A stretch of 48,294 nt of DNA from an uncultured Elusimicrobiales bacterium (GTDB lineage: Bacteria; Elusimicrobiota; Elusimicrobia; Elusimicrobiales; Elusimicrobiaceae): contig CALVGG010000007.1 of the NCBI GenBank assembly GCA_944327085.1, positions 1-48,294 of the forward strand. Direction: 5' to 3'. This document shows, in pieces, positions 1 through 48,294 of the stretch. A program made the position numbers and the translations under genes. The notes below the pieces were generated by a model. That model did no database searches. It saw nothing but the letters and a program-made list of their open reading frames with translations, and was not told the origin of the DNA. Position 1 is the stretch's first letter. Each line of letters opens with the position of its first letter.

Positions 1-33
1 CTGCCAAGCCGGGCAATTCTTACGGTGTAAAAT

Positions 34-61
34 AACCGGGCCCGCTTACGCAAGCCCGGTT
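34..61 (-). terminator. Second copy of pgk terminator hairpin
   Basis: The stem aaccggg/cccggtt is followed on the minus strand by attttac. It is identical to the hairpin 112 bp away and part of the tandem repeat. Confidence 0.55.
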
Positions 62-145
62 TGTGAAACTAAATTTCTTTCCTAAAGGAATTTGCCGTCT
101 TATTTAGCTAGTCTGCCAAGCCGGGCAATTCTTACGGTGTAAAAT

Positions 146-173
146 AACCGGGCCCGCTTACGCAAGCCCGGTT
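146..173 (-). terminator. pgk terminator
   Basis: A seven-base-pair GC-rich stem aaccggg/cccggtt with a 14-nt loop lies about 40 bp past the pgk stop. On the minus strand it is followed by a short T run (atttt). Confidence 0.6.
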
Positions 174-211
174 TGTGAAACTAAATTTCGTTCCTAAAGG
201 AAATTGCCGTC

Positions 212-1411
212 TTATTTAGCCAAAGCTACCAAGCCGGGCAATTCTTTCCCTTCCACAAATTCCATGCTGGCGCCGCCGCCGGTGGAAACGTGGGAGAGTT
301 CCTTCTGGTTGAATTTGCCTTTTTTCAGCACGTTTACGCTGTCCCCGCCGCCGATGATGGTGGTGGCGCCGGCTTTGGTGGCGTCAATCATGGCTTGGGC
401 AATGGCAAAGCTGCCTTTGGCAAAATTCGGGAATTCAAACACACCCATAGGCCCGTTCCAGAAGATGGTTTTGCATTTGAGGAGTTCTTCGCGGAACGCA
501 GCAATGGTTTTCGGCCCGATATCCAAACCCATCAAATCCGCCGGGATGTTTACGTTATCTACGGCTACGGGTTCGGTGTTTTCGGCAAATTCTTTACCGC
601 AAACGTGGTCTACCGGCAATAAGATTTTTACGCCTTTTTCCTGGGCTTTGGCCAATACGGCTTTGGCTTCGGCTTCTTTTTCGGCGTCAAAGAGGGATTT
701 GCCGATTTCGGCCCCTTGTACTTTTAAGAAGGTATAAGCCATACCGCCGCCGATAACCAACACGTTTACTTTGTCCATCAAGTTATTGAGCAGCATGATT
801 TTGTCGGACACTTTGGCACCGCCTACTACAGCCGCAAACGGGCGGGCAGGGTTTTCCAAAGCTTTGCCTAAAAATTCCACTTCTTTCTGTACCAGGTAAC
901 CGGCGCAGGAAGGCAGGAACTGGGCCACGGCGCTGGTGGAAGCATGGGCGCGGTGTACGGTGCCGAAGGCTTCCTGCACAAACACTTCACCGTGTTTGGC
1001 CAGTTGTTTGGCAAATTCAACGTCGTTCTTTTCTTCTTCCGGGTGGAAGCGGAGGTTTTCCAAGAGTACAATTTCACCGTTTTTGGCGGCGTCCACTACT
1101 TTATCGGCTTCCGGGCCGATGCAGTCTTTGGCAAAGTGTACTTTTACGCCAAACAGTTTTTCCACTTCAGCGGCAACAGGGGCCAGGCTGAATTCCGGGC
1201 ATACTTTGCCCTTCGGGCGGCCCAAGTGCGCCATTAATACGATGCGGCAGTTGTTGTCTAACAGATGTTTAATGGTTTTTTCGGTAGCGACGATGCGTTT
1301 GTTATTGTCTACTTTACCGTCTTTGAGCGGTACGTTGTAATCCACGCGTACCAGCACTTTTTTATTTTTCAGGTCCATGTCCTGAATTTTTTTGATGCTG
1401 TCAAAATTCAT
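212..1411 (-). CDS. pgk: Phosphoglycerate kinase
   Basis: A cytoplasmic glycolytic enzyme that transfers phosphate between 1,3-bisphosphoglycerate and ADP to give ATP. The 399-aa length is usual for the bacterial family. Visible hallmarks are VRVDYNVPL near the N terminus (substrate loop, Tyr where Phe is common), AHLGRPKG, the ENLRFHPEEE segment, VVGGAKVSDKI, the WNGPMGVFE nucleotide region and the C-terminal GGGDSV and STGGGASMEF motifs. The start is supported by aaggag a few bases upstream. It is followed by a terminator that has been tandemly duplicated together with the last codons of this gene. No adjacent gapdh or tpi gene is visible in the window. Confidence 0.97.
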   Translation of the reverse strand: MNFDSIKKIQDMDLKNKKVLVRVDYNVPLKDGKVDNNKRIVATEKTIKHLLDNNCRIVLMAHLGRPKGKVCPEFSLAPVAAEVEKLFGVKVHFAKDCIGPEADKVVDAAKNGEIVLLENLRFHPEEEKNDVEFAKQLAKHGEVFVQEAFGTVHRAHASTSAVAQFLPSCAGYLVQKEVEFLGKALENPARPFAAVVGGAKVSDKIMLLNNLMDKVNVLVIGGGMAYTFLKVQGAEIGKSLFDAEKEAEAKAVLAKAQEKGVKILLPVDHVCGKEFAENTEPVAVDNVNIPADLMGLDIGPKTIAAFREELLKCKTIFWNGPMGVFEFPNFAKGSFAIAQAMIDATKAGATTIIGGGDSVNVLKKGKFNQKELSHVSTGGGASMEFVEGKELPGLVALAK

Positions 1412-1504
1412 ACTTTTACTGGCTCCTTTCTTAAAATAAATCCAAGGGCGTTTGCACGTCCATACTGCTTACCATTCTATTTTACAAAATTTAAATCCGC
1501 GCGT

Positions 1505-2227
1505 TTAATTATTCCGCGTGCGGCCCAACAGGCGCAGGATTTCAATATACAGCCAAATCAGCGTTACCAGCAAACCAAACCCGGCGTACCACTCCATATA
1601 TTTGGGGGCGCTGTAGGTACTGGTCATTTGGTCAATAAAATGGAAATCAAAAATAAAATTAAATGCAGCCACCGCGCAAATAAGCACATTTACGGCAATG
1701 GCCCACGGGGCGGCACTGGTAAAATAGCTTACGTTTACGCCAAACAGCATAAGCACCAAAGAAATAATATAAAACAAGCTGATGCCTATGGTTGCGCTTA
1801 AAATACCGATTAATAAACCGCGGGTGGGTTTAATAATGCCCGTTCTGTACAGTACCAGCATGGTAAAAAATACCAGCATGGTAACCGATACCGCCTGCAT
1901 TACAATGCCCGGCATTTGCTGGTTAAACGCGCTGGATATTGTGCCCAGCAGCAGTCCTTCCATAAAGGCGTATACCGGGGCCAAAAAAGGCGCGGTAAGC
2001 GGTTTAAAGCTAATAATTAAGCCCACCACCAGGGCGCCGATGGCGCACGGGGTGATTAACGCGGCGGCCTGTGCGCTGCCCCACGTTAAAAAGGCGCCCA
2101 CCACACAAAGCAGCAGCAAGAAGAACGTTTTGTTGATGGTGCCTTGCAAAGTCATTTGTTGGCCGACGGACACATTATCCTGTGCGCGGCGGAAGGCATT
2201 TTCGTTAAATACTGGGTTTGTTGCCAT
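1505..2227 (-). CDS. Bax inhibitor-1/YccA-family membrane protein
   Basis: A 240-aa polytopic inner-membrane protein with about seven hydrophobic segments starting near residue 33. The N terminus (NPVFNENAFRRAQ then MTLQGTINKTFFLLLL) is the recognisable signature of the bacterial YccA/BI-1 branch. The family has been linked to calcium leak and to modulation of membrane proteolysis, but the bacterial role is not settled. A GAGGGGG ribosome site and a TATAAT box lie upstream. No clear terminator separates it from pgk 94 bp downstream, so read-through into pgk is possible. Confidence 0.85.
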   Translation of the reverse strand: MATNPVFNENAFRRAQDNVSVGQQMTLQGTINKTFFLLLLCVVGAFLTWGSAQAAALITPCAIGALVVGLIISFKPLTAPFLAPVYAFMEGLLLGTISSAFNQQMPGIVMQAVSVTMLVFFTMLVLYRTGIIKPTRGLLIGILSATIGISLFYIISLVLMLFGVNVSYFTSAAPWAIAVNVLICAVAAFNFIFDFHFIDQMTSTYSAPKYMEWYAGFGLLVTLIWLYIEILRLLGRTRNN

Positions 2228-2255
2228 AAAATCCCCCTCTGTTTAAGATAAAATT

Positions 2256-2283
2256 ATTATAGTAAATTTCTGGCCTTACCCAA
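2256..2283 (-). promoter_or_regulatory. Promoter of the Bax-inhibitor-like gene
   Basis: On the minus strand TTGGGT and TATAAT are separated by 16 bp, about 30 bp before the start codon. Confidence 0.5.
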
Positions 2284-2284
2284 T

Positions 2285-2313
2285 AAAAAACCTCTCTTAA
2301 AAAGAGAGGTTTT
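2285..2313 (-). terminator. Terminator after the secreted paralog at 2330-3010
   Basis: The near-perfect stem aaaacctctctt/aagagaggtttt with a short A loop ends in a T run on the minus strand. Confidence 0.8.
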
Positions 2314-2329
2314 GCGGTAAAAAGGTTTT

Positions 2330-3010
2330 TTAACGGGCCTGCAGGGCTTTAAAATCTTTGGGATTCATATTTTCCTTTAACCAGGCAGCCAATTGCGAAG
2401 AGGGTGTTTGGCCCGGAAAAATCTCCGCAAATTCTTCCAGTATAAATGTGTTATCCTGCGGGGTTAAACCTAAAAAAGCGGGCACGGTGATATTTTTGAA
2501 TATTTCCGTTACTGGCGCGCTGAGCACGCGCGGGGCATTGATGCCTTGGGTTGCCTGGGCTTGGGTGCGGTAGGGCACCCGGGGCAGCATTTGGTAAAGG
2601 GCAAAATCCCCTTTGCGTTTAAAGTTTTTGGCGTAAAAATCGTGATGTTTGTATAACACCTTGCGGTTTTTGTAAGAAAGGACAATCTCAATATAAAAAT
2701 TTTTAGCCGGGCCTTGCAGGGTTTGGGCGCAGTCTTCCCCCAATAACAGCAGGCCTTTTTTATTTAATGCCAGGGCTTTGCAGTTTTTTTGTGCTACAAT
2801 TTCCCTCAGGCCGCGGTATTGGCCGGTGGCGCAGGTAATAAATACGTCCAGCACGGCGCGGCTGTCTATATGCCAGGCCAGCTGTTGCCGGCGGGCCTGT
2901 GCCGTTTTGTGGAGAAGGGTATCTTCCAGCTTTTGGGGTTGTGCCCCGGCGGTTAGTGCACAGGCCAGCAGGCAGCTGCAGAATAGGGTTGTAAAAACGG
3001 TTTTATTCAT
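2330..3010 (-). CDS. Secreted paralog 1 of a six-gene tandem family
   Basis: A 226-aa protein with an N-terminal signal peptide (MNKTVFTTLFCSCLLACALTAGA). I do not recognise a named family. It shares with its neighbours a motif of the form C-x-A-L-x-L...LLLL-x3-C (CKALALNKKGLLLLGEDC), a following beta-strand-like segment (IEIVLSYKN) and a Y-x-M/I-L-P strand (YQMLPRV). The Cys pair and hydrophobic spacing resemble the region around the catalytic His of trypsin-like proteases, but Asp stands where TAAHC has His, so catalysis is not expected. It starts 19 bp after the preceding paralog stops, with a poor ribosome site, and is probably co-transcribed with it. Confidence 0.7.
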   Translation of the reverse strand: MNKTVFTTLFCSCLLACALTAGAQPQKLEDTLLHKTAQARRQQLAWHIDSRAVLDVFITCATGQYRGLREIVAQKNCKALALNKKGLLLLGEDCAQTLQGPAKNFYIEIVLSYKNRKVLYKHHDFYAKNFKRKGDFALYQMLPRVPYRTQAQATQGINAPRVLSAPVTEIFKNITVPAFLGLTPQDNTFILEEFAEIFPGQTPSSQLAAWLKENMNPKDFKALQAR

Positions 3011-3029
3011 AGAATGAGCGGGTTGCGTA

Positions 3030-3644
3030 TTAATATAAGTGTAAAGATTTTACCGTTTTGGCTTTGGGCATAAAGTTTAACAGCTTGGCGGCTTGTTCGG
3101 CGGTGATTTCACTGCCGTTGGCAAAAAGTTGTTGCAAAGCCGTCTTTACCGCCGCGGAACGCACCGGCAGAGCAAACAGGATAAACTGGTCTTTGGATAC
3201 AAAATCCCGGCGGGCGGCGTTATCGGTGCGGTAGTAGAGCGGGAAACCGATATCTTCCGCTTTTACGTTCTGTTCCCAGTTGTCATAATTGCCCAGGCTT
3301 TTTAAATCCACAAACAAGACGATTTGATTGTTCTTTGCAGCGTTGTTAATGGCGGGCAGGCAGTCCTTTTTAATGGCCAGGGTGCCTTTGGCGTTTAATA
3401 ACAGGGCAGAGCAGGTGGTTTGCACTTGCAATGTGCCGGACTGCACTTCGCGGGCTCCTTTGGGGTTTACGTAATCTTCCTGTTTATAGTAAGTGATGGT
3501 TACGTTTACGGGGGCTTTATCGTAAATGATTTGTTTTTGGGCTTCTTTGGCTTTTTGTGTTAAAGTTTTGTTTAAATCTTTTTGAGCCCAAGACGCAGGC
3601 GCACATACGGCTACGGCTAAAAGCAGCATAATCAGTTTTTTCAT
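3030..3644 (-). CDS. Secreted paralog 2 of the tandem family
   Basis: A 204-aa protein starting at MKKLIMLLLAVAVCAPASWAQ, which is a signal peptide. This ATG is preferred over an upstream in-frame ATG at 3707 because ggaga sits just before it and a promoter lies between the two. The conserved core reads CSALLLNAKGTLAIKKDC, then VLFVDLKSLGNYDNW, then the strand FILFALPV. The same LGNY-type segment recurs in paralog 3. The second Cys is preceded by KD rather than by the AH of an active trypsin-like protease. Function is unknown. It is likely the first gene of a two-gene unit with the paralog at 2330. Confidence 0.72.
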   Translation of the reverse strand: MKKLIMLLLAVAVCAPASWAQKDLNKTLTQKAKEAQKQIIYDKAPVNVTITYYKQEDYVNPKGAREVQSGTLQVQTTCSALLLNAKGTLAIKKDCLPAINNAAKNNQIVLFVDLKSLGNYDNWEQNVKAEDIGFPLYYRTDNAARRDFVSKDQFILFALPVRSAAVKTALQQLFANGSEITAEQAAKLLNFMPKAKTVKSLHLY

Positions 3645-3678
3645 AGTTTCTCCTTTAAAAACTTCCTTTGTTATTTTT

Positions 3679-3724
3679 ATTCTATCGGTTTTGTATTGGG
3701 GAAACAAGGGTCATTGTACCCAGC
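3679..3724 (-). promoter_or_regulatory. Promoter with operator-like element, paralog 2
   Basis: On the minus strand TTGTTT-17 bp-TAGAAT. The -35 box overlaps a 21-bp element (3704-3724) that matches 18 of 21 bases of the element at 5881-5901, in the same register to the -35 box. Confidence 0.65.
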
Positions 3725-3745
3725 CTGTTATAGGCCTTTGGGCCT

Positions 3746-3774
3746 AAAAAAACCGCCTTTGGGGCGGCTTTTTT
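3746..3774 (-). terminator. Terminator after secreted paralog 3
   Basis: On the minus strand the stem aagccgcc/ggcggttt (one G-T pair) is followed by a T run directly after the stop codon. Confidence 0.8.
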
Positions 3775-3777
3775 AGG

Positions 3778-4896
3778 TTAAGGCAACATATCCAGCGCCC
3801 TTTGTATGCGCGGGGCATAATCCGTAAGCCACAAGTCCGCAATGGTATGGCGGGCAAATAATTTTTGTACTTGCGGGCTGTTTAAAGTTTTGTAAACGGG
3901 TTTCCCGGCCGGAAGGCTGAGGTTAACCCCAAAGGCCTGGGCCATGGTGAGCCAAAATTTTTGTGCGGGCAGCGGGGGTTGGGCGGAATAGAAAGGTTTG
4001 CCGTTTTCATAATTGCCCAGGCCGGGCATGGTTACGTAAAGGCAGATGTTTTCTTCCTGCACGCCGGAGCGTTTGATGTCTTCTATGTATTGGAAAGCGG
4101 CGCCTTCGTCGGTCCCGCCGTTATCGGCCAAAATAACGGCGCCTTTGGGGCTGGCAATAAAGCCTTTGGCCGGGAACGGCGCATTTAAAAATCCGATACA
4201 GTCTTTCACGTCCGCCTGTACGCGGAAGTGTTCTACATAATCGGCAATGTCTTTTTGAAGCTGAGCCAGAAATTTTTTATAAGGGGCCACTTCGGCCGCG
4301 GAATAATTTAAGGTGCTTTCCGTACGCGGCAGGGTAACCTGGCTGGTCGGGGCCGGCAAACTGCGAAACAGCTGCACCAATTCCCCCTCCCGAACGTTTA
4401 ACGGCGCCAAATTGCGCAAAGCCTCCAGCGGCTGCGCCTCCTGCAGCGGTATTTGATAAATGGCGTACCCGTTTTTTAATACTTTAAAATTTTTGGGGTA
4501 GGCGCGCCCAAGGTAAAAGAAACCTTGCCCTTTATATTGGCCTTTGGTAAAGCGGCCCAGGGCTTTCATATCCACGCGGATGGAAACCGGTGCTTGTTCC
4601 GTATAGGCGGTGGCCAGGGCTTCCGTGCAGGGGTTATCTAAAAGCAGGGCGGTTTTGCCCTGTAACAAGGCACTGCAGGATACCGTCCAATAGCGGTGGG
4701 GCAGGTCAGCCTCCAGGGTTACGCGGGCAATGCGCGCGGCGTGGTTTTTTAAGATAGAATCGGCCGAAGCCCCGGCGGTTTTAGGGGCTTGTTTTTCAAC
4801 GGCCTGCTGAAGTGTTTGGGTGATTTCGGCCGGTGCGGCGGTTAAACAAAGCGGTGCGGCTAACAAAAAGGCAAAAAAGGCAGAAATTTTGTACAT
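3778..4896 (-). CDS. Secreted paralog 3, two-module form
   Basis: A 372-aa secreted protein (signal peptide to about residue 21). It is nearly twice the size of its shorter neighbours because the shared module occurs twice. The first copy, about residues 60-160, has CSALLQGKTALLLDNPC, IRVDMKALGRF and YAIYQIPL. The second, about residues 230-330, starts with CIGFLNAPFPAKGFIA and contains ICLYVTMPGLGNYENG, very close to the FVDLKSLGNYDNW stretch of paralog 2. The second module lacks the second conserved Cys. The start has a strong AAGGAGGG ribosome site and its own TATAAT promoter. Function is unknown; internal duplication is read from the sequence. Confidence 0.72.
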   Translation of the reverse strand: MYKISAFFAFLLAAPLCLTAAPAEITQTLQQAVEKQAPKTAGASADSILKNHAARIARVTLEADLPHRYWTVSCSALLQGKTALLLDNPCTEALATAYTEQAPVSIRVDMKALGRFTKGQYKGQGFFYLGRAYPKNFKVLKNGYAIYQIPLQEAQPLEALRNLAPLNVREGELVQLFRSLPAPTSQVTLPRTESTLNYSAAEVAPYKKFLAQLQKDIADYVEHFRVQADVKDCIGFLNAPFPAKGFIASPKGAVILADNGGTDEGAAFQYIEDIKRSGVQEENICLYVTMPGLGNYENGKPFYSAQPPLPAQKFWLTMAQAFGVNLSLPAGKPVYKTLNSPQVQKLFARHTIADLWLTDYAPRIQRALDMLP

Positions 4897-4915
4897 ATAC
4901 CCTCCTTAAATATAT

Positions 4916-4943
4916 ATTATAACCCTTTTTTGCAAAATAACAA
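4916..4943 (-). promoter_or_regulatory. Promoter of secreted paralog 3
   Basis: On the minus strand TTGTTA-16 bp-TATAAT. The -35 box abuts the terminator of the preceding gene. Confidence 0.65.
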
Positions 4944-4965
4944 AAACCCCCGCTGTGGCGGGGGT
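4942..4965 (-). terminator. Terminator after secreted paralog 4
   Basis: The stem acccccgc/gcgggggt with a four-base loop is followed by TTTTT on the minus strand. Confidence 0.8.
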
Positions 4966-4976
4966 GTGAATAAAAA

Positions 4977-5825
4977 TTATTTAAAAAAACTTTCTGTTAC
5001 TATTTTGTTTTGTAATCGCTTCCAGCTGTTGGGCGATACGTGTTTTTGCAAAAAGGGTATCAGGCTTTTGTTTAGCGGACGGTAAAAAAATCCGCTCCCC
5101 AGATCCGTTCCGTCGGGCTCGGCCTGGTTAAAGCCGGCTAAGAATTCCATGCCCAGCTTTTTGGTGCTAAAGAAGAAGGCCGGGTCTCCTGTTTGGGCTT
5201 GCGTGGGGAGGAAAAAACAGCCGTTTTTGTTGCATACTTGTTTTACTTGAAATATTTTGCTGTTGCGCCCCCACAGTAAGCCTTCTTTGTTGACAGCGGC
5301 TTGGGTGAACATGCGGGTGGAGGGTTGCGTCATAATAAACAAATTGGCGTTGGGTTTGCCGGCCAGTGTTTCCACGGTTTTAGCGTCAGCGGGGTTGGCC
5401 TCAATGAGAATGGTTTTGGAGGCGGCATCTTCAAAAAAGGCTTTGGCGGGGCGGCCGTTAATTTCTATGGAGGTTATTTTGCGGTATGCCACTTTGCGGC
5501 AGGTAGCCTCGCCGTTATGGTCCCGGCAGGTGGCGTTTTCGTCCAAGCCTTTGCAGGTTTGAGATGCTAGCAGATAGTTGGGGTCTATTAACACGGCAGT
5601 GCAGGTTTTGTTTAAAATATTGTCTTTGCCCACTTGGTTTTCAAAACGGGCTTGTACGCGCAGGGTGATTGGAAAAACAGCATCTAAATGGGAACGGGTA
5701 GACGGATAAATAGCCGCCTGCGCCTGCTGCGTTTTGGATTGCAATACCGTTTGTAAAGGTTCCGCCTGGGCTAAGGTAACAAGGGTTGCAGCCGCAAGCA
5801 TAAAAAGGCCGGAAAAAAGTTTCAT
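4977..5825 (-). CDS. Secreted paralog 4, closest to a trypsin-like fold
   Basis: A 282-aa protein with a signal peptide (MKLFSGLFMLAAATLVTLAQA). The segment CTAVLIDPNYLLASQTC lines up with the CSGVLIxxxxVLTAAHC region of S1-type serine proteases, but Thr replaces the catalytic His. Further on, TGDPAFFF with a trailing GMEFLAGF resembles the GDSGGPL...GI block with Pro in place of the catalytic Ser. Extra Cys pairs (CRDHNGEATC, CNKNGC) suggest disulphides. The likely reading is a secreted pseudoprotease of chymotrypsin fold. This is inference from motif spacing only. It has its own promoter with the shared operator-like element and its own terminator. Confidence 0.7.
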   Translation of the reverse strand: MKLFSGLFMLAAATLVTLAQAEPLQTVLQSKTQQAQAAIYPSTRSHLDAVFPITLRVQARFENQVGKDNILNKTCTAVLIDPNYLLASQTCKGLDENATCRDHNGEATCRKVAYRKITSIEINGRPAKAFFEDAASKTILIEANPADAKTVETLAGKPNANLFIMTQPSTRMFTQAAVNKEGLLWGRNSKIFQVKQVCNKNGCFFLPTQAQTGDPAFFFSTKKLGMEFLAGFNQAEPDGTDLGSGFFYRPLNKSLIPFLQKHVSPNSWKRLQNKIVTESFFK

Positions 5826-5855
5826 ACAGGATCTCCTTAAGTATTATTTATCTTC

Positions 5856-5901
5856 ATAGTAGCTAAATAAACTTTTGCCCACAAGGGCCCTTGTGCCCAG
5901 C
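5856..5901 (-). promoter_or_regulatory. Promoter with perfect palindrome, paralog 4
   Basis: On the minus strand TTGTGG-17 bp-TACTAT. The -35 box lies inside a perfect 16-bp palindrome, CACAAGGGCCCTTGTG (5880-5895), within the element shared with 3704-3724. This placement is typical of an operator. Confidence 0.7.
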
Positions 5902-5941
5902 GGGCTCTGGGTCTTTTGGCCCTTAGAGCCCTGTATAAAAC

Positions 5942-5968
5942 AAAAAACCCGCCGAAAGGCGGGTTTTT
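5942..5968 (-). terminator. Terminator after secreted paralog 5
   Basis: The stem aaaaacccgcc/ggcgggttttt with a GAAA-type loop region is a strong rho-independent signal on the minus strand. Confidence 0.85.
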
Positions 5969-5983
5969 GTAAATTGCTGGGTT

Positions 5984-6502
5984 TTATTTTTCTAAGATTG
6001 CACGCGCCATATGTTCGGAAAAGGGAGAAATTCCTTTAATGGCCTTGGCAAATTTACCTTTGGGGTTTACTTTAATACTGTAAACATACAACATGGGTTT
6101 GCCGTCTTCGTGCGAAGCGTACATGTCTTTCCCGGCGTTATTATTGCTGGAGTAAAAACCCTTGCCAAAAGAGCTTAAATCCACACGAACGGACACCGGG
6201 GCTAAGTTACCTTCCACATCCCCTTCCCCGATAATATCCACCATGCGGCTGGCGTTTTCGTCCAGCAAGATGTCTGCCTGGGTAAGGCTGCTGTTTACGC
6301 GCAATATCACCCCATAGGCCTGCACCGGTTCCAGCCCCTTGGCGGAAATGACAACCGGCACTTTGCGGGAGGCTTTCTTTTGGGCAACCTGCGCTTTGGC
6401 CTTGGCTTTTTGCTCTATTACCTTTCCTTGCGATACCTGTGCCTGCACAGGCAAAGCCGCACAAATACTTAATGCAAACATAACAGCAATCAGTTTTTTC
6501 AT
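5984..6502 (-). CDS. Secreted paralog 5, shortest and lacking the Cys pair
   Basis: A 172-aa protein with a signal peptide (MKKLIAVMFALSICAALPVQA). After a Lys/Ala/Gln-rich stretch it keeps the family layout: a hydrophobic strand (YGVILRVNSSLTQADILLDE), a polar segment, VSVRVDLSSFGKGFYSS, and a final strand (MLYVYSIKV). Both conserved cysteines are absent, unlike in the other five members. The start is supported by GAGGAG and a TTGAAA/TATAAT promoter. Function is unknown. Membership is judged from order and the VDL-S-FG segment and is less sure than for the others. Confidence 0.62.
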   Translation of the reverse strand: MKKLIAVMFALSICAALPVQAQVSQGKVIEQKAKAKAQVAQKKASRKVPVVISAKGLEPVQAYGVILRVNSSLTQADILLDENASRMVDIIGEGDVEGNLAPVSVRVDLSSFGKGFYSSNNNAGKDMYASHEDGKPMLYVYSIKVNPKGKFAKAIKGISPFSEHMARAILEK

Positions 6503-6533
6503 ATTAAATCTCCTCTACCAACTGTTCTATTAT

Positions 6534-6561
6534 ATTATAGAAAATAAAAAGTTGGTTTCAA
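6534..6561 (-). promoter_or_regulatory. Promoter of secreted paralog 5
   Basis: On the minus strand TTGAAA-16 bp-TATAAT, with the -35 box a few bases past the stop of the preceding gene. No palindrome like those of paralogs 2 and 4 is seen. Confidence 0.7.
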
Positions 6562-6565
6562 GGGG

Positions 6566-7270
6566 TTAATAGAAGCCTTCCACTTTGGCCGAGAAATGAT
6601 CCGGCAGAGAATCGCTCATCCGTTCACGTTTATTTTGGGGTTGTTTCGGGTCAAACAAACTGCCGAGAGAAAAAGGCACAATGTACTTTTTCCCCTCCAC
6701 CAGCCAGCGGTCCCGCTTGGCTACAAAGATGGGAGATTTTAAAGCCGGCATTTGTTCTTTTACGGATTGCGTAAGCGGGATAACCGCCAGGGCGTAGTTG
6801 TCTTTCAATACAATGGTGTTTCTGGGGTAGTTGGTAATTTTTAACACGCGCCCGGGCAGTATATTATTTAAATCAACGGAGAATGCCAATTTGTCTTTGG
6901 TGTGAAACAAAGCTTTGCGGCAGTCTTCATTTAATAAAATCGTGCCGTTATTATCTAATAATAACGCTTGGCAATTATCGGAATAAGTTTTATTGTAATT
7001 AATGGCTTTGTAGGATTGCGGCGCAAAACGGATTTGCACCACGGCCTGCGGGTTGATGCGGTAGGCGCGCATTTGGCCTTCTTGCTGTTGGGTAGCGTCT
7101 TTTGCTTGCAATTGGCGGATTAAAGCCTGTTTGAGTTTCTTGTCTATATCGGTTTGGGTTTCTTGGAAAGCGGGGCTTAAAAGCAGTTCTTTCCAGCTGA
7201 TTTTATTTTGGGCAAACAACGGCTGGGCCCCCATTACGGCGGCAACTAACACTATAATCCATTTTTTCAT
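6566..7270 (-). CDS. Secreted paralog 6 of the tandem family
   Basis: A 234-aa protein with a signal peptide (MKKWIIVLVAAVMGAQPLFA). The core motif CQALLLDNNGTILLNEDC is followed by LAFSVDLNNILPGR and YALAVIPL, matching the order in paralogs 1-3. Asp precedes the second Cys, so the His of a trypsin-like triad is again missing. The C-terminal third is basic and lacks obvious domains. It is the first gene of the array after the groEL terminator. No terminator separates it from paralog 5, although paralog 5 has a promoter of its own. Confidence 0.7.
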   Translation of the reverse strand: MKKWIIVLVAAVMGAQPLFAQNKISWKELLLSPAFQETQTDIDKKLKQALIRQLQAKDATQQQEGQMRAYRINPQAVVQIRFAPQSYKAINYNKTYSDNCQALLLDNNGTILLNEDCRKALFHTKDKLAFSVDLNNILPGRVLKITNYPRNTIVLKDNYALAVIPLTQSVKEQMPALKSPIFVAKRDRWLVEGKKYIVPFSLGSLFDPKQPQNKRERMSDSLPDHFSAKVEGFY

Positions 7271-7351
7271 AGGCAGATTCCTTATTAAAAGAAGATTGGA
7301 TAACTACCTTTTTATTTTAACCTAAACAGACATTATTGTAAAGAAATATGT

Positions 7352-7381
7352 AAAAAAGCCCGGGTTGTGCCCGGGCTTTTT
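7352..7381. terminator. groEL terminator
   Basis: The stem agcccggg/cccgggct with four-base loop ttgt has A and T runs on both sides. It could act in either direction. Confidence 0.85.
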
Positions 7382-7401
7382 AAACTGTTACGGGGTAAGA
7401 A

Positions 7402-9036
7402 TTACATCATCCCCATGCCGCCCATACCGGGCATGGCCGCCTGGCCATGGGTATGTTCCTTTTCGGGAGCGTCTGCCACCAAAGCTTCGGTAAGCAGTAC
7501 GGTTCCGGTAATAGAAGCGGCGTTTTCCAACGCGGTGCGGACCACTTTGGCCGGGTCCACCACGCCGGCTTTAAGCAAGTCGCCATAGGTGTTGTCGTCG
7601 GCATTATAGCCGTCGGCCGCGCCTTTCATTTTCAGTACGTTGTCGGCCACTACGGCGCCGTCCAACCCGGCGTTTACGGCAATTTGTTTCAGCGGCGCCA
7701 CCAGGGCTTTCTTTACAATGTTGATACCGGTGCGTACGTCTTCGTTATCGGTTTTCAACGCGTCCAAAGCGGCTTGGCTGCGGGCCAAAGCTACACCGCC
7801 GCCGGGCACAATGCCTTCTTCCACGCCGGCTTTGGTGGCGTTTTTGGCGTCTTCCACTTTGGCTTTTTTGGCTTTCAGTTCGGTTTCCGTAGCGGCACCT
7901 ACGCTGATAACAGCCACACCGCCGGAAAGCTTGGCCAAGCGTTCCTGCAGTTTTTCTTTGTCGTATTCGCTCTTGGAGTTTTCAATCTGTTTGCGGATTT
8001 GTTCCGAGCGGGCCGCAATGGCTTCTTTGCTGCCTTTGCCGCTTACGATGGTGGTGTTTTCTTTATCAATTACCACGCGGGCGGCTTGGCCCAACATGGC
8101 CAGTTCGGCTTTGTCTAACTTAATGCCGCGTTCTTCGCTCAGCACGTCGCCGCCGGTCAAGATGGCAATATCTTCCAGCATTTCTTTGCGGCGGTCACCA
8201 AAGCCGGGGGCTTTTACGGCGCAGCCTTTCAAGGTGCCGCGCAGTTTGTTTACCACCAGGGTGGCCAGGGCTTCACCGTCTACATCTTCGGCGATGATTA
8301 AGAATTGTTTGCCGCTCTGTACGATTTTTTCCAAAATGGGCAGCAAATCATTCATGCTGGAAATTTTCTTGTCGGTAATAATGATATACGGGTTTTCCAA
8401 CACGCATTCCATACGTTCGGAATCCGTTACAAAATACGGGGAAATATAGCCGCGGTCAAACTGCATACCTTCCACAACGTCCAGCTGAGTGGTGGCCGTT
8501 TTGCCTTCTTCCACGGTAATTACGCCTTCCGCACCCACTTTTTCAATGGCTTCGGCAATCATATTGCCGATTTCGCGGTCGTTGGAAGAAATGGTGGCAA
8601 TTTGCGCTTTTTCTTCTTTCGTTTTTACCGGTTTGTGCATTTTTTCCAATTCTTTTTTGGTGGCTTCTACGGCCATTTCAATCCCTTTCTTTACCAAAGT
8701 AGGGTTGGCGCCGGCGGTAATGTTTTTGATACCTTCGGTAAGCATGGCGTCTGCCAGTACGGTGGCGGTGGTGGTACCGTCGCCGGCTACATCGTTGGTT
8801 TTGGAAGCTACTTCGCGGATGAGCTGCGCGCCCATATTTTCAAACTTGTCTTCCAGTTCAATATCTTTGGCAATGGTTACACCGTCGTCAATAATAAGCG
8901 GAGAGCCAAATTTCTTTTCCAACACTACGCTGCGGCCCTTGGGCCCCAACGTTACTTTTACTGCGTTTGCTACTTTTTCAATACCCGCTTTCATTTTGGC
9001 GCGGGCCTGATCACCATAAATTACTTGTTTAGCCAT
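7402..9036 (-). CDS. groEL: Chaperonin GroEL (Hsp60)
   Basis: The large subunit of the cytoplasmic ATP-driven folding chamber. The 544-aa length and all landmarks are standard: [14 protein letters not shown] near the N terminus, the ATP-binding stretch around [15 protein letters not shown], the apical-domain segment, the [12 protein letters not shown] block and a Gly/Met-rich tail ([10 protein letters not shown]). It is preceded by AGGAGG and lies 20 bp after groES in the same operon, controlled by the promoter and CIRCE site upstream of groES. Confidence 0.98.
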
Positions 9037-9056
9037 AAATTAAATTCCTCCTGTAA

Positions 9057-9350
9057 TTACCCCAAAATCCCCAAGATTTCGTCTTGGTGGATGATTAAAT
9101 AGCTTTCGTCGTCCAGTTTTACTTCGGTGCCGGAATATTTGCCGTAAAGTACGCGGTCGCCCACTTTTACTTCCATGGCAACGCGGTTGCCTTTTTCGTC
9201 CAGTTTGCCGGCGCCCACCGCCAATACTTCACCTTCCATCGGTTTTTCTTTGGCGGTATCAGGAATGATGATTCCCCCTTTCATGGTTTCTCTTTCGATG
9301 GGCTTTACGATTACGCGGTCGCCCAACGGTTTAATTTTAACTTCTTTCAT
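9057..9350 (-). CDS. groES: Co-chaperonin GroES (Hsp10)
   Basis: A 97-aa lid protein that caps the GroEL ring during folding. Diagnostic segments are [12 protein letters not shown] at the N terminus, the mobile loop around [11 protein letters not shown] that binds GroEL, and [17 protein letters not shown]. It is the first gene of the groES-groEL operon and lies directly behind a TTGACA promoter and a CIRCE element, so heat-shock control by HrcA is expected. hrcA itself is not in this window. Confidence 0.97.
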
Positions 9351-9404
9351 ACGTTAGTCTCACTCCTTTAAGTTCTTAAAACTGCGTTTGCCGGGGATTT
9401 GTTT

Positions 9405-9431
9405 TTAGCACTCCCTTTGGCTTAATGCTAA
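9405..9431. promoter_or_regulatory. CIRCE operator (HrcA site)
   Basis: The arms TTAGCACTC (perfect on the plus strand) and taATGCTAA are separated by nine bases, matching the TTAGCACTC-N9-GAGTGCTAA consensus except for two bases of one arm. It lies just downstream of the -10 box of groES, where HrcA binding would block transcription. Confidence 0.88.
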
Positions 9432-9459
9432 TTTAGCATATATTTAATATAATTGTCAA
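9431..9459 (-). promoter_or_regulatory. groESL promoter
   Basis: On the minus strand a perfect TTGACA is followed after 17 bp by CTAAAT, immediately before the CIRCE operator. Confidence 0.75.
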
Positions 9460-9528
9460 CCCCCTTCTTTGATTGCTAAAAAAGAAGAGGGCTGTCGTCG
9501 ATAAAATAAATTTTTTGGATTTTATTTT

Positions 9529-10353
9529 TTAACTTTTTGTAAAAAACCGTTTGATTTTTTGGCGGAAAGTTAAAGGTTGTGCCGGCAGAATTTTTATCAT
9601 TACGGTAGAGATATTATCCTGGCCGTCATTATCGTTGGATACGCGTACCAGCTGTTTGCACAGTTTTACCAAAGGCATATTTTGGCCTTTTTGCAAAAGT
9701 TCCTGCATTTGTTTTTCCGTCAGTCCTTTGTAAAGCCCGTCGGAACACAAAACCATAATATCCCCCACCTTAACGGGGAATTTTAATAAGTCAAATTCCA
9801 CATTCTTTTTTATGCCCATGGCACGCGTAAGCACGTTTTGAATTTTGGATTTGTCCGCCTCGGCCTTGGTAAGCAGGCCGCGGCGCACATGTTCCATAGC
9901 TAGGGAATGGTCCGTCGTTACCTGAACCAGTTTATTTTCCCGGTATAAATAAATGCGGGAATCGCCCACGTGTACGGCAACGGCATTGTCCCCGTCAAAC
10001 GTTACCCCGGTAAGCGTGGTGCCCATCATTTTGTAAATGGCAGAAGCTTGCGCCGTGGTGTAGATGGCGGCATTGGCCAAGTTGGCGGCCATTAATAATT
10101 TGCGTTCGGTTTTGTCTAACTTAGGCAGGAAAGTATCCGGCATTTTTAAAGTGCCGCTGTTTACTTTGCGTATGGTTTCTTCCAATACGTGAACGGCAAT
10201 ATTGCTGGCTATTTCCCCGGCGGAATGGCCACCCATCCCGTCAGCCACTACGCCCAGGCCTAAATCGGATGAGATTAGGACGCTGTCCTCGTTTTTCTCG
10301 CGGATTTTTCCAATATCGGTTACGGCTGCAAATTCAATATCAAAGGTGCTCAT
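9529..10353 (-). CDS. PP2C-type protein phosphatase
   Basis: A 274-aa soluble metal-dependent Ser/Thr phosphatase of the PrpC/Stp type. The metal-binding motifs are intact: DIGKIREKNEDS near residue 13, VVADGMGGHSAGE near residue 35, VGDSRIYLY in the middle, DIMVLCSDGLYKGL, and the late DGQDNIS motif. Its start overlaps the stop of the membrane kinase by four bases (ATGA), so the two are translationally coupled. It presumably reverses phosphorylation by that kinase. Partner and substrates are inference. No strong terminator follows; only a weak AT-rich hairpin lies near 9500. Confidence 0.93.
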   Translation of the reverse strand: MSTFDIEFAAVTDIGKIREKNEDSVLISSDLGLGVVADGMGGHSAGEIASNIAVHVLEETIRKVNSGTLKMPDTFLPKLDKTERKLLMAANLANAAIYTTAQASAIYKMMGTTLTGVTFDGDNAVAVHVGDSRIYLYRENKLVQVTTDHSLAMEHVRRGLLTKAEADKSKIQNVLTRAMGIKKNVEFDLLKFPVKVGDIMVLCSDGLYKGLTEKQMQELLQKGQNMPLVKLCKQLVRVSNDNDGQDNISTVMIKILPAQPLTFRQKIKRFFTKS

Positions 10354-12683
10354 TCGTCCTCTCTAAAAACGATATTTGCCGCACAACCCAATATACCAAA
10401 CCAATACAGCAAGGTCAATAAGAAATAATAAGCATTGTTGTTTTGTGCGTTTTGGTTAAAATTTTGTATAGGGTACCCGATGGCATAGTCCCACGCCAGC
10501 AAAGTCATTCTGCTGGAGCCGGATAAATAATAGGCCGAAAGCATTTCTATCATTAACGGCCGGTAAGCCTGGGGAATGGCGTCTTTGGTATAAATGGTAA
10601 TTTGTTTATCCAAATACGCATATTTCTTCTCCGGAGAGAAGGTATTGATTTCTTTTACTTCCCCAATGTGGGCAAAATTTTCCCCCTGAAAAAGCGACAC
10701 ATAGCCCAGTTCTTTCTCTGACGTTTTTTTAGAATCGTTGGCAGATTTGTTGGTTTGGCCGGCGTCAATCTTGGAGGCTATTACTTGTAAAGTGGTGGTC
10801 ATGGTATTTGCCAGGCCGGAAGTATTGTATATCCACACACACGCCACAGCGGCAAACAGGCACAGCGTGGGTGCCATAATGCTGGAATTTACGCCTTTTT
10901 GGGTGGTTAAATAATAAATGGCCATTAAGGCAAACAGTAAACCCAAAAACGCCAGCCATTTGGTAAACATACCCGCGGTATCCGGCGCTATGGAAAGCCC
11001 CGTGGCCGTATACGCCAGCACCACCGTTAAAATAACCAAAGAAGTGCCCAAAAAGGCTTCTATTTTGGTCAGTGTAGCCCGCCAGCATAAAGATAATGCC
11101 CACATCCCCGCCACTACAAAGTAGCATAAAGAATATTCCGGCGAAAAGATAAATTGGCTAATGCCTTTAATATCCCAATACGGCACCTGCGGGGTAAACA
11201 ACCCGGCCATATAAGAAATAAATGCAATGACCAAAAGCCCCATCGTGCTGCGGGAAAACGCCCGTATGGAAGACGAAGCAAATACCAATGCCAACATAAT
11301 AAGGCACACAGCGCCCACCGCCAGTTGGTTGGGCAGGCTTTGGCCGGAGGTTAACGGCGCCAGTAAATTGGCCACAAAACCTAAGTTGGGGCTGGTTTCT
11401 ACCGAGCAGATTTTACCAAACAGGAAAAATACATAAGATACCGCTAATGACAACGCCATCAGCACAGGTATCCACCCAAAATCCAGCAGGTGGCGCCATT
11501 TAAGCGGTTTTTTGGGTTCCCCCAGTTTTACCACCTCTGTATTTTGAGGGGCCGCGGGGGCCGCCTCGCTTACGTGGTAGTCCACCGGCACATTAGCCGG
11601 CGGGGCCGGTTTAATGGGGGCTTTGCGTTTGGGCGCGCTGGGGCTTTCGTCCAACCCCGGCAATAGGACCGGCTTGTTATGCAAAGAACCGGTGTTTGTG
11701 TTTTTTAATACCGCTTCCTGGCGTTTTTTCTTAATGCTTTCCGTATTTTCTATGGGAGATTCTTTAATAATCTTTAAAGAAGAATCGGTTTCCAAATCAA
11801 TCACGGAGCCCGTTGTGCCGGATTTTAGTCGCAACTGATCTTCCGCACGCATTTTTTGAAAGAATAAATAGGTTTCTTTAGCGGTTTGAAAGCGTTTAGC
11901 CGGGTCTTTGCTCATCAGTTTTTGAATAGCTTGGGTGAGCCACGGCGGCAAATCTTTACGGATTTTGGAGGGATCGGGCACCGGGTCATTGATGTGTTTT
12001 TGAATAATATCAATGGTGTTTTTGCCGTTATAGGGAAATTGCCCCGTCAGCACATAATACATACTGGCGCCGATGGAGTACAAGTCGGCGCGGGTGTCCA
12101 AATCCCGCCCCAGGGCCTGTTCCGGCGCAATAAAGTAGGCAGTGCCGGCCAGTTCGGTGGTTTTGGTGGTGCCTTTTTCTTTATCTACTTTTTTGGCGAT
12201 ACCAAAATCCACAATTTTGGGGTGCATGTCCGAAGTGATTAAAATGTTGGAAGGTTTAATATCCCGGTGGATAATGCCCTTTTCGTGCGCTACATTTAAG
12301 CCTTTTAATATGCCGTCAAACAAATCCAGCACCAGGTTTACCGGCAGCACTTTGCGCCGTTTAAGCATAACAGAAAGCGTCTGCCCTTCAATGAAGGACA
12401 TTACAATAAAATAGTAACCTCTCTCCTTGCCTACGTTGTAAACGTTTACGATGTTGGGGTGGTCCAGCTCGGCCACGGCGCGAGCTTCGCTTAAGAAAAG
12501 TTCAACGGCTTTTTTGTCGTTGGCTAAGGCGGGACTTAAAATTTTTACACATACAATGCGGTTTAATGCTTTATGGCGTGCTTTATATACGGCACCCATG
12601 CCGCCTTCGGCAACTTTTTGCAGAATCTCACAACCGGAAATATCGGTTCCTATTAAGGATTCTTTCGGGTCTTTGTCGCTCAT
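10350..12683 (-). CDS. Multi-pass membrane Ser/Thr protein kinase
   Basis: A 777-aa protein with an N-terminal PknB-type kinase domain (about residues 15-280). It has an intact glycine loop (AEGGMGAVYKA), ATP lysine (VCVKIL), catalytic loop HRDIKPSN, DFGIAKK and GTAYFIAPEQ. A Pro/Lys-rich linker (about 280-395) leads to roughly seven or eight transmembrane helices (about 400-660), a polar loop of about 90 residues, and a last helix near the C terminus. Most bacterial PknB-like kinases have one helix and a sensor domain, so the multi-span C-terminal half is unusual. It forms a pair with the PP2C phosphatase. The membrane part may sense a lipid or small-molecule signal; that is a guess. Confidence 0.92.
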   Translation of the reverse strand: MSDKDPKESLIGTDISGCEILQKVAEGGMGAVYKARHKALNRIVCVKILSPALANDKKAVELFLSEARAVAELDHPNIVNVYNVGKERGYYFIVMSFIEGQTLSVMLKRRKVLPVNLVLDLFDGILKGLNVAHEKGIIHRDIKPSNILITSDMHPKIVDFGIAKKVDKEKGTTKTTELAGTAYFIAPEQALGRDLDTRADLYSIGASMYYVLTGQFPYNGKNTIDIIQKHINDPVPDPSKIRKDLPPWLTQAIQKLMSKDPAKRFQTAKETYLFFQKMRAEDQLRLKSGTTGSVIDLETDSSLKIIKESPIENTESIKKKRQEAVLKNTNTGSLHNKPVLLPGLDESPSAPKRKAPIKPAPPANVPVDYHVSEAAPAAPQNTEVVKLGEPKKPLKWRHLLDFGWIPVLMALSLAVSYVFFLFGKICSVETSPNLGFVANLLAPLTSGQSLPNQLAVGAVCLIMLALVFASSSIRAFSRSTMGLLVIAFISYMAGLFTPQVPYWDIKGISQFIFSPEYSLCYFVVAGMWALSLCWRATLTKIEAFLGTSLVILTVVLAYTATGLSIAPDTAGMFTKWLAFLGLLFALMAIYYLTTQKGVNSSIMAPTLCLFAAVACVWIYNTSGLANTMTTTLQVIASKIDAGQTNKSANDSKKTSEKELGYVSLFQGENFAHIGEVKEINTFSPEKKYAYLDKQITIYTKDAIPQAYRPLMIEMLSAYYLSGSSRMTLLAWDYAIGYPIQNFNQNAQNNNAYYFLLTLLYWFGILGCAANIVFREDE

Positions 12684-12731
12684 AGCCGTCCTTGATTAAA
12701 TAATGATATTGGAAAAGAAATGCCTCTATTT

Positions 12732-12737
12732 ATTATA
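12732..12737 (-). promoter_or_regulatory. -10 box of the kinase/phosphatase operon
   Basis: A perfect TATAAT on the minus strand about 50 bp before the kinase start. No convincing -35 box is seen. Confidence 0.45.
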
Positions 12738-12747
12738 CAAAAACTGC

Positions 12748-12776
12748 TTGCTTTTAGCTTAAACAAACACTAGAAT
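12748..12776 (+). promoter_or_regulatory. Promoter of the PC4-like gene
   Basis: TTGCTT-17 bp-TAGAAT on the plus strand, leaving an untranslated leader of about 55 nt. It is divergent from the kinase promoter. Confidence 0.55.
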
Positions 12777-12835
12777 ATAACTAACGCTTATCATATCATA
12801 TTTTTAGAATAATGAAAGGCGTTTTTGGGGGTTTT

Positions 12836-13300
12836 ATGAGCGAAAGCAGCTTTACTGTATTGTGCAATGTGGGTTCCCTGCAGCTGGAAGACGGCTGCGA
12901 GGTAAAATTTTCTATTGATGCCTACCGCAATTATCGTTATGCGTCCATACGCAAATATTTAAAGGCGGACGGGTTTTTCGGCGCTACGCGCGCCGGCATT
13001 ACCATGACGCCGGAAATTGTGCGCGCCTTGGCCCCGCTAATTGCCGCCTTGCCGGAGGATAACTCTTGCCCGGATAAAGACTTGGGCAAATTTGCCAAAC
13101 GGCCGGGGATGTCCGTCGTGGCGCGGATAAGTACCTATCAGGGCGCAAAAGGGCTGGACTTGCGCCAATGGCAGGAAGATGCCACCTATACCGGCTGGAC
13201 CAAAAAAGGCATTCGCCTGCCTTACGCCAAAATAAAAGAAATTAAAGTATTGTTTGCCCGTATGAAAGAAGCTTTGGACGAAAAACCGCTGGAATTTTAA
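12836..13300 (+). CDS. Tandem PC4-like (YdbC/p15) domain protein
   Basis: A 154-aa basic protein. The start MSESSF is chosen because GGGGG lies five bases upstream; an in-frame ATG at 12812 has no ribosome site. Residues about 18-60 read CEVKFSIDAYRNYRYASIRK followed by a KADG turn and TRAGITMTPEIV, the strand-strand-strand-helix pattern of the PC4 single-stranded-DNA-binding domain. Residues about 90-150 repeat the pattern (VVARISTYQGAKGLDLRQW, then TKKGIRLP and a long helix). Bacterial relatives usually carry one such domain and dimerise, so this may be an intramolecular pair. A nucleic-acid-binding or transcription-cofactor role is expected from the family. Confidence 0.72.
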   Translation: MSESSFTVLCNVGSLQLEDGCEVKFSIDAYRNYRYASIRKYLKADGFFGATRAGITMTPEIVRALAPLIAALPEDNSCPDKDLGKFAKRPGMSVVARISTYQGAKGLDLRQWQEDATYTGWTKKGIRLPYAKIKEIKVLFARMKEALDEKPLEF

Positions 13301-13326
13301 CCCCCGCGTGTTTAAGTGTTTTAAAT

Positions 13327-13358
13327 AAAAAACCCCGTTTATAAAAACGGGGTTTTTT
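13327..13358. terminator. Bidirectional terminator between convergent genes
   Basis: The stem aaaaaaccccgttt/aaacggggtttttt has A and T runs on both sides and lies between the plus-strand PC4-like gene and the minus-strand GT9 gene. Confidence 0.85.
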
Positions 13359-13374
13359 ATGGGTAAAATATAGG

Positions 13375-14928
13375 CTATGAAGCTTTTATTACGCCGTTTT
13401 CTTCCAGCATTTCTTTGGCGTTTTGGAATACGGCGTCCGGCAGAATGTCGCGCATGCATTTAAAATGTCCAAGCGGGCATTTTTTACCGCCGTGCAAAGC
13501 GCAGGGGCGGCATTCCAGCCCTTTTACTTCCATTACGCGGTGCCCTTGCCCATACGGGAAAAATCCCAGCTCTTTGGTGGTGGGGCCGAAAATGGCCAGT
13601 GTGGGCACATTAAAGGCCGTGGCAATATGCATGGGACCGGAATCGTTGGTGATAAACAGTTTAAAATGCGGCATAAGGGCCATTAAATCAGCCAGGCTGG
13701 TTTTGCCGCACAGGTTGGCGCAATGCCCCTGGGAAAGCTGGCAAATCTTTTCGCCCAAATCGGCGTCTTTTTTCCCCCCGCCTACAATAACGGTTTGTAC
13801 ATGCAGTTGGGTTTCCAAAAGGCTGATGAGTTTTACAAAATAGTCCATCGGCCAGCATTTGGTGGGCCAGGCAGACCCCGGGTGCAAGCCAACCAATATT
13901 TTGCCGTTTAAGTTAAAATCTTTCATTAAACGGGCCACGTTTTCTTCGGCGGTGGGAGAGTAACGCAGGCTGAGTTTTTCGGCCTTAAATTGTTCTTTGG
14001 CAATACCCTGCAGCAAAGAAAGGTTACGCTCGGCATCGTGTATCATCCAGGAAAAGGGCACCGTTTTGGTGTATAAGAACCAGCCTTCGCTGGAGGTAAA
14101 ACCGATGCGTATCGGCACGCGGGAAAGCCAGGCAATCAGCGCGCTTCTAAAGCTGCGGTGCGGAACCAGTAAAATGTCCATATGTTCCGCCCGGATGGCT
14201 TTGGCCGTTTTCCACACGCCAAAAATTTTATTCCAGCCTTTTTTATCGTTTAAAATTACTTTGGAAACTTCTTTCATCGGGCGGAAGATGTCTTCCGTCT
14301 GCGGGCGGGTGATAACCACAATTTTGCTGTCCGGAAACAGTTTGGCCGTTTTTTTGATAAGCGGGGTGGTAAGCACGCTGTCTCCGATAAACGAGGTTTG
14401 AAAAATGCCGATAGTGCCAATTTTTTTTCCGTCCATATTGGCGTTTTTATAGGCCCAATCCCCCAGCTGGGGCTGGGTGTATTTCAGGGGTACATTCCAG
14501 GCGTTTAATACGGCCAGGTAACGCTCCAGCGTGTGTTTTTCCAGCACCGGGGAGTTTTTGCGAAATTTTACATACATCCTGCGCGCCACGGAATTTTTGT
14601 TGTAGCGCAAACGGTTGGGAATATTGCTAAACCAGCCCATCAGCATGGTTTTAAAAGTGGCGTGTATATCTAAAAAATGCGTAAAATGCCCGGCGCGTAT
14701 TTGGCGTATGTTGCCCCACAGGCTTTTTTTGGCTACCATAATCTGGTCAATATCCGGGTGGCCGGCCAGCACCTGGGCAAACTGCGGTTTAACCAAAAGC
14801 GTAATGCGGCTGTTGGGCCATTTGGCTTTTAAGTTCTTATAAATAGGAGAAGATAAAACAATATCCCCCAGGGAAGACAGTCTTACCACTAAAATATTAG
14901 GCTGATTATTAGGCTGATTTTCGTTCAT
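13375..14928 (-). CDS. Heptosyltransferase-like GT9 enzyme with extra N-terminal half
   Basis: A 517-aa protein where GT9 enzymes are usually about 350 aa. Residues about 10-165 form one GT9 N-terminal Rossmann half (ILVVRLSSLGDIVLSSPIYK). Residues about 168-517 form a complete second GT9: its own N-terminal half (GIFQTSFIGDSVLTTPLIKK), the donor-side motifs LHPGSAWPTKCWP and NDSGPMHIATAFNVPTLAIFGPT, and a Cys-rich C-terminal tail (CRPCALHGGKKCPLGHFKC). It probably adds heptose or a related sugar to Kdo on the LPS inner core, since its start overlaps the end of waaA by 20 bp. The role of the extra half is unknown. Confidence 0.85.
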   Translation of the reverse strand: MNENQPNNQPNILVVRLSSLGDIVLSSPIYKNLKAKWPNSRITLLVKPQFAQVLAGHPDIDQIMVAKKSLWGNIRQIRAGHFTHFLDIHATFKTMLMGWFSNIPNRLRYNKNSVARRMYVKFRKNSPVLEKHTLERYLAVLNAWNVPLKYTQPQLGDWAYKNANMDGKKIGTIGIFQTSFIGDSVLTTPLIKKTAKLFPDSKIVVITRPQTEDIFRPMKEVSKVILNDKKGWNKIFGVWKTAKAIRAEHMDILLVPHRSFRSALIAWLSRVPIRIGFTSSEGWFLYTKTVPFSWMIHDAERNLSLLQGIAKEQFKAEKLSLRYSPTAEENVARLMKDFNLNGKILVGLHPGSAWPTKCWPMDYFVKLISLLETQLHVQTVIVGGGKKDADLGEKICQLSQGHCANLCGKTSLADLMALMPHFKLFITNDSGPMHIATAFNVPTLAIFGPTTKELGFFPYGQGHRVMEVKGLECRPCALHGGKKCPLGHFKCMRDILPDAVFQNAKEMLEENGVIKAS

Positions 14929-16183
14929 AGTTTTCCACCACTTTCATAATTTTATCCGTAGCGCCTTTAAAGCTTAGGGCGGTTCTACGGGCTTTTTCGC
15001 TCATGTCCAGCAGTTGGGTTTTATCCCTTAACAGTCTTAAAACGGTTTGTTCAAAATTATTTTCATCCACCAGTATTCCCCCGCCGCGGGTTAACAGGGC
15101 GTGGGCAGTGTCCGGCGTGTTGTGGAAGCTTTTGCCAAACAAAACCACTTTGCCCACAATGGCCGGCTCCAGCAGGTTATGCGCCCCCCGCGGTGCAATG
15201 GAACCACCCACAAACGTAATGGAAGCGCAGGTATATAAAGATTGTAAAAAACCCATTTGGTCCGCGCATAAAATATCACAGGCGGCCGGGTTTTGGCTCA
15301 TCATGGCAAAGGATGAACCGCTTTGGCGCAGGTTGTGCTCAATTTCCGTCCGCCGTTCCAAATGGCGCGGTGCAAAAATGATTTTGACTCCTTGTTTGAT
15401 TAACTGCGGGGCGGATTTTAATAAAATATCTTCTTCCAGCGGGTGGGTGCTGCCGCATACAAAAACGGTTTTTCCTTCCCAGCCCAATTGTTTAATAAGC
15501 GCTTGCACTTCTTTTACTTTGGCCGGCGTGTCCGACAGTGTATCATACTTTACATTTCCGCACACAAATGCCTTTTCGGCCGGCAGGCCAATGCGTTCGT
15601 AACGGCGTTTGTCATCGTGGGATTGCAGAGCGGCAAAGGCCGCGCCTTTTAGTAAAAATTCAAAAAGCGGTTTTACATAACCGTAAGCCCGCGTGCTTTT
15701 GCGGGAAATGCGCGCATTTACCAGCGCATAGGGAATATGGGCATATCGGGCGGCCGCCAGCATGTTGGGCCAAATTTCCCTTTCCACAATAAACAGGCGG
15801 TAAGGGTTGGCTTTGCGTATAAAGCTGCGCACCAGCGGGTAAAAGTCCAGCGGGGCCAGGACGGCCTTGTCTATAGCAGGGTTTTTTTTAGCGGTTTCCT
15901 GCCCGGCAGCGGTAGAAGTGGTAACTAAAATGGGTTTATTGTAAAAAGCTTTTAGGCGGTTAATTAATTCTTTAACGGATAGCACTTCCCCCACACTGGC
16001 GCAGTGTATCCAAAGGGCATTTTGCGGTAAATCCTGCGGGGTTTCCCGTGCAAAACGTTCTTTTAATTCTTGAATAAGGTGCGTAAGCAGTTTGCGGCGG
16101 GCAGAAAATAAAAACCCCAAAAATACGCCTATCGCGGCGAATGGAAAGGCCAAGTTGGAAAGAATAAGTAGAAATTTTGCCAT
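14909..16183 (-). CDS. waaA: 3-deoxy-D-manno-octulosonic acid (Kdo) transferase
   Basis: A 424-aa inner-membrane-associated GT30 enzyme that transfers Kdo from CMP-Kdo to the lipid A precursor. An N-terminal membrane anchor (about residues 4-25) is followed by WIHCASVGEV, the EREIWPN motif (EtElWPN in most relatives) and NARISRKS. The C-terminal half contains CGNVKYD, VCGSTHPLEE, APRHLERR, FVGGSIAPRGAHNLLEPA and GGGILV. All are characteristic. Length is standard. It shares a 20-bp overlap with the GT9 gene, giving an LPS-core operon. TATAAT-like sequences lie in the AT-rich stretch just upstream, but no single promoter stands out. Confidence 0.95.
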   Translation of the reverse strand: MAKFLLILSNLAFPFAAIGVFLGFLFSARRKLLTHLIQELKERFARETPQDLPQNALWIHCASVGEVLSVKELINRLKAFYNKPILVTTSTAAGQETAKKNPAIDKAVLAPLDFYPLVRSFIRKANPYRLFIVEREIWPNMLAAARYAHIPYALVNARISRKSTRAYGYVKPLFEFLLKGAAFAALQSHDDKRRYERIGLPAEKAFVCGNVKYDTLSDTPAKVKEVQALIKQLGWEGKTVFVCGSTHPLEEDILLKSAPQLIKQGVKIIFAPRHLERRTEIEHNLRQSGSSFAMMSQNPAACDILCADQMGFLQSLYTCASITFVGGSIAPRGAHNLLEPAIVGKVVLFGKSFHNTPDTAHALLTRGGGILVDENNFEQTVLRLLRDKTQLLDMSEKARRTALSFKGATDKIMKVVENYERKSA

Positions 16184-16350
16184 ATCTTTATTATATTATA
16201 TTATTGTTAACAACGTATCCCTTCCGTTTGTATACAAAATAGGGTAGTATAAAAACGTGTAGGGTGAAGAATAGTTGAAAGTTGTAAATAAAATAAATGC
16301 CCATATATAGCCGGGTGTTATTTTATGTTGAATATTAATTACAGAGGAGC

Positions 16351-17196
16351 TTGCACATAAAAAAACTATTGCTATTTGTGTTGGCCTTGGGTGTTGCTCT
16401 CCCGGCGTTGGCTGCGCCAGGGCACCGCATGCCGCCCCCCCCGCATAAAGACTGGCATATGAATATGTTGGATGAAGATTGGGATGCCCGCTTTGTGCGT
16501 TATGAAAAGAAAATTAAACGCTTGGTTCGTGCATATAAGCATCAGCGGCCGGGTTCGTATAAGGCAGCTGAAATTAAAAAGGACTTGTCTAAAGAAATTG
16601 CCCGTTTGCGCAAAGATCAGCTGGCTATGAAAAAAGAAAACCTGCGTTCTTTTCAAAGAGACATTAAAGATTTGCAAAAAGGCTTGGCGGAAGACCAAAA
16701 AGTATACCGCCGCCGCTGGGTGTTTTTAGATGCACGTGCCCGTGCGGTTTTTGCTCACCAAATTAATGTCAGACGCCATTCTTTACATAATTTTAAAATG
16801 CAAGTGGCGGATTTGGAAAGAGAACTGGCCCGGGAATCCCGCTCCTCCAGCCGTGCACGCTGGGTAGCCCGCAAAACGGTGGCCGCCATTAAATTTAACG
16901 GGGATATGCGCGTATTCTTTGATGATGATATGCTGTTTGCCCCCAGAGGGATGAGCATGCTTCCTCCTCCCGGTCCTGGCCCGGCGGTAAAACCGGGGCC
17001 TAAAGGCCCGTCTCATCGCCCGGGCGCCAAGGGCCCGTCTCCTCGTCAGCCTAGGGTAAATAAAGGTCCGTCTTCCGGCTCAGCACCAGAGTCTACCGAT
17101 GAAGATAAACCGGGCGTGGAACTTGGCCCTACCGGCAATAAACCGGCAGAAGAAGCTCCCGCGGAAGATAAACCGGCAGAAGAAGGCCAAAAATAA
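16351..17196 (+). CDS. Secreted coiled-coil/proline-rich protein, unrecognised
   Basis: About 280 aa with a signal peptide (KKLLLFVLALGVALPALA). Residues about 40-190 are highly charged and probably helical, with many Lys/Arg/Glu and regular Leu spacing. The last 80 residues are low complexity with KGPS/RPGAKGP repeats and then an acidic PAEE/DKPAEE tail. I do not recognise a family. The stated start is TTG, but the strong AGAGGAG site is only one base from it. The spacing would suit an ATA codon at 16357 (seven bases), which would give the familiar MKKLLLF start. A terminator follows directly. Confidence 0.72.
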   Translation: MHIKKLLLFVLALGVALPALAAPGHRMPPPPHKDWHMNMLDEDWDARFVRYEKKIKRLVRAYKHQRPGSYKAAEIKKDLSKEIARLRKDQLAMKKENLRSFQRDIKDLQKGLAEDQKVYRRRWVFLDARARAVFAHQINVRRHSLHNFKMQVADLERELARESRSSSRARWVARKTVAAIKFNGDMRVFFDDDMLFAPRGMSMLPPPGPGPAVKPGPKGPSHRPGAKGPSPRQPRVNKGPSSGSAPESTDEDKPGVELGPTGNKPAEEAPAEDKPAEEGQK

Positions 17197-17202
17197 GCTT
17201 TC

Positions 17203-17229
17203 AAAAACTCCCCCTTGTGGGGAGTTTTT
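17203..17229 (+). terminator. Terminator of the proline-rich protein gene
   Basis: The stem aaaaactcccc/ggggagttttt lies eight bases past the stop codon and ends in a T run. Confidence 0.85.
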
Positions 17230-17382
17230 GCTTTATTGTGCAGGATACTTTTTGTAAGGAAGCTTAAAACGTAAAATTTAATCATATAAAAAGGGGTAGA
17301 AATTTTCGTTCTTTCCGTTATATTATTAAGTAGTATAAGTGGCATAAAGTATGTTAAGGAGTGCAATAAAAACCAAAAGGAC

Positions 17383-17411
17383 TTTACTTTATAAACGTTT
17401 TTTGATAGCAT
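17383..17411 (+). promoter_or_regulatory. Promoter of the Cys-rich surface protein gene
   Basis: TTTACT-17 bp-TAGCAT places the transcript start near 17418, directly in front of the foldable leader. Confidence 0.5.
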
Positions 17412-17418
17412 AAACTAC

Positions 17419-17486
17419 GAGAATTTGTGCAATTCTGCCATGCTTTTGTGGTATGGCCGTTTAGACGGGTCAACCGTTAAATTCTC
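17419..17486 (+). promoter_or_regulatory. Structured 5' UTR, riboswitch- or thermometer-like
   Basis: GAGAATTT (17419-17426) is exactly complementary to AAATTCTC (17479-17486) and closes two inner hairpins: GCCATGC/GTATGGC (17437-17443 with 17451-17457, one G-U pair) and ACGG/CCGT (17465-17468 with 17474-17477). GAATT (17421-17425) can instead pair with AATTC (17431-17435), which is incompatible with the closing stem. The ribosome site aaagggg begins right after the closing stem. It does not match any riboswitch consensus I know. A regulatory function is inference. Confidence 0.45.
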
Positions 17487-17504
17487 AAAGGGGCGTATAC
17501 AACC

Positions 17505-19127
17505 ATGAAAAAAATATTAACCAGTATGGCACTGATTTCGCTCTGCGGCGCAGCGTTGCAGGCGGATGAGTTAAAATTTGTGACAGTGTTGTCACAACCC
17601 ATCGGCGCGTTTGCGCAGGTGGAATCGTTAAACGAGGAGCGTGCTTCAAAGACGCTTTTTGTTAACTTTTGTAACACTTCGGTAAACACCGGGGAGATCA
17701 ATGCGCAGGGTATGGTAAAGATGAACGAGCTTCGTCTTACCGGGGATACTGCGCGTGCCGGCAGTGCTACTAATAAGATGAACTACCAGATAACGGACGC
17801 GAACGGCTTAGAGATAGGCGAAGGCGGCAGTTTATCCGGAGGTAAGTTGCTTGCGAATACGGCTAACCCGCAGGACATTACGGTAGCGGCTGGTACGAAC
17901 ATCAATGCATCCAGCACGTTTGTAGCGGCGGACATCCCGAGCATGACGATAGGCGGGAGCACACATATAGTGTATCCGGCCGAAAGCCTGACCAATGCGA
18001 ATGTAGCTTGGGAAGCCACCACGGACGAATACCGGTATAATTTTAAAGTGGATAAAGACAAAGGCGTTATTAAGGATGGTACGACGGAATACAAATCGTA
18101 CCCGATACGTACGGATAAACGAGGAGGAGAATGCCGGTGTGGGAACTCTCGCAGCCCGTTTGGTTCCCGCCATTGCACGAATGAATGGAACACGCAGACG
18201 TGTTCTTCACAAGAGACCCCTTCTTCCCGTCGTGTAGGGACGATATTTTGGCGCTTTAACTATGAAACTTGCCAATGGTACGAAGCGGACCCGAAGGGGT
18301 ATGAGAGTACGAGCGATTGGTTGAATTGGAAGAAATGGGGTACGATCCCTTCTCACCACAACTGCCAGTGCAAGGGTTATGATGGTGGCAGCTATAATGA
18401 TAGTACTTCGAGCTCATTTGACCAGCAATACGGTAACCCGCGCTTTAAGAGTGGGGCCATTAATGGGAACATGGTGAATGAGAGCACTTCTACCCGCACG
18501 CGCTTGTGCCGGTATGATAAAGTGAGAGGTTTTGGCAGCAAATATGACGGCAACATTAATGAACGTTATGATTTTAATAGTTGCCAATGGGATTTAACCT
18601 CTGAAAATTGTTACTGTAGCACCACGAGCCGTGGTAACTATGCGCCGAAAGTACAATACAGTGGCACTAGCACCAAGACGCGGCAATGCTCTGCTGAGAA
18701 CAGCAAATGGACGGGTACGATAACGGACACGTATAACCATAATGACTGCACCTGGAGCTATGGAGACACCAGCAGCTGTGAATGTGCGGGACAGCCTTCT
18801 AACTTAACGAAGACGGAAAGCTGCCCTGCCGGGTATACGGGTTCGAAGACGTATAAATATAACACCAGCTTAGATAAATGCGCTTGGGAAGAAACTTCCA
18901 ACACTTGTAAGAAAAACTTAGTGTGGAAACAAGTGCACTACGAAGAAACTGGTTACGGTTGGTCGGATCCGTGTCCGTCTTCTAGTCCTAGTGGTGACTG
19001 TTCTGGTTCCTGCAGCACAGAAGGGGCTACTTGCTCTGATTCTTGGGATACTGGAAGCACCGCTTGCAGTAACATGGGTAGCGAATGCTGCACAGCATAT
19101 GCTGAGTATGAATGTTTACCGGAATAA
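17505..19127 (+). CDS. Cys-rich repeat surface protein, unrecognised
   Basis: A 540-aa secreted protein with a signal peptide (MKKILTSMALISLCGAALQA). Residues about 20-190 are Ser/Thr/Asn/Ala-rich and beta-prone. From about residue 200 on there are four or five cysteine-framed modules of about 50-70 residues. Each has a TKTRxC or TRTRLC-type start, a G-x-I-T/N-D/E-x-Y block, a C-x-W segment (CQWYEAD, CQWDLTS, CTWSYGD, CAWEETS) and a CxC or CK boundary. The last 60 residues hold many cysteines. Likely disulphide-stabilised and exposed outside the cell. Codon choice (many acg, gcg, gta) differs from neighbouring metabolic genes but resembles the partial gene at 48002. Function is unknown. Confidence 0.75.
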   Translation: MKKILTSMALISLCGAALQADELKFVTVLSQPIGAFAQVESLNEERASKTLFVNFCNTSVNTGEINAQGMVKMNELRLTGDTARAGSATNKMNYQITDANGLEIGEGGSLSGGKLLANTANPQDITVAAGTNINASSTFVAADIPSMTIGGSTHIVYPAESLTNANVAWEATTDEYRYNFKVDKDKGVIKDGTTEYKSYPIRTDKRGGECRCGNSRSPFGSRHCTNEWNTQTCSSQETPSSRRVGTIFWRFNYETCQWYEADPKGYESTSDWLNWKKWGTIPSHHNCQCKGYDGGSYNDSTSSSFDQQYGNPRFKSGAINGNMVNESTSTRTRLCRYDKVRGFGSKYDGNINERYDFNSCQWDLTSENCYCSTTSRGNYAPKVQYSGTSTKTRQCSAENSKWTGTITDTYNHNDCTWSYGDTSSCECAGQPSNLTKTESCPAGYTGSKTYKYNTSLDKCAWEETSNTCKKNLVWKQVHYEETGYGWSDPCPSSSPSGDCSGSCSTEGATCSDSWDTGSTACSNMGSECCTAYAEYECLPE

Positions 19128-19154
19128 TCGTGTGTTGTAGACCGTGCTAGTTTT

Positions 19155-19192
19155 AAAAAGAATACCTCGGTATACCCGAGGTATTCTTTTTT
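19155..19192 (+). terminator. Terminator of the Cys-rich surface protein gene
   Basis: A long stem, aaaagaatacctcgg/ccgaggtattctttt, ends in a T run. Confidence 0.9.
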
Positions 19193-19594
19193 ATAAGGAA
19201 CTTTTTAATATCCCCTGGTAGTATATCGGGTTGCCCTATTTTAGAAAGTAAAGAATTATGCAGTTAGGTTTGTTTTAATAAAGAACACTTACAGTTTTTT
19301 CTTGAGGGACATTTTTTATTTAAGGGGTTGCAATATAAAGTAGTTTGGGAGTGTGTTATTTTTATATTTAAGTATATACTTAATGTTTCTTAACGAGATT
19401 GTTTGTATTGATTGGGGCTATTTGTGTTCCTTTTGCTGTGAACGTTTTAGTTTTATCTTTTGATACTTAAAAATACTTAGCGGGTGGTATCTTACTCTCT
19501 TAGGGCTTTGTTTCAAAAGTTATATAGTCGTTCTTCTCTATGAGAAAATAATGAAACCGTTTTTTAAACAAGGAATATTTTTTACCGATATTAT
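19193..19594. other. AT-rich intergenic stretch without a convincing gene
   Basis: About 400 bases with no credible reading frame. It lies between two terminators of opposite direction. The only regular element seen is the perfect 16-bp palindrome TTAAGTATATACTTAA at 19368-19383. The base composition is clearly more AT-rich than the surroundings. Confidence 0.6.
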
Positions 19595-19630
19595 AAAACC
19601 CCCGTTTGAGAACTTTCAAACGGGGGCTTT
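19595..19630 (-). terminator. Terminator of the AsmA-family gene
   Basis: The eleven-base-pair stem cccccgtttga/tcaaacggggg is followed by TTTT on the minus strand. A-rich flanks could allow it to work in both directions. Confidence 0.8.
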
Positions 19631-19653
19631 GTGTACAATCAAAGGCGTATGTT

Positions 19654-21915
19654 TTATTTCTTTTCTTCTTTGCTGTCTTTCTTTTTAAACAAAGAACCAA
19701 TGCCTTTTAAAGCATCTTTAGCGGTGTTTACAGTGCCTTTTACGGTATCACTGGCCACCCCAACAGTGCCTTTCACCACATCCGTGCCGGTTTTAACGGC
19801 CGTTTCGGCCACTTTGCCGGTAGTTTTTACCGCTCCGGTGGCCACAGACCCGGCTGTGTTAGCTGTGCCGCTAATCAGCTTTCCGGGGGTGTCTTTGCTT
19901 AATATCCCCCCCACCAGGGAGCCGACCGTATTCAGCACGTCCAATTTGCCGGACGGATTTTCCACCGGCCCCGTGATTTTAATCACAATCGGGGTTTGGC
20001 TGGTAAGCACGGTGGCGGATACCTTCATATCAATATTATCTTTCGGGAAATCCACCGAGCCCGAACCGTTAATATTGGTTAATTTGGAAGACAAGGTGGT
20101 TTTTTCCACTGTCATTACGCCGTTTACAAACTTATACTGTCCTTCGGCAATATCATAGATAATTAGGCCGCTCTGGGCAGATTTTTCCGCCGGGAACAGG
20201 TCAATATTTAACACCTTGGCCACGCGGTTAATGATGTTGATAGGCAAAAGCAGAATTTTAACAATTTTGCTTTCTTTTACCAAAGTATCAATATCCGTAA
20301 TGGAGCCCGGCTTTAACTGGAAGGTTACCAAGCCGTTGGCTTTTTTCATACTGGCGCTGGCAGAGGTTAAATTGGCGTTAATGGTAAAACCCTGCGTGCT
20401 GAAATACGGCACTTCCACCGAGCCTACATTTACATTGGCGCGTACGTTCATATACGTTTCCGGCTCGGTAGGCGCGGCCGCCGCTTCAGCTTGCGGCTGG
20501 TCCTGCGCGGGGGCCGTTTGTACTTCGGCCGTCTCGGCGGAGGCGGGCATTTTGTCCATCTTAAATTTAGATAAGTCCAAATCAAACACAATATTCATTA
20601 CGTCCTGAATATTTTTGTAAGAGAAGGACGTGGTGAATTTTTCCCCGTTGAGTAAGCCCGTCATAGAAGAGCAGGAAATATCATCCACCGAGGCAATAGT
20701 GATAACGCCGTTTAAGTCAGACGCTTTAAACGGTTCATACATTACGCTTACGTCTTTTAAAGTAATATTGCCGCGTACGTCTTTGCCGTCTAACTTATCG
20801 GTAGCGGTAAACGTGCCTAAAATTTGGCCTTCGGGTTTAAAATCGGCCACGGTATCCGTCATTTGTACGGCTTCGGCAAGGGCAATATTCAGGTTGCCGC
20901 TCATGTTATAGGTAGGTTTGGCCCCCGCCCAAGAGGCGTTGCCCGCCGCCGTAAAGCCGGAGTTTAAAACCGCCAGTTTAATTTGTTTAATAACAGCCTG
21001 GCTTTTTTCAATATCGGCCGAGGCCTGCACATTGGCCGTAATTTGCGGCAAGTTGAAAGAGGGCAAGTCGGGCAAAAAGTCCGCGAAGGTGGTATTGTCT
21101 ATACCGGTAATGGCACCGGTTAAATCCACCACCGGGGCCATAAAGTTTTTTACCCCCCCGCTTAATACCAGTTTGGCGTTTTTGTAAGAAGCCGTAATGC
21201 CTTTTACGGTAATATAGGCTTTTTGCATATCCAAATTGGCCAAAGACACCACCGTATCCACCGTTACGGGTACGGTCATATCCATACCGGCGGCCGCGTC
21301 CTGGTAGCCCATGGTAAAGTTTACCTTGAAAGAGAACGGGTTTGCCAAGTCAAAATCACGTATTTCCAGGTTCAGCCTGTCTACGGAGACGTTCATCCCG
21401 CTTTGCAGGTCTTTATAGGAGAAGGCACAATCCGTAATGGTAATTTTTCCGATGGTTAAATCCAGGTTCATCGGGGCAGAGGCAGCTTGTTCTTCTTGCG
21501 CTTGTTCAGGCGCAGAAGAGGCGACTGCCGTGAGGGAATCAAAATTAAAAGTCCCGTCTGCCTGTTTGATTACGTTTATTTCCAGCCCGTCCAGCACCAC
21601 GGTGCTTACTTCTATTTTCTTTTGGAACAATGGTTTTAAAGCCACTTTTACCTGCAATTTATTTGCTTTTACAAAGGTGCCTTGTTCAAAGCTGCTTTCT
21701 TCGGAAAGTGCAAAATTGTTCAGCGTTACCCCAATCAAGTTGAAAGAAACGTTATCAAAAGAAATTTCCCGGTGGAAATTTTCTTTCGTGTAGCTTACGG
21801 CCATGGCCTTCAGCTTTTCCGGCGGGAACATTACTTTTAACGTAACCAGTCCCGCCGCCAGCAGGACAACCAATGTTATCCCGCACACCAGCAAGATTTT
21901 TATTAGTTTTTTCAT
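19654..21915 (-). CDS. AsmA-family protein
   Basis: A 753-aa protein anchored by an N-terminal helix (residues 4-28), with the bulk in the periplasm. The opening after the helix (PPEKLKAMAVSYTKENFHREISFDNVSFNLIGVTLNNFALSE, split here by PPEKLKAMA and ISFDNVSFNL) is typical of AsmA/TamB-like repeating beta-groove proteins thought to move lipids between membranes. A second block near residues 640-660 (LTNINGSGSVDFPKDNIDM) is the usual AsmA C-terminal region. The last 90 residues are an amphipathic repeat tail (GAVKTTGKV, TVKGTVNTAKDALKG) ending in a Lys-rich segment. An Ala/Gln/Glu-rich insert lies near residues 460-490. It has its own terminator. Confidence 0.85.
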   Translation of the reverse strand: MKKLIKILLVCGITLVVLLAAGLVTLKVMFPPEKLKAMAVSYTKENFHREISFDNVSFNLIGVTLNNFALSEESSFEQGTFVKANKLQVKVALKPLFQKKIEVSTVVLDGLEINVIKQADGTFNFDSLTAVASSAPEQAQEEQAASAPMNLDLTIGKITITDCAFSYKDLQSGMNVSVDRLNLEIRDFDLANPFSFKVNFTMGYQDAAAGMDMTVPVTVDTVVSLANLDMQKAYITVKGITASYKNAKLVLSGGVKNFMAPVVDLTGAITGIDNTTFADFLPDLPSFNLPQITANVQASADIEKSQAVIKQIKLAVLNSGFTAAGNASWAGAKPTYNMSGNLNIALAEAVQMTDTVADFKPEGQILGTFTATDKLDGKDVRGNITLKDVSVMYEPFKASDLNGVITIASVDDISCSSMTGLLNGEKFTTSFSYKNIQDVMNIVFDLDLSKFKMDKMPASAETAEVQTAPAQDQPQAEAAAAPTEPETYMNVRANVNVGSVEVPYFSTQGFTINANLTSASASMKKANGLVTFQLKPGSITDIDTLVKESKIVKILLLPINIINRVAKVLNIDLFPAEKSAQSGLIIYDIAEGQYKFVNGVMTVEKTTLSSKLTNINGSGSVDFPKDNIDMKVSATVLTSQTPIVIKITGPVENPSGKLDVLNTVGSLVGGILSKDTPGKLISGTANTAGSVATGAVKTTGKVAETAVKTGTDVVKGTVGVASDTVKGTVNTAKDALKGIGSLFKKKDSKEEKK

Positions 21916-21945
21916 ATAAGGTTATTATATCACTTTGAAAAAATG

Positions 21946-21975
21946 AAAAAAACCGCCGTTTTTTGACGGCGGTTT
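21946..21975 (-). terminator. Terminator after the YkvA-like/Na-Pi operon
   Basis: The perfect stem aaaccgccgt/acggcggttt is followed by a T run on the minus strand. Confidence 0.85.
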
Positions 21976-21990
21976 CAAACCTAACAACGG

Positions 21991-22317
21991 CTATTTTTGT
22001 GGGTGGTCCTCTTTCTTATAGGCTTGCGTGTCTATCACGGTGTTTTTGTCTTTGGGTTCGGCCAAACTTTGGCGGTAGGCCCTAATGCTTTTTTGCCACA
22101 GCGCCAGCACCAATACAATAAATGCGCCGTCATCGGTAATGCCTAAAAGCGGCATTACATCCGGCAATATGTCCACCGGGCTGATTACGTATACCGCGCA
22201 CAGCAGTGTAACCAATACCGGCCCCCAGGGAAATTTATATTTCCCCCTTACGGCCGCCCACAGCATGGCAAACAGGCTTTTTAAGTCTTGTAAAAATTCC
22301 CCTGGGCGGAAGTTCAT
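21991..22317 (-). CDS. DUF1232 (YkvA-like) membrane protein
   Basis: A 108-aa protein with two hydrophobic segments. The core (KFPWGPVLVTLLCAVYVISP followed by VDILPDVMPLLGITDDGAF) is the DUF1232 signature, in which YxxSPxDxxPD is the conserved element. The role of this family is not established. The start overlaps the end of the Na/Pi cotransporter gene by four bases (ATGA), so the pair is co-translated. Confidence 0.85.
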   Translation of the reverse strand: MNFRPGEFLQDLKSLFAMLWAAVRGKYKFPWGPVLVTLLCAVYVISPVDILPDVMPLLGITDDGAFIVLVLALWQKSIRAYRQSLAEPKDKNTVIDTQAYKKEDHPQK

Positions 22318-24092
22318 GCGGCTTTCTCCTTGGTGGGAACGGTAATAAATTTGGTGCTGTGTTCCGGCGCGCGGGCACCCAAGATATTTTCCGTTACGCG
22401 CAGGGCGTAATCGCCTATTCTTTCAAAGTTATTTAAAATATCGGCATAGGCGGTAATAAAATCCGGGCTGGCTTCTTCCCCTTCATAATAGCGGGTGCTG
22501 CGGTCTTTCAGGAGTTTTTTGCGCAGCACATTTAATTCTTCTTCCCGCGCGGCGGCTTTAGCCAGTATTTCATTGGTTTCTTTGGCAGATTCCCCGGTGG
22601 GGTGCTGCACAAACACAATGGCTTTGCGGGTTTCGCGGGTGATTTCTTTGGTCAGCTTGGCAATTTCTTCAATATTGTCTATATCCGCCTGGGAGAAGGC
22701 TTTCTTGGTGTGGAATTTTTCCAATATGCGGGCAATTTTTTCCCCGCAGTCCCCCATGCGTTCAATGCTGTTTATCACATCAAACAAAGACCATACATGC
22801 GCCACCGCATCATGCGATAAATTCCCGTGGGAAAGCTGCGTTAGATACACATTGATTTTATGTTCCAAAACGTCGGTTGTTTTTTCGGCTTCTTTTACGT
22901 CTTCCACCAAACGCACGAACATTTTGTCGTCTTCCACCTTTACGGCGTGCATTACCTTATCGGTAATTTTGGTAACAAAGCTCATCATGCGTTCCACTTC
23001 GTTGCGTACGGCAATTAAAGCCAGCTCCGGCGTATTGGCAAAACGGGTGGAAAGGTAGATAAGCTCGGTTTGTTTGTTGTCTTCCCGTTTGGTTTTGGGG
23101 ATAATAAGCAAAGTTAAGGCGGCCAGTTGTTTTAACAGCGGCAGCATAATGGCGGTGTTAATTACGTTAAAAGCCGTATGGAAGGCAGAAATATGGTAAG
23201 GCAAAACAGCCGTTAAGGTGTTTTTATCCGTCACATAGGGGCTGCCGGGCACCAGCCAATCCACCAAATTTATAAAATGCCGGAATAATATTACCGCCCA
23301 CACTACGCCCAGTACGTTAAAGAGCGAATGCCCCACCGCCGCGCGGCGCGCTGTTTTGTTGGCCCCAATGGCGGCCAAATTGGCCGTAATGGTGGTGCCG
23401 ATGTTTTCCCCCAGTACCAATGCACAGGAGGTAGGAAAATCAATAATCCCGGCGGCGGCGCAGGTAAGCGTCATGGCCATAACGGCGCTGGAGGATTGCA
23501 AAATAACCGTTAATACCGTGCCGGTAAATATTAAAGTAAGCAAATTGAGCAGATTATCGGGGCGGAATTTGGAAATCCACTCCATCACCTGCGGGTTTTG
23601 GGCAAAATCGGCCGGGATGGTATTTTTCATTAAATCCAAGCCTAAAAACAACAGCCCAAACCCCACCAAAGCCTCGCCGGTTCTTCTAATAGCGGGGAAG
23701 CGCGGTATAAACTGGGCAAAAAAGCCAATGGCAATAACCGGCAGTGCAAACAGAGAAATTTGAATTTTAAAACCAAACAAGCTTACAATCCAGGCCGTCA
23801 TGGTGGTGCCGATATTGGCCCCGAAAATAACGCCTAAAGATTGGTATAAGTTAAGCAAGCCCGCACTGGCAAACCCCACTACCATTACCGTGGTGGCGCT
23901 GGAAGATTGAATAATGGACGTAACCAACATGCCGCAGGCGGTAGCCGCAAAACGGTTGGTGGTGGCAATACCCAAAAGCTGGCGCATTTTATCGCCGGAT
24001 ACTTTTTGTAAGCCGTCGCTCATCATTTTCATGCCGGTTAGAAAAATGGCCAGTCCTCCCAGCAGGTTAAGTATAGTCAGTAAGGTGTGCAT
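22314..24092 (-). CDS. Na+/phosphate cotransporter with PhoU-like domain
   Basis: A 592-aa inner-membrane protein of the NptA/YjbB type. Residues about 1-320 form the transport domain with the two inverted QSSSA motifs (IIQSSSATTVMVVGF and ILQSSSAVMAMTLT), each followed by a GANIGTT/GENIGTT block. Residues about 340-575 are helical and PhoU-like (repeated ERMGDCGEKIARI and ERIGDYALRVTENI). The family couples sodium entry to phosphate movement, and the PhoU-like part is thought to regulate it. It leads a two-gene operon with the DUF1232 protein. Confidence 0.92.
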   Translation of the reverse strand: MHTLLTILNLLGGLAIFLTGMKMMSDGLQKVSGDKMRQLLGIATTNRFAATACGMLVTSIIQSSSATTVMVVGFASAGLLNLYQSLGVIFGANIGTTMTAWIVSLFGFKIQISLFALPVIAIGFFAQFIPRFPAIRRTGEALVGFGLLFLGLDLMKNTIPADFAQNPQVMEWISKFRPDNLLNLLTLIFTGTVLTVILQSSSAVMAMTLTCAAAGIIDFPTSCALVLGENIGTTITANLAAIGANKTARRAAVGHSLFNVLGVVWAVILFRHFINLVDWLVPGSPYVTDKNTLTAVLPYHISAFHTAFNVINTAIMLPLLKQLAALTLLIIPKTKREDNKQTELIYLSTRFANTPELALIAVRNEVERMMSFVTKITDKVMHAVKVEDDKMFVRLVEDVKEAEKTTDVLEHKINVYLTQLSHGNLSHDAVAHVWSLFDVINSIERMGDCGEKIARILEKFHTKKAFSQADIDNIEEIAKLTKEITRETRKAIVFVQHPTGESAKETNEILAKAAAREEELNVLRKKLLKDRSTRYYEGEEASPDFITAYADILNNFERIGDYALRVTENILGARAPEHSTKFITVPTKEKAA

Positions 24093-24131
24093 GTATCCTC
24101 CGTAAGAAAATGTGTCCGTACTTTATATAAC

Positions 24132-24158
24132 AAAAAAGAGGGCGTCATAAGCCCTCTT
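24132..24158 (-). terminator. Terminator of the paired membrane-protein operon
   Basis: The stem agagggc/gccctct with a seven-base loop is followed by TTTTTT on the minus strand. Confidence 0.85.
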
Positions 24159-24164
24159 ATAAAA

Positions 24165-25001
24165 TCAGTTTTGTGCCGTGGTGTTATCCTGCTCAGTCTG
24201 TTTGATGCTGGTATACAAACTATACACCAGCCCTAAACCAATCACCGAGTTAAGCACCGTACATGGAAACGCCAACAACCACGTGCCCGCTATACCCAGG
24301 AATGTATTTACCAAATACAACGGGAATAAAAACACTTGCAAAATACCCACCAGGGTAGAAAATATAAATATAAATACAAATATGGCAAATGCGGCAAATA
24401 AGGTTTTCCAATATTTATTTTTTAGCAGGCGGCGGCTGTAAGCCAAGGCCTCAAACACGCCCACATCATCTATCACTACCGCATAAATACTGCATAAAGC
24501 CAACATCATGGCCGTAATAATCAGCCATATGGCGGCCACGGCGGCCACCAGGCCCACCAAAATATTGGCACTAGGGGATATGCTGTATACCAGCACCACC
24601 AATGCCAATGCAATCAGTGCAAATACCAGCAGCACCACCCACAGCAAAAACATATACCAGAGAAACGCTCCCAATACCTTCCAAAAACGGCTGGCGGCAA
24701 AGCGCAGGGCTTCTTTCCAGGTAACGGGCGTGTTTTGCTGTGTATTTTTTAATACAAATATGGCCGAAACCATCATTAAAATGGTAACGGCGGCCGTTAA
24801 TAAAGACCAAATAATATATAAAAACGGGTGTTGGGCAGGATCACTATTAAAAGGGTTGGCCTGGCCCAGCAGCAAACTGGCCAAAATGATAATGGCATGC
24901 CCGCCGGCCACTACTTGTATAAAAGGGATTTTGCCCTTTTTAACGGTTTGTATGGCTTGTTGAATAATGTTGGAAACAGAAAGTGCAGTGTTGCTGTTCA
25001 T
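24165..25001 (-). CDS. Six-helix membrane protein, unnamed family
   Basis: A 278-aa polytopic protein, about six helices. The ATG at 25001 is preferred over that at 25007 because AAGAGG lies eight bases before it. The layout (amphipathic N-terminal region, paired helices, a CSIYAVVIDDVGVFEALAYS cytoplasmic loop, then further helices) resembles the membrane domain found with glycerophosphodiester phosphodiesterases and YciC-type proteins. No catalytic domain is attached. It begins at the stop of the related gene upstream and forms a pair with it. Function is unknown. Confidence 0.68.
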   Translation of the reverse strand: MNSNTALSVSNIIQQAIQTVKKGKIPFIQVVAGGHAIIILASLLLGQANPFNSDPAQHPFLYIIWSLLTAAVTILMMVSAIFVLKNTQQNTPVTWKEALRFAASRFWKVLGAFLWYMFLLWVVLLVFALIALALVVLVYSISPSANILVGLVAAVAAIWLIITAMMLALCSIYAVVIDDVGVFEALAYSRRLLKNKYWKTLFAAFAIFVFIFIFSTLVGILQVFLFPLYLVNTFLGIAGTWLLAFPCTVLNSVIGLGLVYSLYTSIKQTEQDNTTAQN

Positions 25002-25006
25002 ACACA

Positions 25007-26194
25007 TTACCTCTTGGATAGTTTAATATTGTCCGGCCCGTTGTCTTCCGGGGTGTCCGTCTTGGTTCTTTTAGAGGCGAACATCTCTTTGTTTTTTGCC
25101 ATTTCTTTGGCCATATCGTCATCAAATAAAATGGTGGGCATGCGGTCTTCTTCCTGGTGCATATATTGCTGTACTTTTACATTGTCCGGAGAATAGACCT
25201 GGTTCAAATGCTCATCTACATTCATTGAATTTGTTTCAGGGGAGACTGTCGTCAACATACCCACTTGTTCGTTAGGGTTTAAAATATCGTCTTTTGGGCG
25301 TTCCACGGGCATGCCGGCCGTAACAGGCAAAGCCATAGAGGAGGCCTTTCCGGCCAGTTTTTCCGCGTCGCTTATTTCAAACCCGTCGCGGTTGAGGCCC
25401 TGGTCCAAATTTAAAAACAGAAGGGTATTGGCCGTAACGGCAAAATAAAGCGAAAATACATACACCAAAGCCGCGGCCAAAAATACAATATACCAGCCTA
25501 CCGTCAAGTTGGTAATGTCAAAACTGTCGGCAAAAAACAGCGGTATGCCCACGATTAATGCGCCTGCCGCCACCGCAAACCCGATAAACGGCGCCAACCA
25601 TATGCTAAACAGCAATATGGCCGAGCGGAAATAACGGCGAAATACCAAATCCATACTATATCTGATGGCGGATACCGGGTTTTCCCCCCGCAGGGTAATG
25701 GCGGGTGCCGTAAAGGCGGAGGGAATATAAATGCCAAAAATCAACACAGCGGTCAGAATTAAGCTGAGGTTGGAAGCCCCCGCCGAGCGGATTAGCCAAT
25801 TAATGACCATGGTTGGTATGGCAATTACAATGCTGGCCAGCAGTAAATAAAAAGAGGGAATTAGCGCTTTCCAAAAACATTCCGGCAGTGCGGTACCCAC
25901 TTTGTTGGCGCGGGCGGAAATCATATTAATTAACGTACAGGGAAAAATAAACGTGGCAATATAACCGGCTATTAACATCAGGGTAGCGGTACTGATACCG
26001 GCCAAGAAAGGCCCCGTCATGGCGCCTGGCAGCACCAGTTTGGTGGCCACGATTACAATAGCCGTAAGGGCCAGCGCAATAAAAACGACCAATAAAAAGA
26101 CCAACAAAACCAAAGCACCAAAAGTTTTGTTGGCCAATTTAAAAGATTCTATCCATAAAGTAAATAAATTGAATGGTTTTTTCTTAAAATCCAT
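25007..26194 (-). CDS. Six-helix membrane protein with acidic tail
   Basis: A 395-aa polytopic protein of the same general build as the next gene: an IESFKLANKTFGALVLL start, about six helices to residue 290, and an internal TLRGENPVSAIRYSMDLV loop. A soluble tail of about 110 residues follows, rich in Asp, Glu, Met and Lys (EEDRMPTILFDDDMAKE). The shared architecture suggests the two genes are distant paralogs acting together. A TATAAT box (26229-26234 on the minus strand) precedes it. Function is unknown. Confidence 0.68.
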   Translation of the reverse strand: MDFKKKPFNLFTLWIESFKLANKTFGALVLLVFLLVVFIALALTAIVIVATKLVLPGAMTGPFLAGISTATLMLIAGYIATFIFPCTLINMISARANKVGTALPECFWKALIPSFYLLLASIVIAIPTMVINWLIRSAGASNLSLILTAVLIFGIYIPSAFTAPAITLRGENPVSAIRYSMDLVFRRYFRSAILLFSIWLAPFIGFAVAAGALIVGIPLFFADSFDITNLTVGWYIVFLAAALVYVFSLYFAVTANTLLFLNLDQGLNRDGFEISDAEKLAGKASSMALPVTAGMPVERPKDDILNPNEQVGMLTTVSPETNSMNVDEHLNQVYSPDNVKVQQYMHQEEDRMPTILFDDDMAKEMAKNKEMFASKRTKTDTPEDNGPDNIKLSKR

Positions 26195-26272
26195 ATATTC
26201 TCCGAAGGACGGTTCAACGGTTAGAAATATTATAGCAATAAAGGGAGTAAAATTTACATAAAATTTTACGGT

Positions 26273-27457
26273 TTAAAAAATTTGTTCCAAAGCTTTTGCC
26301 GCGGCCCGGCCGCTGCTCCAGGCCCATTGCAAATTGTATCCGCCCAGCATACCGGTAACATCTAATAATTCCCCGGTAATAAATAAGCCCGGTATGCGGC
26401 GGCATTGCATGGTGGAAGGGTTGATTTCTTTGGTGTCCACCCCGCCGCGGGTCACTTCGGCCTTGGTCCAGCCGGAGATCCCCTCCGGCACAAAAACAAA
26501 GGCATTTAAACGTTGGGCCGCCAAATGCAAGTGGGCGGTGGTGGCGTTTGCGGCGGGCACGTCTGCCTCTGCCAGCAGGGCTTTGGCTATTTTGGGTGAT
26601 ATTTTTTCTGCCAGCAGGGCGGAAAAGTGCTTGGCGGCGTTTTTATGCTCCCGCAAAAAAGCCAAAGCGTCCGTTCCCGGCAAAAAATTAACGGTTACCT
26701 GCTCCCCCTCGTGCCAAAACAGCGAGGTTTGCAGCACCGCCGGGCCGCTTATTCCTTCGTGCGTAAAAAGCAAGGGCCCCGTATACGTAAATTTACCGCA
26801 GCGTATTTGCACGGGCAGGCTGTTGCCGGCCAGCGGGGCCGTATGCTGTTTTAAGGCCCGCGGAAAGGTAAACCCGGCCAGCGCCGGGCTGGGTTCAATG
26901 ATATTTAACCCCATGGCCCTTGCGGCTTGCACGCCAAACGGGCCGGCCCCCAAGGCGGGAAAACTGAGCCCCCCGCAGGCAAGCACCAGGTTTTGGGCTT
27001 TTATATTTCCGCGGGAGGTTTGCACTATAAACAAGCCTTGCCCGTCTTTTTTTATACCCAGGGCCTGGGTATTAAGTTTAAAATACGTGTTGGCCTGTTG
27101 GGCACGGCGGACAAGCAGGCGCACAATATCCTGCGCGTTTTGCGCAAACAGCTGCCCCGATGGCAATTGCTGCCAGGGGACGCAGTTTTCGTCCAAAAGT
27201 TTTAAAAAATCCGTATTTTTATAGGCGGCCAGTGCGTTTTTGCAGAAATGTTTGTTTTGGCTTGTGTAATGGGCGGCCGTTATGTTTAGGTTGGAAAAAT
27301 TGCATTTCCCCCCGCCGGAAACGGCTAATTTGGCTCCGGGGCGCGGGTTATGGTCAATAATCAGTTTGCGCGCGTTAAAGGAGCCCGCGCACATCAGGCC
27401 CGATGCGCCCGCCCCGATGATAACCGTATGATAAGGGGTGGAAAAATCTTCCGTCAT
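26273..27457 (-). CDS. HI0933/BaiN-type FAD-dependent flavoprotein
   Basis: A 394-aa cytosolic flavoprotein. The N-terminal dinucleotide motif IIGAGASGLMCA is followed by the family-specific AVSGGGKCNFSN block near residue 45. The second motif LVLACGGLSFPALGAGPFG, the LLFTHEGISGPAVLQ segment and the C-terminal GLFITGELLDVTGMLGGYNLQWAWSSG close the FAD site. Family members include bile-acid-dehydroxylation-linked BaiN, but most have no assigned substrate. Length is standard. It stands alone; an AT-rich hairpin at about 26248-26270 may end its transcript. Confidence 0.9.
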   Translation of the reverse strand: MTEDFSTPYHTVIIGAGASGLMCAGSFNARKLIIDHNPRPGAKLAVSGGGKCNFSNLNITAAHYTSQNKHFCKNALAAYKNTDFLKLLDENCVPWQQLPSGQLFAQNAQDIVRLLVRRAQQANTYFKLNTQALGIKKDGQGLFIVQTSRGNIKAQNLVLACGGLSFPALGAGPFGVQAARAMGLNIIEPSPALAGFTFPRALKQHTAPLAGNSLPVQIRCGKFTYTGPLLFTHEGISGPAVLQTSLFWHEGEQVTVNFLPGTDALAFLREHKNAAKHFSALLAEKISPKIAKALLAEADVPAANATTAHLHLAAQRLNAFVFVPEGISGWTKAEVTRGGVDTKEINPSTMQCRRIPGLFITGELLDVTGMLGGYNLQWAWSSGRAAAKALEQIF

Positions 27458-27471
27458 ATATAATAGAATAC

Positions 27472-27499
27472 AAAAAAAGGGCTCCCCGCGGGGAGCCCT
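27472..27499 (-). terminator. Terminator of the iron alcohol dehydrogenase gene
   Basis: The ten-base-pair GC-rich stem agggctcccc/ggggagccct is followed by a seven-T run on the minus strand. Confidence 0.9.
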
Positions 27500-27504
27500 G
27501 TGTG

Positions 27505-28680
27505 TTATTTATAAGCCGCTTTGTAAATGGAAACGGTTTCCTGCATATTTAGTTTGTACGGGTCCAGCTCAAACAGGCCGCCCATGGTATCCCAGGCGGT
27601 TTTGGCCATGGGTTCCAGGTCGGCGGGTTTAAGGCCGTAGTCGCTCATTTTTAAATGATCCACGTTGCAGGCGGTTTGCAGTTTCTTTAAAGCGGTTAAA
27701 AAGGCCTGCGCTTGGGCGGCTTCGTCCAGGCCGGAGATGTCTTCCCCCATAGCCTGGGCCATTTGGCCGTAGCGTTTGGCGGGGCCTTTGTCTTTAAAGA
27801 AATCATAATAAGCCAAAGAGAGCATAATCAGCCCCGCCCCGTGCGGAAGCTTAGGGTAATAGGCGCTCATGGCGTGCTCCAGCGAGTGTTCACTCGTGCA
27901 CGAAGAGAAGGTTTCCACCATTCCCCCCAGCGTGTTGGCCACGGCCACTTGTTGGCGGGCTTCCAGGTCTTGCCCGTTTTTAACGGCGCGCGGCAGATAA
28001 TGGGCAATGAGCTCAATGGCTTTTAGGGCCAGCGCGTCAGACACGGGGGTGGCAATATTGGCTATAAACCCTTCCGTGCAGTGAAACAGCGTGTCAAACC
28101 CCTGGTAAGCGGTTAAATGCGCGGGGACGGAGGTCATCAGTTCCGGGTCTACAATAGACAGCACGGGGAAAGTGCATTCCCAGCCGGTGCCGGTTTTTTC
28201 TTCTTTGTTGGTAATTACGGTCCACGGGTCGGCCTCGGTGCCGGTGCCGGCGGTGGTGGTAATGGCCACCAAAGGAAGCGCGCCTTCTTTGGGCGTTAAG
28301 CCTTTGCCGGTGCCGGATTTAATGTAATCCCAATAATTGCCCGGGTTTTTGGCCATAACGGCAATGGCTTTGGCGCTGTCTATACTGCTGCCGCCGCCTA
28401 AGCCTACCACAAAATCGCACCCTTCTTTGCGGGCCAGTTCGGCCCCTTGGGTAACGTGTTCCAAAATGGGGTTGGGCAGAATTTTATCAAATACTACGCT
28501 TTCTACCCCTTGCTTTTTAAGTAAAGCGGTTACGCGGTCCAAATACCCCATTTTGCGCATGGACGTACCCGCCGAAATAACAATTAAGGCTTTTTTACCC
28601 GGCAGTTTGGCGGTGGCCAGGTCGTTTAAGCGGCCGGCGCCAAATAAAATGCGGGTGGGAAGATAAAAATCAAATTTCAT
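27505..28680 (-). CDS. Iron-containing alcohol dehydrogenase
   Basis: A 391-aa cytosolic NAD(P)-dependent dehydrogenase. The start MKFDFYLPTRILFGAG is chosen because AGGAGG lies just before it; an upstream in-frame codon at 28728 lacks a site. The nucleotide loop GLGGGSSIDSAKA, TTTAGTGTEA, and the metal ligands in QGFDTLFHCTEGF and LEHAMSAYYPKLPHG are all present. Relatives act as alcohol, butanol or lactaldehyde reductases, so a fermentative role in regenerating NAD is likely. The exact substrate cannot be read from the sequence. It is divergent from the PerR-like gene. Confidence 0.93.
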   Translation of the reverse strand: MKFDFYLPTRILFGAGRLNDLATAKLPGKKALIVISAGTSMRKMGYLDRVTALLKKQGVESVVFDKILPNPILEHVTQGAELARKEGCDFVVGLGGGSSIDSAKAIAVMAKNPGNYWDYIKSGTGKGLTPKEGALPLVAITTTAGTGTEADPWTVITNKEEKTGTGWECTFPVLSIVDPELMTSVPAHLTAYQGFDTLFHCTEGFIANIATPVSDALALKAIELIAHYLPRAVKNGQDLEARQQVAVANTLGGMVETFSSCTSEHSLEHAMSAYYPKLPHGAGLIMLSLAYYDFFKDKGPAKRYGQMAQAMGEDISGLDEAAQAQAFLTALKKLQTACNVDHLKMSDYGLKPADLEPMAKTAWDTMGGLFELDPYKLNMQETVSIYKAAYK

Positions 28681-28761
28681 AATACCTCCTGTTACTGTGC
28701 CGGTTTTGCCGGCGTTTTTATTATACAATTTACAACCGCCGGCAAGTAACCCAAATTTTTG

Positions 28762-28792
28762 TTGACAAATTGCTTTTTAAATATGCTATACT
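28762..28792 (+). promoter_or_regulatory. Promoter of the PerR-rubrerythrin operon
   Basis: A perfect TTGACA and an extended -10 box (TGCTATACT) are separated by 19 bp, about 30 bp before the start codon. Confidence 0.6.
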
Positions 28793-28822
28793 TACTTAAG
28801 AAAAATTATTAATAAGGATTTT

Positions 28823-29284
28823 ATGCATACACAAACTTCTTGCGGTGTAACTGCCGAACAATTGGAAAATTTTAAACAAGCCTGCAAACAGCACGGCTTG
28901 CGCCTAACACCGCAGCGGGTGGAAATATTTAAAACGGTGGCACTGTCCAAAGAGCACCCGGATGCGGAACACGTTTTTGAAACCGTGCGTAAAACCATGC
29001 CCAATGTATCTTTGGACACGGTATACCGCACTTTGTCCTCTTTAGAGGATTTGGGACTGGTGTTTAGGGTAGGGTTTTCCAGCAAGGCGCGTTTTGACGC
29101 GGATTTGGACGAACACTACCACTTTGTTTGCACCCAGTGCGGGGAAGTGTTTGACGTGGTTCCCTCTTCCGGTGAGAAACTGTCCATCCCGCCCGAAGTG
29201 CAGCATTTGGGCCGCGTGCAAAAAGTAAATTTGCAGTTCAGCGGGCTGTGCCGCCGCTGCCAGGCCAAACAAAAAGATTTGTAA
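28823..29284 (+). CDS. perR: Fur-family regulator, PerR-like
   Basis: A 153-aa metalloregulator. Residues about 13-90 form the winged-helix domain ([46 protein letters not shown]). The dimerisation domain carries [16 protein letters not shown], with a first CxxC, and a second CRRC near the C terminus. These four cysteines would hold a structural zinc, as in PerR. The next gene is rubrerythrin, a classic PerR-controlled peroxide defence gene, so PerR is preferred over Fur or Zur, though this rests on context. The two genes are 23 bp apart and probably co-transcribed. Confidence 0.85.
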
Positions 29285-29307
29285 TTATAAAAAAGGAGAC
29301 TTATCTT

Positions 29308-29847
29308 ATGGAACTCAAAGGATCTAAGACCGAAAAAAACCTGATGACCGCCTTTGCCGGCGAATCTCAGGCCCGCAACAAATATACATATTACGCTTCC
29401 AAAGCCAAAAAAGAAGGTTTCGTTCAAATTGCCAAATTGTTTGAAGAAACCGCCAATAACGAAAAAGAACACGCCAAACTGTGGTTCAAAGCCCTGCACG
29501 GCGGTGAAATTGCCGACACGGCCGCCAACTTGTTAGACGCTGCCGAAGGCGAAAACTATGAATGGACCGATATGTACGCCACTTTTGCCAAAGAAGCCAA
29601 AGAAGAAGGCTTTGACAAATTGGCCTACCTGTTTGAAGCTGTAGGCAAAATTGAAAAAATGCACGAAGAACGCTACCGCAAACTCCTCAAAAACGTAGAC
29701 ACCAAACAAGTGTTTGCCAAAACCGGTATCGTTATGTGGGAATGCGCCAACTGCGGCCACATCCACGTGGGTGAAAAAGCCCCCGAAGTGTGCCCCGTGT
29801 GCGCCCACCCGCAGGCTTACTTTATGGTTCACCCGGAAAACTTCTAA
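29308..29847 (+). CDS. rbr: Rubrerythrin
   Basis: A 179-aa cytosolic non-haem iron peroxidase that reduces hydrogen peroxide in anaerobes. The start [12 protein letters not shown] is supported by AAGGAG and is preferred to an upstream in-frame ATG inside the regulator gene. Residues 1-145 are the four-helix diiron domain with [28 protein letters not shown] and [10 protein letters not shown]. Residues about 148-179 are the rubredoxin-like iron centre with CANCG and CPVC. Length and domain order are typical. A strong terminator follows. Confidence 0.97.
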
Positions 29848-29868
29848 TTTCCGTTGTATACCAACCCC

Positions 29869-29898
29869 AAACGCCCCGTTTAAAACGGGGCGTTTTTT
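29869..29898 (+). terminator. Terminator of the PerR-rubrerythrin operon
   Basis: The stem aaacgccccgttt/aaacggggcgttt ends in a six-T run. Confidence 0.9.
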
Positions 29899-30024
29899 AT
29901 GGGCAGATGAAGCGTAAATTCAAACCAAACAGGCCGCATAGGCCGGATATGCTTTCCGCGGCAGGGTTGAATTTTTGTGCGTACATCCGCGCGGCAAAAG
30001 AAATATAACAAAAGAAATATAAAC

Positions 30025-30053
30025 AAAAGCCCCCGGGCTTGCCGGAGGCTTTT
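30025..30053 (-). terminator. Terminator of the exporter/methyltransferase operon
   Basis: On the minus strand the stem aaaagcctcc/gggggctttt (one G-T pair) is followed by a T-containing stretch. A direct repeat of aaaagaaatata lies just to the left. Confidence 0.7.
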
Positions 30054-30074
30054 GCATATGTTTAAATGGGCTTG

Positions 30075-31457
30075 TTACCTAACTGAGGACAATATCCCCC
30101 CTATAAACGCCGCCCCCGCCCCAAACAGCATGGCGGCTTGGTAGCCGTGCAAAAAAGCCTGTTCATGCGGCAGGCCGGCAGCGGCAAAATAGCTTTGCAC
30201 GGCGGCGTACACGGCTACGGAAAAAGCAATTCCCATAATCATGCCCGCATTGCGCGCCAGCGCGTTTACGCTAGAAACAATCCCCAGTTTGTTTTTAGGC
30301 GCCGCGCTGATGACGGTGTTGTTATTGGGTACCTGAAACGTGCCCGAGCCGCAGCCCGTAATAAATTGGGCCAGGGCAATGTATAAAAACGAGGTTTCCT
30401 TCCCCATAAAAGCAAACATCAGTGTGCCTATAATTACAAACCCCAGCCCCACCGTGGTGATAATGCGCGCGGGGTAGCGTTCGGACAGGACTCCGCTGAT
30501 GGGTGAAGTAATAGCCAATGCAATGGGAAAAGGCAAAATAAGCAGGCCGGTTTGCACCGGGTCTATATGTAAAATATCGGTGGTGTAGAACGGGAACAGC
30601 ACGGAATTGCAAAAAATAGCCATAAACCCCAGCACCGCCACGGCGTACCCGTAGGAGATTGCCGGTATTTTAAAGATGGACAGGCCCAAAAAAGGGTTTT
30701 TGGCGGTTTTCTCCCGCACAAAAAAACCGGCAAAAAATAACACGGCCACCGCAAATGCGGCCAAAATAATGTGGTTTCCCCAGCCTTTGGCGGGGCCTTC
30801 GTTTAAAGCGTATAAAAAGGCAAAACTGGCCAATATAAAGCACAGGGCGCCCCATATATCCATACGCATTTTTTGTATGGGGTCAAACCGCGGGATAATT
30901 TTTAGCCCGCGCCAAATGCCGATTATGCACACGGGCACGTTTATCCAAAAAACAGAAGTCCACCCGAAGTGTTGTATAAAAAAACCGCCCACGGCCGGGC
31001 CGGCCAGCGAACCCAGCGCCACCACGGCGCCAATGCCCCCCAGTGCGCGCCCGCGGGTTTTGCCGCTAAACGCTTTTGCAATAATGGCCTGGGAGTTTGC
31101 CATCATGGCCGAAGACCCCAACCCCTGCATGGCGCGGGCCATAATCATAAAAGGCAAATTGCCCGCTAAAGAGCATAATATGGAGCCTACCCCAAACAAT
31201 GCAAACCCGCCCAAATACATTTTTTTGCGGCTGTACATATCGCTTAGTTTTCCAAAAACCGGCAAAAAACAGGTAACCGCCAGCAGGTAAATGCTAACCA
31301 CGGTTTGTATGTTTTCAATATCGGCGCCAAATTGCTGTGCCATGGAAGGCAATGCAATGTTTACGATCCCCCCGTCCAGCGTGCCCATAAAGGTGCCGGT
31401 GGCGGTGACGGAAAATATCAGCCATTTGCGCGATAATTTAAGCGGTAGTTGTTTCAT
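30075..31457 (-). CDS. DHA2-type MFS multidrug exporter, copy B
   Basis: A 460-aa inner-membrane proton antiporter of the 14-helix DHA2 (EmrB/QacA) family. The first helix holds FMGTLDGGIVNIALP, loop 2-3 holds GKLSDMYSRKKMYL (family motif A), and motif C-like GLGSSAMMANSQAI and GAVVALGSLAGPAVGG follow. The ATG at 31457 is taken as start; an in-frame GTG at 31466 is an alternative. It overlaps the end of copy A by about 20 bp and is its close paralog, so the pair arose by tandem duplication. It could export an aromatic precursor or a drug; the substrate is not readable. Confidence 0.9.
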   Translation of the reverse strand: MKQLPLKLSRKWLIFSVTATGTFMGTLDGGIVNIALPSMAQQFGADIENIQTVVSIYLLAVTCFLPVFGKLSDMYSRKKMYLGGFALFGVGSILCSLAGNLPFMIMARAMQGLGSSAMMANSQAIIAKAFSGKTRGRALGGIGAVVALGSLAGPAVGGFFIQHFGWTSVFWINVPVCIIGIWRGLKIIPRFDPIQKMRMDIWGALCFILASFAFLYALNEGPAKGWGNHIILAAFAVAVLFFAGFFVREKTAKNPFLGLSIFKIPAISYGYAVAVLGFMAIFCNSVLFPFYTTDILHIDPVQTGLLILPFPIALAITSPISGVLSERYPARIITTVGLGFVIIGTLMFAFMGKETSFLYIALAQFITGCGSGTFQVPNNNTVISAAPKNKLGIVSSVNALARNAGMIMGIAFSVAVYAAVQSYFAAAGLPHEQAFLHGYQAAMLFGAGAAFIGGILSSVR

Positions 31458-32877
31458 AAAACCCACGGGGTTGTTTCTTTCTTTTTTTGCGTTTTTCTCT
31501 GGCGGCGGAAAAATAACCCGCCAGCACGCAGCTGAAAATGCAGAATATCATGGAGGCTTGATAGGCGCTCATAAATGCCTCCTGTTCCCCCAGCCCGGTA
31601 GCCAGCAGGTGGCGCTTCATGGTAGAAAAGATGAGCACGGACAGCGCAATCCCCATCACCGCCCCCATATTGCGCGCCAAGGCGCTTAAACTGACTACCA
31701 TGCCCAGCCGGTCCGCCGGGGCGGCGCTGATAATGGTGTTGTTATTGGGGGCCTGAAAGGTGCCGCTTCCGCAACCCATAATCATTTGTGCGGCCACTAT
31801 ATAGGCAAAGGACGGGTGCGTGCCAATGCACACAAACATACTGGCGCCAATAATTAAAAAGCCAAATCCGGCCGTGGTAATAAGCCGGGCGGAGTATCTT
31901 TCAGACAGCCAGCCCGATATGGGCGAGCATACCGCCAACGCCGCCGGAAAAGGCAGCATCAGTAGGCTCATTTGCACCGGGGTCAGGTGCAGTATGTCCG
32001 CCATATAAAACGGGAATAAAATGGAGTTGCAGTTTAGCGCAATAAACCCCAGCACCGATACAATACATCCGTAAGAGATTGCCTGTATTTTGAATATGGA
32101 CAGGCCAATAAACGGCGCGGGGCTTTTTTGCTCGCGCATATAAAACCCCACAAAAAACAGGGCCGAAAGCGCAAACGCGCCCATGATGATGGCCGACGTC
32201 CAGCTTTGGGTGCTGCCTTCGTCCAGCGCGTACAGGAAACAAAAGGAAAACAAAATAAAACATACCGCACCGGTAAAGTCCATCTTTACCCGCTTGTGGG
32301 ACATAAACAGCGGAATAATTTGTATCCCCCTCCAAATACCAAACAAGCTGATAGGCACGTTAATCCAAAATACGGACTGCCAACCCCAATGCTCAATCAG
32401 CAGCCCGCCCAAGGTAGGCCCCGCCAAAAAACCGATAGCCACCATGGCCCCAATGCCGCCCAGCGCGCGCCCGCGGTCCTTCCCGTGGAATGCCTTGGCA
32501 ATAATGGCCTGGCAGTTGGAAATCATGGCCGAGGCTCCTAACCCCTGCACCGCGCGGGAAAAAATCATCCACGCCAAACTGTGCGCAAACGCTGCCAGCA
32601 AAGATCCAATGCCAAACAGCAAAAAACCCGTTAAATACAGGTATTTGCGGCTGTACATATCGCTTAGTTTGCCAAATACGGGCAAAAAGCAGGTGGTGGT
32701 AAGCAAATAAACGGTTACTACCCATTGGATGCGTTCCAGCGTAACGCCCAGGTCTTTTGCCATTACGGGCAGGGCAATGTTTACAATGCCCCCGTCCAGC
32801 GTGGACATAAACACCCCAATAGCCGTAACGGAGAATATCAGCCATTTATAGGCGATGTGAAAATGAGGTTTAGACAT
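31438..32877 (-). CDS. DHA2-type MFS multidrug exporter, copy A
   Basis: A 479-aa, 14-helix exporter. Landmarks are VFMSTLDGGIVNIALPVMA, GKLSDMYSRKYLYL, GLGASAMISNCQAIIAKAF, GRALGGIGAMVAIGFLAGP and GSGTFQAPNNNTII. Nearly every motif has its counterpart in copy B, so the two are recent paralogs. The start codon comes two bases after the stop of the methyltransferase gene, and the ribosome site is weak, so translation is probably coupled. It ends in a basic cytosolic tail (REKRKKRKKQ). Confidence 0.9.
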   Translation of the reverse strand: MSKPHFHIAYKWLIFSVTAIGVFMSTLDGGIVNIALPVMAKDLGVTLERIQWVVTVYLLTTTCFLPVFGKLSDMYSRKYLYLTGFLLFGIGSLLAAFAHSLAWMIFSRAVQGLGASAMISNCQAIIAKAFHGKDRGRALGGIGAMVAIGFLAGPTLGGLLIEHWGWQSVFWINVPISLFGIWRGIQIIPLFMSHKRVKMDFTGAVCFILFSFCFLYALDEGSTQSWTSAIIMGAFALSALFFVGFYMREQKSPAPFIGLSIFKIQAISYGCIVSVLGFIALNCNSILFPFYMADILHLTPVQMSLLMLPFPAALAVCSPISGWLSERYSARLITTAGFGFLIIGASMFVCIGTHPSFAYIVAAQMIMGCGSGTFQAPNNNTIISAAPADRLGMVVSLSALARNMGAVMGIALSVLIFSTMKRHLLATGLGEQEAFMSAYQASMIFCIFSCVLAGYFSAAREKRKKRKKQPRGFYETTTA

Positions 32878-32879
32878 AG

Positions 32880-33974
32880 CTATTTTTTACCGCAGCGCAG
32901 CAGCGTATAGGCAAAACGCCCCACGCCGTTAAAGGTTTCTTTTAGGGTTAAGCCTGCGTTTTCTACACAGGTTTTCATCTGCTCAAAGGCATACATTTTG
33001 CTGTTGCCGTTGGCAATATTGGTGAAATACAGCGAAGTGTGATTTAAACAATACGTGGCGGCGGCAAATTCCTGCCGGTCCCACAAGGGTTCCAAAATAT
33101 AAATATCCGTAGAGGCAGAGGCCGCTTTTTTTACTTTTTTTAATATTTCGGTTATTTGCTCTTGGGAAAAGCAATCCAAAAACTGGCTCATCAGCACCGC
33201 GTCCGCCCCGGTGGGCAGAACGGATTTTTTGTCCAGCACGTTGGCCGGCCAAAAACGGGCCCGCGCGCCAAACTTTTTTAAGTTCTTTTTAGCCACAGCC
33301 AGCTGGCCGGGCAAGTCCACCAGCGTTACTTGCACGTCGGGCGCGTACTGCAGGCATTTTTTAGCCCACTTGCCGGTGTTGGCGCCAATGTCCATAATAT
33401 GCCGGGGTTGGCGGGCAAATACCAGGGGCAGAATTTCCGGGAAGGCAATGTCGGAATAAAAATGGTCAAACGCAAACCAGCTTTTGCGCGCTTTGGCCGG
33501 CAGTTTGCTAAGGCCTTCGTAAACGGTTTTCCATTTACCAAACACTTTTAAACCCGTGGGTTTGCCGGTTTTTAAGGATTTTTGAAGCGAATGCATACCC
33601 AAATAACATACGTCGTTTACAAAATCGGCATTGGCGCGGGTCATCGGGTCGCACAGCCAAAACCAACCCGTTTTGGTAATATCGTACAGGCCTTGCGGGT
33701 TTTTTTGCGCCAGGTCCAGCGCGCAGGCGTTTTCCAGCAGAGTTTGCACGGCATATAAAGAAAGACCGGTAGAACGGGCCAGTTCTTTATCCGTAGCCGG
33801 GGCTTGGTTTAAGGCGTTTAAAATGCCCAAATCCCGCAGGGCCAGGGCCGCTTGAAAGGAAATTGGCGCAAAGGCCAGTTTTTGTGCGTCAAAGGCTACG
33901 TCCGCCATGGTGCGCCCGGGGGTGCGTTTACGGCGGTATTTCGGGTTGAGTTTTGCACTGTTTTTAGCTATCAT
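32880..33974 (-). CDS. SAM-dependent O-methyltransferase-like protein
   Basis: A 364-aa protein. Residues about 35-100 are a winged-helix dimerisation domain (QAALALRDLGILNAL, DKELARSTGLSLYAVQTLLE), and residues about 165-345 are a class I methyltransferase fold with the SAM motif HIMDIGANTGKWAKK and the acidic VTLVDLPGQL. The catalytic-side block DAVLMSQFLDCFS replaces the usual histidine base region of plant-type O-methyltransferases. It stands divergently next to the polyene cluster, and methyltransferases commonly accompany aryl polyene genes, where the aryl ring may be methylated. The first 22 residues are basic; an internal ATG at 33908 is an alternative start. Confidence 0.8.
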   Translation of the reverse strand: MIAKNSAKLNPKYRRKRTPGRTMADVAFDAQKLAFAPISFQAALALRDLGILNALNQAPATDKELARSTGLSLYAVQTLLENACALDLAQKNPQGLYDITKTGWFWLCDPMTRANADFVNDVCYLGMHSLQKSLKTGKPTGLKVFGKWKTVYEGLSKLPAKARKSWFAFDHFYSDIAFPEILPLVFARQPRHIMDIGANTGKWAKKCLQYAPDVQVTLVDLPGQLAVAKKNLKKFGARARFWPANVLDKKSVLPTGADAVLMSQFLDCFSQEQITEILKKVKKAASASTDIYILEPLWDRQEFAAATYCLNHTSLYFTNIANGNSKMYAFEQMKTCVENAGLTLKETFNGVGRFAYTLLRCGKK

Positions 33975-34014
33975 ATATTTATTAAATTTTATCTTATTTT
34001 AGAGCGTTTTTACA

Positions 34015-34752
34015 ATGACAAAACCCTTACAAAACCGCATTGCCCTGGTTACCGGCGCCAGCCGCGGCATTGGCCTGGCCATCGCCAAAACTTTGGCGCA
34101 GGAGGGCTGCCATATTTGGCTTAATTACCACTCCAACCACGCGGCCGCGCAAGCCGCCAAAAAAGAAATAGAGGCTTTAGGCTCTTCTTGCACACTGCTG
34201 CCTTTTGACGTGGCCGACGCACAAGCCGTGCGCGCCGCGCTGGAGCCTTTGCTTCAAACCCAAACGCCCTATATTTTGGTAAACAACGCGGGCGTACGTA
34301 AAGACAATTTGCTTATTTGGATGAAAGACGAAGAATGGACCGGCGTGATTAATACCGTTCTGGGCGGATTTCATAACGTAACCAAAACCGTTTTGGGCGC
34401 TATGATACACGCCAAAGAGGGGCGCATTATTAACATCGCCTCCGCCGCGGCCCATGCGCCCGTTCCGGGGCAGACCAATTACTCCGCCGCCAAGGCCGGC
34501 ATTGTGGGGGCCACGCGCTCCCTGGCGCTGGAAGTGGCCAAACGCAATATTTTGGTAAATGCCGTGTCTCCCGGGTTTATTGAAACCGATATGTTAGACG
34601 GCCTGCCCATGGATAAAATTTTACCGCTTATTCCCCTTCGCCGCCTAGGCAAAGCGCAGGAAGTGGCCGACCTGGTAGCCTTTTTATGTTCGGACAAGGC
34701 CTCCTACATTACCGGCCAGGCTTTTGGGGTAAACGGCGGCGTCTGTATGTAA
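34015..34752 (+). CDS. 3-oxoacyl-ACP reductase (FabG-like), polyene cluster
   Basis: A 245-aa short-chain dehydrogenase that would reduce the beta-keto group of the growing chain with NADPH. It has the TGASRGIG cofactor loop (residues 13-20), NNAGVRKDN, the catalytic Ser in NIASAAAHAP, and YSAAKAG holding Tyr and Lys. The C terminus ITGQAFGVNGG is FabG-like. It is the first plus-strand gene of the cluster, only 40 bp from the divergent methyltransferase. Context, not sequence alone, assigns it to the polyene pathway rather than to housekeeping fatty acid synthesis. Confidence 0.92.
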   Translation: MTKPLQNRIALVTGASRGIGLAIAKTLAQEGCHIWLNYHSNHAAAQAAKKEIEALGSSCTLLPFDVADAQAVRAALEPLLQTQTPYILVNNAGVRKDNLLIWMKDEEWTGVINTVLGGFHNVTKTVLGAMIHAKEGRIINIASAAAHAPVPGQTNYSAAKAGIVGATRSLALEVAKRNILVNAVSPGFIETDMLDGLPMDKILPLIPLRRLGKAQEVADLVAFLCSDKASYITGQAFGVNGGVCM

Positions 34753-34782
34753 AAGCTCTCAAATTGATATAATGGTTTAACT

Positions 34783-36006
34783 ATGCATTTGCAAGCACAT
34801 TTGCCCAAAGTGGTTATCACCGGGTTGGGCGCCGTTTCCCCTTACGGCGTGGGGGTTGGCGCGCTTAAAAAAGGCTTGTATGAGGGACTGAACTGTATTC
34901 ACCGGGTGGAGGAGCTGGAAAAGCTGGATTTGATAAAAACCAAAGTGGCCGCCACGGTGAAGGAAATTGACTATTCTTCCATCCCCCGCCAGCGCCGCCG
35001 CTCCATGAGCCGCATGGCCGTTTACGCTTATTACGCCGCGCAGGAAGCCCTGGCCCAGGCCGGTTACACGCAGGCCCCCAAAGGGCTGGGCTTTTTTATG
35101 GGCTCTACGCTAAACAGTATTTCGGTTTGGATGGATGTTTGCAACCAGTGTTTGGGCGGGCATGCGGAGCTGGTAAAAACCTCTTCTTTTTTGCAAATTA
35201 TGAACCACTCCCCCCAAGCCGTGGTGGGCCAGGCGTTAAAGATAGACGGGCCCTCTTTTTCGGGGGCGGCCGCTTGTGCAACGGGGCTGTTAAACATTGG
35301 CCTGGCGGCAGGTGCCATACAAAGCGGGCTTGCCAGCCAGGTATTGTGCGGCGGTACGGAAGAATACCACCCCATGTTTAGCGCCTGTTTTGACATTATG
35401 CAGGCCACCAGCCATAATTTTAACGACCGGCCGGAACTTTCCTGCCGCCCGTTTGACGCAGAGCGCACGGGCCTGGTATGCAGCGAAGGCTGCGGCCTCT
35501 TGTTTTTAGAGCGGGAAGACGTTGCTTTAGCCCGCGGCGCACAAATTTTGGGCGAAGTGGTTTCTTTTGCTTCCAACACGGAAACGCAAAACATAGCCAA
35601 CCCTTCCGCCCAGACCATGCAGGATTGTATGCAATGCGCCTTGGAAAAAGCCGGCTTAACCCCGGCGGATATTGATTTTGTAAACGCCCATGCCACGGCC
35701 ACTTTGGCGGGCGACGCGGCCGAATCGGCCGCTGTTAACCAGGTATTTGGCCCAAGCGTAAAAGTAAACAGCTTTAAAGGCCATTTGGGGCACACCATGG
35801 GTGCTGCGGGCGCGCTGGAGCTGATTGCCTGCCTGCAAATGATGCAAGACGGTATTGTTTTGCCTACCAAAAACCTGCAAACCCCGGCGCAGGACTGCGC
35901 CCCCTTAAATTATGTGCGCCAAAAAGAAAATTTTAAAATACATACATTACTTAAAAACAGTTTTGCCATAGGCGGCAATAATTGTTCTCTTATCGTAAGG
36001 AGATAA
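34783..36006 (+). CDS. Beta-ketoacyl synthase 1, polyene cluster
   Basis: A 407-aa condensing enzyme of the FabF type. The catalytic triad is intact: Cys165 in FSGAAACATGLL, His in NAHATATLAGD and His in GHLGHTMGAAG. LCGGTEEYHPMFSACFD and FDAERTGLVCSEGCG are also typical. It lies between the ketoreductase and the first ACP with short gaps. In aryl polyene clusters a ketosynthase in this position is thought to carry out chain elongation or priming. Which of the two synthases here pairs with the chain-length factor cannot be told from sequence, though synteny favours the second one. Confidence 0.92.
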   Translation: MHLQAHLPKVVITGLGAVSPYGVGVGALKKGLYEGLNCIHRVEELEKLDLIKTKVAATVKEIDYSSIPRQRRRSMSRMAVYAYYAAQEALAQAGYTQAPKGLGFFMGSTLNSISVWMDVCNQCLGGHAELVKTSSFLQIMNHSPQAVVGQALKIDGPSFSGAAACATGLLNIGLAAGAIQSGLASQVLCGGTEEYHPMFSACFDIMQATSHNFNDRPELSCRPFDAERTGLVCSEGCGLLFLEREDVALARGAQILGEVVSFASNTETQNIANPSAQTMQDCMQCALEKAGLTPADIDFVNAHATATLAGDAAESAAVNQVFGPSVKVNSFKGHLGHTMGAAGALELIACLQMMQDGIVLPTKNLQTPAQDCAPLNYVRQKENFKIHTLLKNSFAIGGNNCSLIVRR

Positions 36007-36010
36007 CCCC

Positions 36011-36283
36011 GTGAACATTACCAAAGAGGAAATCATTCGCCAAACCAACGAGGCGTTAAAAAAAGAATTTGAATTGTCGGACGCCCAGCTTACCCCCCAG
36101 GCCAATTTAAAGGACGACATCGGCCTGGACAGCCTGGACGCGGTGGACATGGTGGTGGTGCTTGAACAGAAGTTCCACATTAACATCCGCCAAGGGTATG
36201 ATTTGCGCTCTATTGTTACTTTGCAAAACTTGTATGATTTTATAGAGAAAATCGCCCAAGAAAGCGCACAAAAAAACCAGTAA
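36011..36283 (+). CDS. Acyl carrier protein 1, polyene cluster
   Basis: A 90-aa carrier starting at GTG with AAGGAG upstream. The phosphopantetheine attachment Ser41 lies in DDIGLDSLDAVDMV. Acidic helix II and IV are as expected. It would hold the starter or the growing chain as a thioester. No phosphopantetheinyl transferase is seen nearby, so the housekeeping enzyme must activate it. Confidence 0.93.
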   Translation: MNITKEEIIRQTNEALKKEFELSDAQLTPQANLKDDIGLDSLDAVDMVVVLEQKFHINIRQGYDLRSIVTLQNLYDFIEKIAQESAQKNQ

Positions 36284-36287
36284 TTCC

Positions 36288-37016
36288 ATGCGCGTGCGTA
36301 CTTTTTTAAATACGGTTCTGTTTGGGGTCTGGGCGGTGTGCTGGTTGGCCGTTTCCGGGCTGGCGGCAGGGCCGTTTTTGTATATTTGGCCCGGTAAAAA
36401 CGGCCGCAACGCACGGCGGCTGGTGTATGTGCAGGCCAAGGGCATATTATTTTTTATGCGTTTGTGTTCCCGCTCCTGGTGGGTGGAAACGCCGGCGCCC
36501 AGGCCCAAAGGCCCGTGTGTGGTGGCGGCCAATCACGCCTCGGCACTGGATTTGTATACGGTGGCCGCTTTCGGTTATGACAATGTGGTTTACATTACCA
36601 AAGGCTGGGTGTTTAAACTGCCGTTTTTCGGTTATGTAATGCGCCGCGCGGGATATATAGACGCGCAAACCACCCCCCCTCAGCAAATGCTGGAGCGCTG
36701 CCGCCAAGCGGTGCAGGACGGGTGCGATATTGTGCTTTTTCCGCAAGGGTCCAGAAAGGACCCCAACGCCCGTTTTAAAAGTGGGGCTTTTTACTTGGCT
36801 ATTGAGCTGGGGCTTCCGGTGGTGCCTTTGGCCATTGGCGGCACGGGGGATATGCTGCCCAGCGGGGCCGTGTGGCTTAAACCGGCCGATATTTTGCTGG
36901 CCGCTTTGCCCCCCGTTTACCCGGCAGACTTTACCGGCCCGCTGGACCATTTACATATGGCGCGTGCGGTAAAAAACCGCATTATGGATTATTTGCATAA
37001 GGAGCAAAAACAATGA
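36288..37016 (+). CDS. PlsC-type acyltransferase, polyene cluster
   Basis: A 242-aa membrane-bound 1-acyl-glycerophosphate acyltransferase-like enzyme with an N-terminal helix (about residues 7-30). The catalytic NHASALDLY motif (NHx4D) is near residue 83, FPQGSRKDPNARFKSGA carries the second block, and GLPVVPLAIGGTGDMLPSG the third. Such an enzyme is a regular member of aryl polyene clusters, where it is thought to help attach the polyene acyl chain to a lipid. It overlaps the next gene by four bases. Confidence 0.88.
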   Translation: MRVRTFLNTVLFGVWAVCWLAVSGLAAGPFLYIWPGKNGRNARRLVYVQAKGILFFMRLCSRSWWVETPAPRPKGPCVVAANHASALDLYTVAAFGYDNVVYITKGWVFKLPFFGYVMRRAGYIDAQTTPPQQMLERCRQAVQDGCDIVLFPQGSRKDPNARFKSGAFYLAIELGLPVVPLAIGGTGDMLPSGAVWLKPADILLAALPPVYPADFTGPLDHLHMARAVKNRIMDYLHKEQKQ

Positions 37017-37429
37017 AAGCTTTTTTTGCGGGTGTACTGGCTGTTTGTCTGGCGGCTTGTGCGTCAGCCCCGGTGCAAAAGCTGGAAAAGCAATTTTCTT
37101 TGCCGGCCGTTTCCAATACCCGGCAGGTAAAAGTGGCCGTATTTCGCGCGTGCGCGCGGCTGGGGTGGGAATGCGTAAGCGTAACGGACTCTTCGGCCGA
37201 GGCCAATTTTTTCCAAAACGGCCGCCAGGTATGGGCGGATATTGCCTATTCCCCCCGCTCTTACACTATCAGCTACAAGCACAGCACGGGGCTTAATTAT
37301 ACGGCCGGGCGGCAAAGTTCCATAAGCCCCCTTTATATGCGCTGGATTAAACGCCTAAGCGTTCAAATTGATAGAGAATTACAAAAAATCAACCGGGCAG
37401 GAAATGCAACTTCCGCCCAAGGAGTGTAA
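37013..37429 (+). CDS. Lipoprotein A of a paralogous pair, polyene cluster
   Basis: A 138-aa lipoprotein: signal MKAFFAGVLAVCLAACAS with lipobox LAAC. The mature part has the pattern V-x-V-A...G-W-E-C, then ADIAYSPRSYTISYKHSTGL and LYMRWIKRLSVQIDREL. The following gene repeats this pattern (VNIPYTQDSFSIEYVSSENM, YKQWVRNLEVDIYRF), so the two arose by duplication. The family is known to me only as small uncharacterised lipoproteins. It could be part of the export or anchoring machinery at the outer membrane; this is inferred from location alone. Confidence 0.8.
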   Translation: MKAFFAGVLAVCLAACASAPVQKLEKQFSLPAVSNTRQVKVAVFRACARLGWECVSVTDSSAEANFFQNGRQVWADIAYSPRSYTISYKHSTGLNYTAGRQSSISPLYMRWIKRLSVQIDRELQKINRAGNATSAQGV

Positions 37430-37433
37430 TCCC

Positions 37434-37808
37434 ATGAAAAAACTTATCTGTTTGTTAACCCTTTGTTTGTTTGCGGCGGCGTGCCGTTCTTACCCCACGG
37501 TGTATGAAGTAAAAAACCACGCCGTAACCGTAGCCGAGGGCCAAACCCTGCGCCAGGCTATTTTGCAGGCCGGCCGTGGGCGCCGCTGGATGATGCACGA
37601 AGTAAAACCCGGCCTGATACAGGGCGTTTTAAACGTGCGCGGGTATGAGGTGGTGGTTAACATCCCTTATACGCAGGATAGTTTTTCCATTGAGTACGTA
37701 AGCAGTGAAAATATGAGGTATAACCCCAAAAAGAACCGTATCCACCGCAAGTATAAACAGTGGGTGCGCAATTTGGAAGTGGACATATACCGTTTTGCCC
37801 AAATGTAA
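37434..37808 (+). CDS. Lipoprotein B of a paralogous pair, polyene cluster
   Basis: A 124-aa lipoprotein (MKKLICLLTLCLFAAACRS, lipobox AAAC). The start at 37434 is chosen for its AAGGAG site and signal peptide; an in-frame ATG at 37368 would lie inside the previous gene. The mature protein has TLRQAILQAGRGRRWMMHE, then GLIQGVLNVRGYEVVVNIPY, SFSIEYVSSENMRYNPKK and YKQWVRNLEVDIYRF. It is paralogous to the gene just before it, five bases apart. Function is unknown. Confidence 0.82.
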   Translation: MKKLICLLTLCLFAAACRSYPTVYEVKNHAVTVAEGQTLRQAILQAGRGRRWMMHEVKPGLIQGVLNVRGYEVVVNIPYTQDSFSIEYVSSENMRYNPKKNRIHRKYKQWVRNLEVDIYRFAQM

Positions 37809-37812
37809 TGAT

Positions 37813-38265
37813 ATGGACGTCACCCAAATAGATTTAACCCGCATTATGCCGCACAGGCGGCCCATGTTGCTGGTGGAAAAAATAGAATCCATTTCCCCCA
37901 CGGGGGGCCGTGTGCGCGCGGCAAACCCGGAGGACGGTTTATTTGCCGGGAAAGACGGGTTTTTATTGCCGCCTGCTTTAATTGAAATGGTGGCGCAAGC
38001 CTATGCCGCGTGCGACGGGGCCAAACGTTTTTTAGAAGGCACTTTGCCTAAAGACGGCGGCGGTTTTTTGGTGAATGTGCGTGATTTTCATTTTTTAACC
38101 CCGGTACGCGCCGGGCAGGAAATACGGGTGGACGTAACCGTAAAAGACCGGTTTTTGGATACCCGCATAGTGGAAGGCACCGTATGGGCGGGCGGTAAAA
38201 AAGCGGCCGAAGGCCAGGTGTATGTTTTTGTGTGGGAAAACACCCCCCCGCAGGAGAATAAATGA
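37813..38265 (+). CDS. Hotdog-fold dehydratase 1, polyene cluster
   Basis: A 150-aa hotdog enzyme related to FabZ/FabA. The N-terminal MPHRRPMLLVEKI carries the catalytic His, LLPPALIEMVAQAYAA the central helix with the Glu. The start at 37813 is preferred over 37795, which lies inside the previous gene. It would remove water from the beta-hydroxyacyl-ACP to give a double bond. With no enoyl reductase in the cluster the double bonds remain, which is what makes a polyene. It overlaps the next gene by four bases. Confidence 0.85.
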   Translation: MDVTQIDLTRIMPHRRPMLLVEKIESISPTGGRVRAANPEDGLFAGKDGFLLPPALIEMVAQAYAACDGAKRFLEGTLPKDGGGFLVNVRDFHFLTPVRAGQEIRVDVTVKDRFLDTRIVEGTVWAGGKKAAEGQVYVFVWENTPPQENK

Positions 38266-38882
38266 AAACCTTTTTAATGCTTTTAACTTTGTTTTTGCTT
38301 TCAGGCCCTGTGGCGGGGCAGCCGGCGGCTTCTGCTGCTAGTGAGCGGCAGGAGGATTCTTCCGTCAGTGCCCAGCAGGCGGCCATTACCGCCCGTTTTG
38401 CCGCGGTGAACACCATAGAAAGCCGCTTCACGCAGGAAAAACACATGGCCCTGCTGGACAAGCCCGTTACCAGCGAAGGCCTGTTTTATTTTGAAAAACC
38501 CGGCCGCATCCGCTGGCAATACACAAAGCCTTTTCAAAACGGGTTTTTAATTGACGGCAAAAAAACGTATCGTTTGGAAAAAGACCAAAAAGAAGAACAA
38601 AAAAACCCCATGGCGTATAATTTGGCGGCGCAGCTGTTGGCTTGGCTTACGTTTGATTTAGAGACTCTCTCCAAACAATACAGCGTGCAGTTTACGCCGC
38701 AAGGGGTTATTTTAATGCCGCTTAAAGAGGGCTTTATCAGCCAGATAACGGTTACGTTTTCTGCCACGAACCCGCAGGCACTCTCCCGCGTGGAAATAGC
38801 CGAAACCGGCGGCGACAAAACCGTTTTGCGTTTTATCAATCCCAAAACCAATCAAAAACTTCCCGCGGAGGCTTTTAAATGA
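38262..38882 (+). CDS. LolA-like outer membrane lipoprotein carrier
   Basis: A 206-aa periplasmic protein with a signal peptide (MKTFLMLLTLFLLSGPVAG). The LolA-type block begins VNTIESRFTQEKHMALLDKP and continues SEGLFYFEKPGRIRWQY and NGFLIDGKKTYRLE. In aryl polyene clusters this protein sits beside the MMPL exporter and is thought to carry the polyene lipid across the periplasm. It overlaps the exporter gene by four bases, which supports joint action. Confidence 0.9.
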   Translation: MKTFLMLLTLFLLSGPVAGQPAASAASERQEDSSVSAQQAAITARFAAVNTIESRFTQEKHMALLDKPVTSEGLFYFEKPGRIRWQYTKPFQNGFLIDGKKTYRLEKDQKEEQKNPMAYNLAAQLLAWLTFDLETLSKQYSVQFTPQGVILMPLKEGFISQITVTFSATNPQALSRVEIAETGGDKTVLRFINPKTNQKLPAEAFK

Positions 38883-41149
38883 GCAAATGGTTCCACTGGA
38901 TAAAAACATATCGCGCGGCGGCCATGGCCGGCGTGGGCATATTGGCGGCATTGTGTTTGTGGGGGTTGTTTCGGCTTAAGTTTGCGGAAAGTGTTTCCGT
39001 GATGATCCCCTCCGGCGTGCGGGAACGGGTGGAATTGTTTCAGTCTTCCCCGTTAAATGCCAAAACTTTTGTAGTGGTTACCGATAAAGACCCGGCTTCC
39101 GCCTTGGCGGGGGCCCGGCGCCTGCGTGAATATTTGGCCGAAGAAAAAGTAATCATTCTTCCCCCCGCGCAAGGGGCCCGGTTTGCGCTTTCCATGGTAA
39201 AGGCATTCCCTTATCGCTTTACTGAGCGCGACGCGCAGGAAGCCTTAAAATTTATTGTTCCGCAGGTGATTGCTGCTCAAATGAAGGATAATTTCCAAAA
39301 TTTAATGTCTTTTCAGGGCAGCTTTTTAAAAGAAATGATTTTGCTGGACCCGCTGGGCCTGGCTAAATTGATGGGCGAGAAATTAAAAACTTTTGATGTA
39401 ACCTCCAGTATGAATTATGCGGACGGGTTCTTAATTTCTAAAGACGGCACCGCCGCCATTGGCGTGTATGAGGCCGCTTTTGACCCGGGCAACCTCTCCG
39501 CCTCCTCCCGGTTTAAAGAAGTTTTTAACCAAGCCCGGACAAAAGGCATTTTGCCTGCTTCTTCCCGTGCGTTTTATTTGGGGGCGGCCCGGTATACGGA
39601 AGAGAACTCCTCCATTATCCGCCATGATTTAAAATTAATTACCCTTTTGGCTCTGTTGGGGCTGGCGGCGTTGTTTGCGGTGTTCTTTCGCCGTAAAAGA
39701 GCATTGTGGATTTTTGCCCTTCCGTTTTTGGTGTTGGCGCCTTCGGCATTGGTTACTTATGCGGTGTTTGGGGGCATATCGGGCATTACGCTGGGGTTTG
39801 GCTCGGTAGTGGCGGGGCTGGCGGTGGATTATTCCATTTATATGTATTTTGCCCTGTGCGGCACAACCAAGCCCGTATTAAAAACGGCCCGCAAACTGTG
39901 GCCGCATTTGCTGTATAGTTATGCCACTTCCGTGGCGTGTTTTGCGGCGCTGTTGTTTTCGTCTATTTCTTTGTTTAAACAAATTGCGGTGTTTTCCATT
40001 GCGGGGCTTACGTTTGCGCTGCTTTTGGCGGTGTTTGTATTCCCGGTATTTTGGAAGCATTTGCCCCCCGCACCGGCTTTTGGTTTTTGGAAAGTGCCCA
40101 AGCTGAGCAAAACGGCGGCGGCAGTTATATTATGTTTACTGCTTTGGGGCGGTATGGCCGGTGCGCTTAAATTGCAGATTAACGGGGATTTAACTTCTTT
40201 AAACTCCGTATCTAAAACTTTTGAAGAGGATAAGCGGGTATTTGATAATGCTTTCTTTCGCCAAAATACGGGCGCCGGGCTTTTGTTTGTGTTTGGCGAT
40301 AATGAAGAAAACGCCCTGGAAAATAATGAAGAAGTAGGCCGCCGTGCCGGTGTGCCGTTGGCGGTAAGCCAGGTGTATCCATCCCAGAAAACCAAGGAAG
40401 AAAACCTGGCGCGCTGGCGTAAATTTTGGGCCAAAAACGGAGAAAAAACCCGTACATTGGTGCGGGAAAACGCTTTGTTTTGGGGTTTAAAACCCAGTGC
40501 GTTTAAACCGTTTGAATATTTAACCAGCCTGGTGCAGGACCCGGACGTATTTGATTTTACGGCTTTTTACAATCCGTTTACGCAAATCGGCGGCCGGTGT
40601 GCGGTGGTAAATATGGTGCCGGACAGCCCTGTCTTCAGCCGGTTGCAAATACCGGGGATTAAAACGGTGTTTGTATCGGCCGAGGCTATCCGCAAGGATT
40701 TAGCTTCCGGTATGGCGGCGGAAGCCGTTAAAATACTGTTTGCCACGTTACTGCTTTCGGGCGGATTGATATTTTGGTTTTTTAAAAACAAAAGGGATAC
40801 GCTTCTTACCTTTGTGCCGGTAGCGGGGGCGTTTTCTTTTACTTTTTTGGTGTTTTGGCTGGCCGGGGTGAAAGTAAATTTGTTTATTTTAGCCTTTTTG
40901 CCTTTGTTAACGGGTCTGGGAGTGGATTACGGCCTGTTTGAGCTGATAAAACACCGCGCCGGCAAAAGCACTTTGTATCCGCAAACGGCTTTGGCGGCGG
41001 CGGCGCTTTCCACATTCATCGGGTTTGGCGTATTGGCACTGGCTCAGCATGCGGTATTGTTTATTATCGGGCTTTCTGCCTGTGTGGGCATTGCCGGGGC
41101 GGCCCTGTCGGCCCTGTTTTTGCTGCCGCCTTTGCTGGAGGATGAATGA
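38879..41149 (+). CDS. MMPL/RND-type exporter
   Basis: A 756-aa inner-membrane transporter with about 11-12 helices in two related halves. Each half begins with one helix and a large periplasmic loop. Helix 4 holds SVVAGLAVDYSIYMYF and the matching helix of the second half holds LLTGLGVDYGLFELI, with the Asp-Tyr pair used for proton coupling. This class exports lipids and pigments. In the cluster it presumably hands the finished aryl polyene to the LolA-like carrier. It overlaps its neighbours on both sides by four bases. Confidence 0.92.
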   Translation: MSKWFHWIKTYRAAAMAGVGILAALCLWGLFRLKFAESVSVMIPSGVRERVELFQSSPLNAKTFVVVTDKDPASALAGARRLREYLAEEKVIILPPAQGARFALSMVKAFPYRFTERDAQEALKFIVPQVIAAQMKDNFQNLMSFQGSFLKEMILLDPLGLAKLMGEKLKTFDVTSSMNYADGFLISKDGTAAIGVYEAAFDPGNLSASSRFKEVFNQARTKGILPASSRAFYLGAARYTEENSSIIRHDLKLITLLALLGLAALFAVFFRRKRALWIFALPFLVLAPSALVTYAVFGGISGITLGFGSVVAGLAVDYSIYMYFALCGTTKPVLKTARKLWPHLLYSYATSVACFAALLFSSISLFKQIAVFSIAGLTFALLLAVFVFPVFWKHLPPAPAFGFWKVPKLSKTAAAVILCLLLWGGMAGALKLQINGDLTSLNSVSKTFEEDKRVFDNAFFRQNTGAGLLFVFGDNEENALENNEEVGRRAGVPLAVSQVYPSQKTKEENLARWRKFWAKNGEKTRTLVRENALFWGLKPSAFKPFEYLTSLVQDPDVFDFTAFYNPFTQIGGRCAVVNMVPDSPVFSRLQIPGIKTVFVSAEAIRKDLASGMAAEAVKILFATLLLSGGLIFWFFKNKRDTLLTFVPVAGAFSFTFLVFWLAGVKVNLFILAFLPLLTGLGVDYGLFELIKHRAGKSTLYPQTALAAAALSTFIGFGVLALAQHAVLFIIGLSACVGIAGAALSALFLLPPLLEDE

Positions 41150-41556
41150 AACCGTTTATATTGTTTTTAGGTTTATGCTGCTTGGCGGCCTGTGGCGGCG
41201 GTGCTGTATACAAAAAAGAGGCCCCACAACCCTTTACGCCTAAGGAAGTAATTCAAATGCGCGGCAGCGTAAGCCCGGCGGGCGTATATTTTACTGCCGT
41301 GTGCCTGATGGGTAACCATAAAACCCGCGTCATTGTACTGGGGGATATGGGCATAAAACTGCTTGATTTTCAGGTAACGCCCACAGGCAGGGCGGAAATT
41401 TACTATAAAATGCCGCGTTTGCCGGATGCCTTTGCCCAGGCGTTTACCCGCATGGCTACTGGCACGCTGTTAACAACGCCAGCCCCGCAAATTGAATATA
41501 AAGACCCGCAAACCCGCCTTTTATTTAAGGCCGAGCGGGCAGGAAGCAACCCATGA
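41146..41556 (+). CDS. DUF3261-like lipoprotein
   Basis: A 136-aa lipoprotein (LCCLAACGGG, lipobox LAAC). The mature part includes MRGSVSPAGVYFTAVCLMGN, VIVLGDMGIKLLDFQVTPTG and YKMPRLPDAFAQAFTRMATG. The length, signal and order after an MMPL exporter match the DUF3261 lipoprotein usual in aryl polyene clusters. Assignment to that family is from memory of its general pattern and from position. It probably works in outer-membrane insertion. Confidence 0.72.
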   Translation: MKPFILFLGLCCLAACGGGAVYKKEAPQPFTPKEVIQMRGSVSPAGVYFTAVCLMGNHKTRVIVLGDMGIKLLDFQVTPTGRAEIYYKMPRLPDAFAQAFTRMATGTLLTTPAPQIEYKDPQTRLLFKAERAGSNP

Positions 41557-41912
41557 TTTTTTTAACCGATGCCATATCCCGCTGTTTTGGGAGCCGGGAA
41601 GGCGATAAATATGTATATTTAATTGGGGAAGATTTCCCCGCGTTTGAGGGCCATTTCCCGCAAAAGCCCATTTTGCCGGCCGTGGTGCAGGTGCAGTTTG
41701 CGCTGGACGCACTGGCCCGTTTGCAAGGCGTTGCCTGCCGGCTAAAAAAGGTTTCTAAAGCCAAATTCAGCCGCCCTGTGCCCCCCAACACCCGCCTGGG
41801 GGTGGAAATAACCCCCAAGCAGCAAAACACCTTTTGCGCCCAGTTAACTTTGCCGGACGGGCAAAAGTGCGGGCAGATTATTTTTGAGGTAGAGCCGAAT
41901 GAAGCGCATTGA
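41553..41912 (+). CDS. Hotdog-fold dehydratase 2, polyene cluster
   Basis: A 119-aa single hotdog domain. The FabZ-like signature FEGHFPQKPILPAVVQVQFAL holds the catalytic His. KFSRPVPPNTRLGVEI is the usual following strand. It may act on a different chain length than dehydratase 1, or support the starter step. Aryl polyene clusters typically carry two hotdog dehydratases. It overlaps the previous gene by four bases and the next by 14. Confidence 0.85.
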   Translation: MIFLTDAISRCFGSREGDKYVYLIGEDFPAFEGHFPQKPILPAVVQVQFALDALARLQGVACRLKKVSKAKFSRPVPPNTRLGVEITPKQQNTFCAQLTLPDGQKCGQIIFEVEPNEAH

Positions 41913-42360
41913 ATATTTTAAACGCGGCGAGCAGGAGCCTGCCCCGCTGGAAAAATCCGTTTTGCGCGTGGTGCGTTTTAACGAAATTGACCCCATGAAC
42001 ATTATGTGGCACGGGCATTATGCTTCTTTTTTTGAAGACGCCCGCGTGGCGTTGGGGGATAGTTACGGCATCGGCTATCAGGATTTTTACCGCCGGGGCT
42101 TTATGACGCCCGTTCGCCGCATGCAAATTGACTATTTATCCCCCCTTCAGTACGGCTGTGAATACAAAATTAAAGCCCGCCTGTTTTATACCGAGGCCGC
42201 CCGCCTGGATTATGATTTTACCGTGCTGGACGCGGCCGGCTCAGTCCACGCGCGCGGCTGCACCGTGCAGTTAATTTTGGATAAAGACCAAAACTTATTA
42301 TTGGCAAAACCCGCCTTTTTTGAGGCCTTCTGCCAAAAATGGCGTGAAGGTAAATTATGA
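41899..42360 (+). CDS. Acyl-CoA/ACP thioesterase (4HBT-like), polyene cluster
   Basis: A 153-aa hotdog thioesterase. The active-site block RFNEIDPMNIMWHGHYASFFEDAR is the DxxGHxxNxxY-type motif of the 4-hydroxybenzoyl-CoA thioesterase/FadM family (the motif spans RFNEIDP and WHGHYASFFE). MQIDYLSPLQYG is also typical. It could release the polyene chain or remove stalled intermediates. It overlaps the glycosyltransferase gene by four bases. Confidence 0.88.
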   Translation: MKRIEYFKRGEQEPAPLEKSVLRVVRFNEIDPMNIMWHGHYASFFEDARVALGDSYGIGYQDFYRRGFMTPVRRMQIDYLSPLQYGCEYKIKARLFYTEAARLDYDFTVLDAAGSVHARGCTVQLILDKDQNLLLAKPAFFEAFCQKWREGKL

Positions 42361-43499
42361 AATTTCTGGCCGTTATCCCCCTTTATAACCACGGTAAAAC
42401 CGTGCGGCAAGTGGTGCAGAACTGCCTGCGCTGCGGCTGGCCGGTGCTGGTGGTGGATGACGGCAGCAGAGACGAAGGCCCCCTTTCTTTGCGCGGGCTT
42501 GAGGCGCATGTAATCACCCTGCCGGTTAACCGCGGCAAAGGGGCCGCTTTGTTAACGGCCGCCGCCTGGGCCCGCCAAAACGGCTTTACCCACCTGCTAA
42601 CCTTGGACGCGGACGGCCAACACAACCCGCAGGATTTAAGGCTTTTGGCTGCGGCCGCCCGCCAGGCCCCGCAAAGCATTATTATAGGCGCGCGCCGTTT
42701 TGAGGGGCCCCATGTGCCGGCCTCTTCCAAGTTCGGGCGCAAATTTGCGGGCTTTTGGGTGCATTTGCAAACGGGTAAGGCCGTTAGCGATATGCAAAGC
42801 GGGCTTAGGTGTTACCCCGTGGACGTGCTGGAAGTGGTTAAATGCTGGTGCCGGCGCTACGCTTTTGAGGTGGAAATTGTGGTGCGTGCCTTGTGGGCCG
42901 GGTTTGGGGTGAAAGAGGTGGAAGTATCGGTTTATTATCCGCCGGCGGGGCAAAGGGTGTCTCATTTCCACAAACTGGCCGATAATTTGCGCCTTACCCT
43001 CATTAATACGTATTTAACCATGCGTTCCATGCTGCCCATTCCCCACCGCCAGTATGTCAGCGGCGGCACTACTCCCACCGTTAAAAAACGCGGATATTGG
43101 GAAGTAATGCTTGAAAATTTGCGCCAAAAAGATAGTATCACCCGCAATGCTTTGTCCGGCGCGTGGGGCATATTTTGCGGCTCCATTGCTTTGCCCGGCA
43201 TCCGGCAGGTTATGCTTTTTTGGGGGGCCGGGTGGTGGAACTTAAATAAAATTTTAAGTATTTCTTTTGAAAAACTTTGCATTGGCCCCTTTGTGCCCGC
43301 ATTATGTATAGAGGCCGGCTTTTTTATGCGTAACGGCCGGTTTTTGACGGAGTTTACCCTCCAAACCCTGGGCCGCCAGTTTTTACAGCGCGTGTGGGAG
43401 TGGGTGCTGGGGTCTTTGGTAGTGGCGCCTTTGCTGGCGGCGGCGGCATTTGTGGTGGTGTGGATAATAGGTTTTGTTTTACACAGGAGCTTAAAATGA
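42357..43499 (+). CDS. GT2 glycosyltransferase with DUF2062-like membrane tail
   Basis: A 380-aa membrane-attached enzyme. Residues 1-225 are a GT2 domain: VIPLYNHGKTV, VLVVDDGSRDEG, the metal-binding TLDADGQHNP and the DMQSGLRCYPV acceptor-side block. Residues about 255-380 are hydrophobic and resemble DUF2062 (ALSGAWGIFCGSIALPGIRQ), ending in a helix. It may attach a sugar to the polyene-carrying lipid. In Gammaproteobacterial clusters the glycosyltransferase and an LpxL-like acyltransferase are often one fused protein; here they are two genes overlapping by four bases. Confidence 0.85.
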   Translation: MKFLAVIPLYNHGKTVRQVVQNCLRCGWPVLVVDDGSRDEGPLSLRGLEAHVITLPVNRGKGAALLTAAAWARQNGFTHLLTLDADGQHNPQDLRLLAAAARQAPQSIIIGARRFEGPHVPASSKFGRKFAGFWVHLQTGKAVSDMQSGLRCYPVDVLEVVKCWCRRYAFEVEIVVRALWAGFGVKEVEVSVYYPPAGQRVSHFHKLADNLRLTLINTYLTMRSMLPIPHRQYVSGGTTPTVKKRGYWEVMLENLRQKDSITRNALSGAWGIFCGSIALPGIRQVMLFWGAGWWNLNKILSISFEKLCIGPFVPALCIEAGFFMRNGRFLTEFTLQTLGRQFLQRVWEWVLGSLVVAPLLAAAAFVVVWIIGFVLHRSLK

Positions 43500-44404
43500 C
43501 GCAAAGCTGGACGGGGGCCAGTTTAGCCTCCCGCTTTAAACACCGCTTTATTTACGCACTCATTTTTGTAGGCGGGCGTTTTTTGGCGTATTTGTTTTTA
43601 TACCCGCTGGTGCTGGTGTATACGCTTTACCCTTCCATACGGGCCAAAAGCCGCGTTTACATACAAAAGCGCTTTGCGCCCAAAAATGCCTGGCAGGCGT
43701 TTAAACACGCTTACAAGCTTAACTTAACTTTTGCCCGCACGCTTACAGACCGCGCCGCCCTGGGCATTTTGGGCCGGGCGGACATTGTTTCCAGTAAAGA
43801 GGACCGCGCCCTCTGCCAGCGTTTGGCCGATCAGTACCAAGGCGTTATTATGCTTACGGCCCACTGCGGCTGCTGGCAGCAGGCGGCCGCCAGTATTGAT
43901 TTTTTTAAAGCCCACAAATACATTGTGTATTATCACAGCCCCAAGGATAATGATAAAATGGTGCATGAACACCGCGCCCAAAAAGCACCTTTTACGTTTA
44001 TTAACCCGGCCTTCGGCTTTGGGGGCGTGGTGGAAATGATGGCCGCCCTGCGCCACGGGGGCGTGCTTTGCGCCATGGGGGACCGCACCTTTGGTGCCCC
44101 CGGCAACAGCGTGCCCGTTCAATTTTTGGGGCAAACGGCGTATTTGCCGTATAGTTTTTACCGTTTGGCGGCCTGCACGGGGGCGCCGGTGGCGGTGATG
44201 TTTTTCCCCTGGCTTGGCGGAGGGCGTTTTGGGGCGGAAATTGCCGGCGTGTTTACCGTGCCGGAGCGCGGGCCTGCCAAACAACAATACCAGGAGTTTG
44301 CACAAAAATTTGCTGACGCGCTGGAAGCCTTTTGTGTAAAATATCCCTATCAGTTTTTTAATTATTACAACTTTTGGGAGACTAACGAATCATGCAAACC
44401 ATAG
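43496..44404 (+). CDS. LpxL/HtrB-like acyltransferase, polyene cluster
   Basis: A 302-aa enzyme of the lipid A late-acyltransferase family with an N-terminal membrane anchor (about residues 17-45). The start at 43496 is chosen for its GGAG site and four-base overlap with the glycosyltransferase gene. The catalytic Hx4D/E motif reads LTAHCGCWQQAA, with Gln128 in place of the acidic residue. A second block, MGDRTFGAPGNSVPVQFLG, and GAPVAVMFFPW are as in the family. It likely joins the polyene or a fatty acid to the lipid anchor. Confidence 0.85.
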   Translation: MTQSWTGASLASRFKHRFIYALIFVGGRFLAYLFLYPLVLVYTLYPSIRAKSRVYIQKRFAPKNAWQAFKHAYKLNLTFARTLTDRAALGILGRADIVSSKEDRALCQRLADQYQGVIMLTAHCGCWQQAAASIDFFKAHKYIVYYHSPKDNDKMVHEHRAQKAPFTFINPAFGFGGVVEMMAALRHGGVLCAMGDRTFGAPGNSVPVQFLGQTAYLPYSFYRLAACTGAPVAVMFFPWLGGGRFGAEIAGVFTVPERGPAKQQYQEFAQKFADALEAFCVKYPYQFFNYYNFWETNESCKP

Positions 44405-44649
44405 AAGAAATTAAACAGCTTATTGCCGCCAATATTGATTTGGGCGGGGCGGATTTGTCGGGTTTTGATGCGTCTTCCCCCATTTTTGGCGAAAAAGGCC
44501 TGGGGCTAGACAGTTTAGACGCCGTGGAACTGATTATGCTTTTGCAAAAAAAGTACGGCATTACCATAGAAAATATGCAGCAAGGACGCGAAATTTTTAA
44601 AGATTTGGGCACCCTGGCCGCTTATGTGGACGCCCACCGTAAAAAATAA
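44392..44649 (+). CDS. Acyl carrier protein 2, polyene cluster
   Basis: An 85-aa carrier with Ser41 in GLGLDSLDAVELIM as attachment point. It starts 13 bp before the end of the acyltransferase gene. Two carriers per cluster is the rule in aryl polyene pathways, one probably for the starter and one for extension. Sequence does not say which is which. Confidence 0.93.
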   Translation: MQTIEEIKQLIAANIDLGGADLSGFDASSPIFGEKGLGLDSLDAVELIMLLQKKYGITIENMQQGREIFKDLGTLAAYVDAHRKK

Positions 44650-44652
44650 CTT

Positions 44653-45843
44653 ATGACTTGCGCCTGCATTGGGGGTACGGGCGTTATCTGCGCCTGCGGC
44701 AGCGGTAAAAACGCTTTATGGAACGGCTTGGAAACGGGCCGCTCCTGTTTTGCGCTGCCGGCGGGGCGCGTAAACAGCACACTGGCGGATAAATACCCCG
44801 TATTTTTAATACCCGAGGATAACCTCCCCCCCGGCCCCGGCAGTTTAAGCCTGCGTTACTTTTTAACGGCCGCAAAGGAGGCGTTTACTCAGGCCGGGGT
44901 TCAGCCCGCCCAGCTGGCCGCCCTGCGTACCGGGGTATGTGTGGGCACGTCGGTTGATGCGTCTTTTCATTGTTTTGATTCTTACGCGCGCTATACCCGC
45001 CAAGCCTTGCAAGAGCAGGACGTAAACATTTTGCAAGCGTATTTTTCTTCCTCCACCGCTTTAGCCGCGGCCCGCACTTTTGGCTTTACCGGCCCGGTGC
45101 AAACGGTGGTTACCGCCTGTGCCAGCGGAACGGACGCGGTGGGCCTGGCCGCCGCTTGGATTCAACAAGGCCTGTGCGACGCCGTATTATGCGGCGGCAC
45201 GGATGAAATCAATTTAATCCCTTATGACGGCTTTATCCGCCTGTTGATTGCCTCTAAAGATAAATGCAAACCCTTTTCCAAAAACCGCAGCGGCATTAAT
45301 ATTGGCGAAGGCGCCGCCGCGCTTTTACTGCTTAGCCCCTCTGCCGCCAAAAGTTTGGGCGTAACCCCGGCGGGTTTTGTGTTGGGTTACGGTAATGCGT
45401 GTGACGGATACCACCCCACCGCGCCGGACCCGCAGGGCCGGGGCCTTAACAAAGCCATTTCTTTTGCTTTAAAACAAGCCGGTTTGCAGGGGGCGGATAT
45501 GGCCTTTGTAAACGCACATGCCACCGCCAGCCAAGCTAACGACGCGGCTGAAGCCTTGGTTTTTAACCAATTACTACCCGGGGTACCCGTTTGCGCCACC
45601 AAGGGGCTTACGGGGCACACTTTGGGTGCGGCAGGCGCGTTGGAGGCGGTTATTACGCTTATGTGTTTAAACCGCGGGCTGGTTACGCCCGCCTGGGGCT
45701 TTGAGGAAGAAGACCCTGCCTTGCATTTAACCCCCGTTACAACTACCCGCGCGGTGCACGGGCAGGCGGCTGTATCGTGCTCGCTGGCGTTTGGCGGGTG
45801 CAATGCGGCGCTGGTGTTAGGAGGGCGGCAATATGGCGCTTGA
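44653..45843 (+). CDS. Beta-ketoacyl synthase 2, polyene cluster
   Basis: A 396-aa condensing enzyme with a complete triad: Cys156 in VVTACASGTDAVG, His in NAHATASQAND and His in KGLTGHTLGAAG. The N-terminal strand is shortened and Cys-rich (MTCACIGGTGVICACGSG). It overlaps the chain-length-factor-like gene by 11 bp, the pairing found in type II polyketide systems. The two likely form the heterodimer that extends the polyene. Confidence 0.92.
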   Translation: MTCACIGGTGVICACGSGKNALWNGLETGRSCFALPAGRVNSTLADKYPVFLIPEDNLPPGPGSLSLRYFLTAAKEAFTQAGVQPAQLAALRTGVCVGTSVDASFHCFDSYARYTRQALQEQDVNILQAYFSSSTALAAARTFGFTGPVQTVVTACASGTDAVGLAAAWIQQGLCDAVLCGGTDEINLIPYDGFIRLLIASKDKCKPFSKNRSGINIGEGAAALLLLSPSAAKSLGVTPAGFVLGYGNACDGYHPTAPDPQGRGLNKAISFALKQAGLQGADMAFVNAHATASQANDAAEALVFNQLLPGVPVCATKGLTGHTLGAAGALEAVITLMCLNRGLVTPAWGFEEEDPALHLTPVTTTRAVHGQAAVSCSLAFGGCNAALVLGGRQYGA

Positions 45844-46624
45844 TTTGTATATAGACGGTTTTGCTTTTTGCACGCAAACCCCGCAGCCGCAGGTTTTTGC
45901 TCCCTGGTTTGAAGCGCGGCGCCTGCGCCGTATGGAAGCCCAATCTGCCCAAATGCTGTTTGCTTCCTGCCAAGCCCTGGAAATGGCCGGCCAGCCTGTT
46001 GCGCAGGAAAAACCTTTTGGCCTTTCTTTAGGCATTGGCCCGGGCAGTTTGCAAAACACCTGTAAATTTATGGACAGTATTTTGCAAGACGGGGATGAAC
46101 TATCCTCCCCCACCGCTTTTGCGGGCAGTGTGCATAATGCGGCCGGGTTAACCTTATCTTTATTTTTAAATTTATGCGGCCCGTGCCTAACCAGCGGGCA
46201 GTTTAATACTTCTTTCGGGGCGGCGCTACTTACGGCGCAAAGCTTTTTGTATAGCGCCATGGCGCCTTATGTGCTGGTGGCGGTGGCGGACAGTGTAAAC
46301 CCGGTGGCCTGTGCCTTGCGGGAAAAATACCCCCAGGTGCTGGGTGGGGCTCTCAGTACGGGGTATCCAACCCACACCGCGGCGGCATTGTTAATAAGCG
46401 CCCAAAAAACACCGCACGCCAAAGCCAAAATTACCGATTTTCAGTTTTTATGCCGGCAGCCTGCCTATGTTCCCTGTTTGGGGAAAGGCTGGGCCCCTTT
46501 GGCGGCCGGGCCGGCTATAGAGCTATGCAGTTTGTTGAAACAGGGGAAAAATCACTTTGAAATAAAAGACGATTCATTAGGGGTATGTACTGTAATTAAA
46601 GGAGAACTTTTGAATGCTTACTAA
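45833..46624 (+). CDS. Chain-length-factor-like ketosynthase homolog
   Basis: A 263-aa degenerate ketosynthase covering mainly the N-terminal half of the fold. The position of the active-site Cys is held by Gln123 in TSGQFNTSFGAALLTAQSFL; a Gln at this place is the hallmark of KS-beta/chain-length factors. The His motifs are missing. SVHNAAGLTLSL and LVAVADSVNP match other ketosynthase strands. It sits after and overlaps an active ketosynthase, and overlaps the ligase gene by 11 bp. It presumably sets the chain length of the polyene. Confidence 0.82.
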   Translation: MALDLYIDGFAFCTQTPQPQVFAPWFEARRLRRMEAQSAQMLFASCQALEMAGQPVAQEKPFGLSLGIGPGSLQNTCKFMDSILQDGDELSSPTAFAGSVHNAAGLTLSLFLNLCGPCLTSGQFNTSFGAALLTAQSFLYSAMAPYVLVAVADSVNPVACALREKYPQVLGGALSTGYPTHTAAALLISAQKTPHAKAKITDFQFLCRQPAYVPCLGKGWAPLAAGPAIELCSLLKQGKNHFEIKDDSLGVCTVIKGELLNAY

Positions 46625-47747
46625 AAATGACATTAAACATATGCTGACCGACGCCCTGCGCGCGCAACTGGCACGCAGTAAGGCGGATGCGCTGTCCGTA
46701 TTTGAAAATCAAAATCCTTCCGCCTTGTTTGACGGGCTTACCGTGGAACAACGCGCCTGTTTTGAACAGGTAGCCGGTGATATGTTCAACCAGCCGGCAA
46801 AGCGGTTTTCCTCTTTGGAAAATATGGTTAATTATTATTACGCCGCTTTTTTGTATTACGGGTTAATTAATTTTTTAACTTCCGGCAGCACCGGTGCATA
46901 TAAAAAATGCCCTCATACCATCACGATGATTGAGGAAGAAGCTTATGGCATCCGCCCGGAGTTTGAAGGCGTTAAACGCGTGGTGGGCCTGGTGCCGGTA
47001 CATCATTTATACGGCTTTACTTTTACGCTTATGCTTCCCCGCGTTTTGCCGGCGGAGGTTACCTGGCTGCCCGCCTTGCCCACGGCCAATTGGCAGGATT
47101 TGCTGAAAGAGGGCGATTTAATGGTGGCTTTCCCCTTGTTTTGGCAATATTGGGTGGAATTGGGAAATAAATTTCCTAAAGGGGTAAGAGGAATGTCCTC
47201 CACCGCGCCTATGAAGGACGAGGTAATTTCCGCCTTGTATGATTTAGGCATAGAAAAATTTACCGAAGTATACGGCGCCAGCGAAACCGGCGCCATCGGC
47301 CGGCGCCACCATGCCGGGGAAGCCTTTGAAGTGTTTGATTTTTGGGATTTGGATTTAAAAGACCAAATCCGCTTAAAACGCAAATGCCAGGATACGTGGC
47401 TCGTCCTGCCGGACCAGGCCGATATGGAAAACGCCCGATTTATCCGCCCCCTGGGCCGCACGGACAAGTGTGTGCAGGTTGCGGGGATTAACGTATATCC
47501 CAAACACGTGGAAGAAGTCTTATCCCAACACCCGGCGGTTAAGGAATGCAAAGTGCGCCTGATGCGCCCGGAAGAGGGTGAACGTTTAAAAGCGTTTATC
47601 GTTCCCAATGAAGGGTATAACGAAAGCCATTTGGGTATTATCCGCACCTATTTAAGCCAAAAACTGACTGTGCATGAAATGCCCCGCTCCTTTACATTTG
47701 GCGATAAACTGCCGGTAAACGAAATTGGCAAAGCGGCCGATTGGTAA
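46614..47747 (+). CDS. AMP-dependent acyl ligase, polyene cluster
   Basis: A 377-aa adenylating enzyme, shorter than usual because the N-terminal subdomain is reduced. It has the P-loop LTSGSTGAYKKCPHT, the VPVHHLYGFTFTLMLP segment, YGASETGAIG, LGRTDKCVQVAGINVYP and the C-terminal catalytic Lys in LPVNEIGKAADW. It would activate an aryl carboxylic acid such as 4-hydroxybenzoate or a cinnamate and load it on an ACP. The substrate is inferred from the cluster type. It is the last gene before the terminator. Confidence 0.88.
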   Translation: MLTKNDIKHMLTDALRAQLARSKADALSVFENQNPSALFDGLTVEQRACFEQVAGDMFNQPAKRFSSLENMVNYYYAAFLYYGLINFLTSGSTGAYKKCPHTITMIEEEAYGIRPEFEGVKRVVGLVPVHHLYGFTFTLMLPRVLPAEVTWLPALPTANWQDLLKEGDLMVAFPLFWQYWVELGNKFPKGVRGMSSTAPMKDEVISALYDLGIEKFTEVYGASETGAIGRRHHAGEAFEVFDFWDLDLKDQIRLKRKCQDTWLVLPDQADMENARFIRPLGRTDKCVQVAGINVYPKHVEEVLSQHPAVKECKVRLMRPEEGERLKAFIVPNEGYNESHLGIIRTYLSQKLTVHEMPRSFTFGDKLPVNEIGKAADW

Positions 47748-47777
47748 CCCGGTATTCAAAATGGATACACAAAATTT

Positions 47778-47803
47778 CCCCCCCTTTTTTTAGGGGGTTT
47801 TTT
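47778..47803 (+). terminator. Terminator of the polyene cluster
   Basis: The stem ccccc/ggggg with loop ttttttta is followed by a TTTTTT run, about 30 bp after the last stop codon. Confidence 0.75.
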
Positions 47804-47813
47804 ATGTTACAAT
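47786..47813 (+). promoter_or_regulatory. Possible promoter of the small RNA
   Basis: TTTTTT-16 bp-TACAAT puts the start near 47820, precisely where the first RNA hairpin begins. The -35 box is weak and overlaps the cluster terminator. Confidence 0.4.
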
Positions 47814-47819
47814 ACAAGT

Positions 47820-47884
47820 AGAGGCGGCAGGTTCGCCTCTTTGGCACGTATAAGGGATGTTTCCCCGTTGTACGTGCTTTTTTT
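47820..47884 (+). ncRNA. Candidate ~65-nt small RNA
   Basis: Hairpin 1 is the perfect seven-pair stem AGAGGCG/CGCCTCT (47820-47826 with 47834-47840). Hairpin 2 is GCACGTA/TACGTGC (47844-47850 with 47871-47877) with an inner GGGA-tgtt-TCCC stem, followed by seven Ts. There is no reading frame. It matches no RNA family I can name. It could be an sRNA or just two stacked structures after the cluster terminator. Confidence 0.45.
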
Positions 47885-47890
47885 ATACCC

Positions 47891-47921
47891 AAAAGGCCCA
47901 CCGTGTTTTTGGGCCCTTTTT
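47891..47921 (+). terminator. Extra hairpin with T run
   Basis: The stem aaaaggccca/tgggcccttttt, with one bulged C, ends in five Ts. It insulates the next gene from upstream transcription. Confidence 0.65.
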
Positions 47922-47924
47922 CCC

Positions 47925-47953
47925 TTGTTTTTTGGGTCGCCAGGTGTTATAAC
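47925..47953 (+). promoter_or_regulatory. Promoter of the partial secreted gene
   Basis: TTGTTT-17 bp-TATAAC, about 50 bp before the start codon. Confidence 0.65.
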
Positions 47954-48001
47954 ATAAGTATAAGGCCGTATTATTTTATTTTTAATTATGAGGCTTCTAA
48001 T

Positions 48002-48294
48002 ATGATTAAACTTCTCTCCGCTGTGTTAAGTTTCTCTTTGCTTTTTGCCAGTGTGGCGCCTTCTTATGCGCAGGCGGCTGATGCCGCCGCCCGCACGCGT
48101 GCCCGTGTGTCTATGGGTTTAGACCAGGCCGTACGTGCGCAGGTACGCAACGGCAAGTTTGCCGTGTCGGACAAAGTAGCCGAGGTAAAGGCGGTAGTGA
48201 AGGCGCTTACGTCCGGGACTGAGCAGCAGGGCGTGTCCGGCGAGCTTAGCTATAATGATTTTAAAACAGCGTATGAGACAGGGATGAAAGAGGT
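48002..48294 (+). CDS. Secreted protein, 3' end cut by window
   Basis: The first 97 codons of an open frame starting ATGATTAAACTT. The N terminus MIKLLSAVLSFSLLFASVAP followed by SYAQA is a signal peptide. The visible mature part is Ala/Val-rich and probably helical (DQAVRAQVRNGKFAVSDKVA, then EVKAVVKALTSG). The frame runs off the right edge. Codon choice (gcg, gta, acg) resembles the Cys-rich surface protein gene at 17505. GAGG lies upstream as a weak ribosome site. No family recognised. Confidence 0.75.
   Translation, partial: MIKLLSAVLSFSLLFASVAPSYAQAADAAARTRARVSMGLDQAVRAQVRNGKFAVSDKVAEVKAVVKALTSGTEQQGVSGELSYNDFKTAYETGMKE

Follow-up and report, generated by a model that had tools for sequence, protein, structure and literature searches.

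Six tandem genes of an uncultured Elusimicrobiales bacterium encode exported proteins that probably descend from trypsin-type proteases and have lost catalysis, most of them apparently reduced to one-barrel forms, with binding as their likely role (probability of this reading about 0.6).

Organization of the locus and kinship of the six proteins

The window, that is the whole stretch of DNA analysed, comprises 48,294 nucleotides of contig CALVGG010000007.1 (assembly GCA_944327085.1). The initial annotation had described six tandem genes for secreted proteins at positions 2330 to 7270, and all six ORFs were indeed found at these coordinates, forming an array p1-p6 on the minus strand (7270 to 2330) with groEL on one side and, on the other, a BI-1-like gene and then pgk. 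The start codon of p2 is the ATG at 3644 and not the TTG at 3707. The features are as follows.

groEL, 7402 to 9036, minus strand: upstream flank of the syntenic interval
p6, 6566 to 7270, minus strand: exported, 234 aa, Cys pair C100-C117, one-barrel ("short") family
p5, 5984 to 6502, minus strand: exported, 172 aa, lacking the Cys pair, placed in the short family by profile
terminator-like hairpin in the p5/p4 gap, 5943 to 5968, minus strand: consensus match
p4, 4977 to 5825, minus strand: exported, 282 aa, two-barrel S1 pseudoprotease
terminator-like hairpin in the p4/p3 gap, 4946 to 4965, minus strand: consensus match
p3, 3778 to 4896, minus strand: exported, 372 aa, short-family domain at residues about 70-190
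p2, 3030 to 3644, minus strand: exported, 204 aa, predicted six-stranded single barrel plus two helices
p1, 2330 to 3010, minus strand: exported, 226 aa, Cys pair C77-C94, short family
BI-1/YbhL-like membrane protein, 1505 to 2227, minus strand: downstream flank
pgk (phosphoglycerate kinase), 212 to 1411, minus strand: next gene in the syntenic block

Terminator-like sites are no more frequent in the array than in shuffled sequences, and a division into transcription units is therefore only suggested. As judged by eye, all six proteins carry a signal peptide, in which an n-region with Lys/Arg precedes a hydrophobic core and a cleavage site of the A-x-A type (AGA-Q, SWA-Q, LTA-A, AQA-E, VQA-Q and LFA-Q across the six). 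The pair of Cys residues 16-17 positions apart, previously noted in five of the six, is present in p1 and p6 as listed above and in p2 (C78/C95), p3 (C74/C90) and p4 (C75/C91); mature p2 and p6 contain no further cysteines. None of these five copies has a His preceding the second Cys, which agrees with the earlier claim that the catalytic His is lost. No usable match to Pfam, NCBIfam or PHROGs was obtained for any of the six proteins.

At the level of sequence, the paralogy of the array members exceeds chance. Comparison by blastp gave E-values of 1e-7 for p1-p2, 3e-6 for p1-p6 and 6e-5 for p3-p6, and profile comparisons without signal peptides gave 3e-9 for p2-p3, 2e-5 for p1-p6, 3e-5 for p2-p1 and 1e-4 for p2-p6, as against 0.1-0.8 for BI-1 and GAPDH controls, all profile E-values being single-comparison values out of several dozen comparisons. 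Profile comparisons that included the signal peptide had given inflated values (1e-16 to 5e-7) and were replaced by the signal-peptide-free ones. p5, which had been grouped with the others, does belong with them by profile, but stands apart in lacking the Cys pair.

A trypsin fold without the catalytic triad in p4 and its relatives

For p4 and 50 relatives, the trypsin fold, trypsin descent and loss of the triad are firmly supported, and we infer the direction of this descent. The AF2 model of p4 (pLDDT 82.7, pTM 0.81) has the two six-stranded barrels of the chymotrypsin fold. All 50 matches listed in a Foldseek search against PDB are S1/PA-clan proteins (best E 1e-6, probability 1.00), and VIA aligned 176-180 residues (up to 196 for further matches) at a Z of 14.2, covering both barrels at model residues 39-276. 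Structure prediction with a search against the chymotrypsin fold, as proposed in the initial annotation, yielded a clear S1/PA assignment for p4 and weak PA-clan matches for p2, these being the two proteins modelled. A trypsin-free profile A2, built from 51 sequences (p4 and its 50 aligned relatives), retrieved S1 proteins as all 60 best matches among PDB sequences, with neuropsin at E 1.7e-4, and also picked up trypsins with an intact triad from the same genus and family. p4 gave no match to the Pfam Trypsin family PF00089, and the three of 51 members that matched it did so at E 0.089 or worse, short of the gathering cut-off.

The positions of His57, Asp102 and Ser195 are occupied in p4 by T90, K137 and T212, so that the triad of an active S1 protease is absent. 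Within the 51 sequences, the triad His is kept once, the Asp twice and the Ser eight times, and no member keeps two of the three. The earlier description of a GDSGGP-like block with Pro for Ser was misregistered, since the alignment sets AQTGDPAF of p4 against GDSGGPVF (Q-T-G-D-P vs D-S-G-G-P) and places Thr212, and not Pro, at the Ser195 position. The Cys42-Cys58 loop, with the pattern C-x-A/G-[VL]...[WY]-[LI]-x-[AST]-x-x-C, is present in p4, and both Cys residues are invariant in the family (51/51). Hence, the proposal of a lineage-specific family of secreted S1 pseudoproteases holds for p4 and its relatives in fold, descent and triad loss, and extends to the short proteins only in a modified, probably one-barrel form.

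Active trypsins of the same genus

A profile search in related genomes for members that keep the triad, suggested earlier, did find them, away from the array in the same genomes. Active trypsins of the genus and family (L001, L003, L220-L230, L232 and L233) include two exported ones, L001 and L003, encoded at other loci of the genome that carries the array. The motifs of these triad-bearing relatives are CQAVRLxKxWFLTAAHC, DVALIxxDP and GxSGGGVF. They share with the p4 family a C-x-A-V-R-L...C loop, the strand around Asp102 and an S-G-G/S block, and the two groups are linked in profile comparison at 5.5e-11 over 188 columns; however, the active ones retain His, Asp and Ser.

Occurrence of active exported trypsins in the same genomes invites a narrower form of the preferred explanation, whose likelihood overlaps with it, namely that the array proteins are decoys or regulators of the bacterium's own trypsins, which occupy inhibitors or help the enzymes to fold, localise or become activated, as insect serine protease homologs do. 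Dead relatives do regulate proteases elsewhere, MamO activating MamE-dependent proteolysis (PMC4794232). However, the active trypsin genes are unlinked to the array, residues of an inhibitor-binding loop could not be identified and the one-barrel forms lack a full substrate cleft, and such a specific role is regarded as possible, though on the doubtful side.

The short family and its stepwise link to trypsins

The remaining proteins p1, p2, p3, p5 and p6 are supported by sequence as one family, p5 more weakly, linked stepwise to trypsins via a bridge family, a further family of dead trypsins in which the Cys loop is accompanied by a G-D/E-P-x-F block. Without signal peptides, the profile links are 3e-5 between the p4 family and the bridge family, 3e-5 between the bridge and short families, 7.5e-4 between the short and p4 families, and 8.8e-6 over 125 columns between the short family and p5, with BI-1 and GAPDH controls at 0.24 or worse. 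Searched against PDB sequences, the short-family (A3) and bridge-family (A8) profiles gave no match.

In the model of p2, the only short protein modelled (pLDDT 79), strands at 45-59, 67-82, 88-92, 109-113, 137-140 and 154-158 follow the same order as those of the first barrel in the p4 model (50-61, 69-81, 84-88, 107-122, 129-133 and 138-142), with the Cys pair at corresponding places. A second barrel with Ser195 is absent from p2, in which the 46 residues past the sixth strand (158) form mostly two helices and one strand. Six strands in the order of barrel 1 with no space for barrel 2 therefore make a half-trypsin likely. All 50 matches listed by VIA for p2 are PA-clan proteases, at a maximal Z of 6.8 that lies under 8 and so below the reliable range; Foldseek returned DegP at probability 0.75 and E 0.1, its best PDB E-value of 0.03 belonging to an unrelated protein, and the best matches in a viral structure library were large unnamed entries (probability 0.95-0.84), with a picorna-like polyprotein at 0.69. 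That p1, p2, p6, the first half of p3 and p5 keep the first barrel only is likely, though not proven, p2 being the one model. On balance, we lean towards a halving of the chymotrypsin fold, in which the N-terminal barrel with the Cys42-Cys58 loop would have become an independent exported module and multiplied in an array alongside two-barrel pseudoproteases, with maybe a doubling in p3. An internal repeat in p3 (VTMPGLGNYENGKPFYS vs VDLKSLGNYDNWEQ) was tried and rejected, since it reached 0.05 only, a faint hint of a second copy.

Alternatively, p4 and its relatives would be dead trypsins, and the five other proteins unrelated small exported beta-proteins with convergent signal peptide, helical prefix and Cys pair. 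This would accord with the lack of a direct profile link between the short family and active trypsins (0.13-0.57), with the modest link to the p4 family and the low range of the p2 fold matches, and with the E-value of 0.12 at best that short proteins reach in hmmsearch with a trimmed p4-family profile. However, the nine best matches of that same profile are all real short proteins, above every reversed, shuffled and unrelated control, the bridge family ties both sides, strand order and Cys positions of p2 agree with barrel 1 of p4, the listed VIA matches are PA clan throughout, and long and short members occupy one locus. An independent origin of the short proteins is hence unlikely, yet deserves consideration.

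Conservation and selection across related genomes

When contigs were scanned via the adjacent BI-1 gene, most of the loci returned came from unrelated bacteria and only ten (L113-L122) from near relatives. The array is syntenic within the genus, related species having 0-6 copies at the corresponding locus, and its BI-1-like flank is 78-100% identical among five close genomes. The array proteins are fast-evolving under purifying selection: for each of the six, dN/dS is about 0.1-0.3 in comparisons that span 4-5 species, or two species for p4. Orthologs of p6 in four related genomes gave about 0.14-0.31; the value of 0.10 for p4 comes from a single ortholog pair with saturated dS.

The p4 family has Asp at the former Gly197 in 46 of 51 members and Pro in 50, and the bridge family again shows a D/E-P block, so that this site is constrained. 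Active enzymes that use another catalytic centre on the same scaffold, for example the conserved acidic residue in the G-D-P-x-F block, are nevertheless very improbable, because a conserved nucleophile or general base is missing alongside and this region is entirely absent from the one-barrel forms. A functionless graveyard of decaying protease genes, to which the missing catalytic residues, an in-frame stop (TGA) in the relative G003 and the truncated look of the one-barrel forms would point, is largely refuted by six intact genes under purifying selection with signal peptides and Cys pairs retained.

Comparison with known pseudoproteases

Animals are the best-known source of trypsin-fold pseudoproteases, and insect serine protease homologs (SPH) have complete domains of two barrels, often accompanied by clip domains. 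We know of no one-barrel forms among the scabies mite inactivated protease paralogs (SMIPP-S), and of no Cys42-Cys58 loop in MamO of magnetotactic bacteria. SMIPP-S comprise 16 inactive members beside one active and are reported to inhibit complement non-catalytically; they resemble the array as a lineage-specific multigene S1-type family with mutated triads and an active relative, but are animal proteins akin to the Sar s 3 allergen protease (PMC4930577). Insect SPH are trypsin paralogs with the triad lost, as in the array, and can nearly equal active paralogs in number (PMC11172050), although these are likewise from animals. MamO is a trypsin-fold pseudoprotease with an HtrA-like domain and a metal-binding His pair, repurposed for a non-catalytic role in magnetosome formation; it is bacterial and has Thr for the nucleophilic Ser as in p4, a likeness confined to triad degeneration, and differs from the multicopy exported array in its HtrA/Deg type, metal binding and dedicated gene island (PMC4794232). 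A literature search for bacterial trypsin-fold pseudoproteases retrieved MamO and its magnetotactic counterparts, and nothing relevant on trypsin-like or tandem secreted proteins of Elusimicrobiota was found in the literature searched.

Proposed origin and significance

In the preferred reading of trypsin-type descent with loss of catalysis, trypsin-type (S1, PA clan) proteases of the genus itself would have duplicated and then lost catalysis. p4 would retain both barrels with Thr, Lys and Thr replacing His57, Asp102 and Ser195, while p1, p2, the first half of p3, p6 and, more weakly, p5 would represent a diverged first barrel alone, with the Cys42-Cys58 loop except in p5. Such proteins could not cleave by the S1 serine-protease mechanism and may, stabilised by disulfides, bind within the periplasm, on the cell surface or out in the gut lumen. 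Their partners would most probably be among those that the active relatives encounter as well: proteases, inhibitors of proteases or their substrates. Turnover of these partners would then account for the variable copy number and rapid sequence change.

A proteolytic scaffold thus appears to have been redeployed repeatedly for a non-catalytic role, for instance binding, and a family is assigned to genes without a name in any library used. A genus-wide syntenic, multicopy and fast-evolving family in gut bacteria would allow the path from enzyme to binder to be followed, since it includes intact active relatives, forms missing one or two residues of the triad and what look like one-barrel derivatives, and the array would test the stability of half a trypsin as a domain. 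If the halved-fold reading is true, the two barrels of trypsin would be evolutionarily separable, with the first serving as a binding domain.

The groEL-pgk array and its conservation

The genome containing the window (1.67 Mb, 12 contigs, the window being contig 7) has as relatives other Elusimicrobiales/Elusimicrobiaceae MAGs, including those from sheep colon and horse faeces and the isolate RUG129. In the window, six tandem ORFs are bounded by groEL and a BI-1/YbhL-like gene followed by pgk, all located on the minus strand.

Genes of the array and its flanks
7402-9036, minus, groEL, flank of the array
6566-7270, minus, p6, array ORF
5984-6502, minus, p5, array ORF
4977-5825, minus, p4, array ORF
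3778-4896, minus, p3, array ORF
3030-3644, minus, p2, array ORF
2330-3010, minus, p1, array ORF
1505-2227, minus, BI-1/YbhL-like gene, flank of the array
212-1411, minus, pgk, next to the BI-1/YbhL-like gene

All six ORFs of the tandem array described in the initial annotation were found, each with an N-terminus that by eye resembles a signal peptide, and a single Cys pair that flanks a hydrophobic strand at a spacing of 16-17 residues was seen in five (p1, p2, p3, p4 and p6), being absent from p5. Searches of Pfam, NCBIfam and PHROGs with all six proteins gave no usable assignment. The window also holds an exported-looking protein of 540 aa (17505-19127) with a Cys-rich C-terminal half and without a Pfam match.

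When the groEL and pgk positions were surveyed in 90 genomes of the family and 60 stretches compared, the order groEL, exported genes, BI-1, (GAPDH), pgk was found to be kept across most of the genus, with 0 to 6 array-type genes per stretch. Copy number is six in the species of the window and in the genome G002, five in G064 and four in G041. Among the stretches surveyed, that of G047 lies on two contigs, several others run to the end of a contig, and those of G009, G024 and G055 gave no usable count. The interval in the loci L081 (genome G020) and L106 (G079) also contains type IV pilin-like genes, with an additional ATPase-like gene in G020, and because of these genes it may be a general insertion site. 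Array proteins fall into two large sets, a long group (~260-400 aa, including p4) and short groups (including p1, p2, p3, p5 and p6). Across the phylum, the p4 profile has matches in 59 of 341 genomes; these belong to three of 100 genera, which share a single family, and the weakest of the matches are active trypsins; the short profile matches 15 of 199 genomes, from two genera of that same family.

p4 is a dead two-barrel trypsin

An alignment of the p4 family comprising 51 sequences, none of them a trypsin, was compared with PDB sequences, and the best 60 of 174 matches were S1 proteins (best E 1.7e-4), including neuropsin, kallikreins, activated protein C and thrombin, with alignments spanning the Cys42-Cys58 loop and the Asp102 strand. 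The AF2 model of p4 (ten sequences; pLDDT 82.7, pTM 0.81) gave only S1/PA-clan proteins among the 50 Foldseek matches listed, all with probability 1.00, and VIA returned Z 14, its best rows aligning 176-180 residues that cover both barrels. Since the Foldseek TM-scores are moderate (~0.4) and the rmsd high, the two barrels of the modelled p4 may be packed differently. His57 is retained in 1, Asp102 in 2 and Ser195 in 8 of the 51 members, and no member has two together; p4 itself carries Thr90, Lys137 and Thr212. With S1 matches, predicted fold and loss of the triad in agreement, p4 is a dead trypsin as proposed. The proposed replacement of Ser by Pro, however, arose from misregistering GDPAFF as GDSGGP: aligning QTGDPAF with DSGGPVF suits both the family and active trypsins and places Thr212 at Ser195. 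The former Gly197 is Asp in 46 of 51 members, followed by Pro in 50, and this conserved Asp-Pro marks the remodelled site.

Relatives that keep the triad do exist, as weak p4-profile matches at other loci are trypsins with intact motifs, such as CQAVRLDANWFLTAAHC, DVALIRLDP and GNSGGGVF in L225. The active-trypsin set and the p4 family align across 188 columns with a profile value of 5.5e-11, and the window's own genome has two active-trypsin genes (L001 and L003). A 313-aa relative from a different genus, g5 (L231, G079:C78:13300-14800), keeps His (LLTHKHC) and Asp (TDLVLI), its serine block being lost and reading PGEPIYF, and may represent a step on the way to an inactive form. A long-family member in G051 (L089:219-1076) keeps only the catalytic His (NWLAVSAHC), with Asp and Ser gone. 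From this pattern of intact trypsins and partial-loss forms, we infer that change ran from active to inactive.

Short array proteins as putative one-barrel derivatives

Profile comparisons made after removal of signal peptides connect p2 with p3 (3e-9), p1 (3e-5) and p6 (1e-4), p1 with p6 (1.6e-5), and the combined short profile with p5 (9e-6 over 125 columns), so that p1, p2, p3, p5 and p6 constitute one family. Its tie to the p4 family is weaker than those within it, with a direct match of 7.5e-4 that is restricted to the Cys loop. Direct profile comparison with active trypsins gave no match. A separate dead-trypsin-like family outside the window (A8, e.g. L247, G000:C3:261715-262479) has a C-x-G-V loop (C...C) and, in many members, a V-G-[DE]-P-x-F or G-D/E-P-x-F block. 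It occurs in 48 of 90 family genomes, all of the window's genus and usually in single copy. As judged by profile links of 3.1e-5 to the p4 family and 2.8e-5 to the short family, with unrelated controls at 0.24 or above, A8 bridges the long and short array families.

The AF2 model of p2 (pLDDT 79, pTM 0.71) has six strands arranged and spaced like those of barrel 1 in p4, and its Cys pair sits in matching places; two helices and one strand come next and leave no room for a second barrel. Its best PDB match in Foldseek is DegP (probability 0.75), and the best 50 VIA rows are all PA-clan proteases, at Z values (<= 6.8) inside the tool's warning range. It is likely that p2 is a one-barrel derivative of trypsin; p5 and the second half of p3 are less likely candidates for the same. 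Residues ~233-300 in the C-terminal half of p3 (3778-4896) faintly echo the short domain (ICLYVTMPGLGNYENGKPFYS versus IVLFVDLKSLGNYDNWEQ) at a profile value of only 0.05, and that p3 is a doubled half-barrel is a guess.

Selection and possible functions

Pairwise dN/dS for the six genes in up to five species is ~0.1-0.3, the p4 value coming from a single pair and exact values being soft because synonymous sites are near saturation in many pairs. Amino-acid identity to the array copies of the window is 43-74%, as compared to 83-97% for BI-1 and 99% for GroEL in the same four genomes. Given this dN/dS and this lower identity, the array genes are maintained and fast-evolving.

Elsewhere in the window, a gene cluster at 34015-47747 includes two clear ketosynthases together with reductase, acyltransferase, LolA-like, MMPL transporter, glycosyltransferase and AMP-ligase genes, which we take to resemble an aryl-polyene type lipid cluster.

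Beyond the exported-type sequence, paired cysteines, absent triad, selection and p4-trypsin kinship observed for the array, its proteins would putatively work as binders, either in the envelope or in the gut, with general binding, an inhibitor decoy or regulation of active trypsins as candidates. The nearest precedents for such a non-catalytic role are the scabies mite SMIPP-S, with many inactive S1 paralogs beside one active and reported complement inhibition (PMC4930577), and the bacterial protein MamO, a pseudoprotease of trypsin fold in which Thr replaces Ser; MamO binds metal and serves as activator of a partner protease (PMC4794232). The array is real, and its initial reading as secreted pseudoproteases was essentially right, apart from the Pro-for-Ser register in p4, and is extended here by apparent one-barrel short forms. 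The array represents neither a new fold nor the first pseudoprotease family; its apparent novelty is that a syntenic, multicopy array in bacteria occurs together with active relatives, partial-loss forms and apparent one-barrel derivatives.
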